64,000 nt of DNA from Nitrospira japonica (GTDB taxonomy: Bacteria > Nitrospirota > Nitrospiria > Nitrospirales > Nitrospiraceae), in assembly GCF_900169565.1 (NCBI RefSeq), contig NZ_LT828648.1, forward strand, positions 2,764,501-2,828,500, in the 5' to 3' direction. Below, one piece after another: positions 1-64,000 of this stretch. Position 1 is the first letter of the stretch. Every line of letters starts with the position of its first letter. Both the position numbers and the translations under genes were made by a program. The notes below the pieces were generated by a model. The model was not told where the DNA came from. It did no database searches and worked only from the letters and a program-made list of their open reading frames with translations.

Positions 1-1405
1 TGAGTTGAAGCCGCTGGTTCTGACATTCAGACATGCAGCAAAGGGGGCCGGTTCCATGTCGGTCTGGGGACGATGGCCGATCGCCGCGTCGGAATCCGAG
101 GCGACGGCCAGGCTTGTCACCAAACAACTGGACTGCGGACCCCTCATCGACCTCTATGGAGTATTGCCCGGGCGTCTTGCCGGTCCGCTTCCACTGAACG
201 CCGATCTGAACGTGATCATGGACAGGAAGAGTGGAGCAGTGACTGTGAATGGACAGGAAACCATTGGCCCGGCGAGGGTGTCTCGAAAAGACGGGGGGCC
301 GGTCGAAGCCACGGTTCGACTCGGGCAGGACGTGACCTGGCACGATCGGTCGGTGACCGTCTCAAAGTTGACCCTGGCATCGGACCGGCCCAACGGCACG
401 GCGGATCACGCGTCGGCAAGAGGGTACTTCAATTTCGGGCGGGTCAGGGAAGCGGAATTCGAAGGAAAAATTGCTTCGTTGGATGGGGGATGGTATGGCG
501 CGCTGCTTTCCAAACAGGATTCCGCGTCAGGCGCGCCGACTCACTCCGAAGGAGGAGCCGGCGCGACGACGTCCGGTCCGAAGCCGGAGGCTCCATTCAC
601 CCATCTTGACGGCGTGCTTTCGATCGGTTCCGTCTCCTACGGCGGGATGACGATCGGCCCGGGCCGGTTGACCGTGAAGGGAATCGAAGAGCGGATCGAC
701 TTGGTGGTCGAACCGACCGGAATGGCCGACGGCAAAGTCGAAGGGTCGCTGGCGTTGACCGGACGAGAAGGGGCTGGGCGTTTCGAATGGATCGGCAAGG
801 GCGAAGCCCTGAATATCGAGACTCTGTTGAAAGCGCTCGAACCGGGAGAGACGGCGCGCTTGACCGGCATCGGATCGTTTCAAACGTCCGGAACCGGAAC
901 TCCGAGCGGGACGCAGCAGGGAGATCCGGCGAAGGGATCGCTCAGTTTCACCGTGACGGGCGGACAGTTTACGCGGATACCGCTCGCCAGTTTTCTCGCC
1001 AAGGAAACCCACGTGGAAGAGTTCAATCGAATGGGATTTTCAGAGTTTCGAGGAGACATGCGTTGGGAGACCGGGAATGTGTTCATGGATCGGATCGTGG
1101 CGACCGGGAGTGTGTCGTCGCTGGAAGGCAGCGGAAAGCTCGGGTCGGACGGCGCGCTCGACGGACTGATCTTTGTGAAGATCGGCCCCTCGTTCCGGCG
1201 AAACCTCAAGATTCCCTGCATGTCGGCTATCCTACTCCTGCCGGATGGGTTTGCCGCGCTGCCGTTCGCGGTGCGCATCAGCGGCACTGCAAAGGCTCCG
1301 GTGTATCGGGTCGATCCGTCTCCTTGGGACCAGGCTAAAGGTACGATCACCGATGTCGCGGGAAAAATGAAGAATCTGGTCATGGGATGCCGGGAAGGGT
1401 CATAG
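1..1405 (+). CDS. AsmA-like envelope protein, C-terminal part (5' end outside window)
   Basis: The reading frame is open to the left edge, so this is the C-terminal 466 or so residues of a longer protein. The TTG at position 5 is unlikely to be the true start. Repetitive glycine-rich beta segments are followed by a terminal region around residues 325-460 that contains 'FNRMGFSEFRG', 'GSVSSLEGSGKLGSDGALDG' and a final 'VRISGTAKAPVYRVDP'. This is the layout of AsmA/YhdP/DUF3971-type C-terminal domains, which form elongated periplasmic bridges for lipid transport or outer-membrane assembly. The gene ends with TAG and is followed by a repeat-bearing spacer. The family call rests on motif style rather than alignment; a different large envelope protein with an AsmA-like tail is possible. 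Confidence 0.6.
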   Translation, partial: ELKPLVLTFRHAAKGAGSMSVWGRWPIAASESEATARLVTKQLDCGPLIDLYGVLPGRLAGPLPLNADLNVIMDRKSGAVTVNGQETIGPARVSRKDGGPVEATVRLGQDVTWHDRSVTVSKLTLASDRPNGTADHASARGYFNFGRVREAEFEGKIASLDGGWYGALLSKQDSASGAPTHSEGGAGATTSGPKPEAPFTHLDGVLSIGSVSYGGMTIGPGRLTVKGIEERIDLVVEPTGMADGKVEGSLALTGREGAGRFEWIGKGEALNIETLLKALEPGETARLTGIGSFQTSGTGTPSGTQQGDPAKGSLSFTVTGGQFTRIPLASFLAKETHVEEFNRMGFSEFRGDMRWETGNVFMDRIVATGSVSSLEGSGKLGSDGALDGLIFVKIGPSFRRNLKIPCMSAILLLPDGFAALPFAVRISGTAKAPVYRVDPSPWDQAKGTITDVAGKMKNLVMGCREGS

Positions 1406-1426
1406 GGATCGGCAGGAAAACTCGAA

Positions 1427-1512
1427 GCACGAAATACGAAACCAAAAGTCCCAAAGCCGCATTTCTTGTGGTTTCGAATTTCGGATTTCGGATTTCGAAT
1501 TTCGGGTTTGGC
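1427..1512. repeat. CGAAATTCGAA-type interspersed repeat, copy 1
   Basis: A left arm made of 'CGAAGCACGAAATACGAAAC' faces a right arm with repeated 'TTTCGAATTTCGGATTTCG' units, so the element is an imperfect inverted repeat about 85 bp long. It is much richer in A and T than the flanking genes. Related elements occur at 16293-16579, 17643-17878 and 60965-61050. The rest of the 1406-1747 spacer holds the palindrome at 1588 and no gene that I can support. Confidence 0.8.
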
Positions 1513-1587
1513 CGTGACTGTTGGGTGCTAGTGCTTGGGTTTTGTGATTTAAGTATTGGGATGTGGAGCTTTCCCCCCTTGGGCCCC

Positions 1588-1603
1588 CTGTCAATTTTGA
1601 CAG
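1588..1603. promoter_or_regulatory. Palindromic operator candidate, site 1 (CTGTCA-N4-TGACAG)
   Basis: The 16-bp sequence CTGTCAATTTTGACAG is a perfect palindrome. It lies 144 bp before the start of the small exported protein at 1748. The hexamer TAAGAG begins exactly 23 bp after it on the + strand. Sites 2 and 3 (21788 and 26736) have the same arms, the same 4-bp spacer length and a TAAGAG or TATACT hexamer at the same 23-bp distance. The binding protein is unknown. Confidence 0.7.
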
Positions 1604-1747
1604 TTTCTGCCACTTGGTCAAAGTGATAAGAGTGTGATAAATAAGTGCCTCGTTTAACGTGATGCCGGCCCGATGACGTACGGAAATCAACGTGCTGTTC
1701 GTTCCGGCCCACCGTTCCATAACTCCCATTTCAGAAAGGATTCCCTC

Positions 1748-2224
1748 ATGTACAAAGTGATGTCGGTGGTGTTGGCTGGAGCCATGTTGATGGCCGTTCC
1801 GGTGTTTGCGGCGGACGCACAATCGGACACGAATATGGAGATCTTGAAGCAGAAGCTCAAGGCGGACAAGAAGCTGTTGGTCGCGAGCAACATGGAGCTC
1901 ACGGATGCGGAAGCCAAGCAGTTCTGGCCGGTGTACGAGTCGTATCAAAAGGACTTGGAAGGGGTGAACCAGCAGCTCGGCAAGACGATCATGGAATATG
2001 CCGAGGCGTTCAACAAGGGAACGATTTCGAACGATACGGCCAAGAAGCTGCTCAATGAGGCCCTGTCGGTCGAGGAGCAGGAAACCAAGCTGAAGCGCAC
2101 CTATGCGGACAAGCTGGAAAAGGTCATTCCGGCCACGAAGGTCGCGCGGTACATTCAGATGGAGACCAAGATCCGTTCACTGATCAAGTTTGAGATGGCT
2201 CAACAGATTCCGCTGGTGTACTAG
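1748..2224 (+). CDS. Small exported helical protein, paralogue 1 of 3
   Basis: A protein of 158 aa with a Sec signal peptide of about 21 residues ending in a 'VFAAD'-like cleavage site. The mature part is charged and helical and carries a motif near the start, 'MELTDAEAKQFWPVYESYQK', that reappears as 'MVLNEKQWDKFWRVYDEYEK' at 19854 and 'MKFSDQEAAVFWPVYRQYEV' at 31681. I infer a periplasmic protein of the small helical type, superficially like Spy/CpxP but lacking their LTxxQ motifs. I do not recognise the family by name. The start was chosen because AGAAAGGA lies just upstream and the signal peptide begins there; a longer frame to 1673 adds nothing plausible. A strong terminator follows. Confidence 0.8.
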   Translation: MYKVMSVVLAGAMLMAVPVFAADAQSDTNMEILKQKLKADKKLLVASNMELTDAEAKQFWPVYESYQKDLEGVNQQLGKTIMEYAEAFNKGTISNDTAKKLLNEALSVEEQETKLKRTYADKLEKVIPATKVARYIQMETKIRSLIKFEMAQQIPLVY

Positions 2225-2249
2225 TTCGAACACAGCGGTGAGTACGCCG

Positions 2250-2289
2250 GTGCCCCCTTCCCTCTCAGCAGGGGAGGGGGCACTGTTTT
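2250..2289 (+). terminator. Rho-independent terminator
   Basis: A 14-bp stem (GTGCCCCCTTCCCT pairing with AGGGGAGGGGGCAC, one G-T wobble) with a 6-base loop is followed by TGTTTTC. It lies 26 bp after the stop of the exported protein and separates it from the universal stress protein. Confidence 0.85.
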
Positions 2290-2372
2290 CATGGCCCATC
2301 ACGTGTCGGTGAAGGACGGGACGAACCAATCGGTCAATGTGATTCATCGGTGGTTTGAAACGAGGAGGGAAC

Positions 2373-3245
2373 ATGCCAGCAGCGGATTCCAATGACGTGG
2401 CGATTCTGCAACAGGTGTTTCATCCATCCGATTTTACCCCCGCCAGCGAAACGGCTTTTGCGCACGCGCTGAAGGCCGCGCTCGTCGCTCAGGCCGATCT
2501 CACCATTCTTCACGTATCGACGAAGGAAAACTCCGACTGGACGGAATTCCCAGGCGTCAGGGCGACGTTGGAGCGGTGGGGACTTTTGCCCAGGAACAGC
2601 TCGACGTCCGACGTCGCGAAACTGGGCATCGGCGTCAAGAAGATTCAAGCGCGGCATGACGATCCGGTGGAATCCGTGACCGCCTATTTGAAGAGCCACA
2701 ACGCGGACTTGATCGTGCTGGCGACCGATCAAAGCAAGGAGCAATTTCAGTGGCTCAGCAAGTCGGTGGCCGAGCCGATCGCGCGCAAGACCCGCCTGAT
2801 GACCTTGTTCATTCCGAAGGGACTGAACGGATTCGTGTCGCTCAAAGACGGCTCCATCTCGTTGAACAGCATCCTGATCCCCGTCGCGACCGTTCCGCCG
2901 CCGCAGCCGGCTATTCAAGCCGCCGTCCGTCTGGCCCGCCGCATGAACATTCCCAAGGGCGTATTCAATCTCGTGCACGTCGGAGACAAGACCACCATGC
3001 CGGCCGTGAGCGTTCCGGACTTGCCCGGATGGACGTCGAACGTGCTGACCAAACAGGGCGAGGTCATCGACGTCATCGTCGAGACGGCGGCCGAGGTCAA
3101 GGCCGACCTGATCGTCATGACCACTGACGGACGAAACGGATTTCTGGACGCCTTGCGCGGGAGCCATAGCGAACGGATTCTCCGGCGAACACCCTGTCCG
3201 CTGCTGGCCATCCCGGCCGGCGGGTTCATCTCATCCGTGATGTGA
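2373..3245 (+). CDS. Universal stress protein, tandem UspA domains
   Basis: A cytoplasmic protein of 290 aa with two UspA-like alpha/beta domains, about residues 9-150 and 165-290. Each has the typical opening strand ('ILQQVFHPSDFTPASETAF' and 'ILIPVATVPPPQPAIQAA') and an 'ADLIV' strand. The second keeps an ATP-binding-type loop, 'TTDGRNGFLDALRGSHSERI', and the classical ending 'RTPCPLLAIPAG'. The first has lost the matching glycine loop, so perhaps only the second binds nucleotide. Such proteins help cells survive stress or starvation. The ATG was chosen because GAGGAGGGA lies 2 bp upstream; a TTG at 2355 is also in frame. It is followed at 57 bp by a sulfatase gene. Confidence 0.9.
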   Translation: MPAADSNDVAILQQVFHPSDFTPASETAFAHALKAALVAQADLTILHVSTKENSDWTEFPGVRATLERWGLLPRNSSTSDVAKLGIGVKKIQARHDDPVESVTAYLKSHNADLIVLATDQSKEQFQWLSKSVAEPIARKTRLMTLFIPKGLNGFVSLKDGSISLNSILIPVATVPPPQPAIQAAVRLARRMNIPKGVFNLVHVGDKTTMPAVSVPDLPGWTSNVLTKQGEVIDVIVETAAEVKADLIVMTTDGRNGFLDALRGSHSERILRRTPCPLLAIPAGGFISSVM

Positions 3246-3302
3246 CAGGATCGACAACGTGTCAGGCCGGTAACGAGCCGATTACTGCGTGTAGGAGGGA
3301 TC

Positions 3303-4835
3303 ATGAAACGGATGCTGTTCCTGATGGGCCTGGCGATGGTCTTCTTCAGTGCCGGGGCGATGTGCCAGGAAGCTCATGCGGCAGACAAGAAGCCCAACAT
3401 TCTCGTGATCATGGGCGACGACATCGGCTGGTTCAATCCAAGCATCTATCATCGCGGGATCATGGGATATCAGACGCCGAACATCGACCGGATCGGCCAT
3501 GAGGGCGCCATGTTCACGGACTGGTATGGCCAGCAGAGTTGCACGGCCGGCCGGGCGGCGTTCATCACGGGCCAGTCTCCGATTCGGACTGGTCTCACGA
3601 AAGTCGGGCTGCCTGGCGCGGATATTGGATTACGCCCGGAGGATCCGAGCGTGGCGGAGATTCTCAAGCCGCTGGGTTATGCCACCGGGCAGTTCGGAAA
3701 AAACCATTTGGGCGACAAGGACGAGTTTTTGCCGACGAATCACGGTTTCGACGAGTTCTTCGGCAACTTGTACCATTTGAATGCCGAGGAGGAGCCGGAG
3801 AATCCGGATTACCCGAAGAATCCCGAGTTCCGGAAACGCTTCGGGCCCCGCGGTGTCATCCATTCGTTTGCCGACGGAAAGATCGAAGATACAGGCCCCT
3901 TGACGCGCAAGCGGATGGAAACGGCCGACGAAGAGTTTCTTGCCGCCGCGCTCGACTTCATCGACCGCCAGCATAAAGCGGGAAAACCCTTCTTCTGCTA
4001 CTTCAACAGCACACGCATGCATGTCTTCACGCATTTAAAGAAGGACAGCGAGGGGAAGACCGGACTGGGCGTGTATCCGGACGGCATGGTTGAGCACGAC
4101 GGTCACGTCGGGCAGTTACTGAAGAAGTTGGACGATTTGAAGATCGCCGACAACACCATCGTGGTCTACACCACCGACAACGGCGCCGAGGTCATGACCT
4201 GGCCTGACGGAGGCAGTACGCCATTCAAAGGTGAGAAGGCCACCAATTGGGAAGGCGGATTCCGAGTACCGACGGTCATTCGCTGGCCTGGAGTGATCAA
4301 ACCGCACACTATCTACAATGACATGTTCGCGCATGAGGACCTCATCCCGACGTTCGCCGCGGCAGGCGGAGACACAGATGTCGTCGAACGCTGCAAGAAA
4401 AGCTGCCAGTCGGGAAAGAAGTCGTTTAAGGTCCATCTCGACGGGCATAATCTCGTGCCGTTCTTCAAGGGCGAGGTGAAGGAGTCGCCGCGCAAAGAAT
4501 TCCTCTACTGGAGTGATGACGGCGATCTACTTGCCTTGCGATTTCAGAATTGGAAAATTGCCTTCAAGGAGCAGGAGCATACGGGTTTCAACGTCTGGAA
4601 GCGAGAATTCACGAACCTCCGTTTCCCCACTCTCTACAACATCCGAGCGGACCCGTTTGAACGGGGACCGGAGTCCATTGAATATGGCCGGTGGGCGGCG
4701 GACAGAATGTTCGCGGTCGTTCCCTCGCAAGCTGTGGTGGCGCGTTGGTTAGCGAGTTTCAAAGAATTTCCAATCCGTCAGAAACCCGCGAGTTTCAACC
4801 TTGATGAGGTCATGCAGAAGATGTCGCCGAAGTAG
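3303..4835 (+). CDS. Arylsulfatase-family sulfatase, Cys-type, exported (copy 1)
   Basis: A protein of 510 aa with a Sec signal peptide (residues 1-27, ending 'EAHAAD'). Typical sulfatase features follow: 'NILVIMGDDIG' (metal-binding aspartates 39-40) and the activation motif C-T-A-G-R at residues 80-84, whose Cys80 would be converted to formylglycine. The conserved 'FGKNHLGDKDEFLPTNHGFD' block and 'VYTTDNGAEVMTWPDGG' also match the family. It would hydrolyse sulfate esters in the periplasm; the substrate is unknown. A close paralogue lies at 9688, and a formylglycine-generating enzyme that could activate both is at 30587. An AGGAGGG-type ribosome site lies just before the ATG. A phosphonate or phosphate ester substrate cannot be excluded. 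Confidence 0.93.
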   Translation: MKRMLFLMGLAMVFFSAGAMCQEAHAADKKPNILVIMGDDIGWFNPSIYHRGIMGYQTPNIDRIGHEGAMFTDWYGQQSCTAGRAAFITGQSPIRTGLTKVGLPGADIGLRPEDPSVAEILKPLGYATGQFGKNHLGDKDEFLPTNHGFDEFFGNLYHLNAEEEPENPDYPKNPEFRKRFGPRGVIHSFADGKIEDTGPLTRKRMETADEEFLAAALDFIDRQHKAGKPFFCYFNSTRMHVFTHLKKDSEGKTGLGVYPDGMVEHDGHVGQLLKKLDDLKIADNTIVVYTTDNGAEVMTWPDGGSTPFKGEKATNWEGGFRVPTVIRWPGVIKPHTIYNDMFAHEDLIPTFAAAGGDTDVVERCKKSCQSGKKSFKVHLDGHNLVPFFKGEVKESPRKEFLYWSDDGDLLALRFQNWKIAFKEQEHTGFNVWKREFTNLRFPTLYNIRADPFERGPESIEYGRWAADRMFAVVPSQAVVARWLASFKEFPIRQKPASFNLDEVMQKMSPK

Positions 4836-4917
4836 GCGACGATGCTGAGTCGTCGGCTTGTCCCGAAGCAGGTGATCGGAATGGCCGTGGTTCACAACCT
4901 GATGTGAGCCATCACAC

Positions 4918-5331
4918 ATGGCGAGTCAACCAACTGAAACATCCGTAGATCGTCCGGTGGACCCACTCGTCACCTGGGCCAGGGTCGTGTATGCCCTGCA
5001 CGCGTTCAGCCTGCTCACCGCGATCATCGGCACGGCGACGCTGGTCGGCGCATTCCTGACCGGTTGGCCGTCGATCATCGCCGTGATATTGAACTATCTC
5101 AAGCGGAGCGAGGTGCGCGGAACATGGCTCGAATCGCACTTTCGATGGCAGATCCGCACGTTCTGGTTCGGACTGCTGTGGGTCTCGCTCTGCGTGGCGT
5201 TCGTCGTTGCGACATTGGGGATCGGCATCCTCGTCGCGTGGCTCCCGCTGGGCGTGGTCGGTCTGTGGTTCGTCTATCGGATCGTGCGCGGTTGGGTGAC
5301 CCTTGGAGACGGCCGGCCGATGTACGCGTGA
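4918..5331 (+). CDS. Small integral membrane protein, DUF4870-like
   Basis: A protein of 137 aa with three or four hydrophobic segments, about residues 25-45, 48-60, 82-103 and 105-123. The pattern of a short polar N-terminus, a 'GWPSIIAVILNYLKRSEVRG' block, then a 'SHFRWQIRTFW' block before a transmembrane segment is typical of DUF4870/Tic20-like bacterial membrane proteins of unknown function. No good Shine-Dalgarno site is visible before the ATG. It lies between a sulfatase and a lipoprotein on the same strand and is probably co-transcribed with the latter (37-bp gap). Confidence 0.75.
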   Translation: MASQPTETSVDRPVDPLVTWARVVYALHAFSLLTAIIGTATLVGAFLTGWPSIIAVILNYLKRSEVRGTWLESHFRWQIRTFWFGLLWVSLCVAFVVATLGIGILVAWLPLGVVGLWFVYRIVRGWVTLGDGRPMYA

Positions 5332-5368
5332 TCCAGCGAGAGATGACTAAGGAAGGATTGGTTGCCGG

Positions 5369-5950
5369 ATGACCATCATCAAGAAGAGCGCGATCCGGTC
5401 TGCGCTGATTCTCGTCATAGTGACGGCCGTCGGATGTGCCGGAGGCCTGGTCGGGAGTAAAGAGAAGAAACTGGCTTACTTTAACAGCCTGGAGCAGGAG
5501 ACGCTGGCTCGATTGGTCAAGGAACATCCGAAGGCCGAGCAGGAATTGCGGGATTCCGTCGGTTACCTCGTGGCGGAAAAAGACGTCGTGAAGGTCCCCA
5601 TGTTCGGGGCCGGCGGAGGGGCGGGCGTGGTGTTCGACAAGGAGACGGCCACGCGATCGTATCTACGGATCCCCGAACTGCAATTTGGAGCCGGCTGGGG
5701 CGGCCGCGCCGAGAAGGTCGTGCTGATCTTTCAGGACGTGCACAAGCTGCGCGATCTTGCCGACGGCAAGTGGCATGCCGGCATGGAGGCGGAGGCGACG
5801 GCGAAGGTGGCAGACGTCGGGCTCGCGGGAAGCGGAAATACCACGGAGCTTCTCAAGAAAGGATTTTCCACCTACGTGCTGACCGATGCGGGTGCTTCCG
5901 CGACGGCGACCGTCAGCATGATACGGGCGCAACCTTATTCGATCGATTGA
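5369..5950 (+). CDS. Lipoprotein with a YSC84/SYLF-like domain (remote)
   Basis: A protein of 193 aa with a type II signal peptide and lipobox V-G-C at Cys23. After a short helical segment, residues about 70-190 are glycine-rich beta sequence such as 'VPMFGAGGGAGVVFDKETAT' and 'QFGAGWGGRAEKVVLIFQD'. This layout resembles the lipid-binding SYLF/YSC84 domain found more clearly at 26052 in this window. I infer an envelope-anchored lipid-associated protein; the relationship is remote and needs a profile search. It sits upstream of the DUF1254 gene at 6029. Confidence 0.6.
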   Translation: MTIIKKSAIRSALILVIVTAVGCAGGLVGSKEKKLAYFNSLEQETLARLVKEHPKAEQELRDSVGYLVAEKDVVKVPMFGAGGGAGVVFDKETATRSYLRIPELQFGAGWGGRAEKVVLIFQDVHKLRDLADGKWHAGMEAEATAKVADVGLAGSGNTTELLKKGFSTYVLTDAGASATATVSMIRAQPYSID

Positions 5951-6028
5951 ATCGAGACGAGACGTCGGGATGATCAATTGCGGCGAGGTGCCGCAGCATA
6001 CAGCATCTGAATCAGAAGGGAACGCATC

Positions 6029-7087
6029 ATGATGAAAGCGGTTGTCGGAGCATTGACGATAGTGATGGTCATGTCGGTCGGCGCGCACGCGAAGTCCGGT
6101 TCGCCCGCCAAGTCTGTTTCTCCGGCTCCTGCCGGCAAGCCGCTGCTCGTGACGATGGACAATTTTATCCGGGCCGAGTCGGATCTGTATTTCGGCAACG
6201 TCGTCAAGGACAAGGGATTCGGCCGTTTCTCGCATACGCGCCAGGTGACCCCCGTCAACAAGCAGCCGATCGTTCGCATGAACCGTGACACGCTGTATTC
6301 GGCCGCCGTCTTCGACCTCGACGCAGGCCCCGTCGCGATCACGCTGCCTGACTCCGGAAGCAGATTCATGTCCATGCAAGTGATCACGGAGGATCACTTT
6401 ACGCCGCTGGTCGCGTACAAACCCGGGAGCTATGCCCTGACCCGAGAGGACATCGACACGCGCTACGTCCTGGTGGCCGTTCGTGCGCTCGTGGATCCGA
6501 CCGATCCCAACGACCTGGATGAGGTCCATGCCCTGCAAGACGCGATCAAGGTCGAGCAAGCGGGTAGCGGGAAATTTGAAGTTCCACGTTGGGATCCGGA
6601 GAGTCAGAAGAAGATCCGGGAAGCCTTGATCGTATTGGGATCGACGTTGTCGGATTCGAAGCACATGTTCGGCACCAAGGAACAGGTGACGCCGCTGCGG
6701 CATCTCATCGGGTCCGCGGTGGGATGGGGAGGGAATCCCGATACTGAGGCGACCTACCTCGGCGTGACCCCAGAGCGAAACGACGGGAACCAGGTCTATA
6801 AGCTGACCCTCCGCGACGTGCCGGTCGACGGCTTCTGGTCGATCACGGTGTACAACGCGAAGGGCTATCTGGAAGCGAACAGGTACGACACCTATTCATT
6901 GAACAGCATCACGGCGAAAAAGCGGATCGACGGCTCGGTGACGGTGCAGTTCGGCGGGTGCAACGGGAAAATCGCCAATTGTCTGCCGATCATGCGGGGA
7001 TGGAACTATACCGTCCGTCTCTATCGCCCGCAGCCCGAGATCCTGAGCGGCGGCTGGGTCTTTCCGGAGGCGCAGCCCGTGAAATAA
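6029..7087 (+). CDS. DUF1254/DUF1214 exported protein, copy 1
   Basis: A protein of 352 aa with a Sec signal peptide (about 21 residues, 'GAHAKS'). The N-terminal DUF1254 part includes 'VRMNRDTLYSAAVFDLDAGP' and 'RFMSMQVITEDHF'. The C-terminal DUF1214 part has 'VPVDGFWSITVYNAKGYLEA' and ends 'NYTVRLYRPQPEIL'. These are diagnostic for the family, which is common in proteobacteria and Nitrospira and has no established biochemical role. A second, longer member lies at 22035. Two adjacent ATG codons (6029 and 6032) could start it; AGAAGGGA lies upstream. The hdeD-like gene follows after 25 bp, so the two are probably one transcript. Confidence 0.9.
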   Translation: MMKAVVGALTIVMVMSVGAHAKSGSPAKSVSPAPAGKPLLVTMDNFIRAESDLYFGNVVKDKGFGRFSHTRQVTPVNKQPIVRMNRDTLYSAAVFDLDAGPVAITLPDSGSRFMSMQVITEDHFTPLVAYKPGSYALTREDIDTRYVLVAVRALVDPTDPNDLDEVHALQDAIKVEQAGSGKFEVPRWDPESQKKIREALIVLGSTLSDSKHMFGTKEQVTPLRHLIGSAVGWGGNPDTEATYLGVTPERNDGNQVYKLTLRDVPVDGFWSITVYNAKGYLEANRYDTYSLNSITAKKRIDGSVTVQFGGCNGKIANCLPIMRGWNYTVRLYRPQPEILSGGWVFPEAQPVK

Positions 7088-7112
7088 ACTTCCGAATCGG
7101 GAGGAACAACAG

Positions 7113-7694
7113 ATGATCGCCTTTCGTATGTTGGACCAACTGAGCAGGAATTGGGGCTGGATTGCGTTGCGGGGAGTCGCGGCGGTGATTTTCGGCGTCC
7201 TGGCATTTGCCTGGCCCGGAGTCACCCTCGTTGTCCTGGCGTTGTTTTTCGGTGCGTATGCATTGATAGACGGGATCTGCGCGTTGGTGGCGGCCTATCG
7301 AGGGCGGGAGGGAAGCACGCCGGTCTGGCCGCTCGTTCTCATCGGTTTACTGGGCGTCGCAGCGGGGATTGCGACGTTTCTCTGGCCAGAAATGACGGCG
7401 CTCGCGCTGCTCATGTTCATCGCCTTCTGGGCCTTGTTGATCGGTATCGCTCAGATTGCCGCCGCAATCCGTCTGAGGAAGGAAATCGACAACGAGTGGA
7501 TACTGGGGACGTCGGGCGCGCTGTCCGTGCTGTTCGGCGTACTCATGATCGCAAGTCCGGGAGCGGGAGCGCTCGCGGTGGCCTGGATCATCGGAGGTTA
7601 TTCGGTCGCGTTCGGCCTGCTCCTCATCGTGTTGAGTCTTCGCCTGAAGAAAGTGGCCGACCGAATGGCGCCGAAGCTGAGCGCGCCGGTATAG
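7113..7694 (+). CDS. HdeD-family (DUF308) membrane protein
   Basis: A protein of 193 aa with six predicted transmembrane helices in three hairpins, each repeat containing a 'GVLAFAWPGVT'-like, 'GIATFLWPEMT'-like or 'GVLMIASPGAG'-like turn. This threefold repeat is the hallmark of HdeD/DUF308 proteins. E. coli HdeD is linked to acid resistance at high cell density; here only a stress-related inner-membrane role can be inferred. GGGAGGAAC precedes the ATG at good spacing. It follows the DUF1254 gene closely and is likely in the same operon. Confidence 0.9.
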   Translation: MIAFRMLDQLSRNWGWIALRGVAAVIFGVLAFAWPGVTLVVLALFFGAYALIDGICALVAAYRGREGSTPVWPLVLIGLLGVAAGIATFLWPEMTALALLMFIAFWALLIGIAQIAAAIRLRKEIDNEWILGTSGALSVLFGVLMIASPGAGALAVAWIIGGYSVAFGLLLIVLSLRLKKVADRMAPKLSAPV

Positions 7695-7716
7695 ACCTGT
7701 GATCGTAGTTGCGCTG

Positions 7717-7733
7717 CGACACTCAATGTGTCG
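7717..7733. promoter_or_regulatory. Inverted repeat upstream of a barrel gene
   Basis: CGACAC-TCAAT-GTGTCG is a perfect 6+6 bp inverted repeat in the 150-bp spacer between the hdeD-like gene and the barrel gene at 7845. A second, looser pair (CTACC...GGTAG, about 7760-7787) follows. There is no T-run, so an operator is more likely than a terminator. No other copy was noticed. Confidence 0.4.
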
Positions 7734-7844
7734 GCAGTACATCGGGAGATGGAACTTGATGCTACCCAGATGAGATGGTCGGTAGGGTAGGAACGTCACT
7801 GTGGAACTGAAACCATAGGTGCGCATCCCTTTGAGGAGCAGTCT

Positions 7845-8570
7845 ATGAACCATCGACATGACATAAGCAGAGATCAAGCCTGGCCTCAGAGTGGCCTGGC
7901 GGTCTTGTGGGTACTTGCCTTATGTGTCGGCGTTTCGATTCTTCCGGGCATGGTCACGGAATCGGTGGCGGACGATTCGCTCCGAAGCAAGAAATGGGAA
8001 ATCCTTCTGTCGCCGCAATATACCTTGACCAAGAATCTTGGATTCACGGGCGGCACCACGGCGAAGATAGACGATACCTGGGGGTTCGGCCTGCAGATCG
8101 GTTACAATTTCAACGAACATTGGAATCTGGGCGGATTTTTTTCCTGGAGCCAGCCCGATTATCAGGCGGTGGTCCAACCGGCTCCCGGCAATTCTGGGCC
8201 TGCTCGCAACATCAGCGGAAATCTGCAGATGAACACGTTCGGCGGCGTGCTCACGTATAACGTGCTCTCAGGTCCCCTCACGCCCTATGTCGAAGGAAGT
8301 CTGGCTGGGACCTATATCAACACGGATATCGCCGATGGACCTCCCGTTTCCGGTTGCTACTGGGACCCTTGGTTCGGCTACATCTGCGGCACGACGCAAC
8401 CGACGAAGTCCGGCACCTTCATGACGTACGGAGTCGGCGGCGGATTGCGTTGGGACATCAATCGGTACTTCTTGGTTCGTGGCGGGGTCAGGCAACAGTG
8501 GATAGACTTATCCAATACGGGAATTCCAGGTTTTACGACATTCAAGCTCGACATTGGCTTTAAGTTTTAA
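7845..8570 (+). CDS. Outer-membrane beta-barrel protein
   Basis: A protein of 241 aa with an N-terminal hydrophobic export segment (about residues 17-40). Alternating strands rich in aromatic and glycine residues follow ('WEILLSPQYTLTKNLGF', 'WGFGLQIGYNFNEHWNLGG', 'GPLTPYVEGSLAGTYI'), and the C-terminus ends in phenylalanine ('TFKLDIGFKF'), the usual BamA recognition signature. An eight-stranded OmpA/OmpW-sized barrel fits this length. One loop holds two cysteines ('GCYWDPWFGYICG') that could form a disulfide. GAGGAGC precedes the ATG. Function and transported substrate are unknown. Confidence 0.8.
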   Translation: MNHRHDISRDQAWPQSGLAVLWVLALCVGVSILPGMVTESVADDSLRSKKWEILLSPQYTLTKNLGFTGGTTAKIDDTWGFGLQIGYNFNEHWNLGGFFSWSQPDYQAVVQPAPGNSGPARNISGNLQMNTFGGVLTYNVLSGPLTPYVEGSLAGTYINTDIADGPPVSGCYWDPWFGYICGTTQPTKSGTFMTYGVGGGLRWDINRYFLVRGGVRQQWIDLSNTGIPGFTTFKLDIGFKF

Positions 8571-8612
8571 TTGAGCGGCAACCCTCACAGCCGTCCAGAG
8601 GATTCTCAGGAC

Positions 8613-9602
8613 ATGACGCCACGCGAGGCCATCGCCGATCTTCAACGCAAAATGGAGTCGTCGATCATCGGCCAGCGCGGCGTCATCCGCCAGATCCTCG
8701 TCGGCTTGCTGGCCAACGGACATCTCCTGCTCGAAGGCCTTCCCGGTCTTGCGAAGACACGAGCCGTTAAAAGCCTGGCAAGGAATCTGGACGCCACGAT
8801 GAGCCGCATCCAGTTCACGCCGGATCTTCTGCCGTCCGACATTACCGGGACCGAAGTCCTGTATCAGGAAGGCGGCAAGAATCTGTTCAAGTTTCAGCAG
8901 GGGCCGATTTTCGGCAACATCATTCTGGCCGACGAGATCAACCGCGCGCCGGCGAAGGTGCAAGCCGCGCTGCTCGAAGCGATGGAGGAACGGCAAATCA
9001 CCGTCGCTGGTACGACCCATACGATGCCTGATCTGTTCATGGTGTTGGCGACGCAAAATCCCATCGAGCAGGAAGGCACCTATCCCTTGCCGGAGGCGCA
9101 GCTCGACCGGTTCCTGATGAAGGTGCTGATCGATTATCCCGACCCGGAGAGCGAAATGGGCGTCTTGCAATTGGTGCGGAGCGAAGAATCCGCGGGGGTC
9201 CAGCCAGGTTCGCACGGTCAGAAACAGGAAGACGGAAGGATTTCCGCCGACACGATTTTGGCCGCCCGGCGCGAGATCACCGGCATCCATGTGTCCGACG
9301 CCGTCGCCCGATACATCGTGGACCTCGTCAACGCCACAAGACATCCGGATAAATTGGGCGAGCAGCTCGGTAAATGGATTCAGGTGGGATCCAGCCCTCG
9401 GGGCGGCATCGGCCTCGATCGCGCCGCCAGGACGAATGCCTGGTTCGAGGGCCGCGATCACGTGACGCCCGACGACGTCCGCGCCATGGCGCACGGTGTA
9501 TTGCGGCACCGGATGATGCTGTCGTACGACGCGAATGCCGACCGGGTCACGTCGGATCACGTGATCGACACACTCATCGAAGCGGTCGCGGTGCCGGCAT
9601 AA
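8613..9602 (+). CDS. moxR: MoxR-family AAA+ ATPase
   Basis: A cytoplasmic ATPase of 329 aa with the MoxR Walker A variant 'GLPGLAKT' at residues 42-49, Walker B in 'IILADEINRAP', sensor 'LATQNPIEQEGTYPLPEAQL' and a C-terminal lid domain. MoxR ATPases act as chaperones that mature or insert VWA-domain partners. The rest of its operon follows: DUF58 (13855), DUF4381 (14821), BatA (15311), BatB-TPR (16584) and BatD (18431). Here a sulfatase and a spermidine-synthase-like gene lie in between. A TTG at 8571 directly abuts the previous stop; the ATG is preferred because AGAGGA lies upstream of it. Confidence 0.95.
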   Translation: MTPREAIADLQRKMESSIIGQRGVIRQILVGLLANGHLLLEGLPGLAKTRAVKSLARNLDATMSRIQFTPDLLPSDITGTEVLYQEGGKNLFKFQQGPIFGNIILADEINRAPAKVQAALLEAMEERQITVAGTTHTMPDLFMVLATQNPIEQEGTYPLPEAQLDRFLMKVLIDYPDPESEMGVLQLVRSEESAGVQPGSHGQKQEDGRISADTILAARREITGIHVSDAVARYIVDLVNATRHPDKLGEQLGKWIQVGSSPRGGIGLDRAARTNAWFEGRDHVTPDDVRAMAHGVLRHRMMLSYDANADRVTSDHVIDTLIEAVAVPA

Positions 9603-9687
9603 CGGAGTCGGGCCGGTGAAGCATTCGACGTACATCGACACACGGCGGGAAGGCGACTGGTTCGTTGTTTCGACAAGGAGGTATGAC

Positions 9688-11271
9688 ATGCGTTCCAAGC
9701 TGAAAGCCTGCGCGATCATGGTCGCAGGGATGGCTGTGTTGGCCGGTCTGCCGGCACAAGCGGAACAGAAGAAGCCCAACATCCTGGTCATTTTTGGCGA
9801 CGACGTCGGTCAATCCAACATCAGCGCGTATACGCACGGGTTGATGGGTTATAAGACGCCGCACATCGACCGTATCGCCAAGGAAGGCATGCTGTTCACC
9901 GACTACTATGCCGAAAACAGCTGCACGGCCGGCAGGTCCACGTTCATCACCGGTCAAGCCGTTCTGCGGACCGGACTATCGAAGGTCGGCATTCCCGGTG
10001 CGTCGGTCGGCTTGCAGAAAACGGACATCACGATCGCGGAGGCGCTCAAGCCGCTGGGTTACGCGACCGCCCAGTTCGGCAAGAACCATCTCGGCGACAA
10101 GGATGAATACCTGCCGACCAACCATGGGTTCGACGAATTCTTCGGCAATCTGTATCACCTGAATGCCGAGGAAGAACCGGAGCGGCCGTACTACCCGCGG
10201 GATGACGCGGGGTTCGTCAAGGCCAACGCGCCACGCGGCGTGATCAAGTCTTCAAGCGACGGCAAGATCGAGGATTCGGGACCGCTCACCCGCAAGCGCA
10301 TGGAGACGGTCGACGACGAGACCACTCACGCCGCGCTGGAGTTCATGAAGAAGCAGCACGCGGCCGGCAAGCCCTTCTTTACCTGGATGAATTTCACGCG
10401 CATGCACATCTTTACCCATGTGCGGCCGGAGTATCGCGGCAAGAGCGGGATGCAGGGCAATGAGTATGCGGACGGCATGTGGGAAATGGATCAGAACGTG
10501 GGCAAGCTGCTCAAGCTGCTTGATGATCTGAAGATCGCCGACAACACCATCGTCGTCTTCACGACCGACAACGGACCCAACGCGTTCACCTGGCCGGACG
10601 CAGCCACGACGCCGTTCCGTTCCGAGAAAGACACAAACTGGGAAGGGGCCTTCCGGGTGCCGGCGATGGTGCGCTGGCCGGGTCATATCAAGCCGGGAGA
10701 GATTTCCAACGAAATGGTCTCCGGCCTGGATTGGTTCCCGACCCTGCTGGCGGCGGCGGGCGATACGACGATCAAAGATCGGTTGCTCAAGGGCTGGACG
10801 CCGTCCGGCGGCAAGACGCACTTCAAGAATCACCTCGACGGCTACAATCAGCTCGATCATCTCACCGGAAAGAGCGCCAAGGGCGCGCGCGATGAGTTCT
10901 TTTACTTCAACGACGACGGTGATCTGGTCGCGGCGCGAGTCGGCAACTGGAAACTCGTGTACGAGCGGCAGGATCAACCAGGCCAGTTCGACGTCTGGGC
11001 CCATCCGTTCACGCCGCTGCGGGTGCCGAAAATGTTCAACCTTCGGATGGACCCCTATGAGCACGCCGAGGTCTCCGGAAGCGGCTACGACCAATGGCGG
11101 GTGGAAAACGCCTACATCATCTTCATGGGCACGATGAAGTCGGCCGCGTTTCTCGAAAGCTTCGTGGAGTACCCACCGAGTCAGCGTCCGGCGAGTTTCA
11201 GCATCGACCAAATCCGTAAGGGTGTGGACAAGAAGATCGACGAATCCTTCAAGAAACGAGGCTTGGAATAG
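9688..11271 (+). CDS. Arylsulfatase-family sulfatase, Cys-type, exported (copy 2)
   Basis: A protein of 527 aa with a Sec signal peptide ending 'LPAQAEQ'. It is closely related to the sulfatase at 3303: both share the 'FGKNHLGDKDE' block, 'NHGFDEFFGNLYHLNAEEEP' and a similar C-terminal region. The activation motif C-T-A-G-R is at residues 79-83. The start was chosen from AAGGAGGT placed just before the ATG; an upstream GTG at 9616 has no such site and would bury the signal peptide. It lies between moxR and the fused membrane protein at 11319, an unusual place for a sulfatase. Substrate unknown. Confidence 0.93.
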   Translation: MRSKLKACAIMVAGMAVLAGLPAQAEQKKPNILVIFGDDVGQSNISAYTHGLMGYKTPHIDRIAKEGMLFTDYYAENSCTAGRSTFITGQAVLRTGLSKVGIPGASVGLQKTDITIAEALKPLGYATAQFGKNHLGDKDEYLPTNHGFDEFFGNLYHLNAEEEPERPYYPRDDAGFVKANAPRGVIKSSSDGKIEDSGPLTRKRMETVDDETTHAALEFMKKQHAAGKPFFTWMNFTRMHIFTHVRPEYRGKSGMQGNEYADGMWEMDQNVGKLLKLLDDLKIADNTIVVFTTDNGPNAFTWPDAATTPFRSEKDTNWEGAFRVPAMVRWPGHIKPGEISNEMVSGLDWFPTLLAAAGDTTIKDRLLKGWTPSGGKTHFKNHLDGYNQLDHLTGKSAKGARDEFFYFNDDGDLVAARVGNWKLVYERQDQPGQFDVWAHPFTPLRVPKMFNLRMDPYEHAEVSGSGYDQWRVENAYIIFMGTMKSAAFLESFVEYPPSQRPASFSIDQIRKGVDKKIDESFKKRGLE

Positions 11272-11282
11272 CGGGATAGGGT

Positions 11283-11307
11283 GCCGCCTGCCTCAGCGGC
11301 GGGCGGC
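11283..11307 (+). other. GC-rich hairpin between sulfatase and MFS/spermidine-synthase gene
   Basis: GCCGCCTGCC pairs with GGCGGGCGGC (one G-T pair) around a 5-base loop, 12 bp before the next start. There is no T-run, so it is probably an mRNA processing or pausing structure rather than a strong terminator. Confidence 0.45.
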
Positions 11308-11318
11308 GCCTCCATGAC

Positions 11319-13868
11319 ATGAGCAAGCCGTTCACCATGGCATCGCGCGCGGATTCTCAGGTGAACGGGGAAGACGCGGTCGCGGTTCGACGGTCTGCTC
11401 AGCACGCCATACCGATGACGGCGCTGTTGCTTGCGGCATCGGGAGCCGCCGCGCTTGTCTATCAGGTGCTCTGGATCAAGCAACTCTCCCTGATCGTCGG
11501 GGTGGACGTCTACGCCGTTGCCGCGGGCATCAGCGCATTCTTCGGCGGCATGGCCTTGGGAAGCCTGTTGTTGGGCCGGGTGGTCGATCGCGTCCGCCGG
11601 CCGCTGTTGTTTTACGGGGGCATCGAAGCGGGCATCGCGGCGCTGAGCGTATCGGTGACCGTTGCGCTTCCCCATACGGCGGAACTCTTCGCCACGGCCG
11701 AAGCGGCGGTCGGACCGGCGGCATGGACGATTCCGCTCGCGCTGGTGGCGGTCCCGGCCGTTCTCATGGGCGGAACGCTGTCTGCGCTGCTCCGCTCGCT
11801 TCAGCCGTTACAGGAAGCGATCAGTTTCGTCGCGGCCGGCCTATATGCGAGCAATACGCTGGGGGCGGTGGCCGGCGCCCTCCTCTGTTCGTTTCTCTTG
11901 ATTCCCTTTCTTGGCATTCGCGGCGCGGCTCTCGCGGCCGCGGCGGCCAATCTGGCCGTGGTGGCTGGTGCCATCGCTCTCGACCGGATGTCAAGGCCTT
12001 TCGACGTGGACGATCGGTTTCCGCCCGCAGCCGTCGTGCCGGGGAACATTCCGCTCGCGCTCGTGCTCTATTCCATCGCCGGAGGAATCGCGTTGGGGTA
12101 TGAAGTGGTCTGGTCCCAGGCCATCGTACCGTTCATGAGTACCAGGAGTTTCGCTTTCTCCATCGTGCTGGCGACCTATCTTGCAGGGCTCGTGATCGGC
12201 TCCGCACTCTGTGCGCGACATGCGGATCGTCTTCGCCATCCATGGGCAGCCTTCGGGTTCTTGCTGGCCGCGGCCGGCGCAGTCGCATTGCTGGAGATCG
12301 CGTTACTCGGCCGATGGCTCGTCATCGTGCAAACCCAGGCGGAGGCGGCCGTTCTGGCATTGACGAGCAGTCCTCTGTTCGGAATGTGCACGCGGTTTGC
12401 CGTCGCGGCGGTGTCCATCGTGTTTGTGCCGACGCTGCTTCTGGGCGCGGCCTTTCCAGTGGTGATTCGACTGACGGTTGACGCCCGGCATGTCGGACGT
12501 CAGACCGGGGCCGTGGTGGCGCTCAACACCGCGGGTGGTATTGCGGGAACCCTGGTCACCGGGTTCGTGCTCGTTCCCATGCTCGGACTCGTCCATGCGC
12601 TTGCGGCCTTGGCCATCGCCGCATCGGTCGTGGGTGGTATCGCGGCCATGCGGGAAGCCGAAAGCGGCTCGATGCTGCGATGGGCGACGCTCGGTACCGG
12701 CGTCCTGACGGTCCTGGTCGCGGTCGTCACGCCGGCTGACCGTCTGGCCTCGTTACTTCCGGGGGCGCGAGCCGGAACGCTCCTCTTTTATGACGAATCC
12801 CCGGGCGGGACAGTGGCGGTGGTGGAGAATCGGGCCGGTCACAACCGGTTCAGGCGGCTGTATATCGAGGGTGTGTCCAATTCCGGAGACGCGATGCCGT
12901 CGATGCGCTACATGCGGCTGCAGGCGTTGTTGCCGCTGGTCATTCATAACGGCGAGCCGCGATCGGCACTGGTCATCGGATTCGGGACCGGCATTACGGC
13001 CGGCGCGCTGTTGGCCTATGAAGACTTGGAACGCCGCGTCGTAGCCGAACTTCTGCCGGCCGTCGTACGGACCGCGCCGCTCTTTCCGGCCAATCTTGGC
13101 GCGGGAGACAATCCGAAAATCGACGTCCGCCTGCGCGACGGCCGCCGAGAACTGTTGCGCAGCCAAGACGAATACGACGTGATCACGCTCGAACCTCCGC
13201 CGCCCTCGGCCGCAGGGGTCGTGAACCTCTATTCGACCGAGTTTTATGCGCTCGTCGGCAAGCGTTTGAAACCATCAGGACTCCTCGCGCAATGGCTGCC
13301 TCTGTCGACCCAGAACGACGAGGACACGCGTTCCCTGGTTCGAAGCGTTCTCGATAGCTTCCCGCACGTCTCGCTTTGGACGACGGAATTCAACGAGATG
13401 TTGCTGGTCGGTTCCTTCGAGCCGCTGCAGCTCGACGTGCCGAGGATCACGGAACGACTGAGTCAACCTGGCGTGGCGACGGCGTTACGCCAAGTCGGAA
13501 TTGCATCTCCCGCGGCCCTACTGGCCCTCTGGGTTACGGATCGAGCCGGGCTCGAGCGGTATGCCGCCGGCGCTCCTGCCGTCACGGACGATCGTCCCCG
13601 CATCGAATATGCGTCCTGGGTCAGGCCGAAGGAAGTGGCGCAGACCTTACCCGGCTTGCTTGCCCTGTATGAGGTTCCACCCCTGCGCGGAGACGACGAG
13701 ATGTTGCGGTCACGGATGACGGCGGACCGTGAGCGGTTGATGACGTTTTATCGGGCCGGACTCCACGCGTACGACGGTGATCGCCCCTCGTGGAGGGAAG
13801 AGATGCGACGCGTCATGAACGGAGATCCGGACCCCTATTATGGTTGGTTCATCCATGAGGAAAGCTGA
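11319..13868 (+). CDS. Fused multi-TM / spermidine-synthase-like protein
   Basis: A protein of 849 aa. Residues about 30-480 form a dozen or more hydrophobic helices of the MFS-like type found in 'fused MFS/spermidine synthase' proteins ('LVYQVLWIKQLSLIVGVDVY', 'MGGTLSALLRSL'). Residues about 490-740 form a Rossmann methyltransferase-like domain with motif I 'VIGFGTGITAG'. The catalytic Asp-rich motif of true spermidine synthases is replaced by 'TLEPPPPSAAGVVNLYSTEF', a change usual in this membrane family, so polyamine synthesis is doubtful. The cellular role of the family is not established. The stop overlaps the start of the DUF58 gene, placing it in the moxR operon. Confidence 0.88.
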   Translation: MSKPFTMASRADSQVNGEDAVAVRRSAQHAIPMTALLLAASGAAALVYQVLWIKQLSLIVGVDVYAVAAGISAFFGGMALGSLLLGRVVDRVRRPLLFYGGIEAGIAALSVSVTVALPHTAELFATAEAAVGPAAWTIPLALVAVPAVLMGGTLSALLRSLQPLQEAISFVAAGLYASNTLGAVAGALLCSFLLIPFLGIRGAALAAAAANLAVVAGAIALDRMSRPFDVDDRFPPAAVVPGNIPLALVLYSIAGGIALGYEVVWSQAIVPFMSTRSFAFSIVLATYLAGLVIGSALCARHADRLRHPWAAFGFLLAAAGAVALLEIALLGRWLVIVQTQAEAAVLALTSSPLFGMCTRFAVAAVSIVFVPTLLLGAAFPVVIRLTVDARHVGRQTGAVVALNTAGGIAGTLVTGFVLVPMLGLVHALAALAIAASVVGGIAAMREAESGSMLRWATLGTGVLTVLVAVVTPADRLASLLPGARAGTLLFYDESPGGTVAVVENRAGHNRFRRLYIEGVSNSGDAMPSMRYMRLQALLPLVIHNGEPRSALVIGFGTGITAGALLAYEDLERRVVAELLPAVVRTAPLFPANLGAGDNPKIDVRLRDGRRELLRSQDEYDVITLEPPPPSAAGVVNLYSTEFYALVGKRLKPSGLLAQWLPLSTQNDEDTRSLVRSVLDSFPHVSLWTTEFNEMLLVGSFEPLQLDVPRITERLSQPGVATALRQVGIASPAALLALWVTDRAGLERYAAGAPAVTDDRPRIEYASWVRPKEVAQTLPGLLALYEVPPLRGDDEMLRSRMTADRERLMTFYRAGLHAYDGDRPSWREEMRRVMNGDPDPYYGWFIHEES

Positions 13869-14811
13869 ATTACCGGAAGCCTCGATTCCGGGGGTCTATG
13901 TCTCGGTCCCCGAGTTGATGGCGTTGGAGCACAAGGCTGCGGGTCTGACGTTCCTGCCTCGGAGAACGAGCCGCAGTGTCTTGTCAGGGCGGCATACCTC
14001 GCGGATGCGCGGGCGGGGGTTGAACTTCGAAGAGATCAGGGACTACCTGCCGGGCGACGACATTCGAAATCTGGACTGGAAAGTCACGCTCCGGTTGGGA
14101 AAACCCCATGTCCGCACCTATACGGAAGAGCGGGACCGTCCGGCGCTGTTCGTGATCGATCAACGCATGCCGATGTTCTTCGGATCACGACTGGCGCTCA
14201 AGTCGGTGGCCGCCGCGCAGGTTGCGGCGTTGGGGGCCTGGATGGTGCTTCACGCCGGCGACCGGGTCGGTGCAATGGTCTTCAACGACCATGAGATTCG
14301 CCATATCCGTCCGCATCGCAGCCGGAGCCGCGTCGAGGCCCTGTGCCGTGCCGTCGCGGACATGAATCGGGCGCTTGCTGCGGGAAGTCCGGTTCACGCG
14401 GAGTATTCCCAACTGGACCGGGCGCTCGAACGAGCGCTGCAGGCGGCTCATCATGATCATTTCGTCTGCATCGTGAGCGATTTCGCCGGTATGAGCGAGC
14501 GGACAGACCAGCTGCTTCGCGAGCTCCGGGTGCATAACGACTTGGTTGCCGTATTGGTCTTCGATCCGCTCGCGCGGAGCGCCGTCGGGGACGGACAACT
14601 GGTGGTGACTGAAGGAACACTGCAAGTCGAAGTCAATTTGAACGAACGGCAGGTTCGGGAGCCGCTCGAATCCTTCTTTGCCGGCCGGCTCCAGCACGTC
14701 GCGGCCATGTTACGCCGAAGCGATGTGCCGTTGCTCGCGATCGATTCCGGTGAGCCGGTGATCGAGCAAATCAGACGCCTGCTGGGCCGGCGTGTACCAC
14801 TTGTGAAGTGA
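13855..14811 (+). CDS. DUF58 protein of the MoxR/Bat operon
   Basis: A soluble protein of 318 aa. It has the DUF58 signature 'GRGLNFEEIRDYLPGDDIRN' followed by 'DWKVTLRLGKPHVRTYTEER' and a VWA-like fold ('ALFVIDQRMPMFFGS'). DUF58 proteins are regular partners of MoxR ATPases and may receive or present substrates to them. The start overlaps the preceding gene by 14 bp; an ATG at 13840 is also in frame. The MIDAS motif is degraded (D-Q-R-M in place of DxSxS), so metal binding is unlikely. Confidence 0.9.
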   Translation: MRKAELPEASIPGVYVSVPELMALEHKAAGLTFLPRRTSRSVLSGRHTSRMRGRGLNFEEIRDYLPGDDIRNLDWKVTLRLGKPHVRTYTEERDRPALFVIDQRMPMFFGSRLALKSVAAAQVAALGAWMVLHAGDRVGAMVFNDHEIRHIRPHRSRSRVEALCRAVADMNRALAAGSPVHAEYSQLDRALERALQAAHHDHFVCIVSDFAGMSERTDQLLRELRVHNDLVAVLVFDPLARSAVGDGQLVVTEGTLQVEVNLNERQVREPLESFFAGRLQHVAAMLRRSDVPLLAIDSGEPVIEQIRRLLGRRVPLVK

Positions 14812-14820
14812 GAGTTTGAC

Positions 14821-15324
14821 ATGGACCAGGGCGCTCATAGTCTCGAAGCTCTCAAGGAAATTCCCCTTCCCGATCCTGTCCCTTATATCCCGCAGACCGT
14901 CGGTTGGCTCCTGATCGGGGCGCTCGCGTTGGGGGCAATCGGCTATGGTCTTTGGCGAGTGGTTCGGTACCGCGCCGCCAATCGATATCGGCTGGCGGCC
15001 CTGAAAGAGTTGGCGGAGATCGAGTCACGGATCGACAATGCCGATGAGCGACATCGGGCCTTGACTGCAATCCCGGCCTTGCTCAAGCGAACGGCCATGG
15101 CTGCCGCCGGACGACAGACCGCGGCGGCCCTCTCTGATCGAGCCTGGTGGGAATTTCTGGATCGGACTTATGCTTCGGGAGGATTCTCCAACGGACCGGG
15201 CCGCCTCCTGACTCTGTTCTCGTATGCCGAACCATCGAAACTTGCCGTAGTTCCCGAATCCGAGATCAGAGACGTCATCGTATTGGTGCGCCGCTGGATC
15301 AAAGAACATCATGCTCATCTTTGA
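14821..15324 (+). CDS. DUF4381 membrane protein of the MoxR/Bat operon
   Basis: A protein of 167 aa with a short proline-rich start ('LKEIPLPDPVPYIPQTVGW'), one transmembrane helix (about residues 27-47) and a helical cytoplasmic domain with 'LLKRTAMAAAGRQTAAAL' and 'WWEFLDRTY'. These match DUF4381, the usual gene between DUF58 and batA. Its end overlaps the start of batA by 14 bp, which suggests translational coupling. Confidence 0.9.
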   Translation: MDQGAHSLEALKEIPLPDPVPYIPQTVGWLLIGALALGAIGYGLWRVVRYRAANRYRLAALKELAEIESRIDNADERHRALTAIPALLKRTAMAAAGRQTAAALSDRAWWEFLDRTYASGGFSNGPGRLLTLFSYAEPSKLAVVPESEIRDVIVLVRRWIKEHHAHL

Positions 15325-16351
15325 TGTTCCGTGGGTCTTTGCCCTGTTGCCCATCCCGCTGCTCGTATGGTGGCTGCTCCCTCCGTACCGGGAAGCGAGC
15401 CGGGCCGTTCGGGTTCCATTCTTTGAGGAAGCCGCGCATGCTGCCGGCCTCACGCCGGCGCGAGGCGCGGTCGTGCTCAGGACGAACTGGGCGCAAAAAC
15501 TCATCGCGCCGGTTTCGTGGGGACTGCTCCTCCTGGCGGCCGCCGGTCCGCAATGGGTCGAGCCGCCCATCGAACGGGTGGAAGCCGCCCGCGATCTCAT
15601 GCTGGCGATCGATCTGTCCCAGTCCATGGAGGCCAAGGACTTCACCGACCGGGAGGGGCGGCGCGTCGATCGGTTGACCGCGGTCAAGACAGTGGTGGAC
15701 GATTTTATCGACCGGCGGAAGGGCGACCGAATCGGGTTGATCGTGTTCGGCTCCGCCGCCTTTCCGCAGGCGCCGCTGACCCTGGATCATGCCACCGTAC
15801 GGCTGCTGCTCGACGAGCTTCGGATCGGCATGGCCGGGCCTCAGACCAGCATCGGCGATGCGATCGGCGTCGCCATCAAGATGACCGAACGGTCCAAGAT
15901 GAAAGAACGGGTTCTCATCTTGTTGACCGACGGGAACGACACCGCCAGCAAGCTTCCGCCGGAGCAGGCGGCCAAGATCGCCAAACAGCAGGGAGTCACG
16001 ATCCATACGATCGGGATCGGCAATCCAAAGGCGGAAGGGGAGCAGCGGGTCGATCTGCACGCGCTCGAACAGCTTGCCCAGACCACGGGTGGCCGATCCT
16101 TTCGAGGAGAACAACGGCAAGGACTCGAAGGTATCTACAAAACGCTCGACGAGATCACGCCTGAGAAAGTGAAGCGATCGCTCTATCGTCCGAAGCGGGC
16201 GCTCTATTTCTACCCGCTTTGCGTCGCGGCATTGCTGCTGGTCGCCTATCATCTCGCGATGCTCGCTTGGACAGCTATTGGCGAGAAGTCTCAAATCCGA
16301 AGCACGAATATCGAAATTCGAAACAAGGGGAATATGGAGACCGGAGCTTGA
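15311..16351 (+). CDS. batA: BatA-like VWA-domain membrane protein
   Basis: A protein of 346 aa with TM segments at about residues 6-24, 65-80 and 303-325. A von Willebrand factor A domain lies between the last two, with an intact MIDAS motif D-L-S-Q-S ('LAIDLSQSM') and 'LLTDGNDTASKLPPEQA'. Bat proteins form a membrane complex with MoxR linked to aerotolerance and envelope stress. The last 20 or so residues ('SQIRSTNIEIRNKGNMETGA') are encoded by the CGAAATTCGAA-type repeat that begins at 16293. The natural C-terminus therefore appears to have been replaced by read-through into the element. Confidence 0.9.
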   Translation: MLIFDVPWVFALLPIPLLVWWLLPPYREASRAVRVPFFEEAAHAAGLTPARGAVVLRTNWAQKLIAPVSWGLLLLAAAGPQWVEPPIERVEAARDLMLAIDLSQSMEAKDFTDREGRRVDRLTAVKTVVDDFIDRRKGDRIGLIVFGSAAFPQAPLTLDHATVRLLLDELRIGMAGPQTSIGDAIGVAIKMTERSKMKERVLILLTDGNDTASKLPPEQAAKIAKQQGVTIHTIGIGNPKAEGEQRVDLHALEQLAQTTGGRSFRGEQRQGLEGIYKTLDEITPEKVKRSLYRPKRALYFYPLCVAALLLVAYHLAMLAWTAIGEKSQIRSTNIEIRNKGNMETGA

Positions 16352-16579
16352 AATGCGATGCTGCAACTCTTGAATCTGAGCGGATTCTGTTGATTCAAGA
16401 GTGTCATGAACTGATGAATATATTCGGCGCAATTCTCCGGAAAAGCGAGTCGAATGTGAAGCAGGATCCCTGAGTTTCGAATTTCAAGTTACATGGTCCC
16501 TGTTCGATTTGCGACATTCGTATTTGTAGGCAGTATTCATAGCATTTCGAATTTCGATATTCGAATTTCGAGTTTGTAT
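16293..16579. repeat. CGAAATTCGAA-type interspersed repeat, copy 2
   Basis: The left arm (16293-16333, with CGAAGCACGAATATCGAAAT) and the inverted right arm (16472-16577, with TTTCGAATTTCGATATTCGA) bracket the whole spacer between batA and batB. The element supplies the end of batA and reaches to within about 5 bp of the batB start, which has no visible Shine-Dalgarno site. Confidence 0.8.
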
Positions 16580-16583
16580 TCCC

Positions 16584-18434
16584 ATGCTTGAGCTCTTTCA
16601 CTTCTTGCGTCCTTGGTTCCTACTCCTGGCTCCTGCCGGTCTCGCCATCGCCTGGCTCTGGGGCAAGCAGGCCGATCCGAAGGCACGGTGGCGCGGTATC
16701 ATCCAACCGGCCTTGCTCGACCACCTTCTCGTCGGTGAACCGTCCGGTGTCCGATTCACGCCCATTCATTGGGTGGCCGTCTCGTTGGTGCTGGCCGGCG
16801 TTGCGGCAGCCGGGCCGACCTGGGAGAAGGAACCGCCGCCGTTTCTGGAAGACCGCGCGCCGATGGTCGTGGCGCTCGATCTGTCGCCTAGTATGGACGC
16901 AATCGATCTCCCGCCGACCAGACTCGAGCGTGCGAAACAGAAGATCCATGACGTGGCGGCCCTTCGCTCCGGATCGCGAACCGGTTTGGTCGTGTACTCC
17001 GGCACGGCTCATCTGGTGTTGCCACCCAGTGAAGACCCGGCGCTGCTCGCTCTGTTCCTGGAGGCACTGGACACGAAGCTCATGCCGGTCGCCGGCCGAC
17101 ATGCCGCCGACGCTCTCGCTGTGGCGGACCGGATCCTGGCCGTGGAATCCGTGCCAGGCACCGTCCTGTTCATGACGGACGGATTCAATCCATCCGAGAT
17201 CGGAACATTTGCAGAGCATGGACAAACGTCGCCGCATCAGGTGATCGTGCTGGCTGCCGGGACGGCCGAGGGAGGGCCGATCAGGGGCGACAAAGGACGA
17301 ATGGCCGTGGATCGGCAGGGAAAACCGATTCAGGCCCGGCTGGATCGTGAGGTCTTCTCGCGATTGAGTTCGGAAGCGGGAGTTCCCGTCGCAAGCGTCA
17401 CGCTGGATGAAAGCGACGTCGAATGGGTCCAGCGGCGGGCCATGCACCACATGCAGGTCATGCAGGAGAAGACGGCCGAAGTCCATTGGAAGGAATTCGG
17501 CTACTACGGCACGTTCCCGATTCTATTGCTCGCTGCCTTCTGGTTCCGTAAAGGATGGACGGTCAGTTGGCTCATGGTATTGCTATTGATGGTAATCACG
17601 GGGATAGTCTGGCCATTCGAGTTGCGAGCTGAGCCGCACAGTGAAAATTCGAAATTCGAATATCGAAATTCGAAACAGCTTGCTAGCTCTGAGAAAACAA
17701 CACAGGGAGAATTGGCACAATCGAAATCCGAAGCACGAAATGCGAAACAAATTCGAAATCAGAATCTCGAAATGCGAAACATTGAAAAAGGCACGAGTCT
17801 ACATTCAGATGAGCCATACGCAACAGTGTCTTCTGATCAATCTTCCAGTTTCGGGTTTCGTGCTTCAATATTCGAGATTATGGCGAGTTGGTTCATGACG
17901 CCAGACCAGCAGGGTCGGTGGTATTTCGAGCATGGCGACTATGTCACCGCTGCCGGACGGTATCGCGATCCGATGTGGAAGGGACTGTCCTACTATCGAG
18001 CCGGCGACTATGCCGCGGCGCTCGCGCAGTTTGCCAGGTTGGACAGCGCGGAGGCGATGTTTCTCATGGGGAACTGTTATGCGCGCATGAAGGACTATCC
18101 CGCGGCAGTCGGCGCCTATGACAATGCCCTGAAGGGGCGCCAGGTGTTTTCCGAGGCAACGGAGAATCAAAAGCTCGTGGCGGGGCTCATTCCGAAGAAG
18201 CCCAAGGATCCCGAAGAAGGCGAAGCAGACCCGAATCTGGATCCCGACGATATCAAGTTCGACGAGAAAGGCAAGAAAGGCAAGGCTGGAAAGGTTCCGC
18301 AGTTCAAGGTCAAACCGGAGCAGATGGCCGAGATGTGGATGCGCAATCTCACCATTTCGCCGGCCGACTTTCTGAGGGAGAAATTCCGCATCGAAGCGGA
18401 AGGCAAGACGAAAGCCACACGAGGTTCGTCATGA
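16584..18434 (+). CDS. batB: BatB-like VWA protein fused to a TPR (BatC-like) domain, with a repeat-encoded linker
   Basis: A protein of 616 aa. TM segments lie at about residues 10-26 and 60-76, then a VWA domain with MIDAS 'VALDLSPSMDAIDL' (D98-L-S-P-S), two TM helices at about 310-345, and a C-terminal TPR region (about 433-530) with 'GDYVTAAGRYRDPMWKGLSY' and 'NCYARMKDYPAAVGAYDNAL'. VWA-TPR fusions of this type are common in Bat operons. Between the last TM helix and the TPR region, residues about 354-431 are encoded by a CGAAATTCGAA-type element (17643-17878), giving 'SKFEYRNSK' and 'SEARNAKQIRNQNLEMRN' peptides. The frame stays open. The last codons overlap batD by 4 bp. Confidence 0.9.
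   Translation: MLELFHFLRPWFLLLAPAGLAIAWLWGKQADPKARWRGIIQPALLDHLLVGEPSGVRFTPIHWVAVSLVLAGVAAAGPTWEKEPPPFLEDRAPMVVALDLSPSMDAIDLPPTRLERAKQKIHDVAALRSGSRTGLVVYSGTAHLVLPPSEDPALLALFLEALDTKLMPVAGRHAADALAVADRILAVESVPGTVLFMTDGFNPSEIGTFAEHGQTSPHQVIVLAAGTAEGGPIRGDKGRMAVDRQGKPIQARLDREVFSRLSSEAGVPVASVTLDESDVEWVQRRAMHHMQVMQEKTAEVHWKEFGYYGTFPILLLAAFWFRKGWTVSWLMVLLLMVITGIVWPFELRAEPHSENSKFEYRNSKQLASSEKTTQGELAQSKSEARNAKQIRNQNLEMRNIEKGTSLHSDEPYATVSSDQSSSFGFRASIFEIMASWFMTPDQQGRWYFEHGDYVTAAGRYRDPMWKGLSYYRAGDYAAALAQFARLDSAEAMFLMGNCYARMKDYPAAVGAYDNALKGRQVFSEATENQKLVAGLIPKKPKDPEEGEADPNLDPDDIKFDEKGKKGKAGKVPQFKVKPEQMAEMWMRNLTISPADFLREKFRIEAEGKTKATRGSS
17643..17878. repeat. CGAAATTCGAA-type repeat, copy 3, inside the batB reading frame
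   Basis: The left arm repeats AAATTCGAAATTCGAATATC; internal units read CGAAATCCGAAGCACGAAAT; the right end is inverted (TTTCGGGTTTCGTGCTTCAA). It lies wholly inside batB and is translated without a stop or frame change. It falls exactly at the junction between the membrane anchor and the TPR domain. Confidence 0.85.
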
Positions 18435-19780
18435 TGCTGCCGCTGATGCTGCTTGTGTGTCTGCTTCCGGGGTATGTGTTCGCCGGCGATGGCGCGCAGT
18501 GGATGGTGCGGGCCAGGCTCGAACCGTCCGGACCGGTCGTCGTGGGACAACCGGTGCAGCTGGTGGTGGACGTCCTGGTCACCACCTGGTTTGCCGGTGC
18601 TCCGCAGTTTCCCGCCTTGGACGTACCCGGGGCGCTGGCGACGCTTTCAGATGACCAACCGGCTCACTTGACCGAGGATATTCAGGGCACGAGATGGTTT
18701 GGAATTTCCCGTATTTATCGGATTACTCCTATGGAGCCTCGCGAGTACGCGATTCCTCGGTTGCAGATCCTCGTGCATCCCGGTCTGGTCGAGAAACCCG
18801 TGCGCCTCTGGACGCCGGCGCGAAAGCTTCATGCCCGGGTGCCCCCCGGTGCGGAGGGCATGGCGCAGTTCTTCGCGACGACGCATCTCGACGTGAGCCA
18901 GCGGTTCGATCGTCGGTTGGACGGATTGCGGGTCGGGGATGCCTTTACCAGAACCCTGACGCTGACGGCTGATGGGATGCCGGGAATGTTTCTTCCTCCG
19001 CTCTCGTTTGCCGAGGTGGATGGATTGGCTGTGTACTCGAAGGCTCCGGTCGTGGAAAACCTCTCCAAAGACCGCCAGGGTTTTGTCGCGGGACGCCGGA
19101 CCGAGTCGGCGACCTATACGATCCAACGTGCCGGGCACTACCGCCTGCCCGAGGTGACGGTTCAGTGGTGGGATTCGGTCGGAAAGAAGGTGCGCGGCGA
19201 GACCATTCCCTCTGTCACGTTCGACGTCGCGGCAATTTCCGGCTACCGGCCTGAGATCGCCATTCCGGAGGAGGTGGCTGCCGCTGGCGCGACGCGAGCG
19301 GAGGAAGCACTCAAGCCGTCGCGGGTCTGGATGGTCGGCCTCGTCGGCCTGCTCATGGTACTCGGATGGCTTTGGCCGCGCCTCAAACGATATGGCGCAC
19401 AGTGGGCAGAGCATCGAGCAATACAGCGGCGAATCTACGAATCGTCCGAAGCCGCGGCGTTTGCAAGACTCTCCAGCGCAGCGGAAGGGAACGACGACGA
19501 GGGCACGGTGAGATCGCTCTATCGCTGGCTGGACCGATGCGAGCCGGTGGGCAAGCCGGCGCTGGCCGAACGAGCGATCGACCTGGCAGGCGATGATCAA
19601 TACCGGTTGGCAACCGAGACGTTATTCGACAGACGTTTCGGATCCACACCACCTTCGCCGGACCACTCGATTCGCGACCTCGAACGTGCCCTCACGCGAG
19701 TGAGAACACGGCTGAGTGAAGATCATGCAATGTTCCGGCGGCAAAGCGACAACAGTCTGCCGCCGCTCAATCCCGTGTGA
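18431..19780 (+). CDS. batD: BatD-like protein
   Basis: A protein of 449 aa with a Sec signal peptide (residues 1-18, 'GYVFAGD'). A beta-rich periplasmic region begins 'WMVRARLEPSGPVVVGQPVQ' and includes 'GDAFTRTLTLTADGMPGMFL'. A single TM helix follows at about residues 298-316, then a cytoplasmic tail. This layout matches BatD (oxygen-tolerance) proteins, the last member of the MoxR/Bat operon. The ATG overlaps the batB stop (ATGA), which supports this start over an upstream in-frame ATG at 18335. Confidence 0.88.
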   Translation: MMLPLMLLVCLLPGYVFAGDGAQWMVRARLEPSGPVVVGQPVQLVVDVLVTTWFAGAPQFPALDVPGALATLSDDQPAHLTEDIQGTRWFGISRIYRITPMEPREYAIPRLQILVHPGLVEKPVRLWTPARKLHARVPPGAEGMAQFFATTHLDVSQRFDRRLDGLRVGDAFTRTLTLTADGMPGMFLPPLSFAEVDGLAVYSKAPVVENLSKDRQGFVAGRRTESATYTIQRAGHYRLPEVTVQWWDSVGKKVRGETIPSVTFDVAAISGYRPEIAIPEEVAAAGATRAEEALKPSRVWMVGLVGLLMVLGWLWPRLKRYGAQWAEHRAIQRRIYESSEAAAFARLSSAAEGNDDEGTVRSLYRWLDRCEPVGKPALAERAIDLAGDDQYRLATETLFDRRFGSTPPSPDHSIRDLERALTRVRTRLSEDHAMFRRQSDNSLPPLNPV

Positions 19781-19853
19781 CGAATGGTCGAATGATGTAG
19801 GTCAATCTATCCCGTCGGATGCAGCCGATCGATGAGATCGAGAAGGGAGCCCT

Positions 19854-20447
19854 ATGAAATTCCAATTCTGGACGGCGATCATCGGACTGATCCTGTTCAT
19901 GTCTTGTGCCGGCTACGCTGCCGACAAGGATATCACCGTGGTGCGGGTCACTCCGGCACTGGATATGGATCAGATTCGGTACATCCTTTCACATGAACGA
20001 GAGCAGGTGTTCGAGCGCGGCATGGTTTTGAATGAGAAGCAGTGGGACAAGTTCTGGCGGGTGTATGACGAATACGAAAAGGAAAGGCAGAAATTGGACG
20101 CCAAACGGCTGCGCCTGCTCGGGACCTTCATCAACAAGCATGGAACGATGAGCAACGAGGAAGCCACGAAGCTGGTCGACGCCTCAAGGAAAAACCAACA
20201 AGCGGACCTCGCTCTGCGCCAGAAGTACTTCAAGATATTGAGTAAGAAATTGAATCCTGTCGCAGCCGCCAGATTCGTCCAACTCGACGACGTGGTCGGC
20301 ATGGTCGTCCGGCTCTCGATTTTGGGCAACGTGCCCCTGATCACTGGAACCGCGGAGGCTGTGGCCGAACCGGAATCCTCTCCTCAGACGGGTGAGCGAC
20401 AGCCGGGTCCATCGGAGCAGTCGAGTCCGGCCGCTCCGCAACCGTGA
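19854..20447 (+). CDS. Small exported helical protein, paralogue 2 of 3
   Basis: A protein of 197 aa with a signal peptide ending 'AGYAAD'. The mature helical region has 'MVLNEKQWDKFWRVYDEYEK', equivalent to the FWPVY motif of the proteins at 1748 and 31681, then an 'ATKLVDASRKNQQADLALRQ' segment like theirs. A low-complexity proline/glutamate/serine tail of about 30 residues is extra. The family is unnamed here; a periplasmic stress-chaperone-like role is only an inference. AGAAGGGAG precedes the ATG. It follows the Bat operon by 73 bp. Confidence 0.75.
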   Translation: MKFQFWTAIIGLILFMSCAGYAADKDITVVRVTPALDMDQIRYILSHEREQVFERGMVLNEKQWDKFWRVYDEYEKERQKLDAKRLRLLGTFINKHGTMSNEEATKLVDASRKNQQADLALRQKYFKILSKKLNPVAAARFVQLDDVVGMVVRLSILGNVPLITGTAEAVAEPESSPQTGERQPGPSEQSSPAAPQP

Positions 20448-20499
20448 ACGGTGATGGCTGATGAACGCTGACATGCTGGATAATTTGTAGGAGGATCAG

Positions 20500-20967
20500 A
20501 TGCTGTATACATTTTCGGTCATCGTTATGATGGTTGTTGCTCTACTGGCAGGGGAGGCATCGGCCGGGTTGGACGTCTTCGTCTATCCGAGCAAGGGACA
20601 ATCGAAAGACCAGCAGGAGCAGGATGAATTCGCCTGCTACAAGTGGAGCAAGGAGCAGACGGGGTTCGATCCCACTCAAACGGTGCAGCAGGCTGCTCCG
20701 CCCCAACAGCACGGGCAGGTCGTGCACGGTGCAGCGAGAGGCGCCGCTCTCGGTGCGGTCGGCGGAGCCATCGCCGGCGATGCGGGAAAGGGAGCCGCCA
20801 TAGGTGCGGCAGTCGGAGGCACCGGCGGAGCGATGAGGAGACGCCGCCAGGCGAGAGAGACTGAAATGGCCCAGCAGCAAGCTGAACAGAAATACGAGGC
20901 CAGCGTCGCGGGATACAAGCGGGCGTTCACCGCTTGCATGACCGGACGGGGATATACTGTCAGCTAA
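20500..20967 (+). CDS. Exported glycine-zipper protein
   Basis: A protein of 155 aa with a signal peptide (about residues 1-22, 'GEASAG') and a Gly/Ala-rich zipper at about residues 77-110 ('GAARGAALGAVGGAIAGDAG' continuing into a similar block). An arginine cluster and a Gln/Glu-rich helix follow, then 'RAFTACMTGRGYTVS', the ending typical of YMGG/Gly-zipper outer-membrane-associated proteins. It probably inserts into or coats a membrane. GTAGGAGGATC precedes the start. It converges with the gene at 20995. Confidence 0.8.
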   Translation: MLYTFSVIVMMVVALLAGEASAGLDVFVYPSKGQSKDQQEQDEFACYKWSKEQTGFDPTQTVQQAAPPQQHGQVVHGAARGAALGAVGGAIAGDAGKGAAIGAAVGGTGGAMRRRRQARETEMAQQQAEQKYEASVAGYKRAFTACMTGRGYTVS

Positions 20968-20994
20968 CCAGCCTCAGTCGTATTGAGGTTAATA

Positions 20995-21276
20995 TCACGC
21001 CTTCGCGAAGGCGTTCTTCACGAGAGACGCGACAATCATGAGCAACCCGCCGCCGACTCCGCCTCCGGCAATGTTGCCGATGATCGACCCCAAATCGCCG
21101 CCTTGGGACAAGGCAGGAGCCAGTGCTTCGATGATGGCCCCTCCAACTCCTCCACCGAGTAGACCGGCCAAGGAATTGCCCAAGGTGCCGAGGCTCTTGT
21201 CCGGCATGGCAGCCCCAGCCGCATTGCCTCCCACTGCTCCGCTAATCAGATTGATGATGAGACCTGTGGTGTCCAT
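20995..21276 (-). CDS. Small glycine-rich hydrophobic protein
   Basis: A protein of 93 aa consisting almost entirely of Gly/Ala/Leu/Ile-rich segments ('LISGAVGGNAAGAAMP', 'LAGLLGGGVGGAIIEALAPA', 'GNIAGGGVGGGLLMIVASLV'). Short glycine-zipper helices in or at the membrane are likely. No family recognised. It lies 30 bp after the DUF3597 gene on the same strand, and both would be transcribed from the region of the palindrome at 21788. Confidence 0.7.
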   Translation of the reverse strand: MDTTGLIINLISGAVGGNAAGAAMPDKSLGTLGNSLAGLLGGGVGGAIIEALAPALSQGGDLGSIIGNIAGGGVGGGLLMIVASLVKNAFAKA

Positions 21277-21306
21277 ACGACGCCCTCCAAGTGTGGCTCA
21301 TTCCAA

Positions 21307-21702
21307 CTAACTCAGCAGCTCTTTCGGAATGTTGCCGCCGTTGTCCGCGAGTTTCTTGAGCACGGTCTTGTGCAGCCACATGTTCATCTGCGCGGAGTCG
21401 CCCATCTTTTCTTGAGGGCATCCCAGTTCCGTCGCCAGCTCCTTGCGCGCCGTGAGACTGCTGTCGATGCCGAGCAGCTTCAGCAGGTCCACGATCGAGG
21501 TCTTCCAGTTGAGCTTTTCCTTGTGCGTGGCCGCCATGCCTTCCAGTTTTGCGACGATGTCCACGACCGTCATGGACTTGGGGGGCACGGTCTTGGGCGG
21601 TACGGATGAGGCTGACGATGTTTGCGGTGCGGTCTGCTGACCGGCCTGCGCAGTCGAATGACCCAATCCAAGTTTTTCAAGGATCGTGCTGAGAAGTCCC
21701 AC
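21307..21702 (-). CDS. DUF3597 protein
   Basis: A protein of 131 aa. After a short N-terminal helix ('GLLSTILEKLGLG') and a Gln/Ser/Pro linker, residues about 43-131 carry the DUF3597 pattern: 'VDIVAKLEGMAATHKEKLNW', 'SIVDLLKLLGIDSSLTARKE', 'LATELG' and a final 'MNMWLHKTVLKKLADNGGNI'. LysM-like or peptidoglycan-associated roles have been suggested for relatives, but no function is known. GGAGGTCT precedes the ATG on this strand. The palindrome at 21788-21803 lies 85 bp upstream. Confidence 0.88.
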   Translation of the reverse strand: MGLLSTILEKLGLGHSTAQAGQQTAPQTSSASSVPPKTVPPKSMTVVDIVAKLEGMAATHKEKLNWKTSIVDLLKLLGIDSSLTARKELATELGCPQEKMGDSAQMNMWLHKTVLKKLADNGGNIPKELLS

Positions 21703-21787
21703 GGAGACCTCCTTCCATACCCGGAATTACTTTGCCATTGCAGCCCAAACCTCTGACCCTCTTAGCATAGGCGGCCTGGCTCCGCTA

Positions 21788-21803
21788 CTGTCAGTTATGA
21801 CAG
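21788..21803 (-). promoter_or_regulatory. Palindromic operator candidate, site 2 (CTGTCA-N4-TGACAG)
   Basis: CTGTCAGTTATGACAG. Reading on the - strand, TAAGAG begins exactly 23 bp after the palindrome, as at site 1, which points to control of the DUF3597 gene. TATGCT lies 18 bp after it and could be a -10 element. The DUF1254 gene at 22035 starts on the other side, so bidirectional control is possible. Confidence 0.7.
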
Positions 21804-22034
21804 AGAGGTGAACAAGGACAAAATGTCCGCAACGGAATGGATACTCAGCCTGCAATTTTGCCAGTTCCGTTACGTGTTCAAACATGTTATGCCCAGGTTG
21901 CCGTGAGGGCGGCACGGATAGCTGGGGATTGGGCATCGATCCCACTCAGCAGAAACGCTATATAAGCCTTGCCTACAGGGAGATGGCGAGTGAAGGAATC
22001 ATGGAATCTTTTGCAGATACGGAAAGGAGCGGCC

Positions 22035-23474
22035 ATGATTGAGAAACTTGCCGGATTGAGTCTTGCTGCCATCTTGGTCTCCACATCGGCATGGGCTGAA
22101 GAGTATGCGTTCACGAACGGATTTCCGACGCCGAAGGCCGCGCAACGGGTGCAGGACGAACAGGACTATCAGCGGGCGATCCAAACCTACCGGTTCTTCT
22201 ATCCGACTGTCTCGATGGAGGCCACATTTCAGGGGACGCGCGACGCCGGAGCCGTGGACAATAAGAGCGCCATGATTCTCTCCGGAGGTCCGCGGCACGT
22301 GTTGTTCACCGGCAATGCCGATACTCCGTATATGGGCGGCGTGTTCAATCTCAAAGAAACCGGGTCATTGGTGATCGAGCTGCCGCCTGGAGGATATCTC
22401 GGCATCGTCAACGACCATCACTTCGGATGGATTCACGATATCGGATTGCCGGGCGACGACGCCGGCCGAGGGGGTAAGCATCTGATCCTGCCGCCGGATT
22501 ATCAGGGCGAAGTGCCTGCCGGATATTATGCCGGCCGTTCAAAGACTCATTTCATATTGGTGGGCGCCCGCGCGTTGCCGCCCGGCGGCGACATGAATGC
22601 CGGTCTCGAGGCTCAACGACAGGTGAAGATCTACCCGCTCTCGCAGGCCGATAACCCACCCGCCTATGAGTTCGTGGACCGCACGAGAGACAAGATCGAC
22701 GTGACGCTGTTGCGCTGGGAAAGTAATCTGAAGTTCTGGGAGAGACTGCACAAAGTGCTCCAGGAAGAACCGGCGATCGAAGAGTTCCGCCCCATGTACG
22801 GCATGCTTGCCATGCTCGGCATCGAGAAGGACAAGCCCTTTCAACCAGATGAACGGATGAAGAAGATCCTGCTACGTGCGGCAAAAGACGGACGCGCGCA
22901 TATGCTGGCGGCAGGATTTGCCAGCAACCGCCCGGACCGGTTCGTCTGGAAGGATCGTCAGTGGGAATATTCGACGCTGCGCTGGGAGAACGGCGATTTC
23001 GAATTGCCGACAGGCATCGATCTCGAAGCGCGCGATCGCTGGTTCTCGCAGGCCGTCGGCATGTCGCCAAAGATGGTACTGCGAGTGGAAGGAGCCGGGT
23101 CGCTCTACTGGCTCGGGCTGCGCGACAAGAAGGGCAACTACCTCGACGGCGGTAAGACCTATAAACTGTCGATCCCCCAGCCTGTGCCGCAAAAGCTGTT
23201 TTGGTCGGTGACGGTCTACGACAATCAGACGCGCTCGATGATTCAGACGACCCAGGACAAGGCCGCGCTGCGTTCGCTCGTCGAATTGAAGGACGTGCCG
23301 CAGACCGGTGTCACCGATCTCTATTTTGGTCCCAAGGCACCGGCCGGACAGGAAGGCCGGTGGATCAAGACCATCCCCGGCAAGGGTTGGTTCGTCTACC
23401 TCCGACTGTACGGTCCGGTGGGCCCGGCTTTCGATGGGTCCTGGAAGCCTGAGGATTTTGAAGAAATAAAGTGA
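22035..23474 (+). CDS. DUF1254/DUF1214 exported protein, copy 2
   Basis: A protein of 479 aa with a signal peptide ending 'SAWAEE'. DUF1254 features include 'NADTPYMGGVFNLKETGSLV' and 'YLGIVNDHHFGWIHDIGLPG'; the DUF1214 end has 'QKLFWSVTVYDNQTRSMIQT' and 'GWFVYLRLYGPVGPAFDGSW'. It is about 125 residues longer than the copy at 6029 and only distantly similar, so they are not a recent duplication. The start was chosen for GGAAAGGAG just upstream; an in-frame ATG at 21969 lacks a ribosome site. Function unknown. Confidence 0.88.
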   Translation: MIEKLAGLSLAAILVSTSAWAEEYAFTNGFPTPKAAQRVQDEQDYQRAIQTYRFFYPTVSMEATFQGTRDAGAVDNKSAMILSGGPRHVLFTGNADTPYMGGVFNLKETGSLVIELPPGGYLGIVNDHHFGWIHDIGLPGDDAGRGGKHLILPPDYQGEVPAGYYAGRSKTHFILVGARALPPGGDMNAGLEAQRQVKIYPLSQADNPPAYEFVDRTRDKIDVTLLRWESNLKFWERLHKVLQEEPAIEEFRPMYGMLAMLGIEKDKPFQPDERMKKILLRAAKDGRAHMLAAGFASNRPDRFVWKDRQWEYSTLRWENGDFELPTGIDLEARDRWFSQAVGMSPKMVLRVEGAGSLYWLGLRDKKGNYLDGGKTYKLSIPQPVPQKLFWSVTVYDNQTRSMIQTTQDKAALRSLVELKDVPQTGVTDLYFGPKAPAGQEGRWIKTIPGKGWFVYLRLYGPVGPAFDGSWKPEDFEEIK

Positions 23475-23496
23475 CCGTCGTGTGCCGCAGGCGGGA

Positions 23497-25014
23497 ATGA
23501 AACGGAAGGCAGTTCGATGGCTCCTGTTCCTCATCGGGGTCGTGGCGCTAACGTTCGCGCCGATTCATTCGAGTTTGGCTCAGGATCCGACTGTCGATTC
23601 CAGCCCGATTCAGGGCCCTCCCTCACCCTTTGAGCCTCCGCCCGCGCATGTGCCGCATCAACCTGCCGACAAGGTCATTCGCACCACTCGCGATTGGTGG
23701 AACGACAAACTCGTCTGGGAGACGGGCGCTGGCCGCAGTTATGTCCTCCCTGCCGGTGAAATCCTCGCCTATGAGTTTTTTCTGAACCTGTTCGACAGAA
23801 ATTTCGTCGAGCCCAAATCCGACTATCAAACCGACTGGAATACGATCTGGAATCATCTGAGCGACGGCAAATGGGTCATCGACAATGACCAGTTCTCAGT
23901 CAATCAGTTTCTTCACCCTTACGGGGGAAGCATCTACTACGGCTTGGCCCGATCGACCGGGTTGAATTTCTGGGAATCGTTTCTCTACAGCGTCGCGGGG
24001 AGCTTCGTCTGGGAAATCGCCGGTGAGACGACTAATCCCTCGATCAACGACATGATTGCCACGCCGATCGGCGGGACGTTTCTCGGCGAGTCATTCTTTC
24101 GGATGGCCAGTCTGTTGTTGGAGGACAGCGACGGAAAACCCGGGTTCTGGCGTGAACTGGGCGCCGCCGTCATTTCACCTCCGATGGGATTCAACCGCCT
24201 GGTCTTCGGCGACAAGTTCGACGCCGTCTTTCCCAGTCACAAGCCCGCCACGTTCATGCGCCTGCAGGCGGGAGGCACGATTTCATCGAGCAGCAGGAAT
24301 GTGTCGTCATCCGTGGAAGAGACGGGCGCAATTGCCGACTTCACGTTTAGCTACGGTTTGCCCGGCAAACCCGGGTACACCTACAAGCGGCCATTCGACT
24401 ATTTCGACTTCCACGTCACCGCCGTCACGGCCAACGTTCTGGAGAGTCTAAACATCAGAGGATTGCTCCTGGGAACAGACTACTCGGCCGGGAATTCCAC
24501 TCGGGGAATATGGGGACTGTATGGAAATTACGACTATATTTCCCCGCAAGTCTTTCGCGTCTCGAACACGGCTCTATCGCTTGGCACGACGTGGCAGAGT
24601 TGGTTGTCGCAAAACGTGGCGATGCAGGGGACGGCGCTCGCCGGCGCCGGTTACGGAGCGGCCGGCAACATCGAGCAGACAGGCGAGCGGGACTATCACT
24701 ATGGGTTGACCCCTCACGCCTTGCTCTCGCTCCGCTTCATGTTCGGCGACCGGGTGATGGTGGATCTCAGCGGACGTGAATATTATGTGAGCAACACCTT
24801 TGCGTCGGAGGAGGGATGGGAACATATCATGCGCGGGGACTCGTCCCTGACCGTCAGAGTATATGACCGGCATGGATTGGCCGTGCGGTACTCTCATTCC
24901 CATCGAAACGCCAGCTATCCGGCGATCGAGTTCAAGGATCAATCCGTGGGAACGGTCAGCTTGATGTACGTGTTCCTCGGAGAAACCGGATTCGGCACGG
25001 TCGAGTGGCGATAA
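23497..25014 (+). CDS. DUF3943 outer-membrane-associated protein
   Basis: A protein of 505 aa with a signal peptide (residues about 1-29). A Pro-rich segment is followed by the conserved DUF3943 block: 'DNDQFSVNQFLHPYGGSIYY', 'GSFVWEIAGETTNPSINDMI' and 'TPIGGTFLGESFFRMASLLL'. The rest has alternating beta strands ending in a terminal 'GFGTVEWR'. DUF3943 proteins are predicted outer-membrane or lipid-associated proteins without known function. The ATG at 23497 is preferred to a GTG at 23482 because it starts the signal peptide, though its ribosome site is weak. It directly follows the DUF1254 gene and is probably co-transcribed. Confidence 0.85.
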   Translation: MKRKAVRWLLFLIGVVALTFAPIHSSLAQDPTVDSSPIQGPPSPFEPPPAHVPHQPADKVIRTTRDWWNDKLVWETGAGRSYVLPAGEILAYEFFLNLFDRNFVEPKSDYQTDWNTIWNHLSDGKWVIDNDQFSVNQFLHPYGGSIYYGLARSTGLNFWESFLYSVAGSFVWEIAGETTNPSINDMIATPIGGTFLGESFFRMASLLLEDSDGKPGFWRELGAAVISPPMGFNRLVFGDKFDAVFPSHKPATFMRLQAGGTISSSSRNVSSSVEETGAIADFTFSYGLPGKPGYTYKRPFDYFDFHVTAVTANVLESLNIRGLLLGTDYSAGNSTRGIWGLYGNYDYISPQVFRVSNTALSLGTTWQSWLSQNVAMQGTALAGAGYGAAGNIEQTGERDYHYGLTPHALLSLRFMFGDRVMVDLSGREYYVSNTFASEEGWEHIMRGDSSLTVRVYDRHGLAVRYSHSHRNASYPAIEFKDQSVGTVSLMYVFLGETGFGTVEWR

Positions 25015-25086
25015 GAAGCTGAGAGGGGAGATAAGTCGGTTCGGAAATGGCGGCAGCGTGGCAGGTGGTCTGCCAATCGTCTTGAC

Positions 25087-25623
25087 TTACAGGGGTGCCT
25101 GAGCGGAAATCGATTGTTTCCAAAAGAGGGCTCTGATTCTTTTCATTCCCAGTACGCGGCCGAGTTCCCTGAACCCGAAGAATGGAATGAAGGTTAAAAA
25201 CGCCACGATGCACCAGGACAACAATTCATAAGGGCCCTTGCTCGCCATCTCGTCAATTCCACCCATCACGCCGTGTCCATGGATCAATCCCCGGACTGTC
25301 TTCTCTATCAGCGTGAATAAGGCCACCCAGAGTGTGAAGACGAATGTTTTATACAGTGTGCTGAGGACCAATGGCTTGTGCTGCAGTCCACGACCCAAAC
25401 CCAGCCAATCTCCCACCATAATTACCTTCGCCAGGACGGCGGCCTCGATGAGAGGGAACCAGTATTCCGTATACTCGATATGGTATTGAGCCAGTATCAA
25501 GCGGCGATACCACGTGAACGCGACCAGAACAAGGGCGATGTAGCCGAATATGATCCAATACTCGATCACTTCCTCGATGATTTTATGCTTCCATCCGATC
25601 GGGCTCGATTGCTCGGAATTCAT
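25087..25623 (-). CDS. Four-TM membrane protein, unknown
   Basis: A protein of 178 aa with hydrophobic helices at about residues 25-41, 55-72, 88-108 and 135-152. It has a polar N-terminus with 'HKIIEEVIEYWIIFGYIALV' and a conserved-looking 'GRGLQHKPLVLSTLYKTFVF' cytoplasmic turn. I do not recognise a named family. GGGGAAGG lies just before the ATG. The ribosome site and start codon are complementary to leader sequence 70 bp upstream (25621-25702), so a stem could hide them. Confidence 0.7.
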   Translation of the reverse strand: MNSEQSSPIGWKHKIIEEVIEYWIIFGYIALVLVAFTWYRRLILAQYHIEYTEYWFPLIEAAVLAKVIMVGDWLGLGRGLQHKPLVLSTLYKTFVFTLWVALFTLIEKTVRGLIHGHGVMGGIDEMASKGPYELLSWCIVAFLTFIPFFGFRELGRVLGMKRIRALFWKQSISAQAPL

Positions 25624-25702
25624 GATCTGCCTTCCCCTTTCATCTCAACGTTCGCATCAATATCCATCAATCCTACGGCAGGATCGGTACAGGCAGATCA
25701 TG
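25621..25702 (-). promoter_or_regulatory. Possible start-occluding mRNA stem
   Basis: The 12 bases at 25621-25632, which cover the start codon and part of the ribosome site of the - strand gene, are perfectly complementary to 25691-25702 (AGGCAGATCATG on the + strand). In the mRNA this would form a 12-bp stem closing a loop of 58 bases and would mask translation initiation. Confidence 0.5.
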
Positions 25703-26051
25703 TACGGCGCTGTCTTCTTCCGGAGCGGTATTGTAGATCCGGAGCCCACCGATCGTGCCGGCACCCATTTTAGAGGATACTGGTCGGATTGGAATGTCCT
25801 GCCGCCGCCGCCTTCGGCAGGCGCCCGTCCAAAATGATCGAAGCCATGGGGATGACGTCATGGCGTGGCGCCCGCACCTCACCACCGGCCTGGATCCGCG
25901 CCGGCCAATGGACACCGTTCTATTGCGGAAGAGTGATCGGTGAGATCGTGCGGCCACGGTAGAGCGCGTCAGTGAGGTGCAATGCTCGGCTGCGTCGGCA
26001 ATCGGAGAGTGCCTGGAGCCGAGACCGCCGGAGGTCAACCTGCGAGCAAGC
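25703..26051. other. Gene-free spacer
   Basis: About 350 bp between the four-TM protein and the YSC84-like gene. I see no convincing reading frame, RNA gene or promoter in it; the frames that are open lack ribosome sites and have unnatural Arg/Ser-rich composition. Confidence 0.6.
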
Positions 26052-26636
26052 TTATTTATTGAGCTTGGTGAATTTCGTCCCTTCGAACGACAAGTTGTAC
26101 ATCAGCCCCTTTTGGCCCAAGACGAAGCCGACGATAGGGTCCTTCAGATTGTGGGTATCGATGGCACCGCCGGCCCCCAACGTCACCAGTGAGACTGAGC
26201 CATCTACTCCGGCTTTCCACCCTTCGCTTTCCCTGAAGCGTTTCAGGGCTTCCTCCTGCAGGAATATGATGACTACCGTCTTGATTTCCCCGCCGAGCTG
26301 TAATCCGAATGAACCCTGAAACATGTTGTAGTAATCGACGGTATTGTCCCCGATTCTGAGCGCGCCTTCTCCATATTCTCCTCCGAAACCGGCTCCTCCC
26401 TTGAGGACTCTGGGAAATGCCAGCACGCCTTGGCTGCTCTCGAGTAGACCCTTGCCGCCTGGGACTTCCTTTTCGAATCTCTCAAGAGTGTCGGCCACAC
26501 GGGCGTCAAGTTCTCTGGCCGAGGCGGCCCAGGCAGGACTGGCGAGCGATCCGGTCAAGAACAATAACGGCAGTGCCAGTACGACGACGAGCCGAATTCC
26601 ACGGAGCCTTTCAGAGAATTGTGTCGTCATGGTCAT
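26052..26636 (-). CDS. YSC84/SYLF-domain lipid-binding protein, exported
   Basis: A protein of 194 aa with a Sec signal peptide (about residues 1-34, 'SPAWAAS'). The SYLF domain follows, with 'DTLERFEKEVPGGKGLLESS', 'QGVLAFPRVLKGGAGFGGEY', 'GEGALR', 'YYNMFQGSFGLQLGGEIKTV' and a final 'KGLMYNLSFEGTKFTKLNK'. SYLF domains bind phosphoinositides in eukaryotes; bacterial ones are periplasmic or lipoprotein stress-linked proteins of unclear role. AAGGAAAGGA precedes this ATG. The palindrome at 26736 lies 99 bp upstream, with TATACT placed as a -10 candidate. Confidence 0.9.
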   Translation of the reverse strand: MTMTTQFSERLRGIRLVVVLALPLLFLTGSLASPAWAASARELDARVADTLERFEKEVPGGKGLLESSQGVLAFPRVLKGGAGFGGEYGEGALRIGDNTVDYYNMFQGSFGLQLGGEIKTVVIIFLQEEALKRFRESEGWKAGVDGSVSLVTLGAGGAIDTHNLKDPIVGFVLGQKGLMYNLSFEGTKFTKLNK

Positions 26637-26735
26637 CGGTCCTTTCCTTGGGATCTTGTCTGAGACGAATACTCGATCACGAGTGTTCAACGCGTCAGGC
26701 GCGCGCAGTATAAGAGCGTTTTCCGGGGGATGATA

Positions 26736-26751
26736 CTGTCAAAAATGACAG
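26736..26751 (-). promoter_or_regulatory. Palindromic operator candidate, site 3 (CTGTCA-N4-TGACAG)
   Basis: CTGTCAAAAATGACAG. On the - strand the hexamer TATACT, a good -10 sequence, begins exactly 23 bp after it, matching the geometry of sites 1 and 2. The site would sit just upstream of the -35 position of a promoter for the YSC84-like gene. Confidence 0.7.
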
Positions 26752-26929
26752 GAAAGCAAACCGGCTCTGGGGTCAGCTTGCCATGGGGAATTCGATGCTG
26801 ATGAGGCCCGCGGCGAATGATTTTGGTTCGTGGAGTGTTGTAAGCTCGTCCTGCGCAGACGGAGAGTCAAGAAGAGTCGCTTCATTCACGCCATACGAAG
26901 AGAGAGACGAAATTCGAACTCATCAGTGG

Positions 26930-27628
26930 ATGAAATGTGCGTGCGTTGCGGCTGGAATAGCAATGCTTGCAGGCTGCACGCCGTTCCATCTGTCGGATAT
27001 GTACAGCGTATCCACGCCCAAGCCGGCGTCCCTGGACGCCTCCGTATTGACCGCGCAGCCGCTCATGACCTTTCCCGCCGCCGCTCCCGCGGCCCTGCAG
27101 GGCTATCGTCCAGTCGTCTCTCACGCGCTGTCCGAAGCGTTGGCCGCTTCGACACCGTCCTTTCACGAGATCCCTCCGATCGAGACACTCAATCGAATTA
27201 GCAGCAACGGGTTGGTTGCCGACTATGAAGAAATGGCCGCCGGGTTTTCCCGCAGCGGCATCTTCGATCGCCAACGTTTGGAGAAGATCGGGGCGGCGCT
27301 CGGCGTGAGATATGTGCTTCAGCCTGGACTGGCGGATTTCAGTGAGGCGATCGGCGACCGTCTCATGTTGGCCGGCTGGAGAGTGGTGAAGATGCGCGCG
27401 GCCACGCTTCGGCTGTGGATGCGCTTGTGGGACATGCGGACCGGTGAAATTCTCTGGGAAGCGACCGGTGAAGCGACGGTGACCAGCGAGCTGATCGAGG
27501 ATACGCCGACCATCCCGGTGCATGAAATCGCGCGGCGCCTGTGGGCTCGAATCCTTGCGGAGCACTTGCTCGGAGACAAGATTAAGGTGGGCTTTCAGTT
27601 ACGTGACGAGAAGCCTGTCGTCAGATAG
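26930..27628 (+). CDS. Lipoprotein, paralogue A of a pair
   Basis: A protein of 232 aa with a type II signal peptide and lipobox L-A-G-C at Cys16. The mature domain contains 'NRISSNGLVADYEEMAAGFS', 'GAALGVRYVLQPGLADF' and 'ATLRLWMRLWDMRTGEILWE', each with a counterpart in the lipoprotein at 32193. The pattern (a TPR-free alpha/beta domain, then 'LWD..TGEILW') is seen in envelope proteins that resemble the CsgG/LpoB accessory-lipoprotein fold; that comparison is tentative. The start was chosen at the ATG that begins the signal peptide, although no strong ribosome site is visible there; in-frame starts back to 26783 exist. Confidence 0.72.
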   Translation: MKCACVAAGIAMLAGCTPFHLSDMYSVSTPKPASLDASVLTAQPLMTFPAAAPAALQGYRPVVSHALSEALAASTPSFHEIPPIETLNRISSNGLVADYEEMAAGFSRSGIFDRQRLEKIGAALGVRYVLQPGLADFSEAIGDRLMLAGWRVVKMRAATLRLWMRLWDMRTGEILWEATGEATVTSELIEDTPTIPVHEIARRLWARILAEHLLGDKIKVGFQLRDEKPVVR

Positions 27629-27693
27629 GACGGGGGATGCGATTCGCGCCGGTTGGGCGCTGTGCTGCTGATGACGGGGGAGGCGAGCCGGAC

Positions 27694-28344
27694 ATGTTAG
27701 GGGATGCACGGTTTCTGCGGTGTGCGAGCTGCGTCATGCAGTGGTCCTGCTCGGCCGGTCTGGTCGTGGCGCTTGTTGGGACCGCTGGTTGCGTGGGAGC
27801 CAAATACAAGGCGATGCTCGAAGCGGCTCAGAGTGAGTTAAGCCCTGCAGCGATCGCGCAGGACGATCTCCATAAGGTCCATATCCATGAGGCCATGGTC
27901 GCGGAGCAGGGACTGTCCAGCCTGACTCTGTCGATCAATGTGTTTATGGAAAGAGCCTATCTTGTCGGCCACGTGGATAACAGGGAACAAGGCGAAGCAG
28001 TCTTGAAGACGGCCCGGCACGTGCAGGGCATTCGATCGGTGGAGGGCTACTTGCCCGTGACCGCACCGAGCGCCGATGGAAACACCATGTCGGACAAAAC
28101 TTCGGATGTATCCCTGAAGGCCCAAGTGATTTCGGCGCTCGCGATCGAGCCCAAAGTCGTCAAAAGCCGCGTGCATGTGGAGGTGTTGGACGGACATGTC
28201 GTGTTGCTCGGCGTCGTGTCCGGGGAGCCGGAACGTCACCATGCCGAGACCGCAGCAGCGGGAGTCGAAGGGGTGAAGGCCGTGACGAACTGGTTGCTCC
28301 TGCCAGAAAAAGGCTATATGACGATCCGGAAAAAGATCCGATGA
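27694..28344 (+). CDS. BON-domain lipoprotein
   Basis: A protein of 216 aa with a lipoprotein signal and lipobox T-A-G-C at Cys33. Two BON domains follow: one at about residues 70-140 ('LTLSINVFMERAYLVGHVDN', 'GIRSVEGYLPV') and one at about 150-216 ('LKAQVISALAIEPKVVKSRV', 'VLLGVVSGEPERHHAETAAA'). BON domains bind phospholipid, and OsmY/DolP-type proteins protect the outer membrane. GGGGGAGG lies 10 bp before the chosen ATG; starts at 27637 and 27736 are also possible. The end overlaps a reading frame for the next gene by 4 bp. Confidence 0.88.
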   Translation: MLGDARFLRCASCVMQWSCSAGLVVALVGTAGCVGAKYKAMLEAAQSELSPAAIAQDDLHKVHIHEAMVAEQGLSSLTLSINVFMERAYLVGHVDNREQGEAVLKTARHVQGIRSVEGYLPVTAPSADGNTMSDKTSDVSLKAQVISALAIEPKVVKSRVHVEVLDGHVVLLGVVSGEPERHHAETAAAGVEGVKAVTNWLLLPEKGYMTIRKKIR

Positions 28345-28361
28345 AGCATGCGGAGGTTCTC

Positions 28362-29348
28362 ATGAGGTTGCGGGCATTCATGATCGTGCTGATTGTTTTC
28401 GTTTCGGCGGGACCGGTCCCGGCCCAGGGGGATCCGCTGGCCTCCTGGAACGAAGGACCGGTGAAGAAGTCGCTGACGGATTTCGTCTCGCGGGTCACGA
28501 CAGTGGGAGGTCCTGAATTCGTGCCACTGGCCGAGCGCATTGCCGTGTTCGACAACGACGGCACGCTATGGGCGGAACAGCCCATCTACTTTCAGCTGCA
28601 ATTTGCCTTCGACCGGATCACCGCGCTGGCGCCGAAGCATCCTGAGTGGAAAGACACGCAGCCTTTCAAGGCCTTGATCGAGGAAGACAAGAAGGCGTTT
28701 CTAGCCGGCGGAGAGAAGGCGCTGCTCGAGGTGATGGCCGTGTCTCACTCGGGCATGACAACTGAGGAGTTCGACGCGACCGTCAAGGAGTGGATCGCGA
28801 CGGCAAAACATCCCAGGTTCGGCCGCCGATACAATGAGATGGTCTATCAGCCGATGCTCGAGTTGCTGGCGTATCTGCGCGCGAATGGATTCAAGCCGTT
28901 TATCGTGTCCGGCGGCGGCGTGGAATTCATGCGGGCCTGGGTCGAGCCGGTGTACGGGATTCCCCCCGAACAGGTGGTCGGCAGCGTTGGCAAGGAGAAG
29001 TTCGAGCTGCGCGACGGCAGGCCGGTGCTGGTCAAATTGCCGGCCGTAGATTTCGTCGACGACGGCCAGGGTAAGCCCGTGGGCATTCAAAAGTTCATCG
29101 GGCGTCGGCCGATTCTGGCATTCGGCAATTCGGACGGAGACCACCAGATGTTGCAATGGACGGCCGCCGGTTCCGGTGCGCGGTTCATGGGCTTGGTCCA
29201 CCACACGGATGCCGAGCGTGAGTGGGCCTATGACCGTGCTTCTCACATCGGCAAGCTTGACAAAGCGCTCGACGAAGCAACGGCAAAGGAATGGTCGGTC
29301 GTCGATATGAGGCGTGACTGGACACGGGTCTTCCCGTTCGACAAATGA
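28362..29348 (+). CDS. Exported HAD-superfamily phosphatase
   Basis: A protein of 328 aa with a Sec signal peptide (about residues 1-22) and the HAD motif I 'VFDNDGT' (nucleophile Asp64, acid/base Asp66). Motif II serine lies in 'FKPFIVSGGGVEF', and the late acidic motif is 'ILAFGNSDGDHQM'. The layout resembles phosphoserine-phosphatase-like or acid phosphatase subfamilies, but a periplasmic location argues for scavenging phosphate from small organic esters. GGAGGT sits 5 bp before the chosen ATG; an ATG at 28341 overlaps the previous stop. Confidence 0.88.
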   Translation: MRLRAFMIVLIVFVSAGPVPAQGDPLASWNEGPVKKSLTDFVSRVTTVGGPEFVPLAERIAVFDNDGTLWAEQPIYFQLQFAFDRITALAPKHPEWKDTQPFKALIEEDKKAFLAGGEKALLEVMAVSHSGMTTEEFDATVKEWIATAKHPRFGRRYNEMVYQPMLELLAYLRANGFKPFIVSGGGVEFMRAWVEPVYGIPPEQVVGSVGKEKFELRDGRPVLVKLPAVDFVDDGQGKPVGIQKFIGRRPILAFGNSDGDHQMLQWTAAGSGARFMGLVHHTDAEREWAYDRASHIGKLDKALDEATAKEWSVVDMRRDWTRVFPFDK

Positions 29349-29366
29349 CCCGAGGCCGACCCGTTC

Positions 29367-30383
29367 ATGTCGAGCAGAATAATGGCGCGGTTGGCGGGTG
29401 CAGGGTGGGTGACGGCGGTTCTTTTCGTGGCGCAGACCGGCGCGGCATCAGCCGAAACGAATTTCGAAGGCCGCGCGTTGCTCTTTTACACCGACGACGT
29501 GGGGATCTTTTCTGCCACGCGCCGGTTGACCAGGGACGAAGATCCGACCCAGCCTGCGCTCGACTCCATCCTGACGAACCAAGGATCGGATGTGGTTTTC
29601 GAACCCGATGCCATTGCCCGGACGTCCGTGGACAACCGGTGGGGTACCACGCACTTGAGCATCAGAGGACAAGGATTCATCTACGCGGAAAACCCGCGAT
29701 ACAATCACGGGACATTGAAAGTTCAGGCCCTCCAGGCTTTCACGCCAGATACCCACCTGCTTCTTCGATATTACTATGCCCCGAACCTCTTCCTCGGTGA
29801 GAACGAAGACCGCCGGCCCGGCGGCGAGGGGCTCGTGAACGAGGTGGTGACGAGCCAGATCGCCAGCGCCAGAATCGAGCAGCGGCTCACCAAGGACGTC
29901 GAGGTCCGGTTATTGGGCAGAGTCGGAATTCGCCGTTACAACGATGCGTTTGCCCAACGCGACACGAACTTTTGGACGATCGGTCCGCATGTGGAATGGC
30001 GGGTCTCCGAACGGGTCAAGCTCGGACTCAGTTATCACTACGAGCGGGGTCTGGCGGAAGGACGCAATGAGCCGCAATTGCGGGATGACGTGTCCTACGT
30101 CAACAACTATGTCAGCGCCGATGTGGACGTCGAGTTGATGGAGCGGCTGAGCTTGTCGGCGGCCTTTCATTATGAACGGAACGACTGGACGAGCGGCATC
30201 GTCGGCGACATTCGCAATGGCGCCCATGAGGACGTCATCCAGGGCGAAGTGATGCTCATCCAACAGCTGACCGAGTCGATCCGGGCGATGGCGGGCTTTC
30301 AACGGTCGAATCGCAAGCAGAGTTTCGAGCCCGACGCCATCAAGAATACCAACGTGGCGTTCGGGGTGGCGGCGGTCTTCTAG
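29367..30383 (+). CDS. Exported beta-barrel-like protein, unknown
   Basis: A protein of 338 aa with a signal peptide of about 29 residues ('AASAET'). Amphipathic strands fill the mature part ('THLSIRGQGFIYAENPRYNH', 'HLLLRYYYAPNLFLGEN', 'RVKLGLSYHYERGLAEG', 'LSLSAAFHYERNDW'), and the C-terminus ends in phenylalanine ('NVAFGVAAVF'). About 12-14 strands would fit an outer-membrane barrel. I do not recognise a named family. It begins 18 bp after the phosphatase gene and probably shares its transcript. Confidence 0.7.
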   Translation: MSSRIMARLAGAGWVTAVLFVAQTGAASAETNFEGRALLFYTDDVGIFSATRRLTRDEDPTQPALDSILTNQGSDVVFEPDAIARTSVDNRWGTTHLSIRGQGFIYAENPRYNHGTLKVQALQAFTPDTHLLLRYYYAPNLFLGENEDRRPGGEGLVNEVVTSQIASARIEQRLTKDVEVRLLGRVGIRRYNDAFAQRDTNFWTIGPHVEWRVSERVKLGLSYHYERGLAEGRNEPQLRDDVSYVNNYVSADVDVELMERLSLSAAFHYERNDWTSGIVGDIRNGAHEDVIQGEVMLIQQLTESIRAMAGFQRSNRKQSFEPDAIKNTNVAFGVAAVF

Positions 30384-30586
30384 CAGGGGACTGAGACAGG
30401 CCGGTTGGTCCTGTTTGTCCACGTCAGAACCGGGCCAGGCGCCGTCACAGATGAGGGAACCGAGTCAAAAGGCGCATCCGCGGAGGGAACCGGTTCGGAC
30501 AAGGATCGAGGTTGCGTATATAGCCCCTCGAGCAACCGGCGTGATAGGCTTGGCCCCCCGGATATCGGAGGCGGTAGGGGAAGCTG

Positions 30587-31684
30587 ATGGCAAAGAGAAT
30601 GGAGCGACGCAGACGGCCTTTCCTGTGGCCGGCCCTGGCCGGAATCGCCTTGGTGGGTATGGCGGCAGGATATGTTTGGCTCGAAGGCCAACCGCCGGCT
30701 CCAATTCCGGACGGCATGGCATGGATTCCCGGCGGCACGTTCTGGATGGGGAGTGACGATCCCATGTTTCGCGATGCCCAGCCTGTGCATCAAGTCGAGG
30801 TGGATGGGTTTTTCATGGATCGGACCGAGGTGACCAACGAACAGTTCGAACAGTTCGTAAAAGCCACGGGCTATGTGACGGTCGCCGAGCGGGTTCCCCG
30901 CGCGGAGGACTATCCCGGCGCTCCACCGGAGAATCTGGTCGCCGGGTCGGTCGTGTTTACCGCGCCGCCGAGCCCGGTTCCGCTGGACAATCATTTTCAA
31001 TGGTGGAGTTACGTGACCGGCGCCAGTTGGCGTCATCCTGAAGGGAAAGAGAGCACTATCGACGACAAGATGAATCATCCGGTCGTGCACGTGGCCTACG
31101 AAGATGCAACGGCCTTTGCCACCTGGGCTGGGAAACGCCTGCCGACCGAGGCGGAATGGGAGTACGCGGCGCGTGGGGGGCTGGTCAAGAAGGCGTACAC
31201 GTGGGGCGACGAGTTCGAGCCGGACGGAAAAACGATGGCCAATTCATTCCAGGGGCATTTCCCGGATCACAACGATGCCCATGACGGCTTCATCACGACG
31301 GCGCCAGCCAGCTCGTTTCCCCCCAACGGGTTCGGTCTGTACGATATGGCCGGCAATGTCTGGGAATGGACGAGCGATTGGTACCGGCACGACTATTTTC
31401 AGACACTCGCGTCGGCCGGCGTGGCGCGCAATCCTCAGGGGCCCCGGAACAGCTTCGATCCCAGCGAACCAGGCGTCCAGAAGAAGGTTCATAAAGGCGG
31501 TTCCTATCTCTGTACCGATCAATACTGTGCGCGCTACAGGCCGGGAGGCCGTGGAAAAGGGGAGCCGGACACCGGCACGTCACACTTGGGTTTTCGCCTG
31601 GTGAAAGACGCCCAAGTGGGAGCGCACAAGCAGACGAAGACCGTGGCACCGTTCGATCAGACTTCACCAAGGAGGGGAACATGA
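30587..31684 (+). CDS. Formylglycine-generating enzyme (sulfatase-modifying factor), membrane-anchored
   Basis: A protein of 365 aa. An N-terminal TM helix (about residues 12-32) follows an Arg-rich stretch, giving a type II topology with the enzyme domain outside the cytoplasm. The FGE/SUMF1 fold is clear: 'MAWIPGGTFWMGSDDP', 'RTEVTNEQFEQFVKATGYVT', 'WAGKRLPTEAEWEYAARGG', 'PPNGFGLYDMAGNVWEWTSD' and 'SHLGFRLV'. The two copper-binding catalytic cysteines are present as Cys309 and Cys314 in 'GGSYLCTDQYCARYR', with the same spacing as Cys336/Cys341 of human FGE. This sets it apart from the many FGE-like proteins that lack them. It should oxidise the Cys of C-T-A-G-R in the two sulfatases at 3303 and 9688. 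Confidence 0.93.
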   Translation: MAKRMERRRRPFLWPALAGIALVGMAAGYVWLEGQPPAPIPDGMAWIPGGTFWMGSDDPMFRDAQPVHQVEVDGFFMDRTEVTNEQFEQFVKATGYVTVAERVPRAEDYPGAPPENLVAGSVVFTAPPSPVPLDNHFQWWSYVTGASWRHPEGKESTIDDKMNHPVVHVAYEDATAFATWAGKRLPTEAEWEYAARGGLVKKAYTWGDEFEPDGKTMANSFQGHFPDHNDAHDGFITTAPASSFPPNGFGLYDMAGNVWEWTSDWYRHDYFQTLASAGVARNPQGPRNSFDPSEPGVQKKVHKGGSYLCTDQYCARYRPGGRGKGEPDTGTSHLGFRLVKDAQVGAHKQTKTVAPFDQTSPRRGT

Positions 31685-32184
31685 CGGGAGTTTCGCGTGC
31701 AGCGGCCATCACGCTGGCGGTCGTGACGGCAGCGGCCTGTTATCTGGCCGTGCCTGCAAACGGATGGGCGGAAGACCAGGAGATGTCGCCGTCCGACTAT
31801 GAATTGCTCAGATCGGACATTCGAACGAAGAAAGCGACGCTCATCGCCCAGCAAATGAAGTTTTCGGATCAGGAAGCCGCCGTCTTCTGGCCGGTCTACC
31901 GTCAGTATGAGGTGGAATTGGCCGGAATCCTCGACAAGAAAATCGCCCTCCTGAAGGATTATCTCAGCCACCATGAAACGATGACCGATGCGCAAGCCAA
32001 GCAATTGGCCGAGAGCGTCTTCCAGGTGGACCAGCAGACGCTCGATCTGCGGGTGAAGTGCTTCGGGACGCTGCAGAAATCGCTTCCGGCCAAGACGGTC
32101 GTCCGATGGCTGCAGATCGAGCGTCGCTTGCAACTGTATGTCGACGCGCAACTCGCCAAAGAGCTTCCGGCGATCAAGGAGTAG
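31681..32184 (+). CDS. Small exported helical protein, paralogue 3 of 3
   Basis: A protein of 167 aa with a signal peptide ('NGWAED', about 30 residues). It has 'MKFSDQEAAVFWPVYRQYEV' near the start of the mature part and 'TDAQAKQLAESVFQVDQQTL' later, matching the proteins at 1748 and 19854 in the same order. The start overlaps the FGE stop (ATGA), so it is translationally coupled to the sulfatase-activating enzyme. AGGAGGGGAAC precedes it. Confidence 0.78.
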   Translation: MTGVSRAAAITLAVVTAAACYLAVPANGWAEDQEMSPSDYELLRSDIRTKKATLIAQQMKFSDQEAAVFWPVYRQYEVELAGILDKKIALLKDYLSHHETMTDAQAKQLAESVFQVDQQTLDLRVKCFGTLQKSLPAKTVVRWLQIERRLQLYVDAQLAKELPAIKE

Positions 32185-32192
32185 CACGCGCG

Positions 32193-32978
32193 GTGCGCAG
32201 AATCGGCCCATCGCCATGGAGGAGCCTGCTCTGCCTGTGTCTGGCGGTGGCCGCCGGGGGATGGACCGGGTGTTCGAGTTCGGTCTTGGGATGGCACGTG
32301 CGGACGAATTCGACTCCTCATCTGCCGTCGTTCGACTATCGGGCGCTCGAACGTGAACCGGTGGCGCTGTTCGGGGCGCTGGGGCTCATCCCCATTCAAG
32401 GCAACGAGGTTGGAGTAGAATCGTTTCTCGAAACGATCCTGAACCGGGTGGCGCCCGGCATCAAAGTGGTCGGTCCAAGAGAAACGGTGACCCGTATCAA
32501 CCAGGCCGGTTTGGCGGAAGACTATGCGAGGATGCGGGATGCGGCCCTGCAAAGCAATATTCTGGCGCGGGAACCGCTGCGAGCGCTGGGAAAGGCGGCC
32601 GGGGCTCGCTATGTGTTCCAACCGCGATTGATGCTGTTCACGCAAGTGTTGACCGATCGATGGGTATTTCCCGTCTTTGGAGTCCGGGTGTCCCAGACCC
32701 GCGCCACGACTGTGCGCCTCGCCTTGCAGCTGTGGGACACGGATACCGGTGCACTCCTCTGGAATTCAGTCGCCGAAGGCACGATGCAGAGTGAAGCCAT
32801 GACCCAGGATCCTGTATATTTCAAAGACATCGCCCGTGTCACGCTCGGCAGCATGGTTGAGGATTTCGTCCGGGACAGGACGGATTCGATGTACACGCCG
32901 GTGGATACGCTGCTCAACAGCCTGGTCGAACGGCCGGTTCCAGTGACCGACGATACGCCACTGGAGAAGATGCAATGA
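32193..32978 (+). CDS. Lipoprotein, paralogue B of a pair
   Basis: A protein of 261 aa starting at GTG, with a lipobox W-T-G-C at Cys27. The mature domain has 'TRINQAGLAEDYARMRDAAL', 'GAARYVFQPRLMLF'-like and 'TVRLALQLWDTDTGALLWNS' blocks that align with the lipoprotein at 26930. It is likely attached to the outer membrane. AAGGAG lies 10 bp before the GTG, within the end of the previous gene, so the three genes from the FGE onward form one operon. A start far upstream at 32058 overlaps the previous gene and is unlikely. Confidence 0.72.
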   Translation: MRRIGPSPWRSLLCLCLAVAAGGWTGCSSSVLGWHVRTNSTPHLPSFDYRALEREPVALFGALGLIPIQGNEVGVESFLETILNRVAPGIKVVGPRETVTRINQAGLAEDYARMRDAALQSNILAREPLRALGKAAGARYVFQPRLMLFTQVLTDRWVFPVFGVRVSQTRATTVRLALQLWDTDTGALLWNSVAEGTMQSEAMTQDPVYFKDIARVTLGSMVEDFVRDRTDSMYTPVDTLLNSLVERPVPVTDDTPLEKMQ

Positions 32979-33022
32979 TCGACGCGATTTCATGCAGCAG
33001 TCTGACGAAGAAGGAGACATTC

Positions 33023-33448
33023 ATGCGACGACTCGTTCGATGGCCGTCTGCCGTGCTGGCGCTCATCTGGATTGCTCTCTCGCTCGGGTGCGACACGACG
33101 CCTCACGCACGGCCGCCGCAGTGGACGGCGGTGGAGATTACGGATGCGGCCAAGGTGGCAGGGAAATGGGAGGGGATCCTCCGTCGAACGCCTCAGAACA
33201 AGCGCAACGATTTGGTGGCTCTCATCATCGAGCCGGACGGGCAGTTTCGCTTCACCAGCGTCCGGACGATCGGCATCCTGAGCGGAGAAGGCACCTTCGC
33301 GATCAAGGACGGGAAACTGACGTTCAGCTCGGATCGGGGTACGATCAACGCCGGTCTCTTTGAAGCGGACGGGAAGCGGATGCTCAAGGCCGAGGGGATT
33401 GCGTCGGACGGCATGACGTATAGTTCGGAGCTGACGCCGATTCCCTAA
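33023..33448 (+). CDS. Small lipoprotein, unknown
   Basis: A protein of 141 aa with a type II signal and lipobox S-L-G-C at Cys23. The mature part is a compact beta domain ('AGKWEGILRRTPQNKRND', 'ALIIEPDGQFRFTSVRTIG', 'GEGTFAIKDGKLTFSSDRGT') typical of lipocalin-like or DUF-type 'extracellular beta' lipoproteins. No family is recognised. AAGGAGACATTC gives a well-placed ribosome site. It converges on the sigma-54 activator gene; a weak hairpin (CTGTCC...GGACAG) lies in the 40-bp spacer. Confidence 0.72.
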   Translation: MRRLVRWPSAVLALIWIALSLGCDTTPHARPPQWTAVEITDAAKVAGKWEGILRRTPQNKRNDLVALIIEPDGQFRFTSVRTIGILSGEGTFAIKDGKLTFSSDRGTINAGLFEADGKRMLKAEGIASDGMTYSSELTPIP

Positions 33449-33488
33449 GCAGGCAGGGGCCCTGTCCGCGCGGCAGGACAGCCGAGGC

Positions 33489-34922
33489 TCAATCTGCATC
33501 CTGCTTCGGCGGTCGGCCGCAGATCTGTTTCTGCCGCAGCAGCTTGGTGAAATAGGTGCGTTGCAGGCCCAGCTCCGCCGAAGCCCTCGTCTGGTTCCAG
33601 TCGTTCCGTTTCAGCGCCTCCTCGATCACCCACCGGCTGTAGGCTTCCGTCATGTCGTGATAGTGGCGCGAGGACGGGACCGGGGCGCCGTCCGGTGAAG
33701 TGGAGGGCGCCGAGACGGACAGGTGCAGGTGTTCGGGCTCGATGCGTTCTTCCGGGGAAAGAATATAAGCCCTCGTCAGCACGTTCTCCAGCTCACGGAT
33801 GTTGCCGGGCCAGCGATAGTCGCTCAAGAGACGGAGCGCCGAGTCGTTCAGCGACGCGCGTTTCTGGATGCCGAGTCGTCCGGAGGCGCGGGCGAGAAAA
33901 TATTGCGCCAGGGCCGGCAGATCGTCCATCCGCTCGCGAAGCGGCGGCAGGTTCACGGTGATCACTTCGAGACGGTAGAAGAGATCCTCCCGGAACGTTC
34001 CCTGCTTGATCGCTTGCTTCAGGTCCTTGTTCGTGGCGGCGAGGAACCGCACGTCCGCTTTGACCGATTGGGTGCCCCCGACCCGGTAAAAGGTCTGGTC
34101 TCCCAAGACCCGCAGCAGGTGGCTTTGCATGGACAACGACATGTCTCCGATCTCGTCGAGGAAGAGCGTTCCTCCTTCCGCGATCTCGATTTTTCCGGCT
34201 TCGCGCTTCACCGCTCCGGTGAACGCCCCTTTTTCGTGACCGAATAACTCGTTTTCGAGCAGATCCTTGGGAATGGCCGCACAGTTGACGGCCACGAAGG
34301 GCTTGTCCTTTCGCGGGCTCCAATCGTGAATCGCGCGCGCCACGACCTCCTTGCCCGTGCCGGTTTCTCCGAGGACCAGGACGGTGACGTTGGAGGGGGC
34401 CGCTTGCTTCGCCACCTTCAGTTGGGCCTGCAGCTTGGTGTTCTCTCCGATGAGGGAGCCATGCTTCTCCGCCACTTCCTGTTTGAGCTGGTGGAGTTGC
34501 CGCCGGAGCGAAATGGCGGACAAGGCTTTGTTGATCACGACGGTCAGATGCTCGCCCGTGAAGGGCTTCGTCACGAAGTCCACGGCACCCAGCTGCATGG
34601 CCTGCACGGCCCGTTCGATCGTTCCGAACGCGGTGAGCATGATAATGGGAGGATCGGTCGGTCCTATCCCCACGGCGGCGGGATCGTTGCCCGCCCGCTC
34701 CTTGTCCGTTTTGTCGCGCAACTGCTGGAGGATGTCGAATCCCGAGAGTCCCGGCAGTTGGATGTCGAGCAGGACCAGATCCGGCTCGTCCCGGTGGATG
34801 ATGCGCAACCCGTCGTCCCCGTTGTCGGCGGTCAGCGGCTCGTGTCCCATCCAGGTCAGACGATTCTCCAAGCCGAGAAGAATGTCCTGATCGTCATCCA
34901 CGACGAGAATGCGTGCTCGCAT
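33489..34922 (-). CDS. NtrC-family sigma-54 response regulator
   Basis: A protein of 477 aa: a receiver domain with phospho-acceptor Asp53 in 'LVLLDIQLPG', an AAA+ domain with Walker A G-E-T-G-T-G-K-E at 185-192, the sigma-54 contact loop G-A-F-T-G-A at 232-237, Walker B 'GGTLFLDEIGD' and a C-terminal Fis-type HTH ('NQTRASAELGLQRTYFTKLL'). It activates transcription from -24/-12 promoters. The receiver carries an extra polar stretch of about 15 residues (about 73-90, 'ERAGNDPAAVGIGPTD') before 'PIIMLTAFG', which is unusual. Its partner kinase lies directly upstream. Sigma-54 promoters at 41-55 kb are possible targets (inference). Confidence 0.95.
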   Translation of the reverse strand: MRARILVVDDDQDILLGLENRLTWMGHEPLTADNGDDGLRIIHRDEPDLVLLDIQLPGLSGFDILQQLRDKTDKERAGNDPAAVGIGPTDPPIIMLTAFGTIERAVQAMQLGAVDFVTKPFTGEHLTVVINKALSAISLRRQLHQLKQEVAEKHGSLIGENTKLQAQLKVAKQAAPSNVTVLVLGETGTGKEVVARAIHDWSPRKDKPFVAVNCAAIPKDLLENELFGHEKGAFTGAVKREAGKIEIAEGGTLFLDEIGDMSLSMQSHLLRVLGDQTFYRVGGTQSVKADVRFLAATNKDLKQAIKQGTFREDLFYRLEVITVNLPPLRERMDDLPALAQYFLARASGRLGIQKRASLNDSALRLLSDYRWPGNIRELENVLTRAYILSPEERIEPEHLHLSVSAPSTSPDGAPVPSSRHYHDMTEAYSRWVIEEALKRNDWNQTRASAELGLQRTYFTKLLRQKQICGRPPKQDAD

Positions 34923-34978
34923 CGTGCAGCCTCATTTGTATGGTCGAACGTCCACTGTGATTCCTGCCATGATCGCCG

Positions 34979-37312
34979 CTACTGCGCCTCGGGCGGTATC
35001 TCCGTACGTTCCGGCTCCGGAGCCGTCGGCGGCAGAGTAATGTAAAAGCGCGTACCCTGCCCGAGCGTGCTTTCCACCCAGATGGAGCCGCCGTGCATTG
35101 CCACGAGATTTTTGGTGATGAACAGCCCCAGTTGTGTCCCCTGGGAAGACGGGAGGGACGAGGGGATGCGTGAAAATTCCTCGAACACCCTGGGCAGATG
35201 TTCCGGGGCGATGCCGCAACCGGTGTCTGCCACACAGACCCGAACGCCTCCTCCCTCCTCGTGCGCGACGCCGACCGTCACGCTGCCGTCGCGCGGCGTG
35301 AATTTGATCGCGTTCCCGACCAAGTTCCAGAAGATCTGTTCCATCTTGTCGCGGTCGCAGTGCATCTTCGGCAGCTGCTCCGCGAAGGTCAACCCCAACG
35401 TGATCCCCTTTTCGGCGGCGACGGTCCGGTTGCTCTCAACCACCAGGGCGGCGATCTGGCGGATGCAGAGGGGCTCCATGTTCAGCATTTCCCGTTTGAG
35501 GTCGATGCGCGACCAATCCAGCAGCTGATTGATGATGCGGGTCAACCGGTCGAGGTTATGGCCGATCCGGTTCAAGTAGGTGGTTTGCCGTTCCGTCAGG
35601 GGACCGGCGACGCCGTCGAGCATGTTGTCGGCGAAGCTGCGGATGGCCGTCATGGGGGTGCGCAATTCGTGCGAGGCCACCGAGAAGAAGACCGACCGGC
35701 GGTGGTCGTGATCCTGGAGGAGCTGATTGGCGGCCGAGAGTTCTTTCGTTCTGGCTTCGATCCGGTATTCCAGGTGTTGGGTCAATTGGGCCAGGTGCGC
35801 ATAAGTTCTGGCGTTGTCGATGGCGGAGGCCACGTGGCCCGCGATCGTCAGGAGAATCTCGAGATCTTCGCGCGAACAGGGCTGGGAGCCACGGTCGCCT
35901 GCGAGGAACCCGAGCGTCTGGTTGTGGCTCTGGAGCGGGACGCAGGCGAAGGAGGTAACGCCGACGCGTGCCGCAAGCTCCAGAATCGAAGGATGCATAC
36001 GTTCGCGCACCGTTTCGATGTCGTGCACCAGCACCGGCTTGGCATGCAGCATCAACTCGGCCATCAACGTGCCGTCCTCCTTGATCGGCACCGTGAGAAA
36101 TCTGGCCGCCTCGGCGACTTCGTCCGTGACGCCGGCCACCTGCGCCACGTAGGCGGTGTCGCGGTCTTCGTGCCTGAGCATCAGGACCATTCGGGAGAAC
36201 CTGAGGTTCGACATCAGCAGCTGCAGGACGGTGTCGAGCAACTCGTGCAGGTCCAGGGTGCTGGCGATGGCCGCGCTGGTTTGGTGGACGGTGGTCAACT
36301 GGCTGATCTGGCTCCGGATCGTGTCCATGTTCGTCGTGATGGCGAGATTGCGTTCGTGGAGGGCCCGGGTCATCAGATTGAACGTCTGGGTCAACTGGCC
36401 GACCTCGTCGCCGGTCGAAGGGATGAGCGTCGAGGGCGCGCGGCCTTCCGCGAGTTGCCGCGCGACTCCGGCGAGGCTTCTCAGCGGAATGGTCACGCGC
36501 TGCACCAGCAGTTGGGCTCCCAGAATACCGGCTCCGATCAGCGCCGCGGTCAGGATCAGCACGTTGCGGACCATGCCGGCCAGCGTGTTGCGGACCTGGG
36601 CATCGCTCACGCCGATCTGGACCATTCCAAGGTAGGCCGGCTTGGTGCGGCCCTTGTCGTCCGGTTGGCCCTCCTCGAACTGGTGCGGCAGCGGCGAGAG
36701 CGAAGGATCGCTGAGCGGCCGGCGGAACACGGGAAGCGAGAAATCATAGAGATGCTGCGTGAACGGAGACAGGATCCAGAATCTGTCGGCGTCGGTGGAC
36801 GGAACGAGCGTCATTTCTTCCTTGGAGAGTTCCACCGGGGTCATGTGAGGGACCGTGCTCTGGCTCTTGGCCACCTCCAGCGCCATCTGCTCTTCCGGAT
36901 AATACCGCCGCTCCTGCGAAAAGGTGAGACTACCCGAAGATTCCTTCACCAGCTTGTTCTGTTGAGCCAGGATCATGTGGTCCGATCCGCGGATGACTAC
37001 ATAGACCACGTCCTCGACCGCCATCAGGCTTTCCGTGAATTGGCGGAGCGTCGCGCGGTCTTCCGCGATCAAGCCGCCATAGCGGAACTGACCGTTGTTG
37101 ACGACGCTGGTGAGGAGAATCGTGCCGAGTTGCTTGAGGTCCTCGATCATCGACGTCCGTCTGGTTTCGATGAAGTACCAGGTCAGCGTCGAACAGGCGA
37201 CGATCAGGATGAGGCTGAAGAAGGCGACGAATTTGTTGCGAAGACTGACAAACCTGAAGCCTGGCGGCTGGACTGAAATATCGACGGCCTGGGGCAATTG
37301 AGGTGTGCTCAT
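34979..37312 (-). CDS. Sensor histidine kinase with periplasmic, HAMP and GAF domains
   Basis: A protein of 777 aa. TM1 at about residues 27-48 and TM2 at about 248-272 bracket a periplasmic sensor region of some 200 residues. A HAMP domain ('LAGVARQLAEGRAPSTLIPS') follows, then a GAF domain (about 340-500) and a HisKA segment with phospho-acceptor His548 in 'ASHELRTPMTAIRSFADN'. The HATPase domain has an N box 'FWNLVGNAIKFTPRDGSVTV' and a G box 'DTGCGIAPEHLPRVF'. GAGGAG precedes the chosen ATG. It lies 11 bp after the ABC-type binding protein gene and 56 bp before its response regulator, so the set works together. Confidence 0.94.
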   Translation of the reverse strand: MSTPQLPQAVDISVQPPGFRFVSLRNKFVAFFSLILIVACSTLTWYFIETRRTSMIEDLKQLGTILLTSVVNNGQFRYGGLIAEDRATLRQFTESLMAVEDVVYVVIRGSDHMILAQQNKLVKESSGSLTFSQERRYYPEEQMALEVAKSQSTVPHMTPVELSKEEMTLVPSTDADRFWILSPFTQHLYDFSLPVFRRPLSDPSLSPLPHQFEEGQPDDKGRTKPAYLGMVQIGVSDAQVRNTLAGMVRNVLILTAALIGAGILGAQLLVQRVTIPLRSLAGVARQLAEGRAPSTLIPSTGDEVGQLTQTFNLMTRALHERNLAITTNMDTIRSQISQLTTVHQTSAAIASTLDLHELLDTVLQLLMSNLRFSRMVLMLRHEDRDTAYVAQVAGVTDEVAEAARFLTVPIKEDGTLMAELMLHAKPVLVHDIETVRERMHPSILELAARVGVTSFACVPLQSHNQTLGFLAGDRGSQPCSREDLEILLTIAGHVASAIDNARTYAHLAQLTQHLEYRIEARTKELSAANQLLQDHDHRRSVFFSVASHELRTPMTAIRSFADNMLDGVAGPLTERQTTYLNRIGHNLDRLTRIINQLLDWSRIDLKREMLNMEPLCIRQIAALVVESNRTVAAEKGITLGLTFAEQLPKMHCDRDKMEQIFWNLVGNAIKFTPRDGSVTVGVAHEEGGGVRVCVADTGCGIAPEHLPRVFEEFSRIPSSLPSSQGTQLGLFITKNLVAMHGGSIWVESTLGQGTRFYITLPPTAPEPERTEIPPEAQ

Positions 37313-37323
37313 GGCATGGCTCC

Positions 37324-38319
37324 TCAATAGGCTTCGTCTATAAGGTGACTGACATCACGGGGAAATTCAATCCCGAGGAAACGGGCGATCTTCATGTTGA
37401 CGGTAATCTTGAGCCGTTCGATCGGAACCGGTTTCAGCGGGAGCCGTTTGTCGCCGTCCAGGATCCGTTTGGCGAGCAGGCCGGTTTCCCGTCCCACCTC
37501 CCCGTACGTCACCGAAAAGCTCAGGAGCGCGCCGAGTCTGGTCAGCTCGGGGGAGAATCCGACCACCGGAATGCCGCGCGCCTGGGCCGATTCAAGGATG
37601 AAGCCGATCGACTCGTTCGTCAGCACGGTGGAGTCGGGCATCAGCCACAACGTCTCGTTGAAGGTCAGCAGCGTGCGCAACTGTTGCGGCACGTCCTTTT
37701 CGCTTTCGACTGGCAGGCTCTTGAGTTCGAAGGAAAGGGCGGCGGCCTGCTGTTCGGCCTCCCGCACCTTGGTGGTGCTCTTGCGCGGATCGTACAGCGT
37801 GCCAAATCGCCGTTTGCCCGGCAGGAAGGTGCGGATGAGCTTCAGTTGGCGTTCAACGGGGATCTCCAACAAGGTTCCCGTGAGGTTCGGCGAGGCCAGA
37901 TTGTGGCGTTGGGGATCCAATACCATCATATAGACGATCGGCGTATCGAGGATTTCCATCTTGGCCGCTTGAGCAGCCTTGAGCCCGACCGCGACGACCA
38001 ACGCGGGGTCGGACGCCCGGATTTTTCGCGCGAGCTTTCGTCCCATCTCCAGGTCACCCTGCAGGTCGAATTCCATGTAGACGGCGTCCGACGGAGCGGT
38101 GGCTTTGAATCCGTCGATGGCCTGGTCGTAGGCGGCGATGCTCGAGGACTTCAGGATGGCGATGTCCGCCGCCTGCGCGTCGGCGGTGCCGATCCATTCA
38201 ATGAAGCCGAGGAGTCCCAGAAGGACCATCGGCAAGGTGCAGATCGTCGCGAGAGTCCATGCGGCAAAATAAACGGGAGACGAAACGAAGCGTTCGATAT
38301 ACGCATCCTGCGATTTCAT
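37324..38319 (-). CDS. ABC-type substrate-binding protein (TrpX/ABC_sub_bind-like), membrane-anchored
   Basis: A protein of 331 aa with an N-terminal TM helix (about residues 17-42, 'TLATICTLPMVLLGLLGFIE') and then a two-lobed periplasmic-binding fold: 'ADIAILKSSSIAAYDQAIDG', 'SDPALVVAVGLKAAQAAKME', 'GTLLEIPVERQLKLIRTFLP', 'FGTLYDPRKS' and a 'GLLAKRIL' end. This is the PF04392 ABC_sub_bind family. No permease or ATPase is adjacent, but a histidine kinase is, so it probably serves as a ligand-binding co-sensor rather than a transporter component. The ATG at 38319 is preferred; an upstream start at 38430 would overlap the PAS protein. Confidence 0.85.
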   Translation of the reverse strand: MKSQDAYIERFVSSPVYFAAWTLATICTLPMVLLGLLGFIEWIGTADAQAADIAILKSSSIAAYDQAIDGFKATAPSDAVYMEFDLQGDLEMGRKLARKIRASDPALVVAVGLKAAQAAKMEILDTPIVYMMVLDPQRHNLASPNLTGTLLEIPVERQLKLIRTFLPGKRRFGTLYDPRKSTTKVREAEQQAAALSFELKSLPVESEKDVPQQLRTLLTFNETLWLMPDSTVLTNESIGFILESAQARGIPVVGFSPELTRLGALLSFSVTYGEVGRETGLLAKRILDGDKRLPLKPVPIERLKITVNMKIARFLGIEFPRDVSHLIDEAY

Positions 38320-38350
38320 CGATGGCTGACCCTTTGCGCGACCGTTGTCG

Positions 38351-40735
38351 CTATCGTGCAGTCGATTCCCGATTCGCGTCGTGCCCCTGCTCCTCCGTAT
38401 CGGTAATGCCGCCCACCGTGCCCAGTACATGGATCGGTCTGTGGTCCCGGTCCCGGATCATGCGCCCCGTCCAGATGATGCGTTGGGTGCCGCCTTGCTG
38501 CTTGCGGATCCGATGCTCCAGAAGAAGTTCGTCGCCCTGCTGGTCCGGAACCCCGATAAGCGAGGCGGAGAAAGACGCGCGGTCGTCGGGAAAGACCATC
38601 GCCAGCCAGTCGAGCGTCGTGAGCATTCTGGCCTCGGCTGTGCCGCTGAAGAACCGGTTGACCTGCGGCGACCAGCAGATCCGCCCGGTCACCAGGTCCC
38701 AGTTCCAGACGCCGATGTCGATCATCCGCAAGGCGAGCCGCAGCAGCGCGTCTTGGGCTTTCAATGTCTCTTCCATCCGTTTGCGCTCCGTGATGTCGGT
38801 GGAGATACCGCAGAGGGCATAGGGACGACCGGTTTCGTCCTGAAGCGGCAGCTTGATCGAAATGTAGGTGCGCGGGCCATCGGGATGGGGCGCCGTCTCT
38901 TCATACTCCATGATCGCGTTGCGTCTGAGGACTTCGAGATCGTTGGCCCGGAACGTGTCGGCGAAGGCGAGCGGGAAGATCTCGTGATCCGTATGACCGA
39001 TGACCTGATCGGTGGACACGTTGAAGAGGTGCTCGAAGCGCCGGTTGGACAGCAGATAGCGGCCCTCCGTGTCCTTCACGTAGATAACCGCCGTCGTATT
39101 GTCGGCCACGTGCCGGAGCAATTGATCGCTTCGCCGGATGGCTTCCTCCTGCTTCCGGCGGTCCATGAGGGATTGCAGCGAGCCGGCCATGCGGACCATG
39201 GTCCCGTCGGCGTCCCATACCGCCTGGCCTTTGGCGCGAAACCAATGATAGCCGTCGTGTTTGGTCAGCAGACGGTATTCGATATCGTAGGGCGCGCGAT
39301 GGTCGATGTGCGCCGCCAGCGCGGCAAAGACACGCTCGCGATCGTCGGGATACAGCTTGGTGGCCCAGCTCTCGAGAATATCGGGGAAGTCCTGATCCGT
39401 ATAACCCAGCATCTCCTTGAAACGCGGAGAATACCAGAGCCTGTTCTGCGGGGCCGTCCAATGCCGCCCGGGCGTGGGTTGCCCGTCCCAGAACCCGTCG
39501 CTGGAGCCGCGAATCACCAATTCGAGCCGTTCTTCACTCGCGCGCAACGCCCGTTGCGCAGCGATCCGCTCCGTGACGTCCTGAAATACGATGACGGAAC
39601 CGATCACCTCGTTGCCTTCTTTGATGGGAGTGCTCACATATTCCACCGGAAGGGCGGTGCCGTCCTTTTTCCAGAACACCTCGTCGATGACGCGGCGGGG
39701 GGTCCCGTCCTTCATGGCGGCATAGACGGGACACTGGTCCACCGGATAGGGAGTGCCGTCCGACCTCGTGTGATGAAGAATGTGATGCATGTGCCGGCCG
39801 ATCAATTCCTCGACCCGGTAGCCCAACATGGCTGCTGCGCTTGGATTGACGAACGTCGTGCGGCCGTCGAGATCGAGTCCGTAGATCCCTTCTCCCGCTT
39901 GGGTGAGAATTAAGGTTTGCCTGCGGCGCAGCTGATCGAGCGTCTGCTCGGTTCGCTTTCGACTCGAGATATCGCGGATGATGCCGCTGTAGTAGTTGCC
40001 GTTCTCCGTTTGCCACGTCGCCAGCGACAGCTCGATGGGGAATTCAGTGCCGTCTTTTCTGAGCCCGTGCATCTCGATGACGGAGCCGATGACCCGGCTC
40101 TGGCCCGTCGCCTCCATGCGCGCGAGGCCCTGTTCGTGCGCCTCGCGGTAGCGAACGGGCATGAGGATGGTCAAGGGGCGGCCGACGGCGTCTTCCGGCG
40201 GATAACCGAACAGGACGGAGGCAGCCCGGTTCCAGGACACGATCGTTCCATGTCGGTTGGCCAGGACGATGGCGTCGGAGGCGGATTCCACCAGCGACCG
40301 AAACCGGATCTCGCTTTCACTGAGGAGATGTTCCACCCGCCGCATCTTCACCGCGAGTTCTTTGATCCCGATCGCACGGCGCAGCGTCTGGCGGAGTTCC
40401 TCCCGGTTGTAGGGTTTGGTGATATAGGTGAACGCTCCCTCGATCAGCGACCCGACGGTGCGTTCTTTGGCGATGTGGGCCGTGAGAATGATGACTGGGA
40501 CGGACGGGTCCAACCGCTGCGTCTCCTTGAGCACGTCGGCACCGTCTCCATCGGGCAGGCCAAGGTCCAAGAGGACGGCGTTGAAGCGTTGCTCGCGGAC
40601 TTGGGCGAATGCGGCTGCGCAGCAATCGGCCACGGTGACATGGTAGCCGTCGTGCTGAAGCAAGTCCTGTAACCCGATCACGATATCCGGGTTGTCTTCA
40701 ACCACCAGGATTCGATAAGGACCTGCTTCTTCCAT
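38351..40735 (-). CDS. Receiver plus multiple PAS domains, no output domain
   Basis: A protein of 794 aa. The receiver domain (residues 1-125) has phospho-acceptor Asp57 in 'AVLLDLGLPDGDG' and 'IILTAHIA', with the switch lysine in 'YITKPYNREEL'. About five PAS/PAC modules follow, recognisable by 'RFRSLVESASDAIVLANRHG', 'VFQDVTERIAAQRALRASEE', 'IIRDISSRKRTEQTL', 'CGISTDITERKRMEETL' and a final 'VGGITDTEEQ'. There is no HisKA, HATPase, GGDEF or DNA-binding domain. It must signal through protein contact, perhaps with the kinase at 34979, which is in the same operon. Confidence 0.9.
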   Translation of the reverse strand: MEEAGPYRILVVEDNPDIVIGLQDLLQHDGYHVTVADCCAAAFAQVREQRFNAVLLDLGLPDGDGADVLKETQRLDPSVPVIILTAHIAKERTVGSLIEGAFTYITKPYNREELRQTLRRAIGIKELAVKMRRVEHLLSESEIRFRSLVESASDAIVLANRHGTIVSWNRAASVLFGYPPEDAVGRPLTILMPVRYREAHEQGLARMEATGQSRVIGSVIEMHGLRKDGTEFPIELSLATWQTENGNYYSGIIRDISSRKRTEQTLDQLRRRQTLILTQAGEGIYGLDLDGRTTFVNPSAAAMLGYRVEELIGRHMHHILHHTRSDGTPYPVDQCPVYAAMKDGTPRRVIDEVFWKKDGTALPVEYVSTPIKEGNEVIGSVIVFQDVTERIAAQRALRASEERLELVIRGSSDGFWDGQPTPGRHWTAPQNRLWYSPRFKEMLGYTDQDFPDILESWATKLYPDDRERVFAALAAHIDHRAPYDIEYRLLTKHDGYHWFRAKGQAVWDADGTMVRMAGSLQSLMDRRKQEEAIRRSDQLLRHVADNTTAVIYVKDTEGRYLLSNRRFEHLFNVSTDQVIGHTDHEIFPLAFADTFRANDLEVLRRNAIMEYEETAPHPDGPRTYISIKLPLQDETGRPYALCGISTDITERKRMEETLKAQDALLRLALRMIDIGVWNWDLVTGRICWSPQVNRFFSGTAEARMLTTLDWLAMVFPDDRASFSASLIGVPDQQGDELLLEHRIRKQQGGTQRIIWTGRMIRDRDHRPIHVLGTVGGITDTEEQGHDANRESTAR

Positions 40736-40921
40736 GTCGTCCTCACCTCGCCGGACGGAAGCGGCAAATCTTCCAGGCGAGGCTCATGCGATCTTGTTCA
40801 GAGGGACTTCGGAGGTCCCAATGAGAAAAGCAATTCTTGTGCTTGTGCGCAATTGTCGGCCGCGGATGAGGATGGAAGCAAGACGGCCGGCGCGAAACAG
40901 ATTGAGCGGGCTGGAGCTCCG

Positions 40922-41275
40922 TTATTTCGCGTCGGTGGCGGTGGAACTGGAGGGATGGACCGGAAGCCGAGGCCGTCCGCGTTTCAACGGGGCCAGTCGT
41001 TGGGGAAACGGCCCCCCGTTGCTCCGCTCGATCTGCGACACGGAGTCGTCGAGCGCGTCGGCGATGAGCCGGGCCAGGGTGCCGTGACCGGTCCAGTAGA
41101 CCGCATTGCGCAGTCGTTCGAGCAAATCGACAGGAAGCGTGATCGTCACACGCTGCTTGCGACGCCGTCCGGTGGCGGGGCGTCCTGCTAATCCGTTCAG
41201 CCGAAGCGGAGCCCCGTCATCAGACGGCATCGGGGTCGTCTGGGGAAGCATCTGTGGTTGAGCGTGACCGTTCAT
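40922..41275 (-). CDS. Ribbon-helix-helix-like DNA-binding protein
   Basis: A protein of 117 aa. An Arg/Lys-rich linker precedes 'RVTITLPVDLLERLRNAVYW' and 'GHGTLARLIADALDDSVSQI', a beta strand and two helices in the ribbon-helix-helix (CopG/ParD-like) order, then 'GPFPQRLAPLKRGRPRLP'. Such proteins bind DNA as dimers. Its start overlaps the end of the micro-protein gene at 41272 by 4 bp, so both come from the sigma-54 promoter at 41516. It could regulate this locus; that is an inference. Confidence 0.7.
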   Translation of the reverse strand: MNGHAQPQMLPQTTPMPSDDGAPLRLNGLAGRPATGRRRKQRVTITLPVDLLERLRNAVYWTGHGTLARLIADALDDSVSQIERSNGGPFPQRLAPLKRGRPRLPVHPSSSTATDAK

Positions 41276-41451
41276 GCTGCCATCGTCCGGCGTGTAGAAC
41301 CGGTTTCGTCGACGCCGTCTCGATCGGAAGGCGTGTCAGCGGCGGAACTCGCGTGATCGCCTTGGTCATTCCACAGTACCGTGACGGCCATAGCCCAGAT
41401 CAGTCCCACCATTCCGGTCAGTAATACTCCAACGACGAGATCCTGTGTCAT
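41272..41451 (-). CDS. Membrane micro-protein, third member (59 aa)
   Basis: A protein of 59 aa: one transmembrane helix (about residues 5-26) followed by 'LWND' and a polar, acidic tail. The N-terminal 29 residues resemble the 28-aa proteins at 54138 and 55262: all begin M-x(0-2)-D, have a hydrophobic core with 'M-x-x-LI' and end in W-(N/Q)-D. AGAAAGGA precedes the ATG. A sigma-54 promoter (41516) and a tandem enhancer-like motif (41626) lie upstream. An in-frame ATG at 41532 overlaps the promoter and is unlikely to be used. Confidence 0.72.
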   Translation of the reverse strand: MTQDLVVGVLLTGMVGLIWAMAVTVLWNDQGDHASSAADTPSDRDGVDETGSTRRTMAA

Positions 41452-41515
41452 GGCCTGGTCCTTTCTGCAGGCTCGGAGAGCCGGCGGCCTGACAGAGTTG
41501 CTAGTCTGTGTACTC

Positions 41516-41531
41516 AGCAATCCTTGTGCCA
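41516..41531 (-). promoter_or_regulatory. Sigma-54 promoter A
   Basis: TGGCACAAGGATTGCT matches the TGGCAC-N5-TTGCW consensus at every position. It lies 65 bp before the start of the membrane micro-protein at 41451, in the right orientation. Confidence 0.85.
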
Positions 41532-41625
41532 TTCTCTGGCCGCATCCTCAACGCAACTGATATGGAGATTCCGCCTGTTTCTTCGAAGCCAAATCCTGCA
41601 GGTGCGACTGCTTCGTTTTCCTTGT

Positions 41626-41663
41626 GAATCAAAAAGGATTCTCAGCTGAATCAAAATGTATTA
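41626..41663 (-). promoter_or_regulatory. Tandem enhancer-like motif A
   Basis: GAATCAAAAAGGATTC (41626-41641) is followed after 22 bp by GAATCAAAATGTATTA (41648-41663). The motif recurs upstream of promoters B and C. It lies 95 bp beyond promoter A, where sigma-54 activators usually bind. The rest of the 41452-41867 spacer holds a short REP-like palindrome (41696-41715) and no gene. Confidence 0.7.
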
Positions 41664-41867
41664 TCACGAGCAGCACACGACCCCGTAAGGTAGGCATTCC
41701 CGCGGAAGCGGAAATCAAGGCGACGCGTTCTCCTTAGGATTAAGTCCTGATGAGAGATCGATGTCCGCTTCACGGGATCCATGTCGATGGCCTGACGAGC
41801 GGAGGGAATCAGCAGAGGCTCGGAGCGGGACGTCGCCCGAGAACGATCTGATGCGCGAGAAGAACCG

Positions 41868-42662
41868 CTATCGTTGCTGCGTTTGGACCGATCGCAAATC
41901 CCATTCGGCCACGCCGTTGAGTCCCACCTGCTTCAGCAGGCCGGCGCGCAGCCTTCTCAGGGAAGCATCGGTCGGATTGGCGTCGATCAAGGTGCAGAGG
42001 CAGCCCATGGCGTCGTACCAGAAGCCTGCGCGGGCGTTGTCCGTGACCGTTTGCACCGAACAGGTGATCTTCGCGTCGAAGGTAATGAGGCAGTCGCTCA
42101 TTTCGCAACGCTCGATGACACCGCCGCCCACGATATCCTTGGACGGGGAGGAAGGGTCGCGCACGACCGACACGTACCATCGGTATTGAATGTTCGGATC
42201 GAGTGCGAGACCGAGATCCTTGATGGCAATAGAAAAGATGCCCGGTTGTTTCGGAGTTGGAATGGGGGCTTCATAGACCGGTCTCACCGATTGATTGTCG
42301 ATCAGCGTGAATCGCACTTCGTGCGGCGTGGGCTTGGAGAGATACCAGTTGAGGACTGGAGTCTGACTCGACGTGAATCCCACGTGATCGGGTACGAGAG
42401 CCTGGACTTCCGGATCCATGCCTTCCGTGCCGCGCAGTTCTCCGCCGACGCGGGCGCGGGGGGTGAACTTTTTCGGCGGCTGGTAGAGTGGAATCTGGTC
42501 ACGCGAGGTGCCGTTGGCCTGGGTTGTAACCTGTTCAGCAAAACCAGGTGGCATGTCCGAACCGATCACACTGATCGTCGCGAGCATGACACCCATCAGC
42601 ACGGTTCCGGAAGATCTGGCAGCTCGTGTACGGAGAAAAGCATGGGGATGTGTGGCATTCAT
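41868..42662 (-). CDS. DUF928 exported protein (second copy)
   Basis: A protein of 264 aa with a signal peptide. The DUF928 region has 'LYQPPKKFTPRARVGGELRG', 'ALVPDHVGFTSSQTPVLNWY', 'PTPHEVRFTLIDNQSVRPVY' and 'YRWYVSVVRD', ending with 'RRLRAGLLKQVGLNGVAEWD'. It is a close tandem duplicate of the gene at 42742. DUF928 proteins are exported, of unknown function, and typically lie beside CHAT and TpsA/TpsB genes in cyanobacteria. The start at 42662 is preferred; 42695 is also in frame. Confidence 0.88.
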   Translation of the reverse strand: MNATHPHAFLRTRAARSSGTVLMGVMLATISVIGSDMPPGFAEQVTTQANGTSRDQIPLYQPPKKFTPRARVGGELRGTEGMDPEVQALVPDHVGFTSSQTPVLNWYLSKPTPHEVRFTLIDNQSVRPVYEAPIPTPKQPGIFSIAIKDLGLALDPNIQYRWYVSVVRDPSSPSKDIVGGGVIERCEMSDCLITFDAKITCSVQTVTDNARAGFWYDAMGCLCTLIDANPTDASLRRLRAGLLKQVGLNGVAEWDLRSVQTQQR

Positions 42663-42741
42663 GGCGGCAGCCCTCACGTTAGATGTGCGGCTCAAGTTGC
42701 AGAAAACAATCCTCTCGGCATCAACGGTTGACGACGTGACG

Positions 42742-43524
42742 CTATCGGCCGGCTGCCGGGACGGCCCGCAGGTCCCACTCAGCCACGAGATGAAGGCCGA
42801 CTTGGGACAATAGGGATGCGCGGAGCCGCCTCAGCGAGACATTCTCAGGATCCGCATCGATCAAGGCGCAGAGACAGCCCATGGCGTCATACCACATTCC
42901 GGCGCGCGCGTTCTCCGTCACCGACTGAACGGAGCAGGTCATGCGGGCGTCCATGACGATCAAACAATCGCTGAGCTCGCAGCGTTCGATGATGCCGCCG
43001 GTGACGATCTCAGAGAAGGGGGCCGGCTGCACGATGGACACGTACCAACGGTACTGGACGCCGGGCTGCAGGGTCAGATCCAAGTCTCTTGTGCGAATCG
43101 AAAAGATTCCCGCTTCTTTGGGAGCAGGGATCGGTGCCTCGAAGATCGGCTTTACCGATTTGTCGTCGATGAGGGTAAATCGCACTTCATGCGGCGTCGG
43201 CTTGGAGAGATACCAGTTGAGAACGGGCGTCTCCTGGGAGGTGAACCCGACGTGATCCGGCACGAGCGGCTGCACGATCGGCTCGAGACCGTCCGATCCG
43301 CGCACAGTGCCGCCGAGCCTGGCGCGAGGCATGAATTTCTTGGGAGGTATATAGAGGATCCGCGGTTCATTCGATTGACTCGAATCGGCCGACGGCGCCG
43401 AGAACACTGGAACAGCCTGGGCCATCAGGGTGAGGAGGATGAGTCCGATCAGCCCTTGCCTGCCGAGGCCGAATGGACTGGTGACCGTCAGCGAGACTGC
43501 AGAATGACGTGACGCGCAGCGCAT
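42742..43524 (-). CDS. DUF928 exported protein (first copy)
   Basis: A protein of 260 aa with an export signal (about residues 20-43, 'VFSAPS') and the same DUF928 blocks as its neighbour: 'IPPKKFMPRARLGGTVRG', 'PLVPDHVGFTSQETPVLNWY' and 'YRWYVSIVQP'. Two cysteines in 'ERCELSDCLIVMDARMTCSV' are kept in both copies and may form a disulfide. It begins 4 bp from the CHAT gene stop and is surely co-transcribed with it. Confidence 0.9.
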   Translation of the reverse strand: MRCASRHSAVSLTVTSPFGLGRQGLIGLILLTLMAQAVPVFSAPSADSSQSNEPRILYIPPKKFMPRARLGGTVRGSDGLEPIVQPLVPDHVGFTSQETPVLNWYLSKPTPHEVRFTLIDDKSVKPIFEAPIPAPKEAGIFSIRTRDLDLTLQPGVQYRWYVSIVQPAPFSEIVTGGIIERCELSDCLIVMDARMTCSVQSVTENARAGMWYDAMGCLCALIDADPENVSLRRLRASLLSQVGLHLVAEWDLRAVPAAGR

Positions 43525-43528
43525 GATG

Positions 43529-45859
43529 CTAGAGCCAGTTGTTCAGCAGGAGAAAAGGCGACCAGTATGCCGGATGTTGGTAGACGCGGTCACCCAGAAG
43601 TTTGATTTGAGCCCGTTGCATGGCAACGGCCTTCGATACCGACGGATTGCGGAGCTGCCGGTAAAACTCTGAGATCAAGGCCGACGAGGCTTCGTCATTG
43701 ATGAACCAGAGTGTCGCCAACGCGCTGCGCGCACCGGCCTTGATCGCGACGCCGGCCAGACCCAGCGCCGCCCGATCGTCGCCGACGCCGGTCTGACACG
43801 CGCTCAAGGCCAGGAGCTCGAGCGGATCTTCCCTGAACCGGAAAAGCCCGATGAGTTGGTCCAACTTGCTCATGGTCAACTTACCGTCGAAGGTCAGTAA
43901 GAATGAGTCATTTACGTCCGTTGAGAACTTTCCATGCGTCGCGATATGCAGGATGCCATATCGACCTTCACGCAATTCCTGTTCCAGGCGGGGAGCGAGA
44001 AAGTCCTGGTCAAGCAGTTGATCGCCGCCATAGAGGTTATGGATCGAATCGACCTCTTCGGCCACGTAGGGCAAGGCCGGAAATCCTTGTACGCTCTTGG
44101 TGAGGCCGGTTGCAAGGAATCGGACCTTCTCACGGTTCAGCGGTTTCGGGTCCGTCAACGTGATTCCAGGGGTGATCGCGACGGCGAATTTCTGAATCAC
44201 AAATGATTCCCCGTCGTGAAGCGCAGCCATGGGGATCGTCCGGAGGACACCGTCCGGTACCACGACCAGCGTGGTGATGTGTTCCTGCTTCAGTTGCCCT
44301 TCGATCGGCCTGATCAACCAGTCATATAACTGCTTCGCATGGGGGAGGTACTCGCGCGTCGTCCGTTTTTCTACGCGGCGGCGGAAATCACGGACCTCCT
44401 GGGTGACCGTCTCGATTGCGATCGGCACCGCCGTGCGGTAGAAGCCGGACGGCAGTGTGACCAACAGTTCGATCCGTTTGGGAAAGAGGATCGGATAGAT
44501 GACCGCAGTATCCGGCGACAAGCGATCGAAGGTCGTCAGGCGCGACCGGATCGCATCGACGCAGCCGTCTTTGAAGTAGTCCCGCAGTTCGGCCGCCTTG
44601 AAGGCTTCGACGGCATCACGGGCGGCGAGCAAATAGCCTTCGGCAATCTTCTGGTCTTCCGTGCGTGACGCTCGCTGCAAGAGCAAATCGGCGAACTCGA
44701 AGAACAACGGCTTGATCGATTCCTGATTCGACAGGGAAGCCTCGGCCGCCGCCTGGCTCACTTCGAATCGGATCGGTTGCAAGGTGGCCGCTGCCTGCCG
44801 ATAGGCGGCAAGGGATTCGTCGATCTGATCCATCGAAGCCAATAGACGGGCCAACTGCCACTGCCAGCGGTATAGGGATTCCGGTGCATCCACCGACTGC
44901 GCGGCAAAAATGGCTCGCCTGGTCAACAGAAGGGCATCCTCTGTTCTGGCTTCGAGCTCGTACAGGTGTCCCATGTAGCCGAGCGCATAGGAGAGGGTTC
45001 GGGAATCCTTCAATTGTTCGGAGATGCCGATGGCTTCCTGCAGGGCGCCGGCCGACCGGAGGAGCAATGGTTTGCGGATCTCCGGAAGGGCCGGCAAGAG
45101 ACTCTCGTAGACCAATCCGATATTGACGAAGCCCACGGCCTTGTCCCGTGAAACGGGGAGGTCCTTCAGCTGGTCGAGGGCCTCGTCGAGCCATTGTCGG
45201 CTTGCATTCGGGTTGCCGAGCCGCAGGGAAATCCTGGCGGCATTCACCCGGCTGTTCACGGCCAGCATCTGAAGGCCGGCCTCACGGGAGACCGCGACAC
45301 AATCGGTGAAGGCCTCCAGCGCTTCCTTGTCTTCTCGTTTGAGCGCATGGAGCACACCGAGGTCGTTCAGGATGGCGGCGGACACGGCTGCGGATGGTTG
45401 CCGGCGAGCGACTTCCTCGGCCTGGGCAAGGTACTGCGCGGCCGGATCCAGTTGTCTGGCTGTGAGGTAGGCGCGGCCGATTTGATCCAATACCGTGGCA
45501 TGCCAGGCATGGTCGGATCCCTTCTGCGCCAGGGCAAGAGCGAGTTCCAGATATTGAATCGCCTGCGTGCTCTGTCCCAAGGCTTGGGTAGCTTGGGCCG
45601 CGGACACGAGTGCCCGGCTTTCGCCGTCGGTTGAACCTGTCTCGTGATATCGGGAGGCCGCCGCCCGCCAGTTGTTCAAGGCTTCCTCGAACGCGCCGCG
45701 CTGATAGGCTTGCGCGCCTTGCTGCATGAGCGACTCGGCCGTACCCTGCTTCACCGTGTCGGCGAACAGAAGCGGCGGGATCAGAACCAGGCATATGAGT
45801 ACCGCGGACGCGGGCCATCGGAGCGGGCAAAATCTGTGACGGATGGTTTGGACGTTCAC
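43529..45859 (-). CDS. CHAT-domain (caspase-like) protein with TPR repeats, exported
   Basis: A protein of 776 aa if translation starts at the GTG; an ATG at 45976 lies inside a hairpin. A signal or anchor segment ('ASAVLICLVLIPPLLFADT') is followed by TPR-like helices across about residues 40-400 ('AQAYQRGAFEEALNNWRAAA', 'IQYLELALALAQKGSDH'). The C-terminal CHAT domain has the caspase-like dyad His642 ('LHIATHGKFSTD') and Cys688 ('LLALSACQTGVGDD'), then 'WFINDEASSALISEFYRQL' and a final 'HPAYWSPFLLLNNWL'. CHAT proteases cleave partners in several bacterial systems. It sits between tpsB and two DUF928 genes; its substrate is unknown, but TpsA or DUF928 proteins are natural candidates. Confidence 0.92.
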   Translation of the reverse strand: MNVQTIRHRFCPLRWPASAVLICLVLIPPLLFADTVKQGTAESLMQQGAQAYQRGAFEEALNNWRAAASRYHETGSTDGESRALVSAAQATQALGQSTQAIQYLELALALAQKGSDHAWHATVLDQIGRAYLTARQLDPAAQYLAQAEEVARRQPSAAVSAAILNDLGVLHALKREDKEALEAFTDCVAVSREAGLQMLAVNSRVNAARISLRLGNPNASRQWLDEALDQLKDLPVSRDKAVGFVNIGLVYESLLPALPEIRKPLLLRSAGALQEAIGISEQLKDSRTLSYALGYMGHLYELEARTEDALLLTRRAIFAAQSVDAPESLYRWQWQLARLLASMDQIDESLAAYRQAAATLQPIRFEVSQAAAEASLSNQESIKPLFFEFADLLLQRASRTEDQKIAEGYLLAARDAVEAFKAAELRDYFKDGCVDAIRSRLTTFDRLSPDTAVIYPILFPKRIELLVTLPSGFYRTAVPIAIETVTQEVRDFRRRVEKRTTREYLPHAKQLYDWLIRPIEGQLKQEHITTLVVVPDGVLRTIPMAALHDGESFVIQKFAVAITPGITLTDPKPLNREKVRFLATGLTKSVQGFPALPYVAEEVDSIHNLYGGDQLLDQDFLAPRLEQELREGRYGILHIATHGKFSTDVNDSFLLTFDGKLTMSKLDQLIGLFRFREDPLELLALSACQTGVGDDRAALGLAGVAIKAGARSALATLWFINDEASSALISEFYRQLRNPSVSKAVAMQRAQIKLLGDRVYQHPAYWSPFLLLNNWL

Positions 45860-45964
45860 ATCGTTCTCACTATCAAGTGTCGTGCCCAGCGGGGCACTGT
45901 TGGGGGACTGGCGCCCTTCCCATTGGCGGCTGTCCCCCTCATCAATGACTCTTCCCTGTTCGAA

Positions 45965-46002
45965 AGGGAGAGGCACCGCCGCGGACGGCGGAGCCTGTCC
46001 CT
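45965..46002 (-). terminator. Hairpin at the end of tpsB (terminator or attenuator)
   Basis: A stem of 17 positions with two mismatches around a CGGA loop, followed on the - strand by TTTCG. It begins within the tpsB stop codon and precedes the CHAT gene, so it would reduce but perhaps not abolish read-through from tpsB. Confidence 0.55.
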
Positions 46003-47755
46003 AAAATAGATTGATCACCAGACCCATGTGGACCCCATAGTCCTGCAACGTATTGCCCACACGATTCGGCGGATCACGCACGAGTTTGTATCCCCAATAG
46101 ACCTCATAGTTTGCGCGATCGTTGGGAAGGATGCTCCAACGAAGACCGGCGCCGACGCTGGCGAGTGTATTCGGGTTCCCGCCTGCCTCGCTCAAAGACT
46201 TATTCGCGCCCAGACTCCAGCCGTTCCCCACGTCGGCGAATGGCGCGAGCTGTAAGATCGGTTCTCCGCTGATCCGACGCCAGAGAGGAAAACGCGATTC
46301 AAGCGAGGCGATGAAGGCGTTGTCGCGCAGCAGCGTGACCTCGCGATATCCTCGCACGCTGTACCGGCCTCCGACCGACACTTGTTCAAGTGGAAATAGC
46401 GGCGAATTGGTCACCTGCAGATCCATGCGACCGAAAAGTTGCATGCCGAATAAATTTTCGCCGAATTGTTTGATGCCCTGTACCTGACCCAACCAAGAGA
46501 AGAATTCGCCGCTTGGGAGGTTCCCGCCGCCCGGCGTCGTCCCCGAATTGATGGTGGCGCCCAATACATTGAGCCCAACGCTGAATCGGGAACGGCCGGC
46601 CACCACGGTGTCCGTCGAGCGATGAGTCCATTCCTGCGCAAAACGCAGGGCCGACACGGTCGCAGCGCCGTTCTGGAATCCCGGAAAGAGATTGAACGGC
46701 ACATCCGAGAAGATGAAGCTTTGGGTAAACAGATGTTCGCCGATGATCGACAAGACCACTTCATCCGTTATGGTGCGGTACACCGGTTGGCGGAGACTCA
46801 GGCCGATGATTTCCGTGTTGGTCTTGATGTCCAACGGCTTGAATGGCTGCTCGATCAGGGTATAGTCCGTGCGACGGTAGTAGGGCGAAAAGGTCGTATC
46901 ATAGCGATTCAGAGGAATCGCATAAGAGGTATCGATGATCGGAAACGCGCCGGCCGAGCCGCCGAACGTCAGGCTGAATGGATCGCCGTGGCCCGTCACG
47001 TTGTCATAGACCACCGTGCCCAAGCCGCGGAACTCACCGACCAATGGAACTTGATAGTTATTCCCTTCGATGTAGGCATGAAACGGGTTGCGATCCTTGA
47101 CCTTGACATCGAGCTGACTTTCTCCCAGTGCATCGCCAGGCCGCAGTTCTGCGTTAATGCGTTCAATCCGCCTATCCTGCTGAAGGAGTTGTAACTGTTC
47201 CTGCATCCTGTCCATGCTGATGGGAGGACTAGCTCCTTTCTCAATCCGGTTGCGAAGATAGGAATCGGCGAAATATTTGTTGCCGACCACATTGATGCGC
47301 GTCAGCTTGCCTTCGATGATCTGCACGGTGATGATCCCGTCTTTGACATCCTGGTCAGGAATAACCGCACCAGAGGTCTGGTATCCCGAATTGATGTATT
47401 TGGCTGACAGGGTCAGACGCAACCGTTCGAGATCCTCGGTCGTCAGGGTGCGGTTCTCAAATGGCGCCGTCACTTCGTCGAGTTGTGCTTGAGTGAAGAC
47501 CGTGCTACCGACCACTTGGATGTCCTTCACGAACACCCTGATCTGGCCCAGTCGCTGCTCGGCCGGTTCCTCGGGCGGCAGGGGAGGGGGCGGCAAGACG
47601 ACCGACCGCTGGGGTCGAAGATGGGCGGAGCGATCTGCGCCTGCGCGATCGATACGGCCAATAATGATCCCACGAGACTTCCCCATCCGATGTGACGATA
47701 CGAGGACGGAGGTGCTTCCTGCGACACTCCCATCGCTCGTGCCGTCATGATCCAC
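46001..47755 (-). CDS. TpsB (ShlB/FhaC-type) outer-membrane transporter, signal peptide out of frame
   Basis: A protein of about 584 aa. After a proline-rich segment ('LPPPPLPPEEPAEQRLGQIR'), a POTRA_2 domain ('VFVKDIQVVGSTVFTQAQLD', 'GIITVQIIEGKLTRINVVGN') and a 16-stranded ShlB-type barrel follow, ending 'GVHMGLVINLF'. The signature 'GGRYSVRGYREVTLLRDNAF' is present. The first 48 residues in this frame are not a signal peptide. In the frame opening at 47748, however, a signal peptide reads '...SLVGSLLAVSIAQAQIAPPI' and 'FDPSGRSS', exactly what should precede the proline segment. A one-base shift near the C-rich stretch (about 47580-47600) separates them. It would export the TpsA protein at 49203. 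Confidence 0.85.
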   Translation of the reverse strand: MDHDGTSDGSVAGSTSVLVSSHRMGKSRGIIIGRIDRAGADRSAHLRPQRSVVLPPPPLPPEEPAEQRLGQIRVFVKDIQVVGSTVFTQAQLDEVTAPFENRTLTTEDLERLRLTLSAKYINSGYQTSGAVIPDQDVKDGIITVQIIEGKLTRINVVGNKYFADSYLRNRIEKGASPPISMDRMQEQLQLLQQDRRIERINAELRPGDALGESQLDVKVKDRNPFHAYIEGNNYQVPLVGEFRGLGTVVYDNVTGHGDPFSLTFGGSAGAFPIIDTSYAIPLNRYDTTFSPYYRRTDYTLIEQPFKPLDIKTNTEIIGLSLRQPVYRTITDEVVLSIIGEHLFTQSFIFSDVPFNLFPGFQNGAATVSALRFAQEWTHRSTDTVVAGRSRFSVGLNVLGATINSGTTPGGGNLPSGEFFSWLGQVQGIKQFGENLFGMQLFGRMDLQVTNSPLFPLEQVSVGGRYSVRGYREVTLLRDNAFIASLESRFPLWRRISGEPILQLAPFADVGNGWSLGANKSLSEAGGNPNTLASVGAGLRWSILPNDRANYEVYWGYKLVRDPPNRVGNTLQDYGVHMGLVINLF

Positions 47756-48007
47756 GGCCCGCCGGAAGGTCAGGTAAGGACGATAAGGCCGATAATATTC
47801 TGCGTCGTCGCATAGATACCCGCCTGAAATCCGTTCTCCGCCTAGCTAATCTCTTCGTTGAAAGGTCGCAATAACTCCTTGGGCTAGGGTCAAGTGGCTC
47901 TGTCGATGTGGCTCTGCGAACGGCCGCTGTTTCCATCTCTAGCGAGAGAATCTCAAGTGGGTCTTCGCTGGTAGAGCCGAATGTACCGATCAGCGAAATG
48001 AGGAAAA

Positions 48008-48023
48008 TGCAATGGGCAGGCCT
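48008..48023 (-). promoter_or_regulatory. Sigma-54 promoter B (probable)
   Basis: AGGCCTGCCCATTGCA keeps the GG(C) and GC elements with correct spacing and closely resembles promoter C. It lies 260 bp upstream of tpsB. The 47756-48425 spacer holds no gene I can support. Confidence 0.55.
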
Positions 48024-48166
48024 TGGAAGCTGGAATGCTCGTGGCCATTACGTAGCGATTGGAATGTTGCTCAAATGCGGGGAATTATCCTAATTTTGAT
48101 GAGCAAATCCGCGTGTTGAAGATTTGTAGAAGGAAGTTAGAGGGGTAGTAGATGCGTAACTCAGTG

Positions 48167-48203
48167 GAACCCAAAAGCATTCTTGGTGGATCAAAAGAGA
48201 TTC
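48167..48203 (-). promoter_or_regulatory. Tandem enhancer-like motif B
   Basis: GGATCAAAAGAGATTC (48188-48203), preceded 21 bp earlier by the weaker GAACCCAAAAGCATTC. It lies 144 bp beyond promoter B and has the same layout as motifs A and C. Confidence 0.65.
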
Positions 48204-48425
48204 AGGTGGATGGCGTCACCAGGCAATAACCTCTGAGGGTGCCGGGAACTCTTGGACTCAAGACGCACAGTCCGTGAGCCAATCTTCTCCGAGCAGCTGT
48301 GCCAATGTACTGGAGGGGGGAGTCGCGCAGTCAAACGATGAGCGGACTATCTGATTCTGACTTGAGCATGGACAGGCCAGAACTATTTGAAGAATTCGAG
48401 CGCTAGCCTGTCCTCTGCCGTGAGC

Positions 48426-48746
48426 TCATGCGAGCGGAGTTGGCTCCGTTATGAGAGTCACAGGATCGCCATGTGGTCCCTCGACTTCGCAAAGAATTTG
48501 ATAAAAGCAATCCTGTGGCTTGGCAGGAAGCTGATCGTCATACACGCTTGCTATGATTTTCTTCTGGCCCTTGCTAACTGAACTACCCTTCAGTGCTATA
48601 GATGCTTCCCACTTGTGGTTGCCTGCTGGATCAATAGTTCCAAAGCGCACCCATGCCTGCTTAACCTGATCTGCTTGTGCATCGAGACTAATGTTAAATC
48701 CCTCCTGAGTTTGGCCAGTGATCCTGTTATGCTCTCCGCTGGTCAT
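48426..48746 (-). CDS. Small soluble protein, unknown
   Basis: A protein of 106 aa without a signal peptide. It reads as a beta-rich domain ('ISLDAQADQVKQAWVRFGTI', 'EASIALKGSSVSKGQKKIIA', 'GDPVTLITEPTPLA'). No family recognised. GGGAGGTT is well placed before the ATG, and base composition is lower in GC than in the neighbouring core genes. It is the last gene before the tpsB promoter region and lies downstream of tpsA, so it may be an accessory of that system. Confidence 0.65.
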   Translation of the reverse strand: MTSGEHNRITGQTQEGFNISLDAQADQVKQAWVRFGTIDPAGNHKWEASIALKGSSVSKGQKKIIASVYDDQLPAKPQDCFYQILCEVEGPHGDPVTLITEPTPLA

Positions 48747-48824
48747 ATTGAACCTCCCGTGTTCAATGCATTCGTCAGTGAGAATTGGAGAGAAGTGAAA
48801 GCACTACCCCACTGTTGGGCAGTT

Positions 48825-49136
48825 TCACCGTTGAGACCGAAATTTATTGCTATTAGACACAAACGTCCCGCCAGTCGGTGGTTGATACACGATTTGGGTG
48901 TAGTAAAAACCGTTGTTAGCCGGGAGGTTACTTAGCAAGCATGTCCCGATTGGTGTATTGCTCCAGTTCGTTTGTGTAACCAGGCTCCCTCCATTATTTT
49001 GTGCCGTTGTGACTGTGATCTTCCACTGCGCAACCAAGGTTAGAGGATGGTTTGCATGTGCATTAGTGGGGACAAAATAATAGGAGTTACCGTAGGTAGC
49101 CCCATTATTGGGTGGGTCCAAGACAATTGGTGGCAT
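48825..49136 (-). CDS. Small beta-rich protein, unknown
   Basis: A protein of 103 aa with no signal peptide, rich in Asn/Thr/Tyr ('LDPPNNGATYGNSYYFVPTN', 'LTLVAQWKITVTTAQNNGG', 'GFYYTQIVYQPPTGG'). It resembles a fibronectin- or Ig-like strand repeat but is too short to name. AGGAAGGAG precedes the ATG. It lies 66 bp downstream of tpsA on the same strand and upstream of another small unknown protein. Confidence 0.65.
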   Translation of the reverse strand: MPPIVLDPPNNGATYGNSYYFVPTNAHANHPLTLVAQWKITVTTAQNNGGSLVTQTNWSNTPIGTCLLSNLPANNGFYYTQIVYQPPTGGTFVSNSNKFRSQR

Positions 49137-49202
49137 GATTTGTACTCCTTCCTGTGTTTAAGGTTTTGGCCCAGCCATGCAGCAGTCGGCCATACACTAT
49201 GA

Positions 49203-52200
49203 TCAGCAACCTACGAACCAGTCTTCGTCAAAAGTCTGCATTCCCAGAAGCCAGGGACTGGGAAGCCGGCGCAGTGATAGGAAAGACGAGTCATCAGATC
49301 TGGAAGAAAGTCCTGTTTCACCGGCTTCTATGACCGCGCCATTGGCAACCGGCATAGCGACCAGCGGACTCGTCAACCAGCCACCCGGCTCGGTCGGTAG
49401 CGTGTCCCGTCCCGCCACGATGAAACTGCTGACCTCGCCCCGAGCGATTGCGGCACACCGCTGACTCAGGAGGGCGGTGACTTGAATCGGCGCTTTGCCT
49501 AGCGGCTGAATCTTCCCACCAGCCGGAGCGATGGGCTGCTGAATCGTTACTGTACCATCAAGTGCTGGGTTCCCCGATCTTGCGGTAACCTGGCTATTGG
49601 CGTCTGGTAAGAACAGACCACCATTTGTAATCGAGATAAGTACGTTCCCTCCAGGGCCTTGGTCAGCATTCGCTCTAATTTGACTGTTCTGCAGAATGAC
49701 AAACTGTGGATCGATACTTATGCTCCCTCCTCCGCCTGTCCCATCGAGGACCGAGGCACTGATCGTGCTGTTCGAGAGATCTACTCTGCCGCTTGGATTT
49801 GTCGTGATCTTTATTGTGCCTCCGCTAGATTTCGTCGCCTCTGTTGTAAGGAGGCCGTTCGTCATTACGAGTTGACTGCCCGCGTTCAAGTTGATATTGC
49901 CAGCTGCTCCTGAGCCGGTGCTGCTACTCGAAATGTGACCGTTATTTTGAACTGCAACGGATTGAGCTGAGATCGATATATCTCCGCCAGCTCCGCTTCC
50001 TTGGGTCAAAGTGAAGATGCCGCTACCTGCTCCATCGATGAGGACCGATTGTGCCGGACTGGCAAGACCTTGAACTGCAACTATTCCAGCCGCCCCAGTT
50101 GGCGGAAAGTCTGGAAACTCTAGCAGGCTGCCGCTCGTGATGTGGCCTCCGGACAGCAATTGGAAATTGTTTGCATTGACTGTGATGGTGCCAGCTTTCC
50201 CCTCGAGACCCGTTGAGGTTGAAATGCTGCCGCCATTATCGATCACTACGGCGGGAGAAGTGATAACAATGTTTCCTGCATCTCCAAATGAAAACTCTCT
50301 ACTCGCGCTGGTGAGTTGTGTGCCGGAACCGGAGATCGTTAGCGAATCGGTCGCGTTCACAGTGATGTTGCCGGCTGCTCCGGTGCTGCCACGAGACGCG
50401 CTGTTAAGCAGACTGTCGCCACTAAGACTCAAGCGAGCCGCATCGACTAGAATGTTTCCGGCGTTCCCCTGAATAGTGACACCATCCCCGCTTGTCTCAG
50501 TCACGAGTTGACTGTTCTGAGCGAGTGTAACAACGCTCGCGTTGCTCCCTGGACCGGCCAGTCCTCGAATAATGATATTCCCCCCGTGACCTTCGGCCTG
50601 CGTACGAGCGCTGAGAACACTTTCGGTGAGGTCTACGTGACTAGCCCGCAGTTCAATGCTGCCTGCGTGACCGGAACCAGCGGTGTTAGTGCCGATGTTG
50701 GAACCTCCCTGCATTTCGATGAGTGGAGCTATCAGGCTCACCGTCCCTCCTGCTCCATCGACATCGGTGTTACTCGTGATCGATCCGTTATTAAATAGAG
50801 CGATTTGTGAGTCAGCCCTCACCATAATATTCCCGGCGTTGCCAGGACCGGTGGAGGAAGCGTTTATGGTTCCACCCGAGACGAGGTTTACCGTATTCGC
50901 ATTCACTGTGACTGTTCCGCCGGTGGCGGATGGTGTAGTGCCTGATGTCGTTGCCGAGAGTAATCCACCATTCTGAAGTGTGAGCGAGTTTGTAAAGACA
51001 GCTATGTGCCCACCCGCACCCGTGCCTTCAGTGTTGGTGAGAATGCCGCTTCCTTGACCATCAATTAGGATCGACCCAGCTGGGCTTGCCAATCCTCCAA
51101 TGGTTATGGCTCCACCAGATCCGGACGGAGTTTCGAGCGGTGCGTCAGGTGGAGGAAATGGATTGAACCTAGTACTGCTCCTAATCTGAGCTCCGTTCAT
51201 GATCTGGAGATTGTTCGTCGAAATGTTCAGAGTGCCGCCGTCTCCATTTCGAAATGTTTCGGTCGAAACCGTACTTCCGTCTGTGAGTAAAATATCCTGA
51301 GCGTTGATCGTTAGGTCAGCTGATCGTGCGTTTCGACGCGTGGTCGTGAGTAGAGTTGATGGAAATATGTCGGCACCGCTCATCTTGAGTGTGCCTGTCA
51401 GGTTGACAGTCAAGTTTCCAGGTTGAAACGGAGTGAAGTTGTCAATTTGAATGCCGGAGTTCTCGATGGTGAGATTTCGAGCGTTTAGTTGAAGCCCGCC
51501 CGTCCCTGGGTGAAGTCCCGCTCCAAGGCTACTAAATAGAGTGGCTGGTCCTAAATCAGGACTCCCTGTGAGTACGATATTTCCGTTCCTCGCATTGACC
51601 ACTATATTGCCCGCGTCCCCGCTATCGGGAGCTCCACTCAACGACTGGCTTGACGCCGATATGCTAGGACCATTCGTGAGAAGGACGTCGCCTTGAGTGC
51701 TCGTCAATACGATGCTGCCTGCATTCCCAAACGGGGGATTGGAGGTTGTCGTTCCAGCAAAAACCAACGACCCGCTGGATACCTCAAGGTTGCCTGTACT
51801 TGTTAGAAGGATACTGCCTGAATTGCCTATTCCCCCGGTTTCCGCGTCAATAAAACCAAGGTTTGTCACGATGATAGAGTTTGCGTTCACACGGATATCG
51901 CCGCTGTTTCCCCCAGCACTTTCTGGCAATACATTTGACTGAAGGATAGTGGGAACAATATTTCCTGTCTCAAGATCTAATATGCCACCGACTTCCACAT
52001 GATCGGCCATTATAGTAATCCCGCCATATGTGACGCCCGCGCTAGCAGTCCCGGTGACTGAGGTATCAATCATGGCAGCGTTTTTTATGACCACATTCTG
52101 ACTCATAGCGATGTCGACACCGTGTCCGATGGATTCAGTGCCATTTATGGTCGGACCAGGCCCCGTGACATTGGCGAGAATTACGGAATTGTCCAGGACA

Positions 52201-53108
52201 AATTGCCCTCCTCGAATGAGCACCGTACCTCCACCGTAGCCACTCACGTCGAGTGTAGATTGTTCAGACACCTGAATCGCACCGAGAGTAATGAAAGACT
52301 GACCATTGATGTTGGGGGCCTGGGACAATGTCTTCAATAGTAACTCTCCAGGTGAGGTTACACTGGCAAGATTAATCTGCCCTCCGTGCGCGGAGAGGTG
52401 AGCCGGTTGCGTTGTCGTTCCATCTTCCAGGGAACCGGCCTGGATCGTAATGTTTCCTCCGGCCAGAGAGATGCTTTGACCAGGAGCAACAGCTATTTGG
52501 CTTCCCTGAACTGTAATAGCCCCTGGAGTTGAGCCCAGAAATCCAAATGCCGCGACTGGGGCCGCACTCAGAAGCGCATCTGCTGCGGCATTTGGGGACG
52601 AATTGAATAATCTTCCATCGTTGAGACGAAGATAGTCCGCGGATGTGAAAGCTACCATTCCGCCGACGTTCACCGTGGCATTTGGTCCAAACAGGAAACC
52701 TGCTGGGTTGATCAAGAATAGATTGGCATTGCCAAATCCGCCTGATCCGTTTGTCTGAATCGTTCCGAAGATGTTCGAAATGTTTCCGCCGGTCACGCGT
52801 CCTAGAATATTGGTCGTGGGGAGGGCTGACTCGTTGAGGAAGTTGGCGATGTTGTTGTTCGGCACGCTGAAGTTGCCGAAACTGTGAAATAGATTCGTCC
52901 CTCCGCCTGGACGAGTGCCACCGGTGATGTTGTAAGCATTTCCATTCGGTGTGATGACTGTGTTCAAACCGGAAGAAGTGATAGGGGCTTGGCCATAAGA
53001 ATTAGATGGGGCGAAATTCAGACAGAGAACACAAACTCCCAGAGCACATGCGAAGCGTGCTTCCGACCAGTTATGGATCCCTTGCAGGAATAGATGGAGG
53101 TTTCTCAT
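49203..53108 (-). CDS. TpsA: haemagglutinin-like two-partner-secretion exoprotein
   Basis: A protein of 1301 aa with an extended signal region (about residues 1-41). The TPS domain includes 'GNFSVPNNNIANFLNESALP', 'ILGRVTGGNISNIFGTIQ' and the export motif 'NPAGFLFG' (residues 134-141). Beyond it are long beta-helix repeats of the form 'GNAGNI-V-A', 'GSGAAGNINLNAGSQLVM' and 'GGGTVLIRGGQFVLDNS', ending in 'QVTALLSQRCAAIARGEVSS' and 'GRDTLPTEPGGWLTSP', the tail seen in cyanobacterial haemagglutinin-type proteins. Its TpsB partner is at 46001. It is expected to be a surface filament or adhesin. The ATG at 53108 begins the signal; 53126 is also possible. Confidence 0.92.
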   Translation of the reverse strand: MRNLHLFLQGIHNWSEARFACALGVCVLCLNFAPSNSYGQAPITSSGLNTVITPNGNAYNITGGTRPGGGTNLFHSFGNFSVPNNNIANFLNESALPTTNILGRVTGGNISNIFGTIQTNGSGGFGNANLFLINPAGFLFGPNATVNVGGMVAFTSADYLRLNDGRLFNSSPNAAADALLSAAPVAAFGFLGSTPGAITVQGSQIAVAPGQSISLAGGNITIQAGSLEDGTTTQPAHLSAHGGQINLASVTSPGELLLKTLSQAPNINGQSFITLGAIQVSEQSTLDVSGYGGGTVLIRGGQFVLDNSVILANVTGPGPTINGTESIGHGVDIAMSQNVVIKNAAMIDTSVTGTASAGVTYGGITIMADHVEVGGILDLETGNIVPTILQSNVLPESAGGNSGDIRVNANSIIVTNLGFIDAETGGIGNSGSILLTSTGNLEVSSGSLVFAGTTTSNPPFGNAGSIVLTSTQGDVLLTNGPSISASSQSLSGAPDSGDAGNIVVNARNGNIVLTGSPDLGPATLFSSLGAGLHPGTGGLQLNARNLTIENSGIQIDNFTPFQPGNLTVNLTGTLKMSGADIFPSTLLTTTRRNARSADLTINAQDILLTDGSTVSTETFRNGDGGTLNISTNNLQIMNGAQIRSSTRFNPFPPPDAPLETPSGSGGAITIGGLASPAGSILIDGQGSGILTNTEGTGAGGHIAVFTNSLTLQNGGLLSATTSGTTPSATGGTVTVNANTVNLVSGGTINASSTGPGNAGNIMVRADSQIALFNNGSITSNTDVDGAGGTVSLIAPLIEMQGGSNIGTNTAGSGHAGSIELRASHVDLTESVLSARTQAEGHGGNIIIRGLAGPGSNASVVTLAQNSQLVTETSGDGVTIQGNAGNILVDAARLSLSGDSLLNSASRGSTGAAGNITVNATDSLTISGSGTQLTSASREFSFGDAGNIVITSPAVVIDNGGSISTSTGLEGKAGTITVNANNFQLLSGGHITSGSLLEFPDFPPTGAAGIVAVQGLASPAQSVLIDGAGSGIFTLTQGSGAGGDISISAQSVAVQNNGHISSSSTGSGAAGNINLNAGSQLVMTNGLLTTEATKSSGGTIKITTNPSGRVDLSNSTISASVLDGTGGGGSISIDPQFVILQNSQIRANADQGPGGNVLISITNGGLFLPDANSQVTARSGNPALDGTVTIQQPIAPAGGKIQPLGKAPIQVTALLSQRCAAIARGEVSSFIVAGRDTLPTEPGGWLTSPLVAMPVANGAVIEAGETGLSSRSDDSSFLSLRRLPSPWLLGMQTFDEDWFVGC

Positions 53109-53151
53109 GACACTACTCTTCACCATCAGGTCAGAGCCAAGGTTGAAGCGT

Positions 53152-53556
53152 CTACTGTGCGCTACCAGAGAAGGATGGGGCCATCACCATCGCATCATGT
53201 AATGTCTGAGAAGCGCGATCTGTCACATTAACCAAGAACGGCTCACGGTTCTCAAGCAGCTGTGACCAATGAGTTTCTTGCTGGCATCGCTGCTCAAGCA
53301 CGAGCTTTCGCCATCTTTCCGTCGTAATGTGGCTCACGTCGAGATTGGAACCAGACTCTCGCACTTGTCTCATGTTAAGCGTATCGGGTAACGAACAATA
53401 TGGGCAGCCTAGAGTCGTACCTCTGCACGTACAAAGTAGGGGTTTGCACGTTCCGCACATGCAACAACCTGCTATCGCTGGAGTTCCTGTCATAAAGAGG
53501 ACACCACCAGCGAACACAATCAGAATTATCGAAAAGTGAACAATGAAGTTTCGCAT
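53152..53556 (-). CDS. Exported Cys-rich small protein
   Basis: A protein of 134 aa with a signal peptide (about residues 1-29, 'TPAIAG'). A dense cysteine cluster follows immediately: 'CCMCGTCKPLLCTCRG' and then 'CPYC', eight cysteines in about 24 residues. The rest is helical and polar. The cluster could bind metal or form knotted disulfides; no family recognised. It lies 43 bp upstream of tpsA on the same strand and so is likely co-expressed with it. Confidence 0.72.
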   Translation of the reverse strand: MRNFIVHFSIILIVFAGGVLFMTGTPAIAGCCMCGTCKPLLCTCRGTTLGCPYCSLPDTLNMRQVRESGSNLDVSHITTERWRKLVLEQRCQQETHWSQLLENREPFLVNVTDRASQTLHDAMVMAPSFSGSAQ

Positions 53557-53602
53557 CCCGAACCTCCATGGCGATGTTCAATTGGATGCCATGAGCATCC
53601 CA

Positions 53603-53995
53603 TTATTTAGCTTCGTTCAATTTGTCTACTGCCAGTTTGCATTCTTGAGTCCTGCATAGTTTTAAGACTGGATCTCCTGGTGAAGCGATGAACATATAGC
53701 TGGAGCCTGGAACTAGATCTGTGAAAGTGGCTTGGTCTACTTCGAAAATATGGTGGTTAAATCGATAGTCCTTTAAATCATAGAAATTGAACAGACTTTT
53801 GGAGTCCTCTTCGATTACCGCCTTTGCTACCACACCGATGACTTGATTTCCTGCTTCCTTCTTATTAGCGACGGTTTCATAGTAGTAACAAGTTTCCCTT
53901 GTCGCTATTCCACCAGGATCAGGACAAACCGGTGGTGCACTGCAGGCACTTAACACTAACGATGTAATGACGAGCGAAGACCATCTCCATTTCAT
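53603..53995 (-). CDS. Small lipoprotein, unknown
   Basis: A protein of 130 aa with lipobox L-S-A-C at Cys18 and a mature part with further cysteines ('VCPDPGGIATRETCYYYET', 'LKLCRTQECKLAVDKL'). No known family. AAGGAGGGCAG precedes the ATG. It precedes the Cys-rich protein and tpsA in the same direction and lies downstream of the micro-protein at 54138. Confidence 0.72.
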   Translation of the reverse strand: MKWRWSSLVITSLVLSACSAPPVCPDPGGIATRETCYYYETVANKKEAGNQVIGVVAKAVIEEDSKSLFNFYDLKDYRFNHHIFEVDQATFTDLVPGSSYMFIASPGDPVLKLCRTQECKLAVDKLNEAK

Positions 53996-54137
53996 GACTG
54001 CCCTCCTTGAGCAACAGATGGGATGAGGCTACTCGGTGCTTCTTGTCAGATATGCGATGTTTCCATCGACATCTTGCTATTCCTTCTATTGCAGGAATCT
54101 CAATAACCCTTTCGTCTAGGGTCGATGGCCTCTCTAG

Positions 54138-54224
54138 CTAATCCTGCCAGATGATCCCGACGACGATATAGATCAGTCCTGCCATCAGCGCATTGGCCAG
54201 GAAGAAGATCATGCTGATATCCAT
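54138..54224 (-). CDS. 28-aa membrane micro-protein (copy 1)
   Basis: A 28-residue reading frame: MDISMIFF, then a hydrophobic core with 'NALMAGLIYIVV', ending I-I-W-Q-D and TAG. It is a single transmembrane helix with an acidic residue at each end. GGAGG lies 5 bp before the ATG. The protein at 55262 has the same length, and 15 of 28 positions are identical (including L-M-A-x-L-I-Y-I-V and W-Q-D). This similarity is strong evidence that both are real. A sigma-54 promoter lies 45 bp upstream. Function unknown. Confidence 0.75.
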   Translation of the reverse strand: MDISMIFFLANALMAGLIYIVVGIIWQD

Positions 54225-54269
54225 GGGAACCTCCGCTGCCGATTCGTTGCGCTGCTGCGATGGCGAAAT

Positions 54270-54285
54270 TGCAATGAGTAGGCCA
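54270..54285 (-). promoter_or_regulatory. Sigma-54 promoter C (probable)
   Basis: TGGCCTACTCATTGCA has the GG and GC elements 10 bp apart, with one mismatch to TGGCAC/T-N5-TTGCW. It lies 45 bp upstream of the micro-protein at 54224. Confidence 0.65.
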
Positions 54286-54409
54286 CTAGAGAACCTTGCT
54301 CAAAGCGAGAGTGTGAAACGTGGCTATTTGCTAATGCGAACAAGGAAATCCGCATTCTTCCCGCAGACAAAAATAGAGATGGGTGGATCTACTGTGATCA
54401 GGTCCTATG

Positions 54410-54446
54410 GGACCTAAAAGAATTCGTGCTGGATCAAAAGTGATTC
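54410..54446 (-). promoter_or_regulatory. Tandem enhancer-like motif C
   Basis: GGATCAAAAGTGATTC (54431-54446), preceded 21 bp earlier by the weaker GGACCTAAAAGAATTC. It lies 125 bp beyond promoter C. Apart from the promoter and this motif, the 54225-54567 spacer holds nothing I recognise. Confidence 0.68.
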
Positions 54447-54567
54447 AGAGGCGAGTCAGTCTGGAGCCTGATAGCCATATGCCTGAAGAGCCATAGCTCC
54501 TACCAGTAAGACATCTACCGAATCGCCTGTTTGGGCGGCGTACGTTTTCAGGAGACCGATAATGTAA

Positions 54568-54909
54568 TCAACGGTTAGGGCAGACAAAGGAGAGAGCCTC
54601 GGCGAATGCCCGATAGTCGCAGAAGTCGATAGGACCAGTATCTGAGGGGAGCGGTGTTCTGTGTAGGAGATATGTAATTAAGCGACGGTATTGCGTGTAC
54701 CAACGACAGGCAGTTGTATAGGCTGCTTCGACTGCCGGATCGGACTTCCAAGGTGAGAGATCGAGTTGATCATTGACGAGGATCTCCAGCCACAGGATCC
54801 GTCGTCTGCGTTCGGTTTTAATGGCTTCACCAATAGAATTTATGCCGAGATAGGCTGGCAATAAGCGAAGGGGTCTTCCGATAGGAGTAAATCGAGCCTC
54901 GTCACGCAT
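54568..54909 (-). CDS. Hypothetical protein (uncertain)
   Basis: A possible protein of 113 aa ('LLPAYLGINSIGEAIKTERR', 'ILWLEILVNDQLDLSPWKSD', 'ACRWYTQYRRLITYLLH'). Hydrophobic and charged residues alternate plausibly for helices, but there is no convincing ribosome site and no recognised family. It could be a decayed gene. It sits between the two micro-protein transcription units. Confidence 0.35.
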   Translation of the reverse strand: MRDEARFTPIGRPLRLLPAYLGINSIGEAIKTERRRRILWLEILVNDQLDLSPWKSDPAVEAAYTTACRWYTQYRRLITYLLHRTPLPSDTGPIDFCDYRAFAEALSFVCPNR

Positions 54910-55261
54910 GGCGTGAGTGTATCTCAGAGGCGAACTTACCGGAAAGAATGGTAGAGGGGAGGGGCGCGGATGGAAGGGGACAATGGCCTACTCAGAAGGG
55001 CGGTCGTCCTCAAAAGGAAGGCCGCGCTGCCAGTGATGGTGGAAGCGCGGCCTTTGTAGCGCAGAGGCGACCAGCTGACTCTGGAAGGGTCAGGACCAGA
55101 GCCTGCATGGGCGTCGATTGTCGCTTGGCAGTCGAACGTCCGATGGTCGGCTCTGCGCCGGTTGGACTCTCATCATCACGATAGGGGTTCGGGTATCCTC
55201 CTGCCATTCGATGGATCAGCTTTGTGACAAGACTCGTTCCACGCCATGCCTTCGCCCTTCG
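54910..55261. other. Gene-free spacer
   Basis: About 350 bp. Short open frames exist on both strands, but none has a ribosome site or natural composition. No RNA gene or clear promoter was seen. Confidence 0.55.
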
Positions 55262-55348
55262 CTAGTCCTGCCAGATCTTCGTGATCACGATGTAGATGAG
55301 GACGGCCATCAATGTATTGCTGAGGATGAGGATCACTGCGAAGTCCAT
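55262..55348 (-). CDS. 28-aa membrane micro-protein (copy 2)
   Basis: A 28-residue reading frame beginning MDFAVILI, with core 'NTLMAVLIYIVI', ending K-I-W-Q-D and TAG. It is the partner of the copy at 54138: same length, same ends, same helix. AAAGGA lies about 10 bp before the ATG. A sigma-54 promoter with a full consensus match lies 51 bp upstream. Protein function unknown; such helices often act as regulators or stabilisers of larger membrane complexes. Confidence 0.78.
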   Translation of the reverse strand: MDFAVILILSNTLMAVLIYIVITKIWQD

Positions 55349-55399
55349 GATGCGTTTCCTTTCGTCCTAGGTGTACGCGTGACCCTTGCCATCGGGAAA

Positions 55400-55415
55400 A
55401 GCAATTGACATGCCA
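55400..55415 (-). promoter_or_regulatory. Sigma-54 promoter D
   Basis: TGGCATGTCAATTGCT fits TGGCA(C/T)-N5-TTGCW fully and lies 51 bp before the micro-protein start at 55348. A degenerate version of the tandem motif (GAATCCCTTTGGTTTC, 55537-55552) lies 121 bp further upstream. The rest of the 55349-55787 spacer holds only the REP-like palindrome. Confidence 0.82.
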
Positions 55416-55691
55416 TTGGCTTCCTATCTTGGGCAGAAACGAGCTGATGAATGTGATCCCCGCACCTGCAGCGCACATTCGAAATCGGCATGGTATTTGA
55501 CCATCTGCCTCGTTGCCCTGAAGGACAACAAGCGCTGAATCCCTTTGGTTTCAGCAACGCATCGGAAGCAATTCAGCGGATGGAAATGAGTGATTCTGCC
55601 TACAAACTGTTCAGGATCTCATCTGGCGAATGTGCGCATCAAACAATACGGCGATAACCGAGTCGTCTGCGGAAAGAAGACCTCGCCTGGA

Positions 55692-55709
55692 TTCCCGCTT
55701 TCGCGGGAA
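55692..55709. repeat. REP-like palindrome
   Basis: TTCCCGC-TTTC-GCGGGAA, a perfect 7-bp stem with a 4-base loop. A near copy (ATTCCCGCGGAAGCGGAAAT) lies at 41696-41715. Palindromes of this type are widespread interspersed repeats in environmental bacteria. There is no T-run beside it. Confidence 0.6.
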
Positions 55710-55787
55710 ATAGCAAAAAAGTGATGCCCCTAGCGGGTCGCGTGTCCGGTGGAATGGTGCGGCTCGTTCCGTTACACTACGGCTCCG

Positions 55788-56366
55788 ATGGTAACTCTCC
55801 CATCCTCATGTGAGCCCGCTCTGTTGGAGCGGTTCCTCAAAGCGGAAGCCATGGCGCTCTGGTCCGTGCGCGCGGCACAGGTCAGAGACGTTCCACCCGG
55901 CGTGTTAGCGTTTTTGCGTCGGCACGAGGAAGAGGAGGCGGAACATCTCCGGGAATTCGAGGCCAGGCTCGGAGTGATCTCGCACACACGGGAGAAGCTT
56001 CCGCGCGTTCCAAGTCAATGGTGGGCGCTGGTGATCCATCTCTATGGGTATGAGACGCTCGGATTGGAATTTGCGAAGCTCCTGGTGCAGGTGCAGCCGG
56101 AGTTGCAGTCGATCCTCGACGATGAAACGGTGCATGTGGGATTTTTCGAGGATGAAGTCCGGAAGGTCTTGGCGCAAGAAGGGCGAGGCGCCACGGAGGC
56201 CAGAAAATCGGCGCAGGCCTGGTGGCGCCGGTTGCCGCCGACCGTCGATCGCTATCTCGAAGGCGAGCAGTTGGCTCCCTATCGCATTGACCTCAAACGG
56301 CTCATTTTGGATTCGATCGAAGAACGGTTTACGAACATCGGACTATTCAATGCAGTATTGAGATAA
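55788..56366 (+). CDS. Ferritin-like (diiron-type) protein
   Basis: A protein of 192 aa, all-helical, with two Glu/His-rich segments typical of ferritin-like diiron proteins: 'LRRHEEEEAEHLREFE' (E-x-x-H at about residue 46) and 'SILDDETVHVGFFEDEVRK'. A first glutamate in 'ERFLKAEAMALWSVRAA' fits the third ligand. Bundle geometry suggests COQ7/rubrerythrin-like or DUF455/MiaE-type relatives, but the exact subfamily is unclear. Start at ATG 55788; an upstream start at 55749 has no support. It precedes sixA by 10 bp and is probably co-transcribed with it. Confidence 0.7.
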   Translation: MVTLPSSCEPALLERFLKAEAMALWSVRAAQVRDVPPGVLAFLRRHEEEEAEHLREFEARLGVISHTREKLPRVPSQWWALVIHLYGYETLGLEFAKLLVQVQPELQSILDDETVHVGFFEDEVRKVLAQEGRGATEARKSAQAWWRRLPPTVDRYLEGEQLAPYRIDLKRLILDSIEERFTNIGLFNAVLR

Positions 56367-56376
56367 GGAGAGCGGC

Positions 56377-56913
56377 ATGCACTGTGTGTTGTTTCGCCAC
56401 GGCATTGCGGTCGATCGTGAGGATTGGGAAGGGGCGGAAGAGGATCGTCCGCTGACGGACCGTGGGGCGAAGCGGGTGGCTCAGGTGTCGGAAGGGCTCA
56501 AGTGGCTGGAGCTGCAGCCGACCCATGTATTCTCCAGCCCGCTGCTGCGGGCCATCGAAACGGCGAAGATTCTCCAGGAAGCTCATCGGGTCCGGTCTGT
56601 CGTCCAGATCGTCGACGAGTTGCTTCCGGACGCGTCTCCCGACCGTCTGCTCACCCGGTTGTCCGAGCTGCCGCCTGAATCCTGCGTGTTCTGTGTGGGC
56701 CATGAGCCCCATCTTGGTCTGGCGGCGTCGCTGATGCTGGCCGGCAAACCCGCGATGGGATTCCCGTTCAAAAAGGCCGGCGCCTGTCTTATCGAGATTG
56801 CGATGCCGCTCAAGCCAGGCCGGGGCCTCCTGCACTGGTGGATGGGGCCGAGTCAGCTGCGCGCACTAGGCAGAAAGAAGTTGAAAAGCGAAAAGCTGCC
56901 GCTCAAGGCTTAG
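56377..56913 (+). CDS. sixA: SixA-type phosphohistidine phosphatase
   Basis: A protein of 178 aa of the histidine-phosphatase superfamily. The catalytic motif R-H-G is at residues 7-9 ('LFRHGIAVDRED'), followed by 'PLTDRGAKRVAQVSEGLKWL', 'FSSPLLRAIETAKIL' and the second catalytic histidine in 'VFCVGHEPHLGLAASLM'. SixA enzymes remove phosphate from phosphohistidines of HPt domains or PTS proteins. AAGGAGAG precedes the ATG. Its last 4 bp overlap the end of the convergent thymidylate-kinase-like gene. Confidence 0.88.
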   Translation: MHCVLFRHGIAVDREDWEGAEEDRPLTDRGAKRVAQVSEGLKWLELQPTHVFSSPLLRAIETAKILQEAHRVRSVVQIVDELLPDASPDRLLTRLSELPPESCVFCVGHEPHLGLAASLMLAGKPAMGFPFKKAGACLIEIAMPLKPGRGLLHWWMGPSQLRALGRKKLKSEKLPLKA

Positions 56914-57659
56914 ACAGTAGGATTGGCGGCCCCTTCGACTACTGGAGGAGCGGTCATGGTGCGCGCCAGTCCTCCCTGCGTCAGGAGTTGCTGGATCTTG
57001 CTCCGTAGCTCATCCTGAATTTCTTCCGGAGACTTGCGGGCGTCCACTACTTCGAATTTGAATTCTTCGGCCATCTTGTCGAATTCTTCGATGAGGAGCG
57101 ACTGGTACTTCTTGAAGCTGTCGTAGAGATCGGCACCCAGCCTGAGATCCATGCCCGATTCCCAGTAGTTCATCGCCTTGGTTTCGATCACCCGCAGCAC
57201 CAGCGTTTCCACGTCGATACGGAGATAGCACACGAGATCCGGCACGAGGGCGAAACCAAAGACGTCGCGGATCCATTTGCGGTCGCTGCTGCGGACGAAG
57301 TCGCGCGCGAACGCCGTAAAGATGTAGCGGTCCGCAAGAACGATAAAGCCGGATCGGAGCGCCGGGATGATCTGGTGCTCCAGTCGGTCCGCGAAGTCGG
57401 TCGCGTAGAGCAGGCTCAACGACCAGCGGTCGATGATGTTCCCTTCCTTGGCGACTTCGATCGTCTTGGACATCAGATTCGATCTCGTCCACCCGGTGGT
57501 GATGACCCCGTACCCCTGCACTTCGAGCCACTCCTGCAGCATCTCGATGTGCGTGGAGCGGCCGACGCCGTCCGTGCCCTCGATGGCGATCAGCTTGCCT
57601 TTGAGGTCACTCGGATTTAGGTACGTCAAACCGTCGCCAAAATAGTGAGCGTCTCCCAT
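56910..57659 (-). CDS. Thymidylate-kinase-like protein with altered P-loop
   Basis: A protein of 249 aa with a P-loop NTPase fold like dTMP kinase: 'IAIEGTDGVGRSTHIEMLQE', 'LADRYIFTAFARDFVRSS' and 'YESGMDLRLG'-like 'YWESGMDLRLGADLYDSFKK'. The Walker A lysine is replaced by arginine (G-x-x-G-V-G-R-S-T), which should weaken or abolish ordinary kinase activity. It is a tandem paralogue of the gene at 57607, with which it overlaps by 53 bp. Both are longer than standard dTMP kinases (about 210 aa). Confidence 0.85.
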   Translation of the reverse strand: MGDAHYFGDGLTYLNPSDLKGKLIAIEGTDGVGRSTHIEMLQEWLEVQGYGVITTGWTRSNLMSKTIEVAKEGNIIDRWSLSLLYATDFADRLEHQIIPALRSGFIVLADRYIFTAFARDFVRSSDRKWIRDVFGFALVPDLVCYLRIDVETLVLRVIETKAMNYWESGMDLRLGADLYDSFKKYQSLLIEEFDKMAEEFKFEVVDARKSPEEIQDELRSKIQQLLTQGGLARTMTAPPVVEGAANPTV

Positions 57660-58359
57660 GGGTCCCCCGTCTCGGTTTGTAGTCTTTCAAGGCTTCGTCC
57701 ACCAGACTGCGCATGCCGTCCTGCTGGGCGGCGATGTCCTTTGTCGCGTCCATCGTGATGAGCTGGTATTCGTCCACGATCTTGTCGTACTGCGAGAGGA
57801 TCCGTGATTGGAAGATTCGGAAGCTCTCGGTCACGTCCTGGCTCAGGTTCATGTCCATGCCGGCCTCGTAGTACTTGAACTGGCCTCGGGTTCCGCCGAG
57901 CAGGCGTGAAATGGCGACCTCGATCGGGACTTTGAAATAGAAGGCCATGTCCGGCCGTATGGCGAAGCTGTAGAGCTTCCGGACCCATTCGGGGGAAACG
58001 CCGCGCACGACGTCGCGCGCGAACGCCGTGTACATATAGCGGTCGGCCAGGACCAGCATGCCGGCTTTGAGCGGCGGAAGGATTTCGTGGTAGAGGCGGC
58101 TCGCGAAATCGGTCGCGTGCAGCAGACTGAAGGTGGTTGGCGTGAGGCTTTTGTTTTTCTTCCCGCGTTTGGTCGTGTCCTTGACCAGTTCCGAGGAATT
58201 CCACTCGGTAAAAAAGACTTTGTGTCCTTTCGATTCGAGCCACTTGTGGAGCAGCAGCAGCTGCGTGCTCTTGCCGGATCCGTCAATCCCCTCGACGATG
58301 ATGAGTTTGCCGGGATAGGGATGGGGGGCGTTGGAAGGCGCGGGGGTCTGTTCGGTCAT
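57607..58359 (-). CDS. Thymidylate-kinase-like protein
   Basis: A protein of 250 aa with an intact P-loop (G-I-D-G-S-G-K-S-T), the DRY segment 'LADRYMYTAFARDVVRGV' and 'FKYYEAGMDMNLSQDVTESF'. It phosphorylates a nucleotide, most simply dTMP, but the tandem partner with the altered P-loop and the adjacent Ppx/GppA gene suggest a specialised role. Its ATG overlaps the ppx stop (4 bp). Lys/Asn-containing lid 'KRGKKNKSLTPTTFSLLHAT' differs from housekeeping Tmk. Confidence 0.88.
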   Translation of the reverse strand: MTEQTPAPSNAPHPYPGKLIIVEGIDGSGKSTQLLLLHKWLESKGHKVFFTEWNSSELVKDTTKRGKKNKSLTPTTFSLLHATDFASRLYHEILPPLKAGMLVLADRYMYTAFARDVVRGVSPEWVRKLYSFAIRPDMAFYFKVPIEVAISRLLGGTRGQFKYYEAGMDMNLSQDVTESFRIFQSRILSQYDKIVDEYQLITMDATKDIAAQQDGMRSLVDEALKDYKPRRGTHGRRSLFWRRFDVPKSE

Positions 58360-59906
58360 ACATTGTCCTCTTGTGCCGATAGAATGAAGCGAACCCGGCG
58401 GCGGAACACCCGTTCGAACAGGTCGGCGCGGCCTCGCGCCGCCCAGGCTTCCAATTCCGCGTCGCCGGTCACATGGGCGGTGATGGTCACGGTGCGGCCG
58501 AGCCGGACATCCAGAGAGCGCACGACGGAAAACCTGGTGCGGTCGAGCGCGTCGGCGATCCGGAGCAGCGAGGCCAGAATCCGCACCGTGCGCTGGCGCT
58601 TTGCCGGCAGTGCCTCGTATCCTTCGTGTTTGCTCTGCGGCAGGGCGCGACGATGATAGCGCGCCACATTGGCGACGATTTGCAATTCGTCGGCCGAGAG
58701 ACCGCCCAAGTCGCTATGGGTGATCAGATAATAGGCATGCTTATGGTGCTGGCGTTCGTTGATGAGGTAGCCCACGTCGTGCAGGATGGCGGCGTATTCA
58801 AGGCAGTCCCTCTCGGCCTGGCCGAGTCCGTGCAGCCGCTTGGTCTGGTCGAACAGACGCAACGCCAGACCGGCGACGTGCAGGCTGTGCACTTCGGGAG
58901 TTTGGCAGCGGCGCGCAAACGCCACGACGTTGCGGCGGCGCAGATCGGGAATTTCCGCTTCGGCTTTGAGCCGCTCTTTGTGGCGAACGACGAAATCGTA
59001 GATGACGCCTTCGCGGATCGCCTTGTCGCAGAGTACCATTTCATCGCGTTCCGCGAGTTCCATCAAGCGTCGCAATACGATGGTGGCGGGAAACAGCGTA
59101 TCCACGCGCTTGCTGTCCAGGCCCGGAATGACCAATCGCTCCTTGATGGTCGAGCGCCGAAGATCCTGTTCGATCTCCTTGACGTCCTTGAGACTGACCG
59201 TGGCGAGATTGAGCTGAGGCAACGGCCGCCCGTTCTTTTTGAGATAAATGACTTCGGCCAGATTGCCGGCCATGCCGGAGGTGGCGATGAGAGAGTCGAT
59301 TCGCTTGGTCTTGAAGGAATCCAGCGCGCCCTTCAAACGTTCGGTGACAAGATCTTCGAGCGAGCGCAACATGCCGTCGGAGGGTGGGGTGCGTTTGAGA
59401 AATTGGTCGGCGAGTCTGATGGCACCGAGCTTGAGGCTTTTCACGTGCAGGAGTTGATCGCGGTTGCCGACCATGAGTTCCACCGAGCCGCCGCCCACGT
59501 CGACCGCCAGCACAGGCTGGTCGCCCATAGGCACGCTGTTCTTTACGGCCAGGAAGATGAGGCGGGCCTCTTCATTACCGGACACGACTCTGACGGTGAG
59601 ACGGAGTTGTTCCGCCACGAGATCGATGAAATCGCCGCCGTTTTTGGCTTCGCGCACGGCGCTGGTCGCGACCGCGACGATGCGGTCGTAACCCTTGTTT
59701 CGGGCGAGGGTAACGAGTTGGCGCAGCACTTCCAGCCCTCGGGCAATGGCCTCGTCGGACAGGCGCTGCGATTCGAACGTTCCATCGCCCAACCGGGCCA
59801 TGTTCTTGAAACGGTCGACGATCTTGTAGTTGCCGTCGGGCTGGACTTCGGCCAATACCATATGGATGGAATTGGTGCCGATATCGATGACGGCGAGCTT
59901 GGTCAT
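58356..59906 (-). CDS. Ppx/GppA-family phosphatase (exopolyphosphatase-like)
   Basis: A protein of 516 aa. The N-terminal ASKHA-type domain has 'AVIDIGTNSIHMVLAEVQPD', 'AVATSAVREAKNGGDFIDLV', 'VVSGNEEARLIFLAVKN' and 'VLAVDVGGGSVELMVGN'. The C-terminal part (about residues 315-510) is an HD-like domain with 'YAAILHDVGYLINERQHHKH' and 'YHRRALPQ'. Such enzymes degrade polyphosphate or pppGpp. It is the first gene of a three-gene operon with the two thymidylate-kinase-like genes, joined by overlapping start and stop codons. Confidence 0.92.
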   Translation of the reverse strand: MTKLAVIDIGTNSIHMVLAEVQPDGNYKIVDRFKNMARLGDGTFESQRLSDEAIARGLEVLRQLVTLARNKGYDRIVAVATSAVREAKNGGDFIDLVAEQLRLTVRVVSGNEEARLIFLAVKNSVPMGDQPVLAVDVGGGSVELMVGNRDQLLHVKSLKLGAIRLADQFLKRTPPSDGMLRSLEDLVTERLKGALDSFKTKRIDSLIATSGMAGNLAEVIYLKKNGRPLPQLNLATVSLKDVKEIEQDLRRSTIKERLVIPGLDSKRVDTLFPATIVLRRLMELAERDEMVLCDKAIREGVIYDFVVRHKERLKAEAEIPDLRRRNVVAFARRCQTPEVHSLHVAGLALRLFDQTKRLHGLGQAERDCLEYAAILHDVGYLINERQHHKHAYYLITHSDLGGLSADELQIVANVARYHRRALPQSKHEGYEALPAKRQRTVRILASLLRIADALDRTRFSVVRSLDVRLGRTVTITAHVTGDAELEAWAARGRADLFERVFRRRVRFILSAQEDNV

Positions 59907-60069
59907 GAATCAGTCAAATAAAATCAATAGGTTGGAGTTGAAAGGCCTGTGCAAGCCCCTGTATAGAACCGGTAACGCCGAGAGCGACGATAAAGAATGA
60001 CGGGGGGCCTGTCAAGGCCAGGATCTGAAGAATTCATGAGGAATATTCATCACTTTGAGGAGGTTGATG

Positions 60070-60948
60070 ATGGGAGTACCGGCTTCGACTCGCGTGGTGG
60101 TGATCACCGGTGCCTCAACCGGCATCGGGGCGGCCTGCGCGCTGATGTGTGTGGCCCAGGGCATGACCGTCTTTGCCGGAGTGCGGACTGACGAGGCTGG
60201 AGAGGCCTTGCGTCAGCGGGGTGGGGAGCGACTCATCCCGATCCGGTTGGATGTCACCGACTCCGAATCCATCCGGCAAGCGGAGCGGGTCGTGCGCGAA
60301 ACGGTGGGATTGACCGGGGTGAATGGTCTGGTCAACAACGCCGGCATCGCCGTCGGGAGTCCGTTGGAAGTCATCCCGATCGAGGCCTTGCGCAGACAAC
60401 TCGAAGTGAATGTCATCGGACAGATCCTGGTCACGCAGGCATTCCTGCCGTTGCTCCGGCTCGCACGAGGCCGGATCGTCAATATGGGCTCCATCGCGGG
60501 ACGCGGAACGATCCCGGTGATGGGGCCGTATTCGGCCTCGAAACATGCCTTGGAAGCGTTGACGGATGCGCTGCGATTGGAGCTTCAGCCCTGGGGACTC
60601 CATGTTTCGATCGTCGAACCGGGTGCGATTGCGACACCGATCTGGGAGAAATCAACAGAGACCGGCAATGAGATCGCGGCAGCGGCTGGCCCTGCGGCGG
60701 TGGCCCTCTATGCAGATTTAGTGTCGCGCGTGAAGGACAGGATCGCTCAGGCGGCAAATCGGGCGATTCCAGCTGACGTCGTGGCGCAAACGGTCCTCCA
60801 TGCGCTGACTGCGGCGAAACCCAAGACGAGGTATCTGGTTGGCTCCGATGCGAAAGTCCGGGCGGTGATGCTCCGGTGGTTTCCAGACCGGGTGCAGGAT
60901 TGGATTCTCACAAAGGTCTTGGCGCTACCGGCGTGGAACAGCAAATAG
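60070..60948 (+). CDS. Short-chain dehydrogenase/reductase
   Basis: A protein of 292 aa of the classical SDR type. It has the NAD(P)-binding motif T-G-A-S-T-G-I-G at residues 13-20, 'VNNAGIAVGSPLE' and the catalytic pair Tyr154/Lys158 in 'GPYSASKHALEAL', with Ser in 'IVNMGSIAGRG'. It resembles retinol/steroid-dehydrogenase-like SDRs; the substrate is unknown. GAGGAGG lies 6 bp before the chosen ATG (ATG at 60067 is also possible). Confidence 0.9.
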   Translation: MGVPASTRVVVITGASTGIGAACALMCVAQGMTVFAGVRTDEAGEALRQRGGERLIPIRLDVTDSESIRQAERVVRETVGLTGVNGLVNNAGIAVGSPLEVIPIEALRRQLEVNVIGQILVTQAFLPLLRLARGRIVNMGSIAGRGTIPVMGPYSASKHALEALTDALRLELQPWGLHVSIVEPGAIATPIWEKSTETGNEIAAAAGPAAVALYADLVSRVKDRIAQAANRAIPADVVAQTVLHALTAAKPKTRYLVGSDAKVRAVMLRWFPDRVQDWILTKVLALPAWNSK

Positions 60949-60964
60949 AAGAAGAGGGAGGAGA

Positions 60965-61050
60965 AAATACGAAATTCGAATGTCGAAATTCGAAATGGGA
61001 AAGTCAAAATACGAAACGCGAATCACAAAGCTCGAAACGTGAAACGAGGA
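60965..61050. repeat. CGAAATTCGAA-type interspersed repeat, copy 4
   Basis: Direct units in one orientation (ATACGAAATTCGAATGTCG and AAATACGAAACGCGAATC) fill the spacer between the convergent SDR and OB-fold genes. Unlike copies 1-3 it has no evident inverted right arm. Confidence 0.78.
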
Positions 61051-61063
61051 ACTTGAATCCGGA

Positions 61064-61498
61064 TTAGCCGACGAGATCGGGATTCAGGCGGTTCAAGGAG
61101 CGAATGGACAGGGCCTTGATCTCGTTATAGATAATCGTGCGGCCGGCCTGACGCAGTCGTGTAAAGATGCCTTCGACGATCACCTGATCGCCTTCGCGCA
61201 CTTCCGCCTGACCGAGACCGATGACCTTGACCGTTCCCGCGTGGTCCTTGAGGAGAAATCCGTAAGCGGGCTGGCCTTGACGGTTCGTCGCCAGCTGGAC
61301 ATTGGTCACTTCCCCGCTCACCACGACTTCCTGACGGTCATATTGTTCGGGATGGGAGATCAAATCCGCCAAGTCCAGCAGCCCGGACGCGGAAGCCGTC
61401 AGTGGGGCGGCAAGAATGGCACACATGAAGACGGCGCACCAGAGTCCAGCGTTCAGAGAGCCGGCGAAACACGGCGAATGGTGCTTGATGAATCGCAT
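61064..61498 (-). CDS. Exported OB-fold-like protein
   Basis: A protein of 144 aa with a signal peptide (about residues 1-37, 'TASASG'). A compact domain follows with 'LISHPEQYDRQEVVVSGEVT', 'GFLLKDHAGTVKVIGLGQAE' and 'GDQVIVEGIFTRLRQAGRTI', the strand pattern of periplasmic OB-fold proteins. It might bind a small ligand or metal; no named family recognised. AGGAGG is placed well before the ATG; an upstream ATG at 61573 is not supported. Confidence 0.75.
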   Translation of the reverse strand: MRFIKHHSPCFAGSLNAGLWCAVFMCAILAAPLTASASGLLDLADLISHPEQYDRQEVVVSGEVTNVQLATNRQGQPAYGFLLKDHAGTVKVIGLGQAEVREGDQVIVEGIFTRLRQAGRTIIYNEIKALSIRSLNRLNPDLVG

Positions 61499-61652
61499 AG
61501 TGCCTCCTAAGAATAGGGCTACTATACCGTGGCCTTCCCGGTTTGAAAAGCATCCAATTTGTTGTTGTGGCATCTTCCTGACAAGCGCCGGCAGCTACAG
61601 CCCGGCTCAGGTCGGCGAGAACTGGCGCGAGGCGTTCAACGGGTTAGCGAGG

Positions 61653-62843
61653 CTACCACTTTCCCCCGCCGTACAGGTCGGTATGTTGTTCCCCGAACAT
61701 GCTCTTGAGCACGTGCTCTCTCATATCGTTGGCCGGATCAGTGGGTTTCTTTTCGAGCAGCTTGGCTTCTTCTTCCTCATCGCGGGGTTTGGGAGTCACG
61801 CGGGCCAACAACATGTCGTCGATGGATTCCGGGGAGGCATCCGTGTCGCCCAAGATGGCGGCAAGTCGCTGTAAGCCGAAGAGATTTCTGGTGACTTCCG
61901 ACAACACGGCGTTCGAGCTGGCGCCGTGGACGAGCGAGAGCCAGAACTTGGTTTCCACGTCCTCGCCGACAACTCCCGAGGTCAATGAGACGAGCTTCTC
62001 GATGAGGTTGGCTTCCGTGCGTTCCAGTCCGTCATAGGTGGAAACCGAGCGCTGGACCGGTCGAATAGCCAGCACCGTAAACGTCTCTCTCCACAGATCG
62101 AGCGGCGGCGAAGTCTGTCCGGTCTTGGCGGCCGATCCCTGCAATGCTGCCTGGAGTCCCTGCAGGTACGCCGTCATGTGTTTGACCTTGCGCGCCGCCA
62201 GGCTGCCGGCGGGAATGCCCCAGATGTGGGCGATTTCATGATCCTGAAGCGGCTGGTAGTCGGCCGTTTGGCGTTCCCGAGCCGCCAGTGCCAACCGTTT
62301 CCGATAGCGCTCGGCAAGACGAAGTTGCACCTGCATTTCGATGCCGAGTCTCTGCTGCTGATAGTCCTCGAGTTGGATCTCCTGCGCCTCCCATCGCTGA
62401 TCCAACATGCGGATGGCCGGTCTATTGACGGTGGTGCGAGCCTGTGCTTGCAGGGCTTCCAAGGCCTCTGACGGAAGGTTGAACCGTGTCGTCAGCAAAT
62501 GAGCGGCTCGCTCGGCCATCAATTCGCGCAATCGCGACAACGTGGTGAGACATTCGCATTGCAGCCATGTCCGTTCGCGTTTCAACCGTACTTGACGGAG
62601 ATATTGGTCGCGCTTGTCGCGGACCGCTTTTACCGCTTCCTGGGTCAAAATGTTGTAGGTCGGCTTCGACCCGGCCACGCAGCGCGGATCCGGCCGATCC
62701 ATCGTCATGTAGTTGATCTCTTCGTCTGAGACGTCGAAATGCTGCAGGAGAATCAGATGAAGCATGATGCGGCCCTGAATCGGCATCGCATCAATGACGG
62801 ATTCGATCAGCGACGGTGTGAGCGGCGAGGTGGCGGTGGACAT
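61653..62843 (-). CDS. Conserved-looking hypothetical protein
   Basis: A protein of 396 aa with no signal peptide or TM helix. It is mostly helical and Glu/Arg/Leu-rich in the middle ('ARTTVNRPAIRMLDQRWEAQ', 'EIQLEDYQQQRLGIEMQVQL', 'RLAERYRKRLALAARERQ', probably coiled coil). It starts with 'SLIESVIDAMPIQGRIMLHL' and ends with 'HVLKSMFGEQHTDLYGGGKW'. I do not recognise the family. The small gene at 62848 is 4 bp upstream of its start, so the two are co-transcribed. Confidence 0.7.
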   Translation of the reverse strand: MSTATSPLTPSLIESVIDAMPIQGRIMLHLILLQHFDVSDEEINYMTMDRPDPRCVAGSKPTYNILTQEAVKAVRDKRDQYLRQVRLKRERTWLQCECLTTLSRLRELMAERAAHLLTTRFNLPSEALEALQAQARTTVNRPAIRMLDQRWEAQEIQLEDYQQQRLGIEMQVQLRLAERYRKRLALAARERQTADYQPLQDHEIAHIWGIPAGSLAARKVKHMTAYLQGLQAALQGSAAKTGQTSPPLDLWRETFTVLAIRPVQRSVSTYDGLERTEANLIEKLVSLTSGVVGEDVETKFWLSLVHGASSNAVLSEVTRNLFGLQRLAAILGDTDASPESIDDMLLARVTPKPRDEEEEAKLLEKKPTDPANDMREHVLKSMFGEQHTDLYGGGKW

Positions 62844-62847
62844 GGTG

Positions 62848-63060
62848 TTAGGCGGTTCCTGTGATTTGCGCTTCCAAGTAGGTGGCGACGTATTCCCGAA
62901 CTTGCTGGATCGAACCGCTGACGTACAGCTCCCTGGGGATTTCCACGCGGGTCAACGTGGCCGGATCGATGCCGCGGTCCCTGGCATAATCCTCGTCGAT
63001 ATACAGGCTGATGGACCCATCGTTGTGGCGAATGGCATAGATCGCATTGTTATCGGCCAT
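62848..63060 (-). CDS. Small acidic protein, unknown
   Basis: A protein of 70 aa ('NAIYAIRHNDGSISLYIDED', 'YARDRGIDPATLTRVEIPRE', 'QQVREYVATYLEAQITGTA'). It looks like a small alpha/beta soluble domain. The ribosome site is weak; a longer frame to 63159 exists but would start with non-natural sequence. It is linked to the gene at 61653. Confidence 0.6.
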   Translation of the reverse strand: MADNNAIYAIRHNDGSISLYIDEDYARDRGIDPATLTRVEIPRELYVSGSIQQVREYVATYLEAQITGTA

Positions 63061-63155
63061 GGTGCGTCGTGAAGTCCCTGAAGATGTTGGAAATTGATCT
63101 ACAGGTAACACATGGGCGAGCATACTGTCAAAGATGGGACTGGCGTCCAACCTAT

Positions 63156-63803
63156 TCATTTCTCAAGCAGAATCCGTCTTCTCCAGACCACGTAGACGGT
63201 CGAGACGACGATGGCGACAAGGAGCGTGTTTCGGATGCGTCCCGGACCGAAACAGGTGAGATTCACCAGGCCGTTGGTGAAACCGTACGCCGCGTAAATC
63301 AGATACAGAAACAGTGACCAGCGCGCGAGCTTCATGAATCCCACCCCGACGCCCAGATGAAGGGCGGGTGAAATCGCTTTGGTCAGGAATCCGGGAAGAC
63401 CGTCCAGCTTGGTGCAGTAGAAGGGAAGCAGGTAATCGAGATTCTTGAGGATGATCCAGGTGTCGTTGACCGCGCTGATCACCAGGAGGAGTCCAAGCAA
63501 CCGGATATCGTGCCCTCTTGCCCAGACCTGGCGCCATGTGCGGAGCCAGTTGGACGAATGGAGACTTGGCCCCAGGAAGGCATCATAACTTTGGAACGCC
63601 CACCAGGGCAGGGCTAAGAGCATAAAGAAGAAGACTTCGGCCGCGCGTCCCGACACACGCCCCAGCGCCAGGCTGATGCCGATGAGCAGAACGGTGACCG
63701 AGAAGCTGACGAGGCCGGCGCCGATCCGTTGCCGAAACACGTGGCCGCCGCCGGGGAGAATTGCCGACAGCAGGGCGGCGCGGTAGTCAGCGTGGTCGTC
63801 CAT
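63156..63803 (-). CDS. Multi-TM membrane protein, unknown
   Basis: A protein of 215 aa. The start 'AALLSAILPGGGHVFRQRIG' and the next helices ('AGLVSFSVTVLLIGISLALG', 'VFFFMLLALPWWAFQSYDAF') resemble DUF5683/TM2-like small membrane proteins. Further TM segments lie at about residues 98-115, 143-175 and 190-208. No function is known. It lies downstream of the chlorite-dismutase-family gene, from which a terminator separates it. Confidence 0.7.
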   Translation of the reverse strand: MDDHADYRAALLSAILPGGGHVFRQRIGAGLVSFSVTVLLIGISLALGRVSGRAAEVFFFMLLALPWWAFQSYDAFLGPSLHSSNWLRTWRQVWARGHDIRLLGLLLVISAVNDTWIILKNLDYLLPFYCTKLDGLPGFLTKAISPALHLGVGVGFMKLARWSLFLYLIYAAYGFTNGLVNLTCFGPGRIRNTLLVAIVVSTVYVVWRRRILLEK

Positions 63804-63813
63804 GCGGAAAATG

Positions 63814-63847
63814 CGAAGGCCTTCGATCGACTGATCGAAGGCCTTCG
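63814..63847 (-). terminator. Rho-independent terminator of the chlorite-dismutase-family gene
   Basis: A perfect 15-bp stem (CGAAGGCCTTCGATC with GATCGAAGGCCTTCG) and a GACT loop. On the - strand it is followed by CATTTTC. It lies 25 bp past the stop codon at 63873. Confidence 0.82.
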
Positions 63848-63872
63848 TGTCCCAATAACAGGAGTCTAGGGT

Positions 63873-64000
63873 TCAGCCGCCGAGAGTGTCGAGGGTCTCC
63901 TTGAGGCTCCGGCGGATGCAGGTGAAGATCGGGGTGTCGCGCAGCGTGTAGCGGGACCCTTCCGTTTCTCTGAGCGCCATGACCAGGTCCAGGAAATCCT
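63873..64000 (-). CDS. Chlorite dismutase / HemQ-family protein, C-terminal fragment
   Basis: The last 42 residues of a gene that runs off the right edge: 'DFLDLVMALRETEGSRYTLR', 'DTPIFTCIRRSLKETLDTLG', then Gly-TGA. The 'LRETE-SRYTLRDTPIFTC' block is characteristic of the C-terminal half of the Cld/HemQ heme-enzyme family, which includes the chlorite dismutases of Nitrospira. Whether it is a true chlorite dismutase or a HemQ-like coproheme decarboxylase cannot be told from this part. A terminator follows the stop. Confidence 0.8.
   Translation of the reverse strand, partial: DFLDLVMALRETEGSRYTLRDTPIFTCIRRSLKETLDTLGG

Follow-up and report, generated by a model that had tools for sequence, protein, structure and literature searches.

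The long linker of BatB is very probably a derived in-frame insertion of a small palindromic element built from NNCGAAA units. The gene lies in the window, that is, the whole stretch of 64,000 nucleotides of Nitrospira japonica DNA that was analysed.

The batB insert and its neighbourhood

The batB gene (16584-18434, + strand) is an open reading frame of 616 amino acids comprising a VWA domain (Pfam VWA_2, residues 94-200), transmembrane segments, the insert and a TPR region (TPR_2, residues 489-517). The insert corresponds to codons 354 to 433 (17643-17882, + strand): 240 nt, or 80 codons, of CGAAA-type sequence with zero stops, located after the last hydrophobic segment and before the TPR region. 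Its GC content is 0.40 and its GC3 is 0.33, as compared to 0.72 both before and after it. The codon score per codon changes from 0.18 before the insert to -0.09 inside and 0.29 after, the atypical GC3 and codon score being confined to the insert. The original prediction had described a CGAAATTCGAA-type element in this frame, at the boundary between the last transmembrane helix and the TPR domain, adding about 78 residues without a stop. The element is indeed present at this position, with limits at most 4 bp from those predicted and a measured length of 80 codons. The predicted inverted ends were found as two arms of 28 nt (17721-17748 and 17848-17875) that are 79% complementary.

The insert is composite, as three matches to the element model R1 overlap in it. 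A complete element was matched on the minus strand (17747-17873, 51.1 bits, E 1.5e-7), with its left end near 17873 and its right end near 17747. A second match lies on the plus strand (17723-17881, 50.9 bits) and a third, weak one on the minus strand (17643-17743). An arm of the left-end type containing CGAAGCACGAAA was located at 17717-17750 (+ strand), and one of the right-end type at 17645-17677 (- strand); the latter reads TTTCGAATTTCGATATTCGAATTTCGAATTT on the minus strand, in agreement with right ends from other phyla. Thus, the insert probably consists of two overlapping element copies.

A BatB search in 61 genomes gave 9 matches, including that of the own genome. The 8 homologues compared, from three families, were those of the nearest relative (G003, same genus) and of seven members of the same order. 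The linker measures 92 residues in this BatB and 11 to 12 residues in all 8 homologues. Therefore, as far as these alignments can tell, the approximately 80 extra residues are a derived insertion and not an ancestral feature. This alignment had been proposed together with the prediction, and it does not support the reading that would have refuted it, in which other lineages have lost an ancestral long linker. Such an ancestral linker is hardly tenable and was rejected: no support for it was found, it is contradicted by the eight short linkers, and the insert corresponds to a repeat interspersed in its own genome. At the DNA level the empty site could only be placed inexactly, given an identity of only about 70% to the nearest relative.

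A second element, absent from G003, was detected between batA and batB (16293-16577, + strand). Its match to R1 is weak and partial (16440-16577, 23.1 bits, E 0.07). The batA stop (gene at 15311-16351, + strand) lies within the left arm of this element, and 6 bp separate its right arm from the batB start. The C-terminal tail of BatA, KSQIRSTNIEIRNKGN, is the conceptual translation of the left arm; homology to G003 BatA stops at residue 328 of 346, so that about 18 residues were added. In G003 the stop of batA overlaps the start of batB (GTGA), and in the window 232 bp separate the two. By this comparison, the second element breaks an overlap that the nearest relative keeps. Two insertions of the same family, this one being upstream of the batB insert, are thus found at most 1.3 kb apart in one operon.

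Loss of the overlap, and the lack of an evident Shine-Dalgarno sequence for batB after the second insertion, could be signs of a decaying gene whose open frame is accidental. However, the 183 codons following the insert keep the usual GC3 (0.72) and codon score and encode a protein part about 79% identical to that of G003, and batA and batD next to batB also have open frames. Decay is thus very unlikely. That BatB is made and functional with its linker is inferred only from this intact downstream frame, in the absence of transcript or protein data.

Architecture, distribution and diversity of the element

The window contains 33 matches to TTCGAAATTCGAA (at most 2 mismatches) against 1.9 expected, a number reached by none of 100 shuffles. 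Among the other copies, a compact intergenic element (1417-1504, + strand) matches R1 with 72 bits (E 9.1e-12), and a further intergenic NNCGAAA array is located at 60970-61023 (+ strand). In the own genome (4.08 Mb), CGAAANNCGAAA has 60 exact matches versus 7 for the reversed pattern. This enrichment bears out the predicted insertion of an interspersed repeat. Of 19 element clusters, 17 lie in the last 32% of the chromosome (G000 C1:2765000-4084817; binomial p ~4e-7); this count excludes matches with chance-typical spacer bases, a filter of our own choice. Clusters are concentrated near 3.095-3.139 Mb, a region of scattered synteny with G003. A three-unit pattern was counted 14 times in the own genome, 0 times in G003 and 3 times in G006, all of the same genus; the corresponding R1 matches were 9, 2 and 0. 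In a sample of the phylum, 28 of 148 genomes match R1, the own genome being the only member of its family among them. Unrelated interspersed repeats, 84-100% identical to many places in G006, were also seen at L092:8926-8967 and 12184-12408.

The element is a palindrome of degenerate 7-bp units (NNCGAAA) with two distinguishable ends. Its layout is the same throughout: the left end, around AAATYCGAAGCACGAAATCCGAAACAA, is followed by an A-rich inner arm, a variable central part and a T-rich inner arm, after which comes the right end, around TTTGTTTCGRATTTCGATATTCGRATTTC. The two ends can be told apart at one place (GCA versus ATA), which gives the element a direction. Lengths of 124 distinct elements range from 60 to 297 nt, with a median of 148 nt. 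Terminal inverted repeats are present: over 28 designated pairs, 87.4% of the cells are paired.

Scanning 84,980 species genomes for CGAAGCACGAAAYNCGAAA returned at least 119 stretches. Hosts among those listed, judging by the titles of the records, are Planctomycetota, Aminicenantes, Desulfobacterota-type bacteria, Omnitrophota, Chloroflexi, Ignavibacteriae, Lentisphaerae/Verrucomicrobia, Nitrospinota and several Patescibacteria-type groups; one listed stretch comes from an isolate named Lysobacter. By pattern matching, the consensus thus recurs in at least eight phylum-level groups, and its two different ends (CGAAGCACGAAA and TTTCGATATTCG) are found again across phyla. In the first 80 of these stretches, on which the paired-end set, the training set and the first open-frame scan were built, 59 of 84 left ends have a right end within 400 bp and 25 are unpaired; among the 119 stretches listed, 80 of 123 left ends are paired. 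Eight IMG/VR contigs (L285-L292) match the strict left-end pattern; in L286 it occurs on both strands, at a distance of about 110 bp.

R1 matches in five genomes reached via the scan numbered at least 150, 147, 128, 60 and 24, with at most 150 scored candidates considered per genome. These are not copy numbers, because palindromes match on both strands. After removal of overlapping and identical rows, 69 of 150 remained for the analysis of diversity. Mean identity between genomes was 0.68, and within genomes it was 0.69 (G330), 0.73 (G328), 0.76 (G327) and 0.83 (G329). Judged from this set, diversity among the copies of a single genome can be about as high as between phyla. It should be kept in mind that all 69 were recruited via one model, which narrows differences within and between genomes.

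The genomic context of 115 unique elements was also assigned: 61 lie in co-directional, 13 in convergent and 11 in divergent gaps; of the remainder, 9 fall within an open frame, 17 at edges and 4 in stretches with few genes. The open-frame scan behind this count missed a TsaD case that the first scan had found. A rival explanation is that selection maintains the elements as binding sites or RNA hairpins, acting in regulation, at mRNA ends or in chromosome structure, and that the batB copy is a stray product. The near-invariant CGAAA cores with freely varying bases between them would fit this explanation, as would the orientation of elements in co-directional gaps, 42 of 61 of which point with the genes (p 0.004), and a predicted RNA folding stronger than that of Markov-resampled sequence (mean z -3.2, 30 elements). 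On the other hand, variable paired positions show no covariation above shuffles, convergent and divergent gaps are equally used, Rfam gives no match, and related elements are abundant within the coding regions of one clade. We therefore regard selected sites as unlikely, though not negligible. Invariant cores without covariation speak for conserved inverted DNA motifs rather than a conserved RNA structure; a structure maintained by compensatory change is not supported. The equal use of convergent and divergent gaps (13 versus 11) also led us to reject a terminator role. Membership of an Rfam RNA family was rejected as no curated covariance model matched: there was only a sub-threshold chance match in batA-batB and none on elements of 7 other loci.

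In-frame copies in other proteins and the 7-bp rhythm

Arrays of NNCGAAA units are free of stops in all six frames (0 of 4096 arrays with a stop in any frame), so that translation can continue through a copy with a length divisible by three. This property is shared by 88 of the 1024 five-base cores. Whole elements have 1.6 open frames of 6, versus 0.96 in shuffled sequence.

Independent in-frame copies were observed in several conserved proteins, each insert in TsaD, LepA and IscS being aligned to solved structures or to relatives lacking it. In TsaD of G325 (contig L177), residues 127-156 are extra, where solved TsaD has 2 residues; TsaD of G346 carries another in-frame copy of the CGAAA family. 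LepA of a Levyibacteriota record (L187) has about 30 extra residues after the GTPase domain. In the same record, the start of the LepA frame is apparently replaced by a further left-end array immediately before NLIDTPGHVDF (L187:3308-3480), and the P-loop part was not seen in frame. The cysteine desulfurase IscS of G331 (L306:9350-10768) has three in-frame palindromic inserts of two families: two are of the CGAAA type, with about 37 and 29 extra residues, and the third is of another family. In all cases written out (BatB, TsaD of G325, IscS twice and LepA), the left-type arm is read in the same phase, R-N/S-x-K, giving translations such as ARNSKQ, YRNSKQ, ARSTKQ and IRNPKG.

The relatives of G325 form a clade with genomes of 0.5-1.2 Mb, which we infer to be a Patescibacteria-like group. 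Their TsaD loop, between HxEGH and SGGHT, contains inserts that differ in sequence among species (L305-L320), with repeats of CGAAA, AATTCAA, ATTTCTA, ACCCTAA, GTTGAAA and others; in other relatives the alignment breaks at this loop with little or no extra sequence. From these comparisons, the loop is a recurrent insertion site in an essential gene. Over 686 kb of this clade, 54 windows have a 7-bp period versus 0-19 for other lags. When merged slightly differently, 46 of 55 seven-base-periodic stretches, many with other cores, fall within open frames of 150 codons or more. As the stretches were picked around TsaD and along a few contigs, these numbers do not amount to a census. All ten frames tested match conserved Pfam domains and are conserved enzymes, including a class I tRNA synthetase, GlmS-like, FolD-like, TatD, RNase HII and KsgA-type proteins. 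One 779-codon open frame with two glycosyltransferase domains (L321:6706-9042) contains four 7-bp-periodic inserts.

Among lags of 3 to 12, 7 nt was the best repeat lag in all 18 inserts examined, BatB included, with insert boundaries set by eye. As 7 is not a multiple of 3, this rhythm originates in the DNA rather than in repeats of the protein. The same periodicity could result if a short heptamer had been multiplied on the spot through replication slippage, without insertion of a mobile element, and near-perfect tandem heptamers do exist in other genomes, e.g. in the TsaD loop of G348. But slippage makes neither a second inverted arm nor two different ends recurring across phyla, and the homologous BatB linkers are too short to hold such an array. 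Growth in place is thus distinctly unlikely.

Tentatively, we consider it a real possibility, though not one we would yet favour, that the batB insert belongs to a wider class of mobile or self-spreading palindromes, for which the 7-bp rhythm is the defining feature rather than any single sequence. Several families, each with its own core (CGAAA, GTTTAGGG-like, TTAAGAA-like, GTTGAAA-like and others), would share this rhythm, spread between phyla and insert repeatedly in frame into loops of essential proteins in some small-genome bacteria, BatB being one event outside that clade. If this is true, coding regions are apparently not avoided in some small-genome bacteria.

Mobility and comparison with known systems

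The resemblance to a miniature mobile element noted in the original prediction holds for the inverted ends and the interspersed family; mobility itself was not demonstrated. The search for a target-site duplication at 17640 and 17880 gave nothing convincing, as the flanks share 6 bp, a length reached by 13-14% of random pairs. No fixed-length direct repeat was found in 126 elements either. Longest common substrings at 25 nt slightly exceed permutation, for direct and inverted comparisons alike, and this excess was put down to shared local base composition. No autonomous copy was identified among 43 left ends that lack a right end nearby; only one of these (L156) has a right-end pattern farther downstream, which was not examined. 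Y1_Tnp genes are present in the own genome and in 7 of 8 further genomes; G325 yielded none, although it carries the element. The own genome has a single such gene, of the REP-transposase type (L280, G000 C1:3487678-3488013), about 13 kb from the nearest array. As neither a target-site duplication nor an autonomous copy or a mobiliser was found, mobility is only inferred.

The following sequence of events may be proposed. A recombination or transposition activity of unknown nature would have copied the element into batB. With a length that is a multiple of three and no stops, the frame would stay open through the element, and read-through would yield a hydrophilic linker with many S, E, N, K and Q residues. 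This linker would be tolerated at a domain boundary of BatB, as is the case with Rickettsia palindromic elements, so that the element could persist.

In-frame palindromic insertions in conserved proteins are described for Rickettsia and apparently also for Wolbachia and a handful of enteric MITEs. The present analysis found a single element family, common to many phyla, in BatB, TsaD, LepA and IscS. If translated, such elements would be a route for bacterial proteins to gain linkers and loops, and uncultured small-genome bacteria would have enzymes with unusual loops. The fixed 7-bp rhythm, the free spacers and the similar diversity within and between phyla point to an unidentified but searchable process at the DNA level. 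No description of this element was found in the literature searched, which left out most subscription journals, and the motif strings gave no match on bacterial repeats, judging by titles.

REP sequences associated with TnpA-REP (PMC3733652, PMC8266576) are also palindromic, intergenic and present in many copies, but they measure 20-40 bp and have GTAG or CGTC tags; our elements have a median of 148 bp and no such tags. The TAACTGA heptamer repeats of Beggiatoaceae (PMC4679880) share the 7-bp unit and the sporadic occurrence in distant lineages. Unlike the present element, however, they have a fixed sequence, are nearly all direct and mostly lie just before start codons in one species. PARCELs (palindromic amphipathic repeat coding elements; PMC2996958) are likewise coding palindromic DNA found sporadically across distant clades. 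They consist of a tandem 25-residue motif with a period of 75 nt, whereas the period here is 7 nt, not a multiple of three. MITEs such as ERIC, YPAL and Correia (PMC2229807) are small, with inverted ends, scattered copies and occasional open frames, and all these features apply to the present element, terminal inverted repeats included. However, neither a target-site duplication nor a source transposon was found, and it was not classed as a MITE because the target-site-duplication test failed.

The closest parallel is provided by the Rickettsia palindromic elements (RPE; Ogata et al. 2000), which are about 100-150 bp long, with inverted ends, and either intergenic or in frame in conserved genes (PMC10969869, PMC2229807); their target-site duplication is uncertain. 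The present element is likewise a palindrome of roughly 100-150 bp (median 148 nt) with paired arms, and its family is in frame in the conserved proteins BatB, TsaD, LepA and IscS. In contrast to RPE, it is composed of degenerate 7-bp units, and the diversity of its copies within one genome can equal that between phyla. No RPE sequences were compared; the element was not classed as an RPE because its host range differs, RPE being confined to one genus, Rickettsia, and the present consensus spanning many phyla. By analogy, it would work like an RPE, with a different anatomy and a far wider host range.

Follow-up and report, generated by a model that had tools for sequence, protein, structure and literature searches.

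A conserved Nitrospira cluster for two-partner secretion, CHAT and DUF928 proteins and membrane micro-proteins seems to include a sensor and a sigma-54 switch of its own

In the PrsK/PrsR-PEP-CTERM regulon of Proteobacteria (Haft 2006, PMC1569441), for which RpoN dependence has been shown (PMC9850573), a histidine kinase and an NtrC-type activator are linked to genes for the cell exterior. Individual exoprotein genes there are preceded by a conserved motif and, downstream of it, a -24/-12 site, and motif and activator share a common phylogenetic profile. These traits recur in the Nitrospira japonica locus described here. There are also clear differences from that regulon: the activator scores 393.3 bits, below the PrsR cut-off of 502.6 (TIGR02915), the dyad is different, and the targets are two-partner secretion (TPS) exoproteins, CHAT, DUF928 and micro-proteins. 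A substrate-binding protein and a PAS receiver are added, and no PEP-CTERM match was found in TpsA, the lipoprotein, the Cys-rich protein or the small ORFs (Pfam; for TpsA also NCBIfam). The best reading of the sequence is that the predicted regulon works like PrsK/PrsR-PEP-CTERM and is no member of it. Anchored two-partner secretion of the HMW1/HxuA type (reviewed in PMC5422565) likewise combines a TPS-domain exoprotein with a POTRA/barrel TpsB, whereas here the pair is linked to CHAT and DUF928 under predicted sigma-54 control. Sigma-54 has been described as a controller of the bacterial exterior, with its activators adjoining genes for surface and exported molecules, as in this locus; that survey leaves adhesins and hemagglutinins unmentioned (Francke 2011, PMC3162934). 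In the open-access literature, no description of Nitrospira with TPS, sigma-54, CHAT or DUF928 was found.

The window analysed is a stretch of 64,000 nt of contig NZ_LT828648.1 (2,764,501 to 2,828,500), and all coordinates are positions in it. A sequence-only reading had described a minus-strand block from 55.4 to 40.9 kb, and ORF calls and domain searches recovered all of its genes in the order given: two 28-aa micro-proteins, a lipoprotein, a Cys-rich exported protein, TpsA, two small ORFs, TpsB, a TPR-CHAT protein, two DUF928 proteins, a 59-aa micro-protein and a ribbon-helix-helix (RHH)-like protein. The end at 40.9 kb did not hold, as regulatory genes lie directly downstream at 40.7-33.5 kb and extend the block to 33.5 kb. 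These genes had been overlooked, and the adjacent kinase and activator make the case for sigma-54 control.

55262..55348, minus strand: mic1, 28-aa single-TM micro-protein MDFAVILILSNTLMAVLIYIVITKIWQD (translation; family comparison)
54568..54909, minus strand: ORF of 113 aa without a family match
54138..54224, minus strand: mic2, 28-aa paralogue of mic1, MDISMIFFLANALMAGLIYIVVGIIWQD (translation; family comparison)
53603..53995, minus strand: lipoprotein of 130 aa, lipobox LSAC
53152..53556, minus strand: exported Cys-rich protein of 134 aa (domain search and translation)
49203..53126, minus strand: TpsA, TPS-domain exoprotein (PF05860, E 2e-40), conserved C-terminal Cys pair ending in GC
48825..49136, minus strand: sm1, small ORF downstream of tpsA (ORF call)
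48426..48746, minus strand: sm2, small ORF downstream of tpsA (ORF call)
46001..47755, minus strand: TpsB, POTRA_2 and ShlB barrel (domain search)
43529..45859, minus strand: TPR-CHAT protease-like protein (PF12770, E 3e-56), dyad HIATHG / LSACQT
42742..43524, minus strand: DUF928 protein a, signal peptide
41868..42662, minus strand: DUF928 protein b, signal peptide, predicted Ig-like domain and C-terminal helices
41272..41451, minus strand: mic3, 59-aa single-TM micro-protein beginning MTQDLVVGVLLTGMVGLIWAM, overlapping the RHH start; syntenic
40922..41275, minus strand: RHH-like protein (RHH_5 match weak, below cut-off; syntenic in relatives)
38351..40735, minus strand: response-regulator receiver with multiple PAS domains (domain search; synteny)
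37324..38430, minus strand: substrate-binding protein (PF04392), N-terminal TM segment, start uncertain
34979..37327, minus strand: histidine kinase with two TM segments, HAMP, GAF, HisKA and HATPase
33489..34922, minus strand: NtrC-type sigma-54 activator with receiver, AAA+ domain with GAFTGA, and Fis-type HTH

A short lipoprotein of similar kind precedes TpsA in the related genome G002, where a protein similar to the Cys-rich one also occupies the same place. Stretches homologous to the 113-aa ORF, which is possibly a remnant, lie close to the locus in G003 and G005. An anti-phage defence reading found little to build on, the defence-protein models being matched by generic TPR only.

The activator belongs to the NtrC type by its Pfam domains (Response_reg, Sigma54_activat, HTH_8) and by GAFTGA in its translation. 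Its HTH segment, LGLQRTY-L/F-TKL, is near-identical among syntenic activators. Together with the kinase downstream of the block, it is likely to be the block's regulator. In the receiver-PAS protein, the domain search found no output domain. LuxP/LuxQ and TorT/TorS are kinases coupled to periplasmic binding proteins. As in those systems, a substrate-binding protein gene lies beside a membrane kinase gene with no transporter genes adjoining; unlike in them, the output would be an adjacent sigma-54 activator.

All four -24/-12 sites claimed earlier are present, and each has a dyad of the type GAATC-N6-GATTC (UAS) about 110-181 bp upstream.

55536..55553, no strand assigned: UAS1, degenerate dyad TGAATCCCTTTGGTTTCA, 138 bp upstream of P1
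55400..55415, minus strand: P1, sigma-54 site TGGCATGTCAATTGCT (consensus scan, comparative sites)
54430..54447, minus strand: UAS2, TGAATCACTTTTGATCCA, 162 bp upstream of P2, followed by a degenerate second dyad
54270..54285, minus strand: P2, sigma-54 site TGGCCTACTCATTGCA (consensus scan, comparative sites)
48187..48204, minus strand: UAS3, TGAATCTCTTTTGATCCA, 181 bp upstream of P3, with an identical arrangement in G005
48008..48023, minus strand: P3, weak sigma-54 site AGGCCTGCCCATTGCA with a poor -24 element (AGGC), ahead of tpsB-CHAT-DUF928 (comparative sites)
41625..41642, minus strand: UAS4, AGAATCCTTTTTGATTCA, 111 bp upstream of P4, with a further half-dyad 22 bp upstream; conserved in other genera
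41516..41531, minus strand: P4, consensus sigma-54 site TGGCACAAGGATTGCT (consensus scan, comparative sites)

Scanning the window for the plain sigma-54 consensus gave 21 matches against 26.7 expected, with no excess over chance or shuffles. The case for sigma-54 therefore rests on the upstream motif and its conservation. A search of the 4.08 Mb genome for the exact tandem motif, TTTTGATYCA-N4-8-AATNC, gave three matches, each within the block, and the reversed control gave none. The sequence-only reading had counted three promoters with the motif. This was too narrow, because a matrix trained on relatives only and then applied to the 127,964 positions of the window ranked the sites before P4, P3, P2 and P1 first, second, third and fourth; the upstream motif is thus found at all four. 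A fourth dyad elsewhere in the genome (3,373,848) has no sigma-54 site and was put down to chance. A P5-like site at 40844 (AAGCACAAGAATTGCT) lacks a UAS and was not kept as a promoter.

Comparison across Nitrospiraceae strongly supports the earlier proposal of joint sigma-54 control through motif, promoters, synteny and co-occurrence with the activator. Over 68 related loci, sigma-54 sites number 223 in the sense and 52 in the antisense direction. Of sites with a correctly spaced UAS, 94 are sense and 1 is antisense. The order TpsA-TpsB-CHAT-DUF928-(RR-PAS)-SBP-kinase-activator recurs across the family. Random gene order in relatives had been named beforehand as a possible refutation; TpsB-CHAT-DUF928 proved contiguous in 55 of the 68 loci, 33 of which also have SBP-kinase-activator within the 20 kb analysed. 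Across genera, the same dyad and sigma-54 site precede mic3, or the SBP gene where mic3 is absent. Of 24 promoter regions examined for the 28-aa micro-proteins, 23 have a sigma-54 score above 10 and a UAS 138-170 bp further upstream. A small TM ORF follows 50 of 94 UAS-sigma-54 units, compared with 33 of 1440 random points. The dyad was found in 85 of 175 family genomes (one control match), in 64 of the 71 with an activator orthologue and 21 of the 104 without (Fisher p=4e-21). In line with this, genus g14 has neither the activator at the locus nor the dyad, and a different conserved motif stands ahead of its sigma-54 site. These 21 genomes with a dyad and no close orthologue, and the many distal dyads without a sigma-54 site in genus g15, which were left out of the target count, indicate that something else accounts for part of the dyads counted genome-wide.

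Taken together, the sequence makes it probable that the locus is a self-contained, dedicated sigma-54 exoprotein regulon. The kinase would be activated by a periplasmic ligand, either directly or through the substrate-binding protein, and would phosphorylate the NtrC-type activator. The activator would bind the dyads, loop to sigma-54 polymerase and fire four units together: mic1; mic2-lipoprotein-Cys protein-TpsA; TpsB-CHAT-DUF928; and mic3-RHH with the regulatory genes, whose inclusion would amount to autoregulation. TpsA would then cross the outer membrane via TpsB and stay tethered by its C-terminal Cys pair, while the exported TPR-CHAT and DUF928 proteins would act in the periplasm on TpsA folding, retention or release. 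The single-TM micro-proteins would be expressed in step and most likely act in the inner membrane, as kinase feedback partners or assembly aids. Counted against the regulon are the poor -24 element of P3, the degenerate dyad of P1, the orphan dyads, related loci that have no micro-protein, and the tpsB frameshift described below.

The cluster might also be a conserved secretion cluster on ordinary promoters, its sigma-54 sites and dyads being inherited or serving another, unlinked activator. More than 20 other sigma-54 activators are encoded in the genome, and genus g14 keeps sigma-54 sites without this activator. Against this, dyad and activator co-occur strongly, the dyads cluster in the locus, and sigma-70-like sites are fewer than shuffles lead one to expect, so that this explanation is very improbable. 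The micro-proteins raise a separate question, as they could be translated leader ORFs that set the expression of downstream exoprotein genes. They are promoter-proximal, often ahead of exoprotein genes, and the 28-aa family lies 53-124 bp from the sigma-54 site. However, this family, which is confined to Nitrospiraceae, is under purifying selection (pN/pS 0.41) with A15 and W26 invariant. A terminator-like hairpin near 55.03-55.06 kb (seen by eye; absent from the scan's list) follows mic1, which may therefore be its own unit. The sequence-only reading took the micro-proteins to be paralogous; this is right for the two 28-aa copies, whereas mic3 belongs to a different family, and several unrelated small TM families share the promoter-proximal position. 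Leader ORFs are thus judged unlikely. In other strains the regulon's promoters stand ahead of different cargo, namely haem peroxidase/GMC oxidase, subtilase or YcaO-RiPP. One speculative and rather doubtful idea is that single-TM micro-proteins, drawn in part from different families, are the characteristic opening genes of a regulon under one activator and share an inner-membrane task (kinase feedback or cargo deployment). Such a task behind a standard promoter-plus-micro-protein cassette would let strains swap cargo, be it TPS filaments, haem peroxidase, subtilase or RiPP.

Two further proposals concern the secreted proteins. The type Vb assignment follows from the TPS domain in TpsA and from POTRA_2 and the ShlB barrel in TpsB. 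Nearly all of the 69 full-length TpsA ORFs listed have the Cys pair, the last Cys mostly at position -2 or -3. By analogy with HMW1, the pair could lock TpsA in the TpsB pore as an anchor, although the spacing of about 85 residues with a conserved SSF.VAGRD.LP.EPGGW motif differs from HMW1/HxuA. A polymorphic toxin was rejected: no toxin domain was found in TpsA, and its C-terminus is conserved, not variable. The CHAT and DUF928 proteins look exported, a GTG start at 45859 giving CHAT a predicted signal peptide. Neither matched PDB sequences. A fold search matched DUF928 moderately to the MtxA C-terminal domain and to many Ig-like domains, and nothing more than a predicted Ig-like periplasmic domain with helices is read from it. 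That CHAT might process TpsA or DUF928, as the sequence-only reading suggested, is plausible from an intact dyad, export and presence in the same loci. The bolder proposal, in which CHAT is catalytically active and cuts TpsA (or DUF928) at the cell surface to trim it or set it free, would make the locus a regulated shedding system and add to the regulon, not replace it. The 47-residue spacing of HIATHG and LSACQT in nearly all loci, the constant gene linkage and the conserved C-terminal anchor region of TpsA speak for it. CHAT-TPR proteins can also serve as scaffolds, and the proposal is regarded as tentative. In this strain, tpsB appears frameshifted by a 67-bp deletion: compared with the closest relative, G005, 67 bp are missing between signal peptide and POTRA, which puts the signal peptide out of frame with the barrel (one frame in G005). 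TpsA export may consequently need the second TpsB or be lost. Short direct repeats flank the stretch in G005, as would suit a locus in decay, with tpsB a pseudogene and the regulon driving non-functional secretion. Yet all other genes are open, the promoters retain the motif and an assembly error is possible, and decay is considered somewhat unlikely.

The reading of a dedicated sigma-54 exoprotein regulon yields a regulator, a binding site and a list of targets that can be tested and are conserved across a family. Within it, DUF928 and the TPR-CHAT protein gain a defined cellular context, and a membrane micro-protein family is tied to one promoter architecture. Nitrospira are dominant nitrite oxidisers, and little is known of how their surface proteins and biofilm are controlled. 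Judged from its genes and promoters, the conserved Nitrospira cluster seems to bring along the sensor and the sigma-54 switch that would turn on a secreted surface protein together with the matching exporter, a caspase-like enzyme and tiny membrane proteins.

The minus-strand genes between about 55.4 and 33.5 kb of the window combine a two-partner-secretion system, micro-proteins, and regulatory genes. Every gene that the sequence-only reading had placed in its block of micro-proteins, TpsA/TpsB (exoprotein and exporter), TPR-CHAT protease-like protein (CHAT), and DUF928 proteins was found, in the same order. Its four -24/-12 (sigma-54) sites were also recovered: P1 before mic1 and P2 before mic2 (28-aa single-TM micro-proteins), P3 before tpsB, and P4 before mic3 (59 aa, another family). 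Four regulatory genes had been overlooked. Located 3' of the gene for a ribbon-helix-helix-like protein (RHH) and on the same strand, they encode a response-regulator receiver and PAS protein (RR-PAS), a PF04392 substrate-binding protein (SBP), a GAF/HisKA histidine kinase, and a 477-aa NtrC-type activator. A thymidylate-kinase-like gene pair flanks the locus (window 56910-58359), likewise in several genomes of genus g17.

Matches from a consensus -24/-12 scan of the window were not above those in shuffles, and other evidence was therefore sought. The tandem element ahead of P2-P4 was counted three times in the 4,084,817-base single-contig genome, always at the locus. When a matrix of this upstream dyad (UAS, GAATC-N6-GATTC type) was built from 33 unique sites in relatives, with the window and the closest relative left out, the sites before P4, P3, P2, and P1 were the best four of 127,964 window positions. 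In 68 loci sampled around DUF928/TpsB/CHAT genes, sigma-54 sites above 11.5 bits numbered 223 on the coding strand versus 52 on the opposite strand. Most of these loci have such a site ahead of mic3 or, in loci without mic3, RHH, and RR-PAS, ahead of the SBP gene; TGAATC-N6-GATTCA, often with overlapping half-sites, lies about 110-150 bp upstream of this site. The stringent dyad pattern is present in 85 of 175 genomes; the reversed pattern gave one match. Genomes of genus g15 (e.g., L161, L167, L170, L171) also carry dyads such as GAATCTTTTTCGATTCA that lack sigma-54 sites and lie well away from the locus.

The dyad co-occurs with the activator. It was found in 64 of the 71 genomes with an activator orthologue (E below 1e-170 or thereabouts) versus 21 of the 104 others, with a p-value (4e-21) that overstates independence because the genomes are related. 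In genus g14, the stretches read contain no activator, and dyads are almost absent; the genus keeps strong sigma-54 sites, preceded by another conserved element, GATCCGATACA (L083-L093 and joined g14 loci). Genomes of g15 have a second activator paralogue of about 57% identity (e.g., G055:C3:48260, G056:C9:476177), encoded on the strand opposite to the locus activator and roughly 11-19 kb away from it.

DUF928 is present in 97 of the 175 family genomes. The gene-order check proposed earlier was run, and TpsB-CHAT-DUF928 is contiguous in 55 of the 68 loci. SBP-kinase-activator also falls within the stretch read in 33 of these 55, a count to be read knowing that many remaining stretches end short of the activator or, in g14, lack it. 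In a second arrangement, DUF928 is divergent from CHAT-TpsB-TpsA without regulatory genes, and at least one such locus has a dyad and a sigma-54 site near DUF928. The same promoter type also precedes other cargo. In the relative G002, animal-type haem peroxidase, cytochrome-like, and GMC oxidoreductase genes stand behind UAS-sigma-54 promoters before TpsA (L149 1644-9397, minus strand), and in the closest relative, G005, this promoter type precedes a subtilase gene. In G003, a UAS-type dyad, whose closest sigma-54 score is weak, is followed by genes for a TonB receptor, two small proteins ending in CCSCA/CCSCV, ThiF, YcaO, a nitroreductase, and a Dyp-type peroxidase (L158 9229-17156). This cluster adjoins the same regulatory genes and is likely a RiPP cluster; the DUF928 search gave no match in G003, nor were TpsA, TpsB, or CHAT matched in the 50 kb read.

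The 28-aa micro-proteins (consensus MDFGVxLxxANxLMAxFIYIVVxxIWQD; pN/pS 0.41) were counted 34 times in 20 family genomes; a draw of 396 genomes across the phylum had them in 16, every one Nitrospiraceae. Where upstream DNA was read, a sigma-54 score above 10 lies at 53-124 bp in 23 of 24 copies, and a UAS 154-162 bp further upstream in 20. Given background 99th percentiles of 9.8 (sigma-54) and 16.1 (UAS), the former signal is clear in all but one copy and the latter in most, not all. Small TM ORFs follow 50 of 94 UAS-sigma-54 units versus 33 of 1440 random points. They fall into several families, among them the 28-aa one, mic3-like MTQEL, and MMSDEMAMLTISG, and are absent from some g15 loci. 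The micro-proteins probably have a task in the inner membrane.

TpsA copies share a conserved SSF.VAGRD.LP.EPGGW segment and a pair of C-terminal Cys separated by about 70-120 residues; in most copies the final Cys is at -2 or -3. For HMW1 and HxuA, it is a disulfide close to the C-terminus that keeps TpsA locked in its pore (PMC5422565). Nearly all CHAT copies have an intact dyad with a spacing of 47. CHAT and DUF928 have apparent N-terminal signal peptides (by eye and hydropathy), and the predicted fold of DUF928 (pLDDT 79.5) combines helices with an Ig-like domain. TpsA would be secreted and tethered, and may be processed. In this strain, tpsB is 67 bp shorter than in G005 between signal peptide and POTRA (window 47590-47605), which apparently shifts the signal peptide out of the POTRA/barrel frame; short direct repeats flank the missing stretch in G005. 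Elsewhere in the genome, one more TpsA and one more POTRA_2 protein of TpsB-like length were found, both near 1.25 Mb. This second TPS locus (G000:C1:1246830-1249295) comes with a POTRA_2 protein of its own, and its open frame spans 4163 residues.

The regulatory logic is that of PrsK/PrsR-PEP-CTERM (PMC1569441, PMC9850573), but the activator scores below that family's cut-off and the targets differ; the locus therefore works like that system without being a member of it. A phosphorelay would operate, the dyads would be bound, and the units would be co-expressed.

Follow-up and report, generated by a model that had tools for sequence, protein, structure and literature searches.

A net 67-nt loss that probably disrupts the two-partner transporter gene tpsB in Nitrospira japonica NJ1

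Two-partner transporters of the FhaC/ShlB/HecB type combine a POTRA_2 domain (PF08479) with a ShlB-type β-barrel (PF03865), which a signal peptide and a proline-rich linker precede in the relatives considered here. As in outer-membrane protein export generally, a barrel that is cut off from its signal peptide should not be exported. Phase-variable two-partner systems, such as the HMW adhesins of Haemophilus influenzae, use tandem-repeat tracts. For two-partner secretion in Nitrospira, we found nothing specific in the literature.

We analyzed a 64-kb stretch of the genome of the nitrite-oxidizing bacterium N. japonica NJ1 (the window; 64,000 nt), which contains a tpsB gene at 46001-47755 on the minus strand. 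Like FhaC, ShlB and HecB, its predicted product has POTRA and barrel domains and is encoded beside a TpsA with a TPS domain; the difference is that in NJ1 a loss of 67 nt has put the signal peptide in another frame. The features of the locus are as follows.

46001-47755, minus strand: barrel-frame ORF of tpsB, GTG start, 584 aa; opens MDHDGTSDGSVAGSTSVLVSSHRMGKSRG..., without a signal peptide
47527-47748, minus strand: signal-peptide ORF, ATG start, 73 aa, reading MTARAMGVSQEAPPSSYRHIGWGSLVGSLLAVSIAQAQIAPPIFDPSGRSS; homologous to the N-terminal part of tpsB in relative G005, where the gene is intact
46001-47597, minus strand: remaining tpsB in the second frame (VLPPPPLPPEEP onward), POTRA_2 (PF08479) and ShlB barrel (PF03865), zero internal stops
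47599-47600, minus strand: deletion junction (GGTC/GTC), 67 nt (22 codons + 1) missing, position of the breakpoint uncertain by a few bases
47581-47593, minus strand: C-rich run CCGCCCCCTCCCC, aligned to G005 without gaps, encoding the conserved PPPPL
49203-53126, minus strand: tpsA, the presumed substrate, 1307 aa, open frame; TPS secretion domain PF05860, 139.6 bits
43529-45976, minus strand: TPR-CHAT domain protein, encoded immediately after tpsB; in G005 syntenic and 89% identical
42742-43524, minus strand: DUF928 protein, a conserved neighbor by domain match and G005 gene order
41868-42695, minus strand: second DUF928 protein, a conserved neighbor by domain match and G005 gene order

The signal peptide and the POTRA/β-barrel domain of NJ1 tpsB sit in two different frames that overlap by more than 200 nt. 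In the signal-peptide ORF, the signal peptide is followed by APPIFDPSGRSS, with the lead-in APPIFDPSGRS in frame; from ~47600 onward, the last ~22 codons are read out of frame, up to a TGA (47529-47527). The best 14-residue Kyte-Doolittle mean is 1.70 in this frame, close to that of the intact relative (1.74), but only 0.68 in the barrel frame, and a second signal peptide encoded there was therefore rejected. The gene of the relative opens with a sequence homologous to the signal-peptide frame (IGWGSL(V/M)GSLL..AQIAPPIFDPSGRS), so the frame offset is not the product of a chance ORF. Thus both translations, the hydropathy profiles and the homology bear out the claim of an earlier note on this DNA that the signal peptide lies one frame away from mature TpsB. 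Both downstream domains score well over their Pfam cut-offs (PF08479, 75.1 bits vs. 24; PF03865, 79.7 bits vs. 22.7), but the N-terminal signal peptide, which is in frame in relatives, is out of frame in NJ1. NJ1 tpsB is a disrupted member of the FhaC/ShlB family by descent and, judged by its sequence, apparently not a working one.

The source of the offset becomes visible in comparison with G005, the closest relative of NJ1 in our set, whose TpsB protein is 89% identical. Both genomes share the order tpsA, two small ORFs, tpsB, TPR-CHAT, two DUF928 genes and a sensor kinase, and the syntenic G005 tpsB is a single 599-aa frame (MTGRAAGQTGQPGRSLQPVIGWGSLMGSLLVASISHAQIAPPIFDPSGRSGEPPAPLKKEFERPEPPRPPSPVLPPPPLPPEEPAEQ...). 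The DNA alignment shows a single 67-nt gap in NJ1 at ~47600/47599, flanked by GGTC and GTCTTGCCG, and the distance from anchor to anchor across this junction is 50 nt in NJ1 vs. 117 nt in G005. The absent 67 nt code in G005 for the linker GEPPAPLKKEFERPEPPRPPSP. Since 67 = 3 × 22 + 1 is not a multiple of three, this loss alone explains the frame offset. The earlier note had put the meeting point of the frames at 47580-47600, which was nearly right; the alignment places the change just upstream of the C-rich run. Its proposal that one base would join the frames holds modulo 3; NJ1 is nevertheless set apart from its relatives by a loss of 67 bases and not of a single C. The lost segment is not repetitive. 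Exchange between perfect direct repeats was considered, as G005 carries two copies of GTCCGG 65 nt apart, but this does not fit the 67 nt missing in NJ1, and such an exchange would have left a different junction; a repeat-mediated deletion is not claimed.

We next asked of the wider family whether the linker is ancestral. Among 175 Nitrospiraceae genomes searched for TpsB, 100 gave a strong match, and the N-terminus was checked in the top 30 matches for which loci were obtained. These included 27 genes other than that of NJ1 with a complete N-terminus (G005 among them), and in 27/27 one frame runs through the signal peptide, a linker resembling DPxGRSGxPPxPLKxEF and the POTRA domain, with a shortened variant of the motif in one ortholog (L036). 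This distribution indicates that the linker is ancestral and was lost in NJ1. Relative to all relatives examined, NJ1 thus carries a deletion that shifts the frame, upstream of coding sequence that is conserved.

The C-rich run next to the junction had suggested a different cause. The earlier note attributed the offset to a change in the length of this run, and phase variation by that or another tract would toggle TpsB and hence the surface display of TpsA, as it would in the HMW system of H. influenzae. The one-base difference modulo 3 and the adjoining C-rich stretch fit this idea. However, the run (C5-T-C4 in NJ1) has the same length in intact G005, aligns to it without a gap and encodes LPPPPLPPEEP in both, which rules out an indel there as the cause. 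No long unstable homopolymer tract was found at the frame break, where the longest run is 5; C/G runs of this length are commonplace in the 64-kb window (43 of length 5, 15 of length 6). The NJ1 lesion is a non-repeat deletion with no apparent tandem-repeat tract, in contrast to HMW, and the 67-nt loss already accounts for the frame change, with no obvious route of reversion, which argues against phase variation. We therefore give phase variation almost no credence. Programmed -1 ribosomal frameshifting, which would join both frames in NJ1, also appears highly improbable. The overlap of more than 200 nt would leave room for it, and partial re-pairing could occur at C_CCC_CTC, but a search of the overlap for -1 slippery heptamers (X_XXY_YYZ) found zero that let both tRNAs re-pair. 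Moreover, no relative uses frameshifting here, each having one continuous frame, and the overlap itself was produced by the deletion. Neither of these two mechanisms raised by the earlier note is thus borne out, and NJ1 tpsB most likely represents an ordinary gene disruption, not a reversible switch.

How old is the disruption? Against G005, the mature part of TpsB (526 codons) has dN = 0.061 and dS = 1.11 (dN/dS about 0.055) and contains no stop; the barrel region is under strong purifying selection. The neighboring CHAT gene is conserved as strongly as TpsB (dN = 0.057, dS = 1.02). The TpsB branch is longer in NJ1 than in G005 (0.084 vs. 0.044, ratio 1.9), and polarized amino-acid changes number 13 vs. 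4, which at first suggested relaxed selection on NJ1 TpsB. This candidate was rejected, as the CHAT branches are similarly asymmetric (0.070 vs. 0.042, ratio 1.7). Purifying selection on the barrel, the lack of later damage and the lack of relaxation specific to TpsB together suggest that the deletion is recent, and probably young relative to the species split. In these respects NJ1 tpsB resembles ordinary recent pseudogenes made by short deletions, with a net loss indivisible by three and downstream sequence that is still conserved; we saw no difference from them, and the disabling lesion stands out against intact orthologs.

An undamaged downstream frame is, however, also expected from an assembly fault or a culture variant. 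The NJ1 genome was assembled with SPAdes from Illumina MiSeq 2 × 250 paired-end and mate-pair reads and manually curated to one scaffold (PMC5767232). Were the assembly or consensus wrong, the organism would have the 67 nt (or one further base) and an intact gene; the pristine, selected state of the remaining tpsB and the apparently intact other genes of the operon are what such an error would leave. We nevertheless consider an error unlikely, because the 67-nt segment is non-repetitive and far below the 250-base read length, and such stretches are rarely lost in Illumina assemblies. Disruptions of orthologs also exist in other genomes, though mostly draft ones. Alternatively, and as a special case of a real deletion, the loss may be confined to the sequenced culture, where prolonged enrichment and isolation would have fixed it, the gene being intact in wild N. 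japonica. The youth of the deletion and the isolation of the strain by cultivation from activated sludge (PMC5767232) are consistent with this, but nothing separates it from a wild allele, and we hold it to be possible yet distinctly the lesser chance.

Taken together, the comparisons make it highly likely that NJ1 carries a recently disrupted tpsB of the FhaC/ShlB type, probably a null allele, through a net loss of 67 nt that we attribute to a single mutational event. The loss took away the conserved proline-rich linker that joins the signal peptide to the POTRA domain, and it shifted the frame of all that follows. Translation that begins at the signal peptide would terminate after 73 aa, and the POTRA-barrel frame has no signal peptide. 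With the signal peptide severed from the barrel, TpsB should not be exported: the outer membrane would lack the transporter, and the neighboring intact TpsA would not be displayed unless another transporter substitutes. The earlier note had recognized both halves of the gene correctly, and its off state for TpsB is a likely consequence, although of the 67-nt loss and not of the C-rich run it proposed. The stop of the signal-peptide ORF overlaps a GTG in the barrel frame (47530-47527, GTGA), so that re-initiation is conceivable, although it would give a product without a signal peptide, and low-level spontaneous frameshifting could yield some transporter. These results correct a tempting reading as phase variation and show that the 584-aa TpsB frame of NJ1 probably does not encode an exported protein, so that NJ1 is unfit as evidence of this secretion system working there. 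The most that can be drawn from the case is that the system is occasionally lost among Nitrospira.

NJ1 has a second two-partner locus (L079, L015; G000 C1, about 1,246,428-1,250,849), with a TpsA open frame of 4163 aa and its own TpsB, a 544-aa open frame that is 28% identical to the disrupted one. In the window, the TPR-CHAT gene and the two DUF928 genes (41868-45976) form a cassette that is conserved after tpsB in Nitrospira. Two small proteins are encoded between tpsA and tpsB (48426-48746 and 48825-49136, minus strand), with no Pfam match; G005 has ORFs of similar size in the equivalent place (L061; 1945-2286 and 2355-2681).

Five other tpsB orthologs or homologs have changes that break the ORF, through different lesions, in draft genomes where errors are common. 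In Nitrospira MAG LS_FP_2_bin.31 (L065 in G104; same gene as L001), an in-frame TGA falls within the same linker (DPTG*SGQPPGPLKEEF), and signal peptide and barrel are otherwise intact. In G055 (L064), a one-base frameshift at a five-G run after PDQDVIDG (about 985-1060) is either a real indel or a draft error. In Nitrospira sp. RSF5 (L062 in G067; same gene as L010), a truncated tpsA continues directly into tpsB in a different frame; deletion or misassembly has taken away the 3' part of tpsA together with the 5' part of tpsB. One might suppose that independent lesions (in NJ1, G104, G055, G057 and G067) have turned off the TpsB of this Nitrospiraceae cassette time and again, as if display of TpsA were recurrently counter-selected, for example by phage or predators, but we think this improbable. 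The remaining two homologs are changed late in the gene, by a TGA in the barrel (RENTFV*DNAF; L063 in G057) and by a frameshift (L076 in G150).
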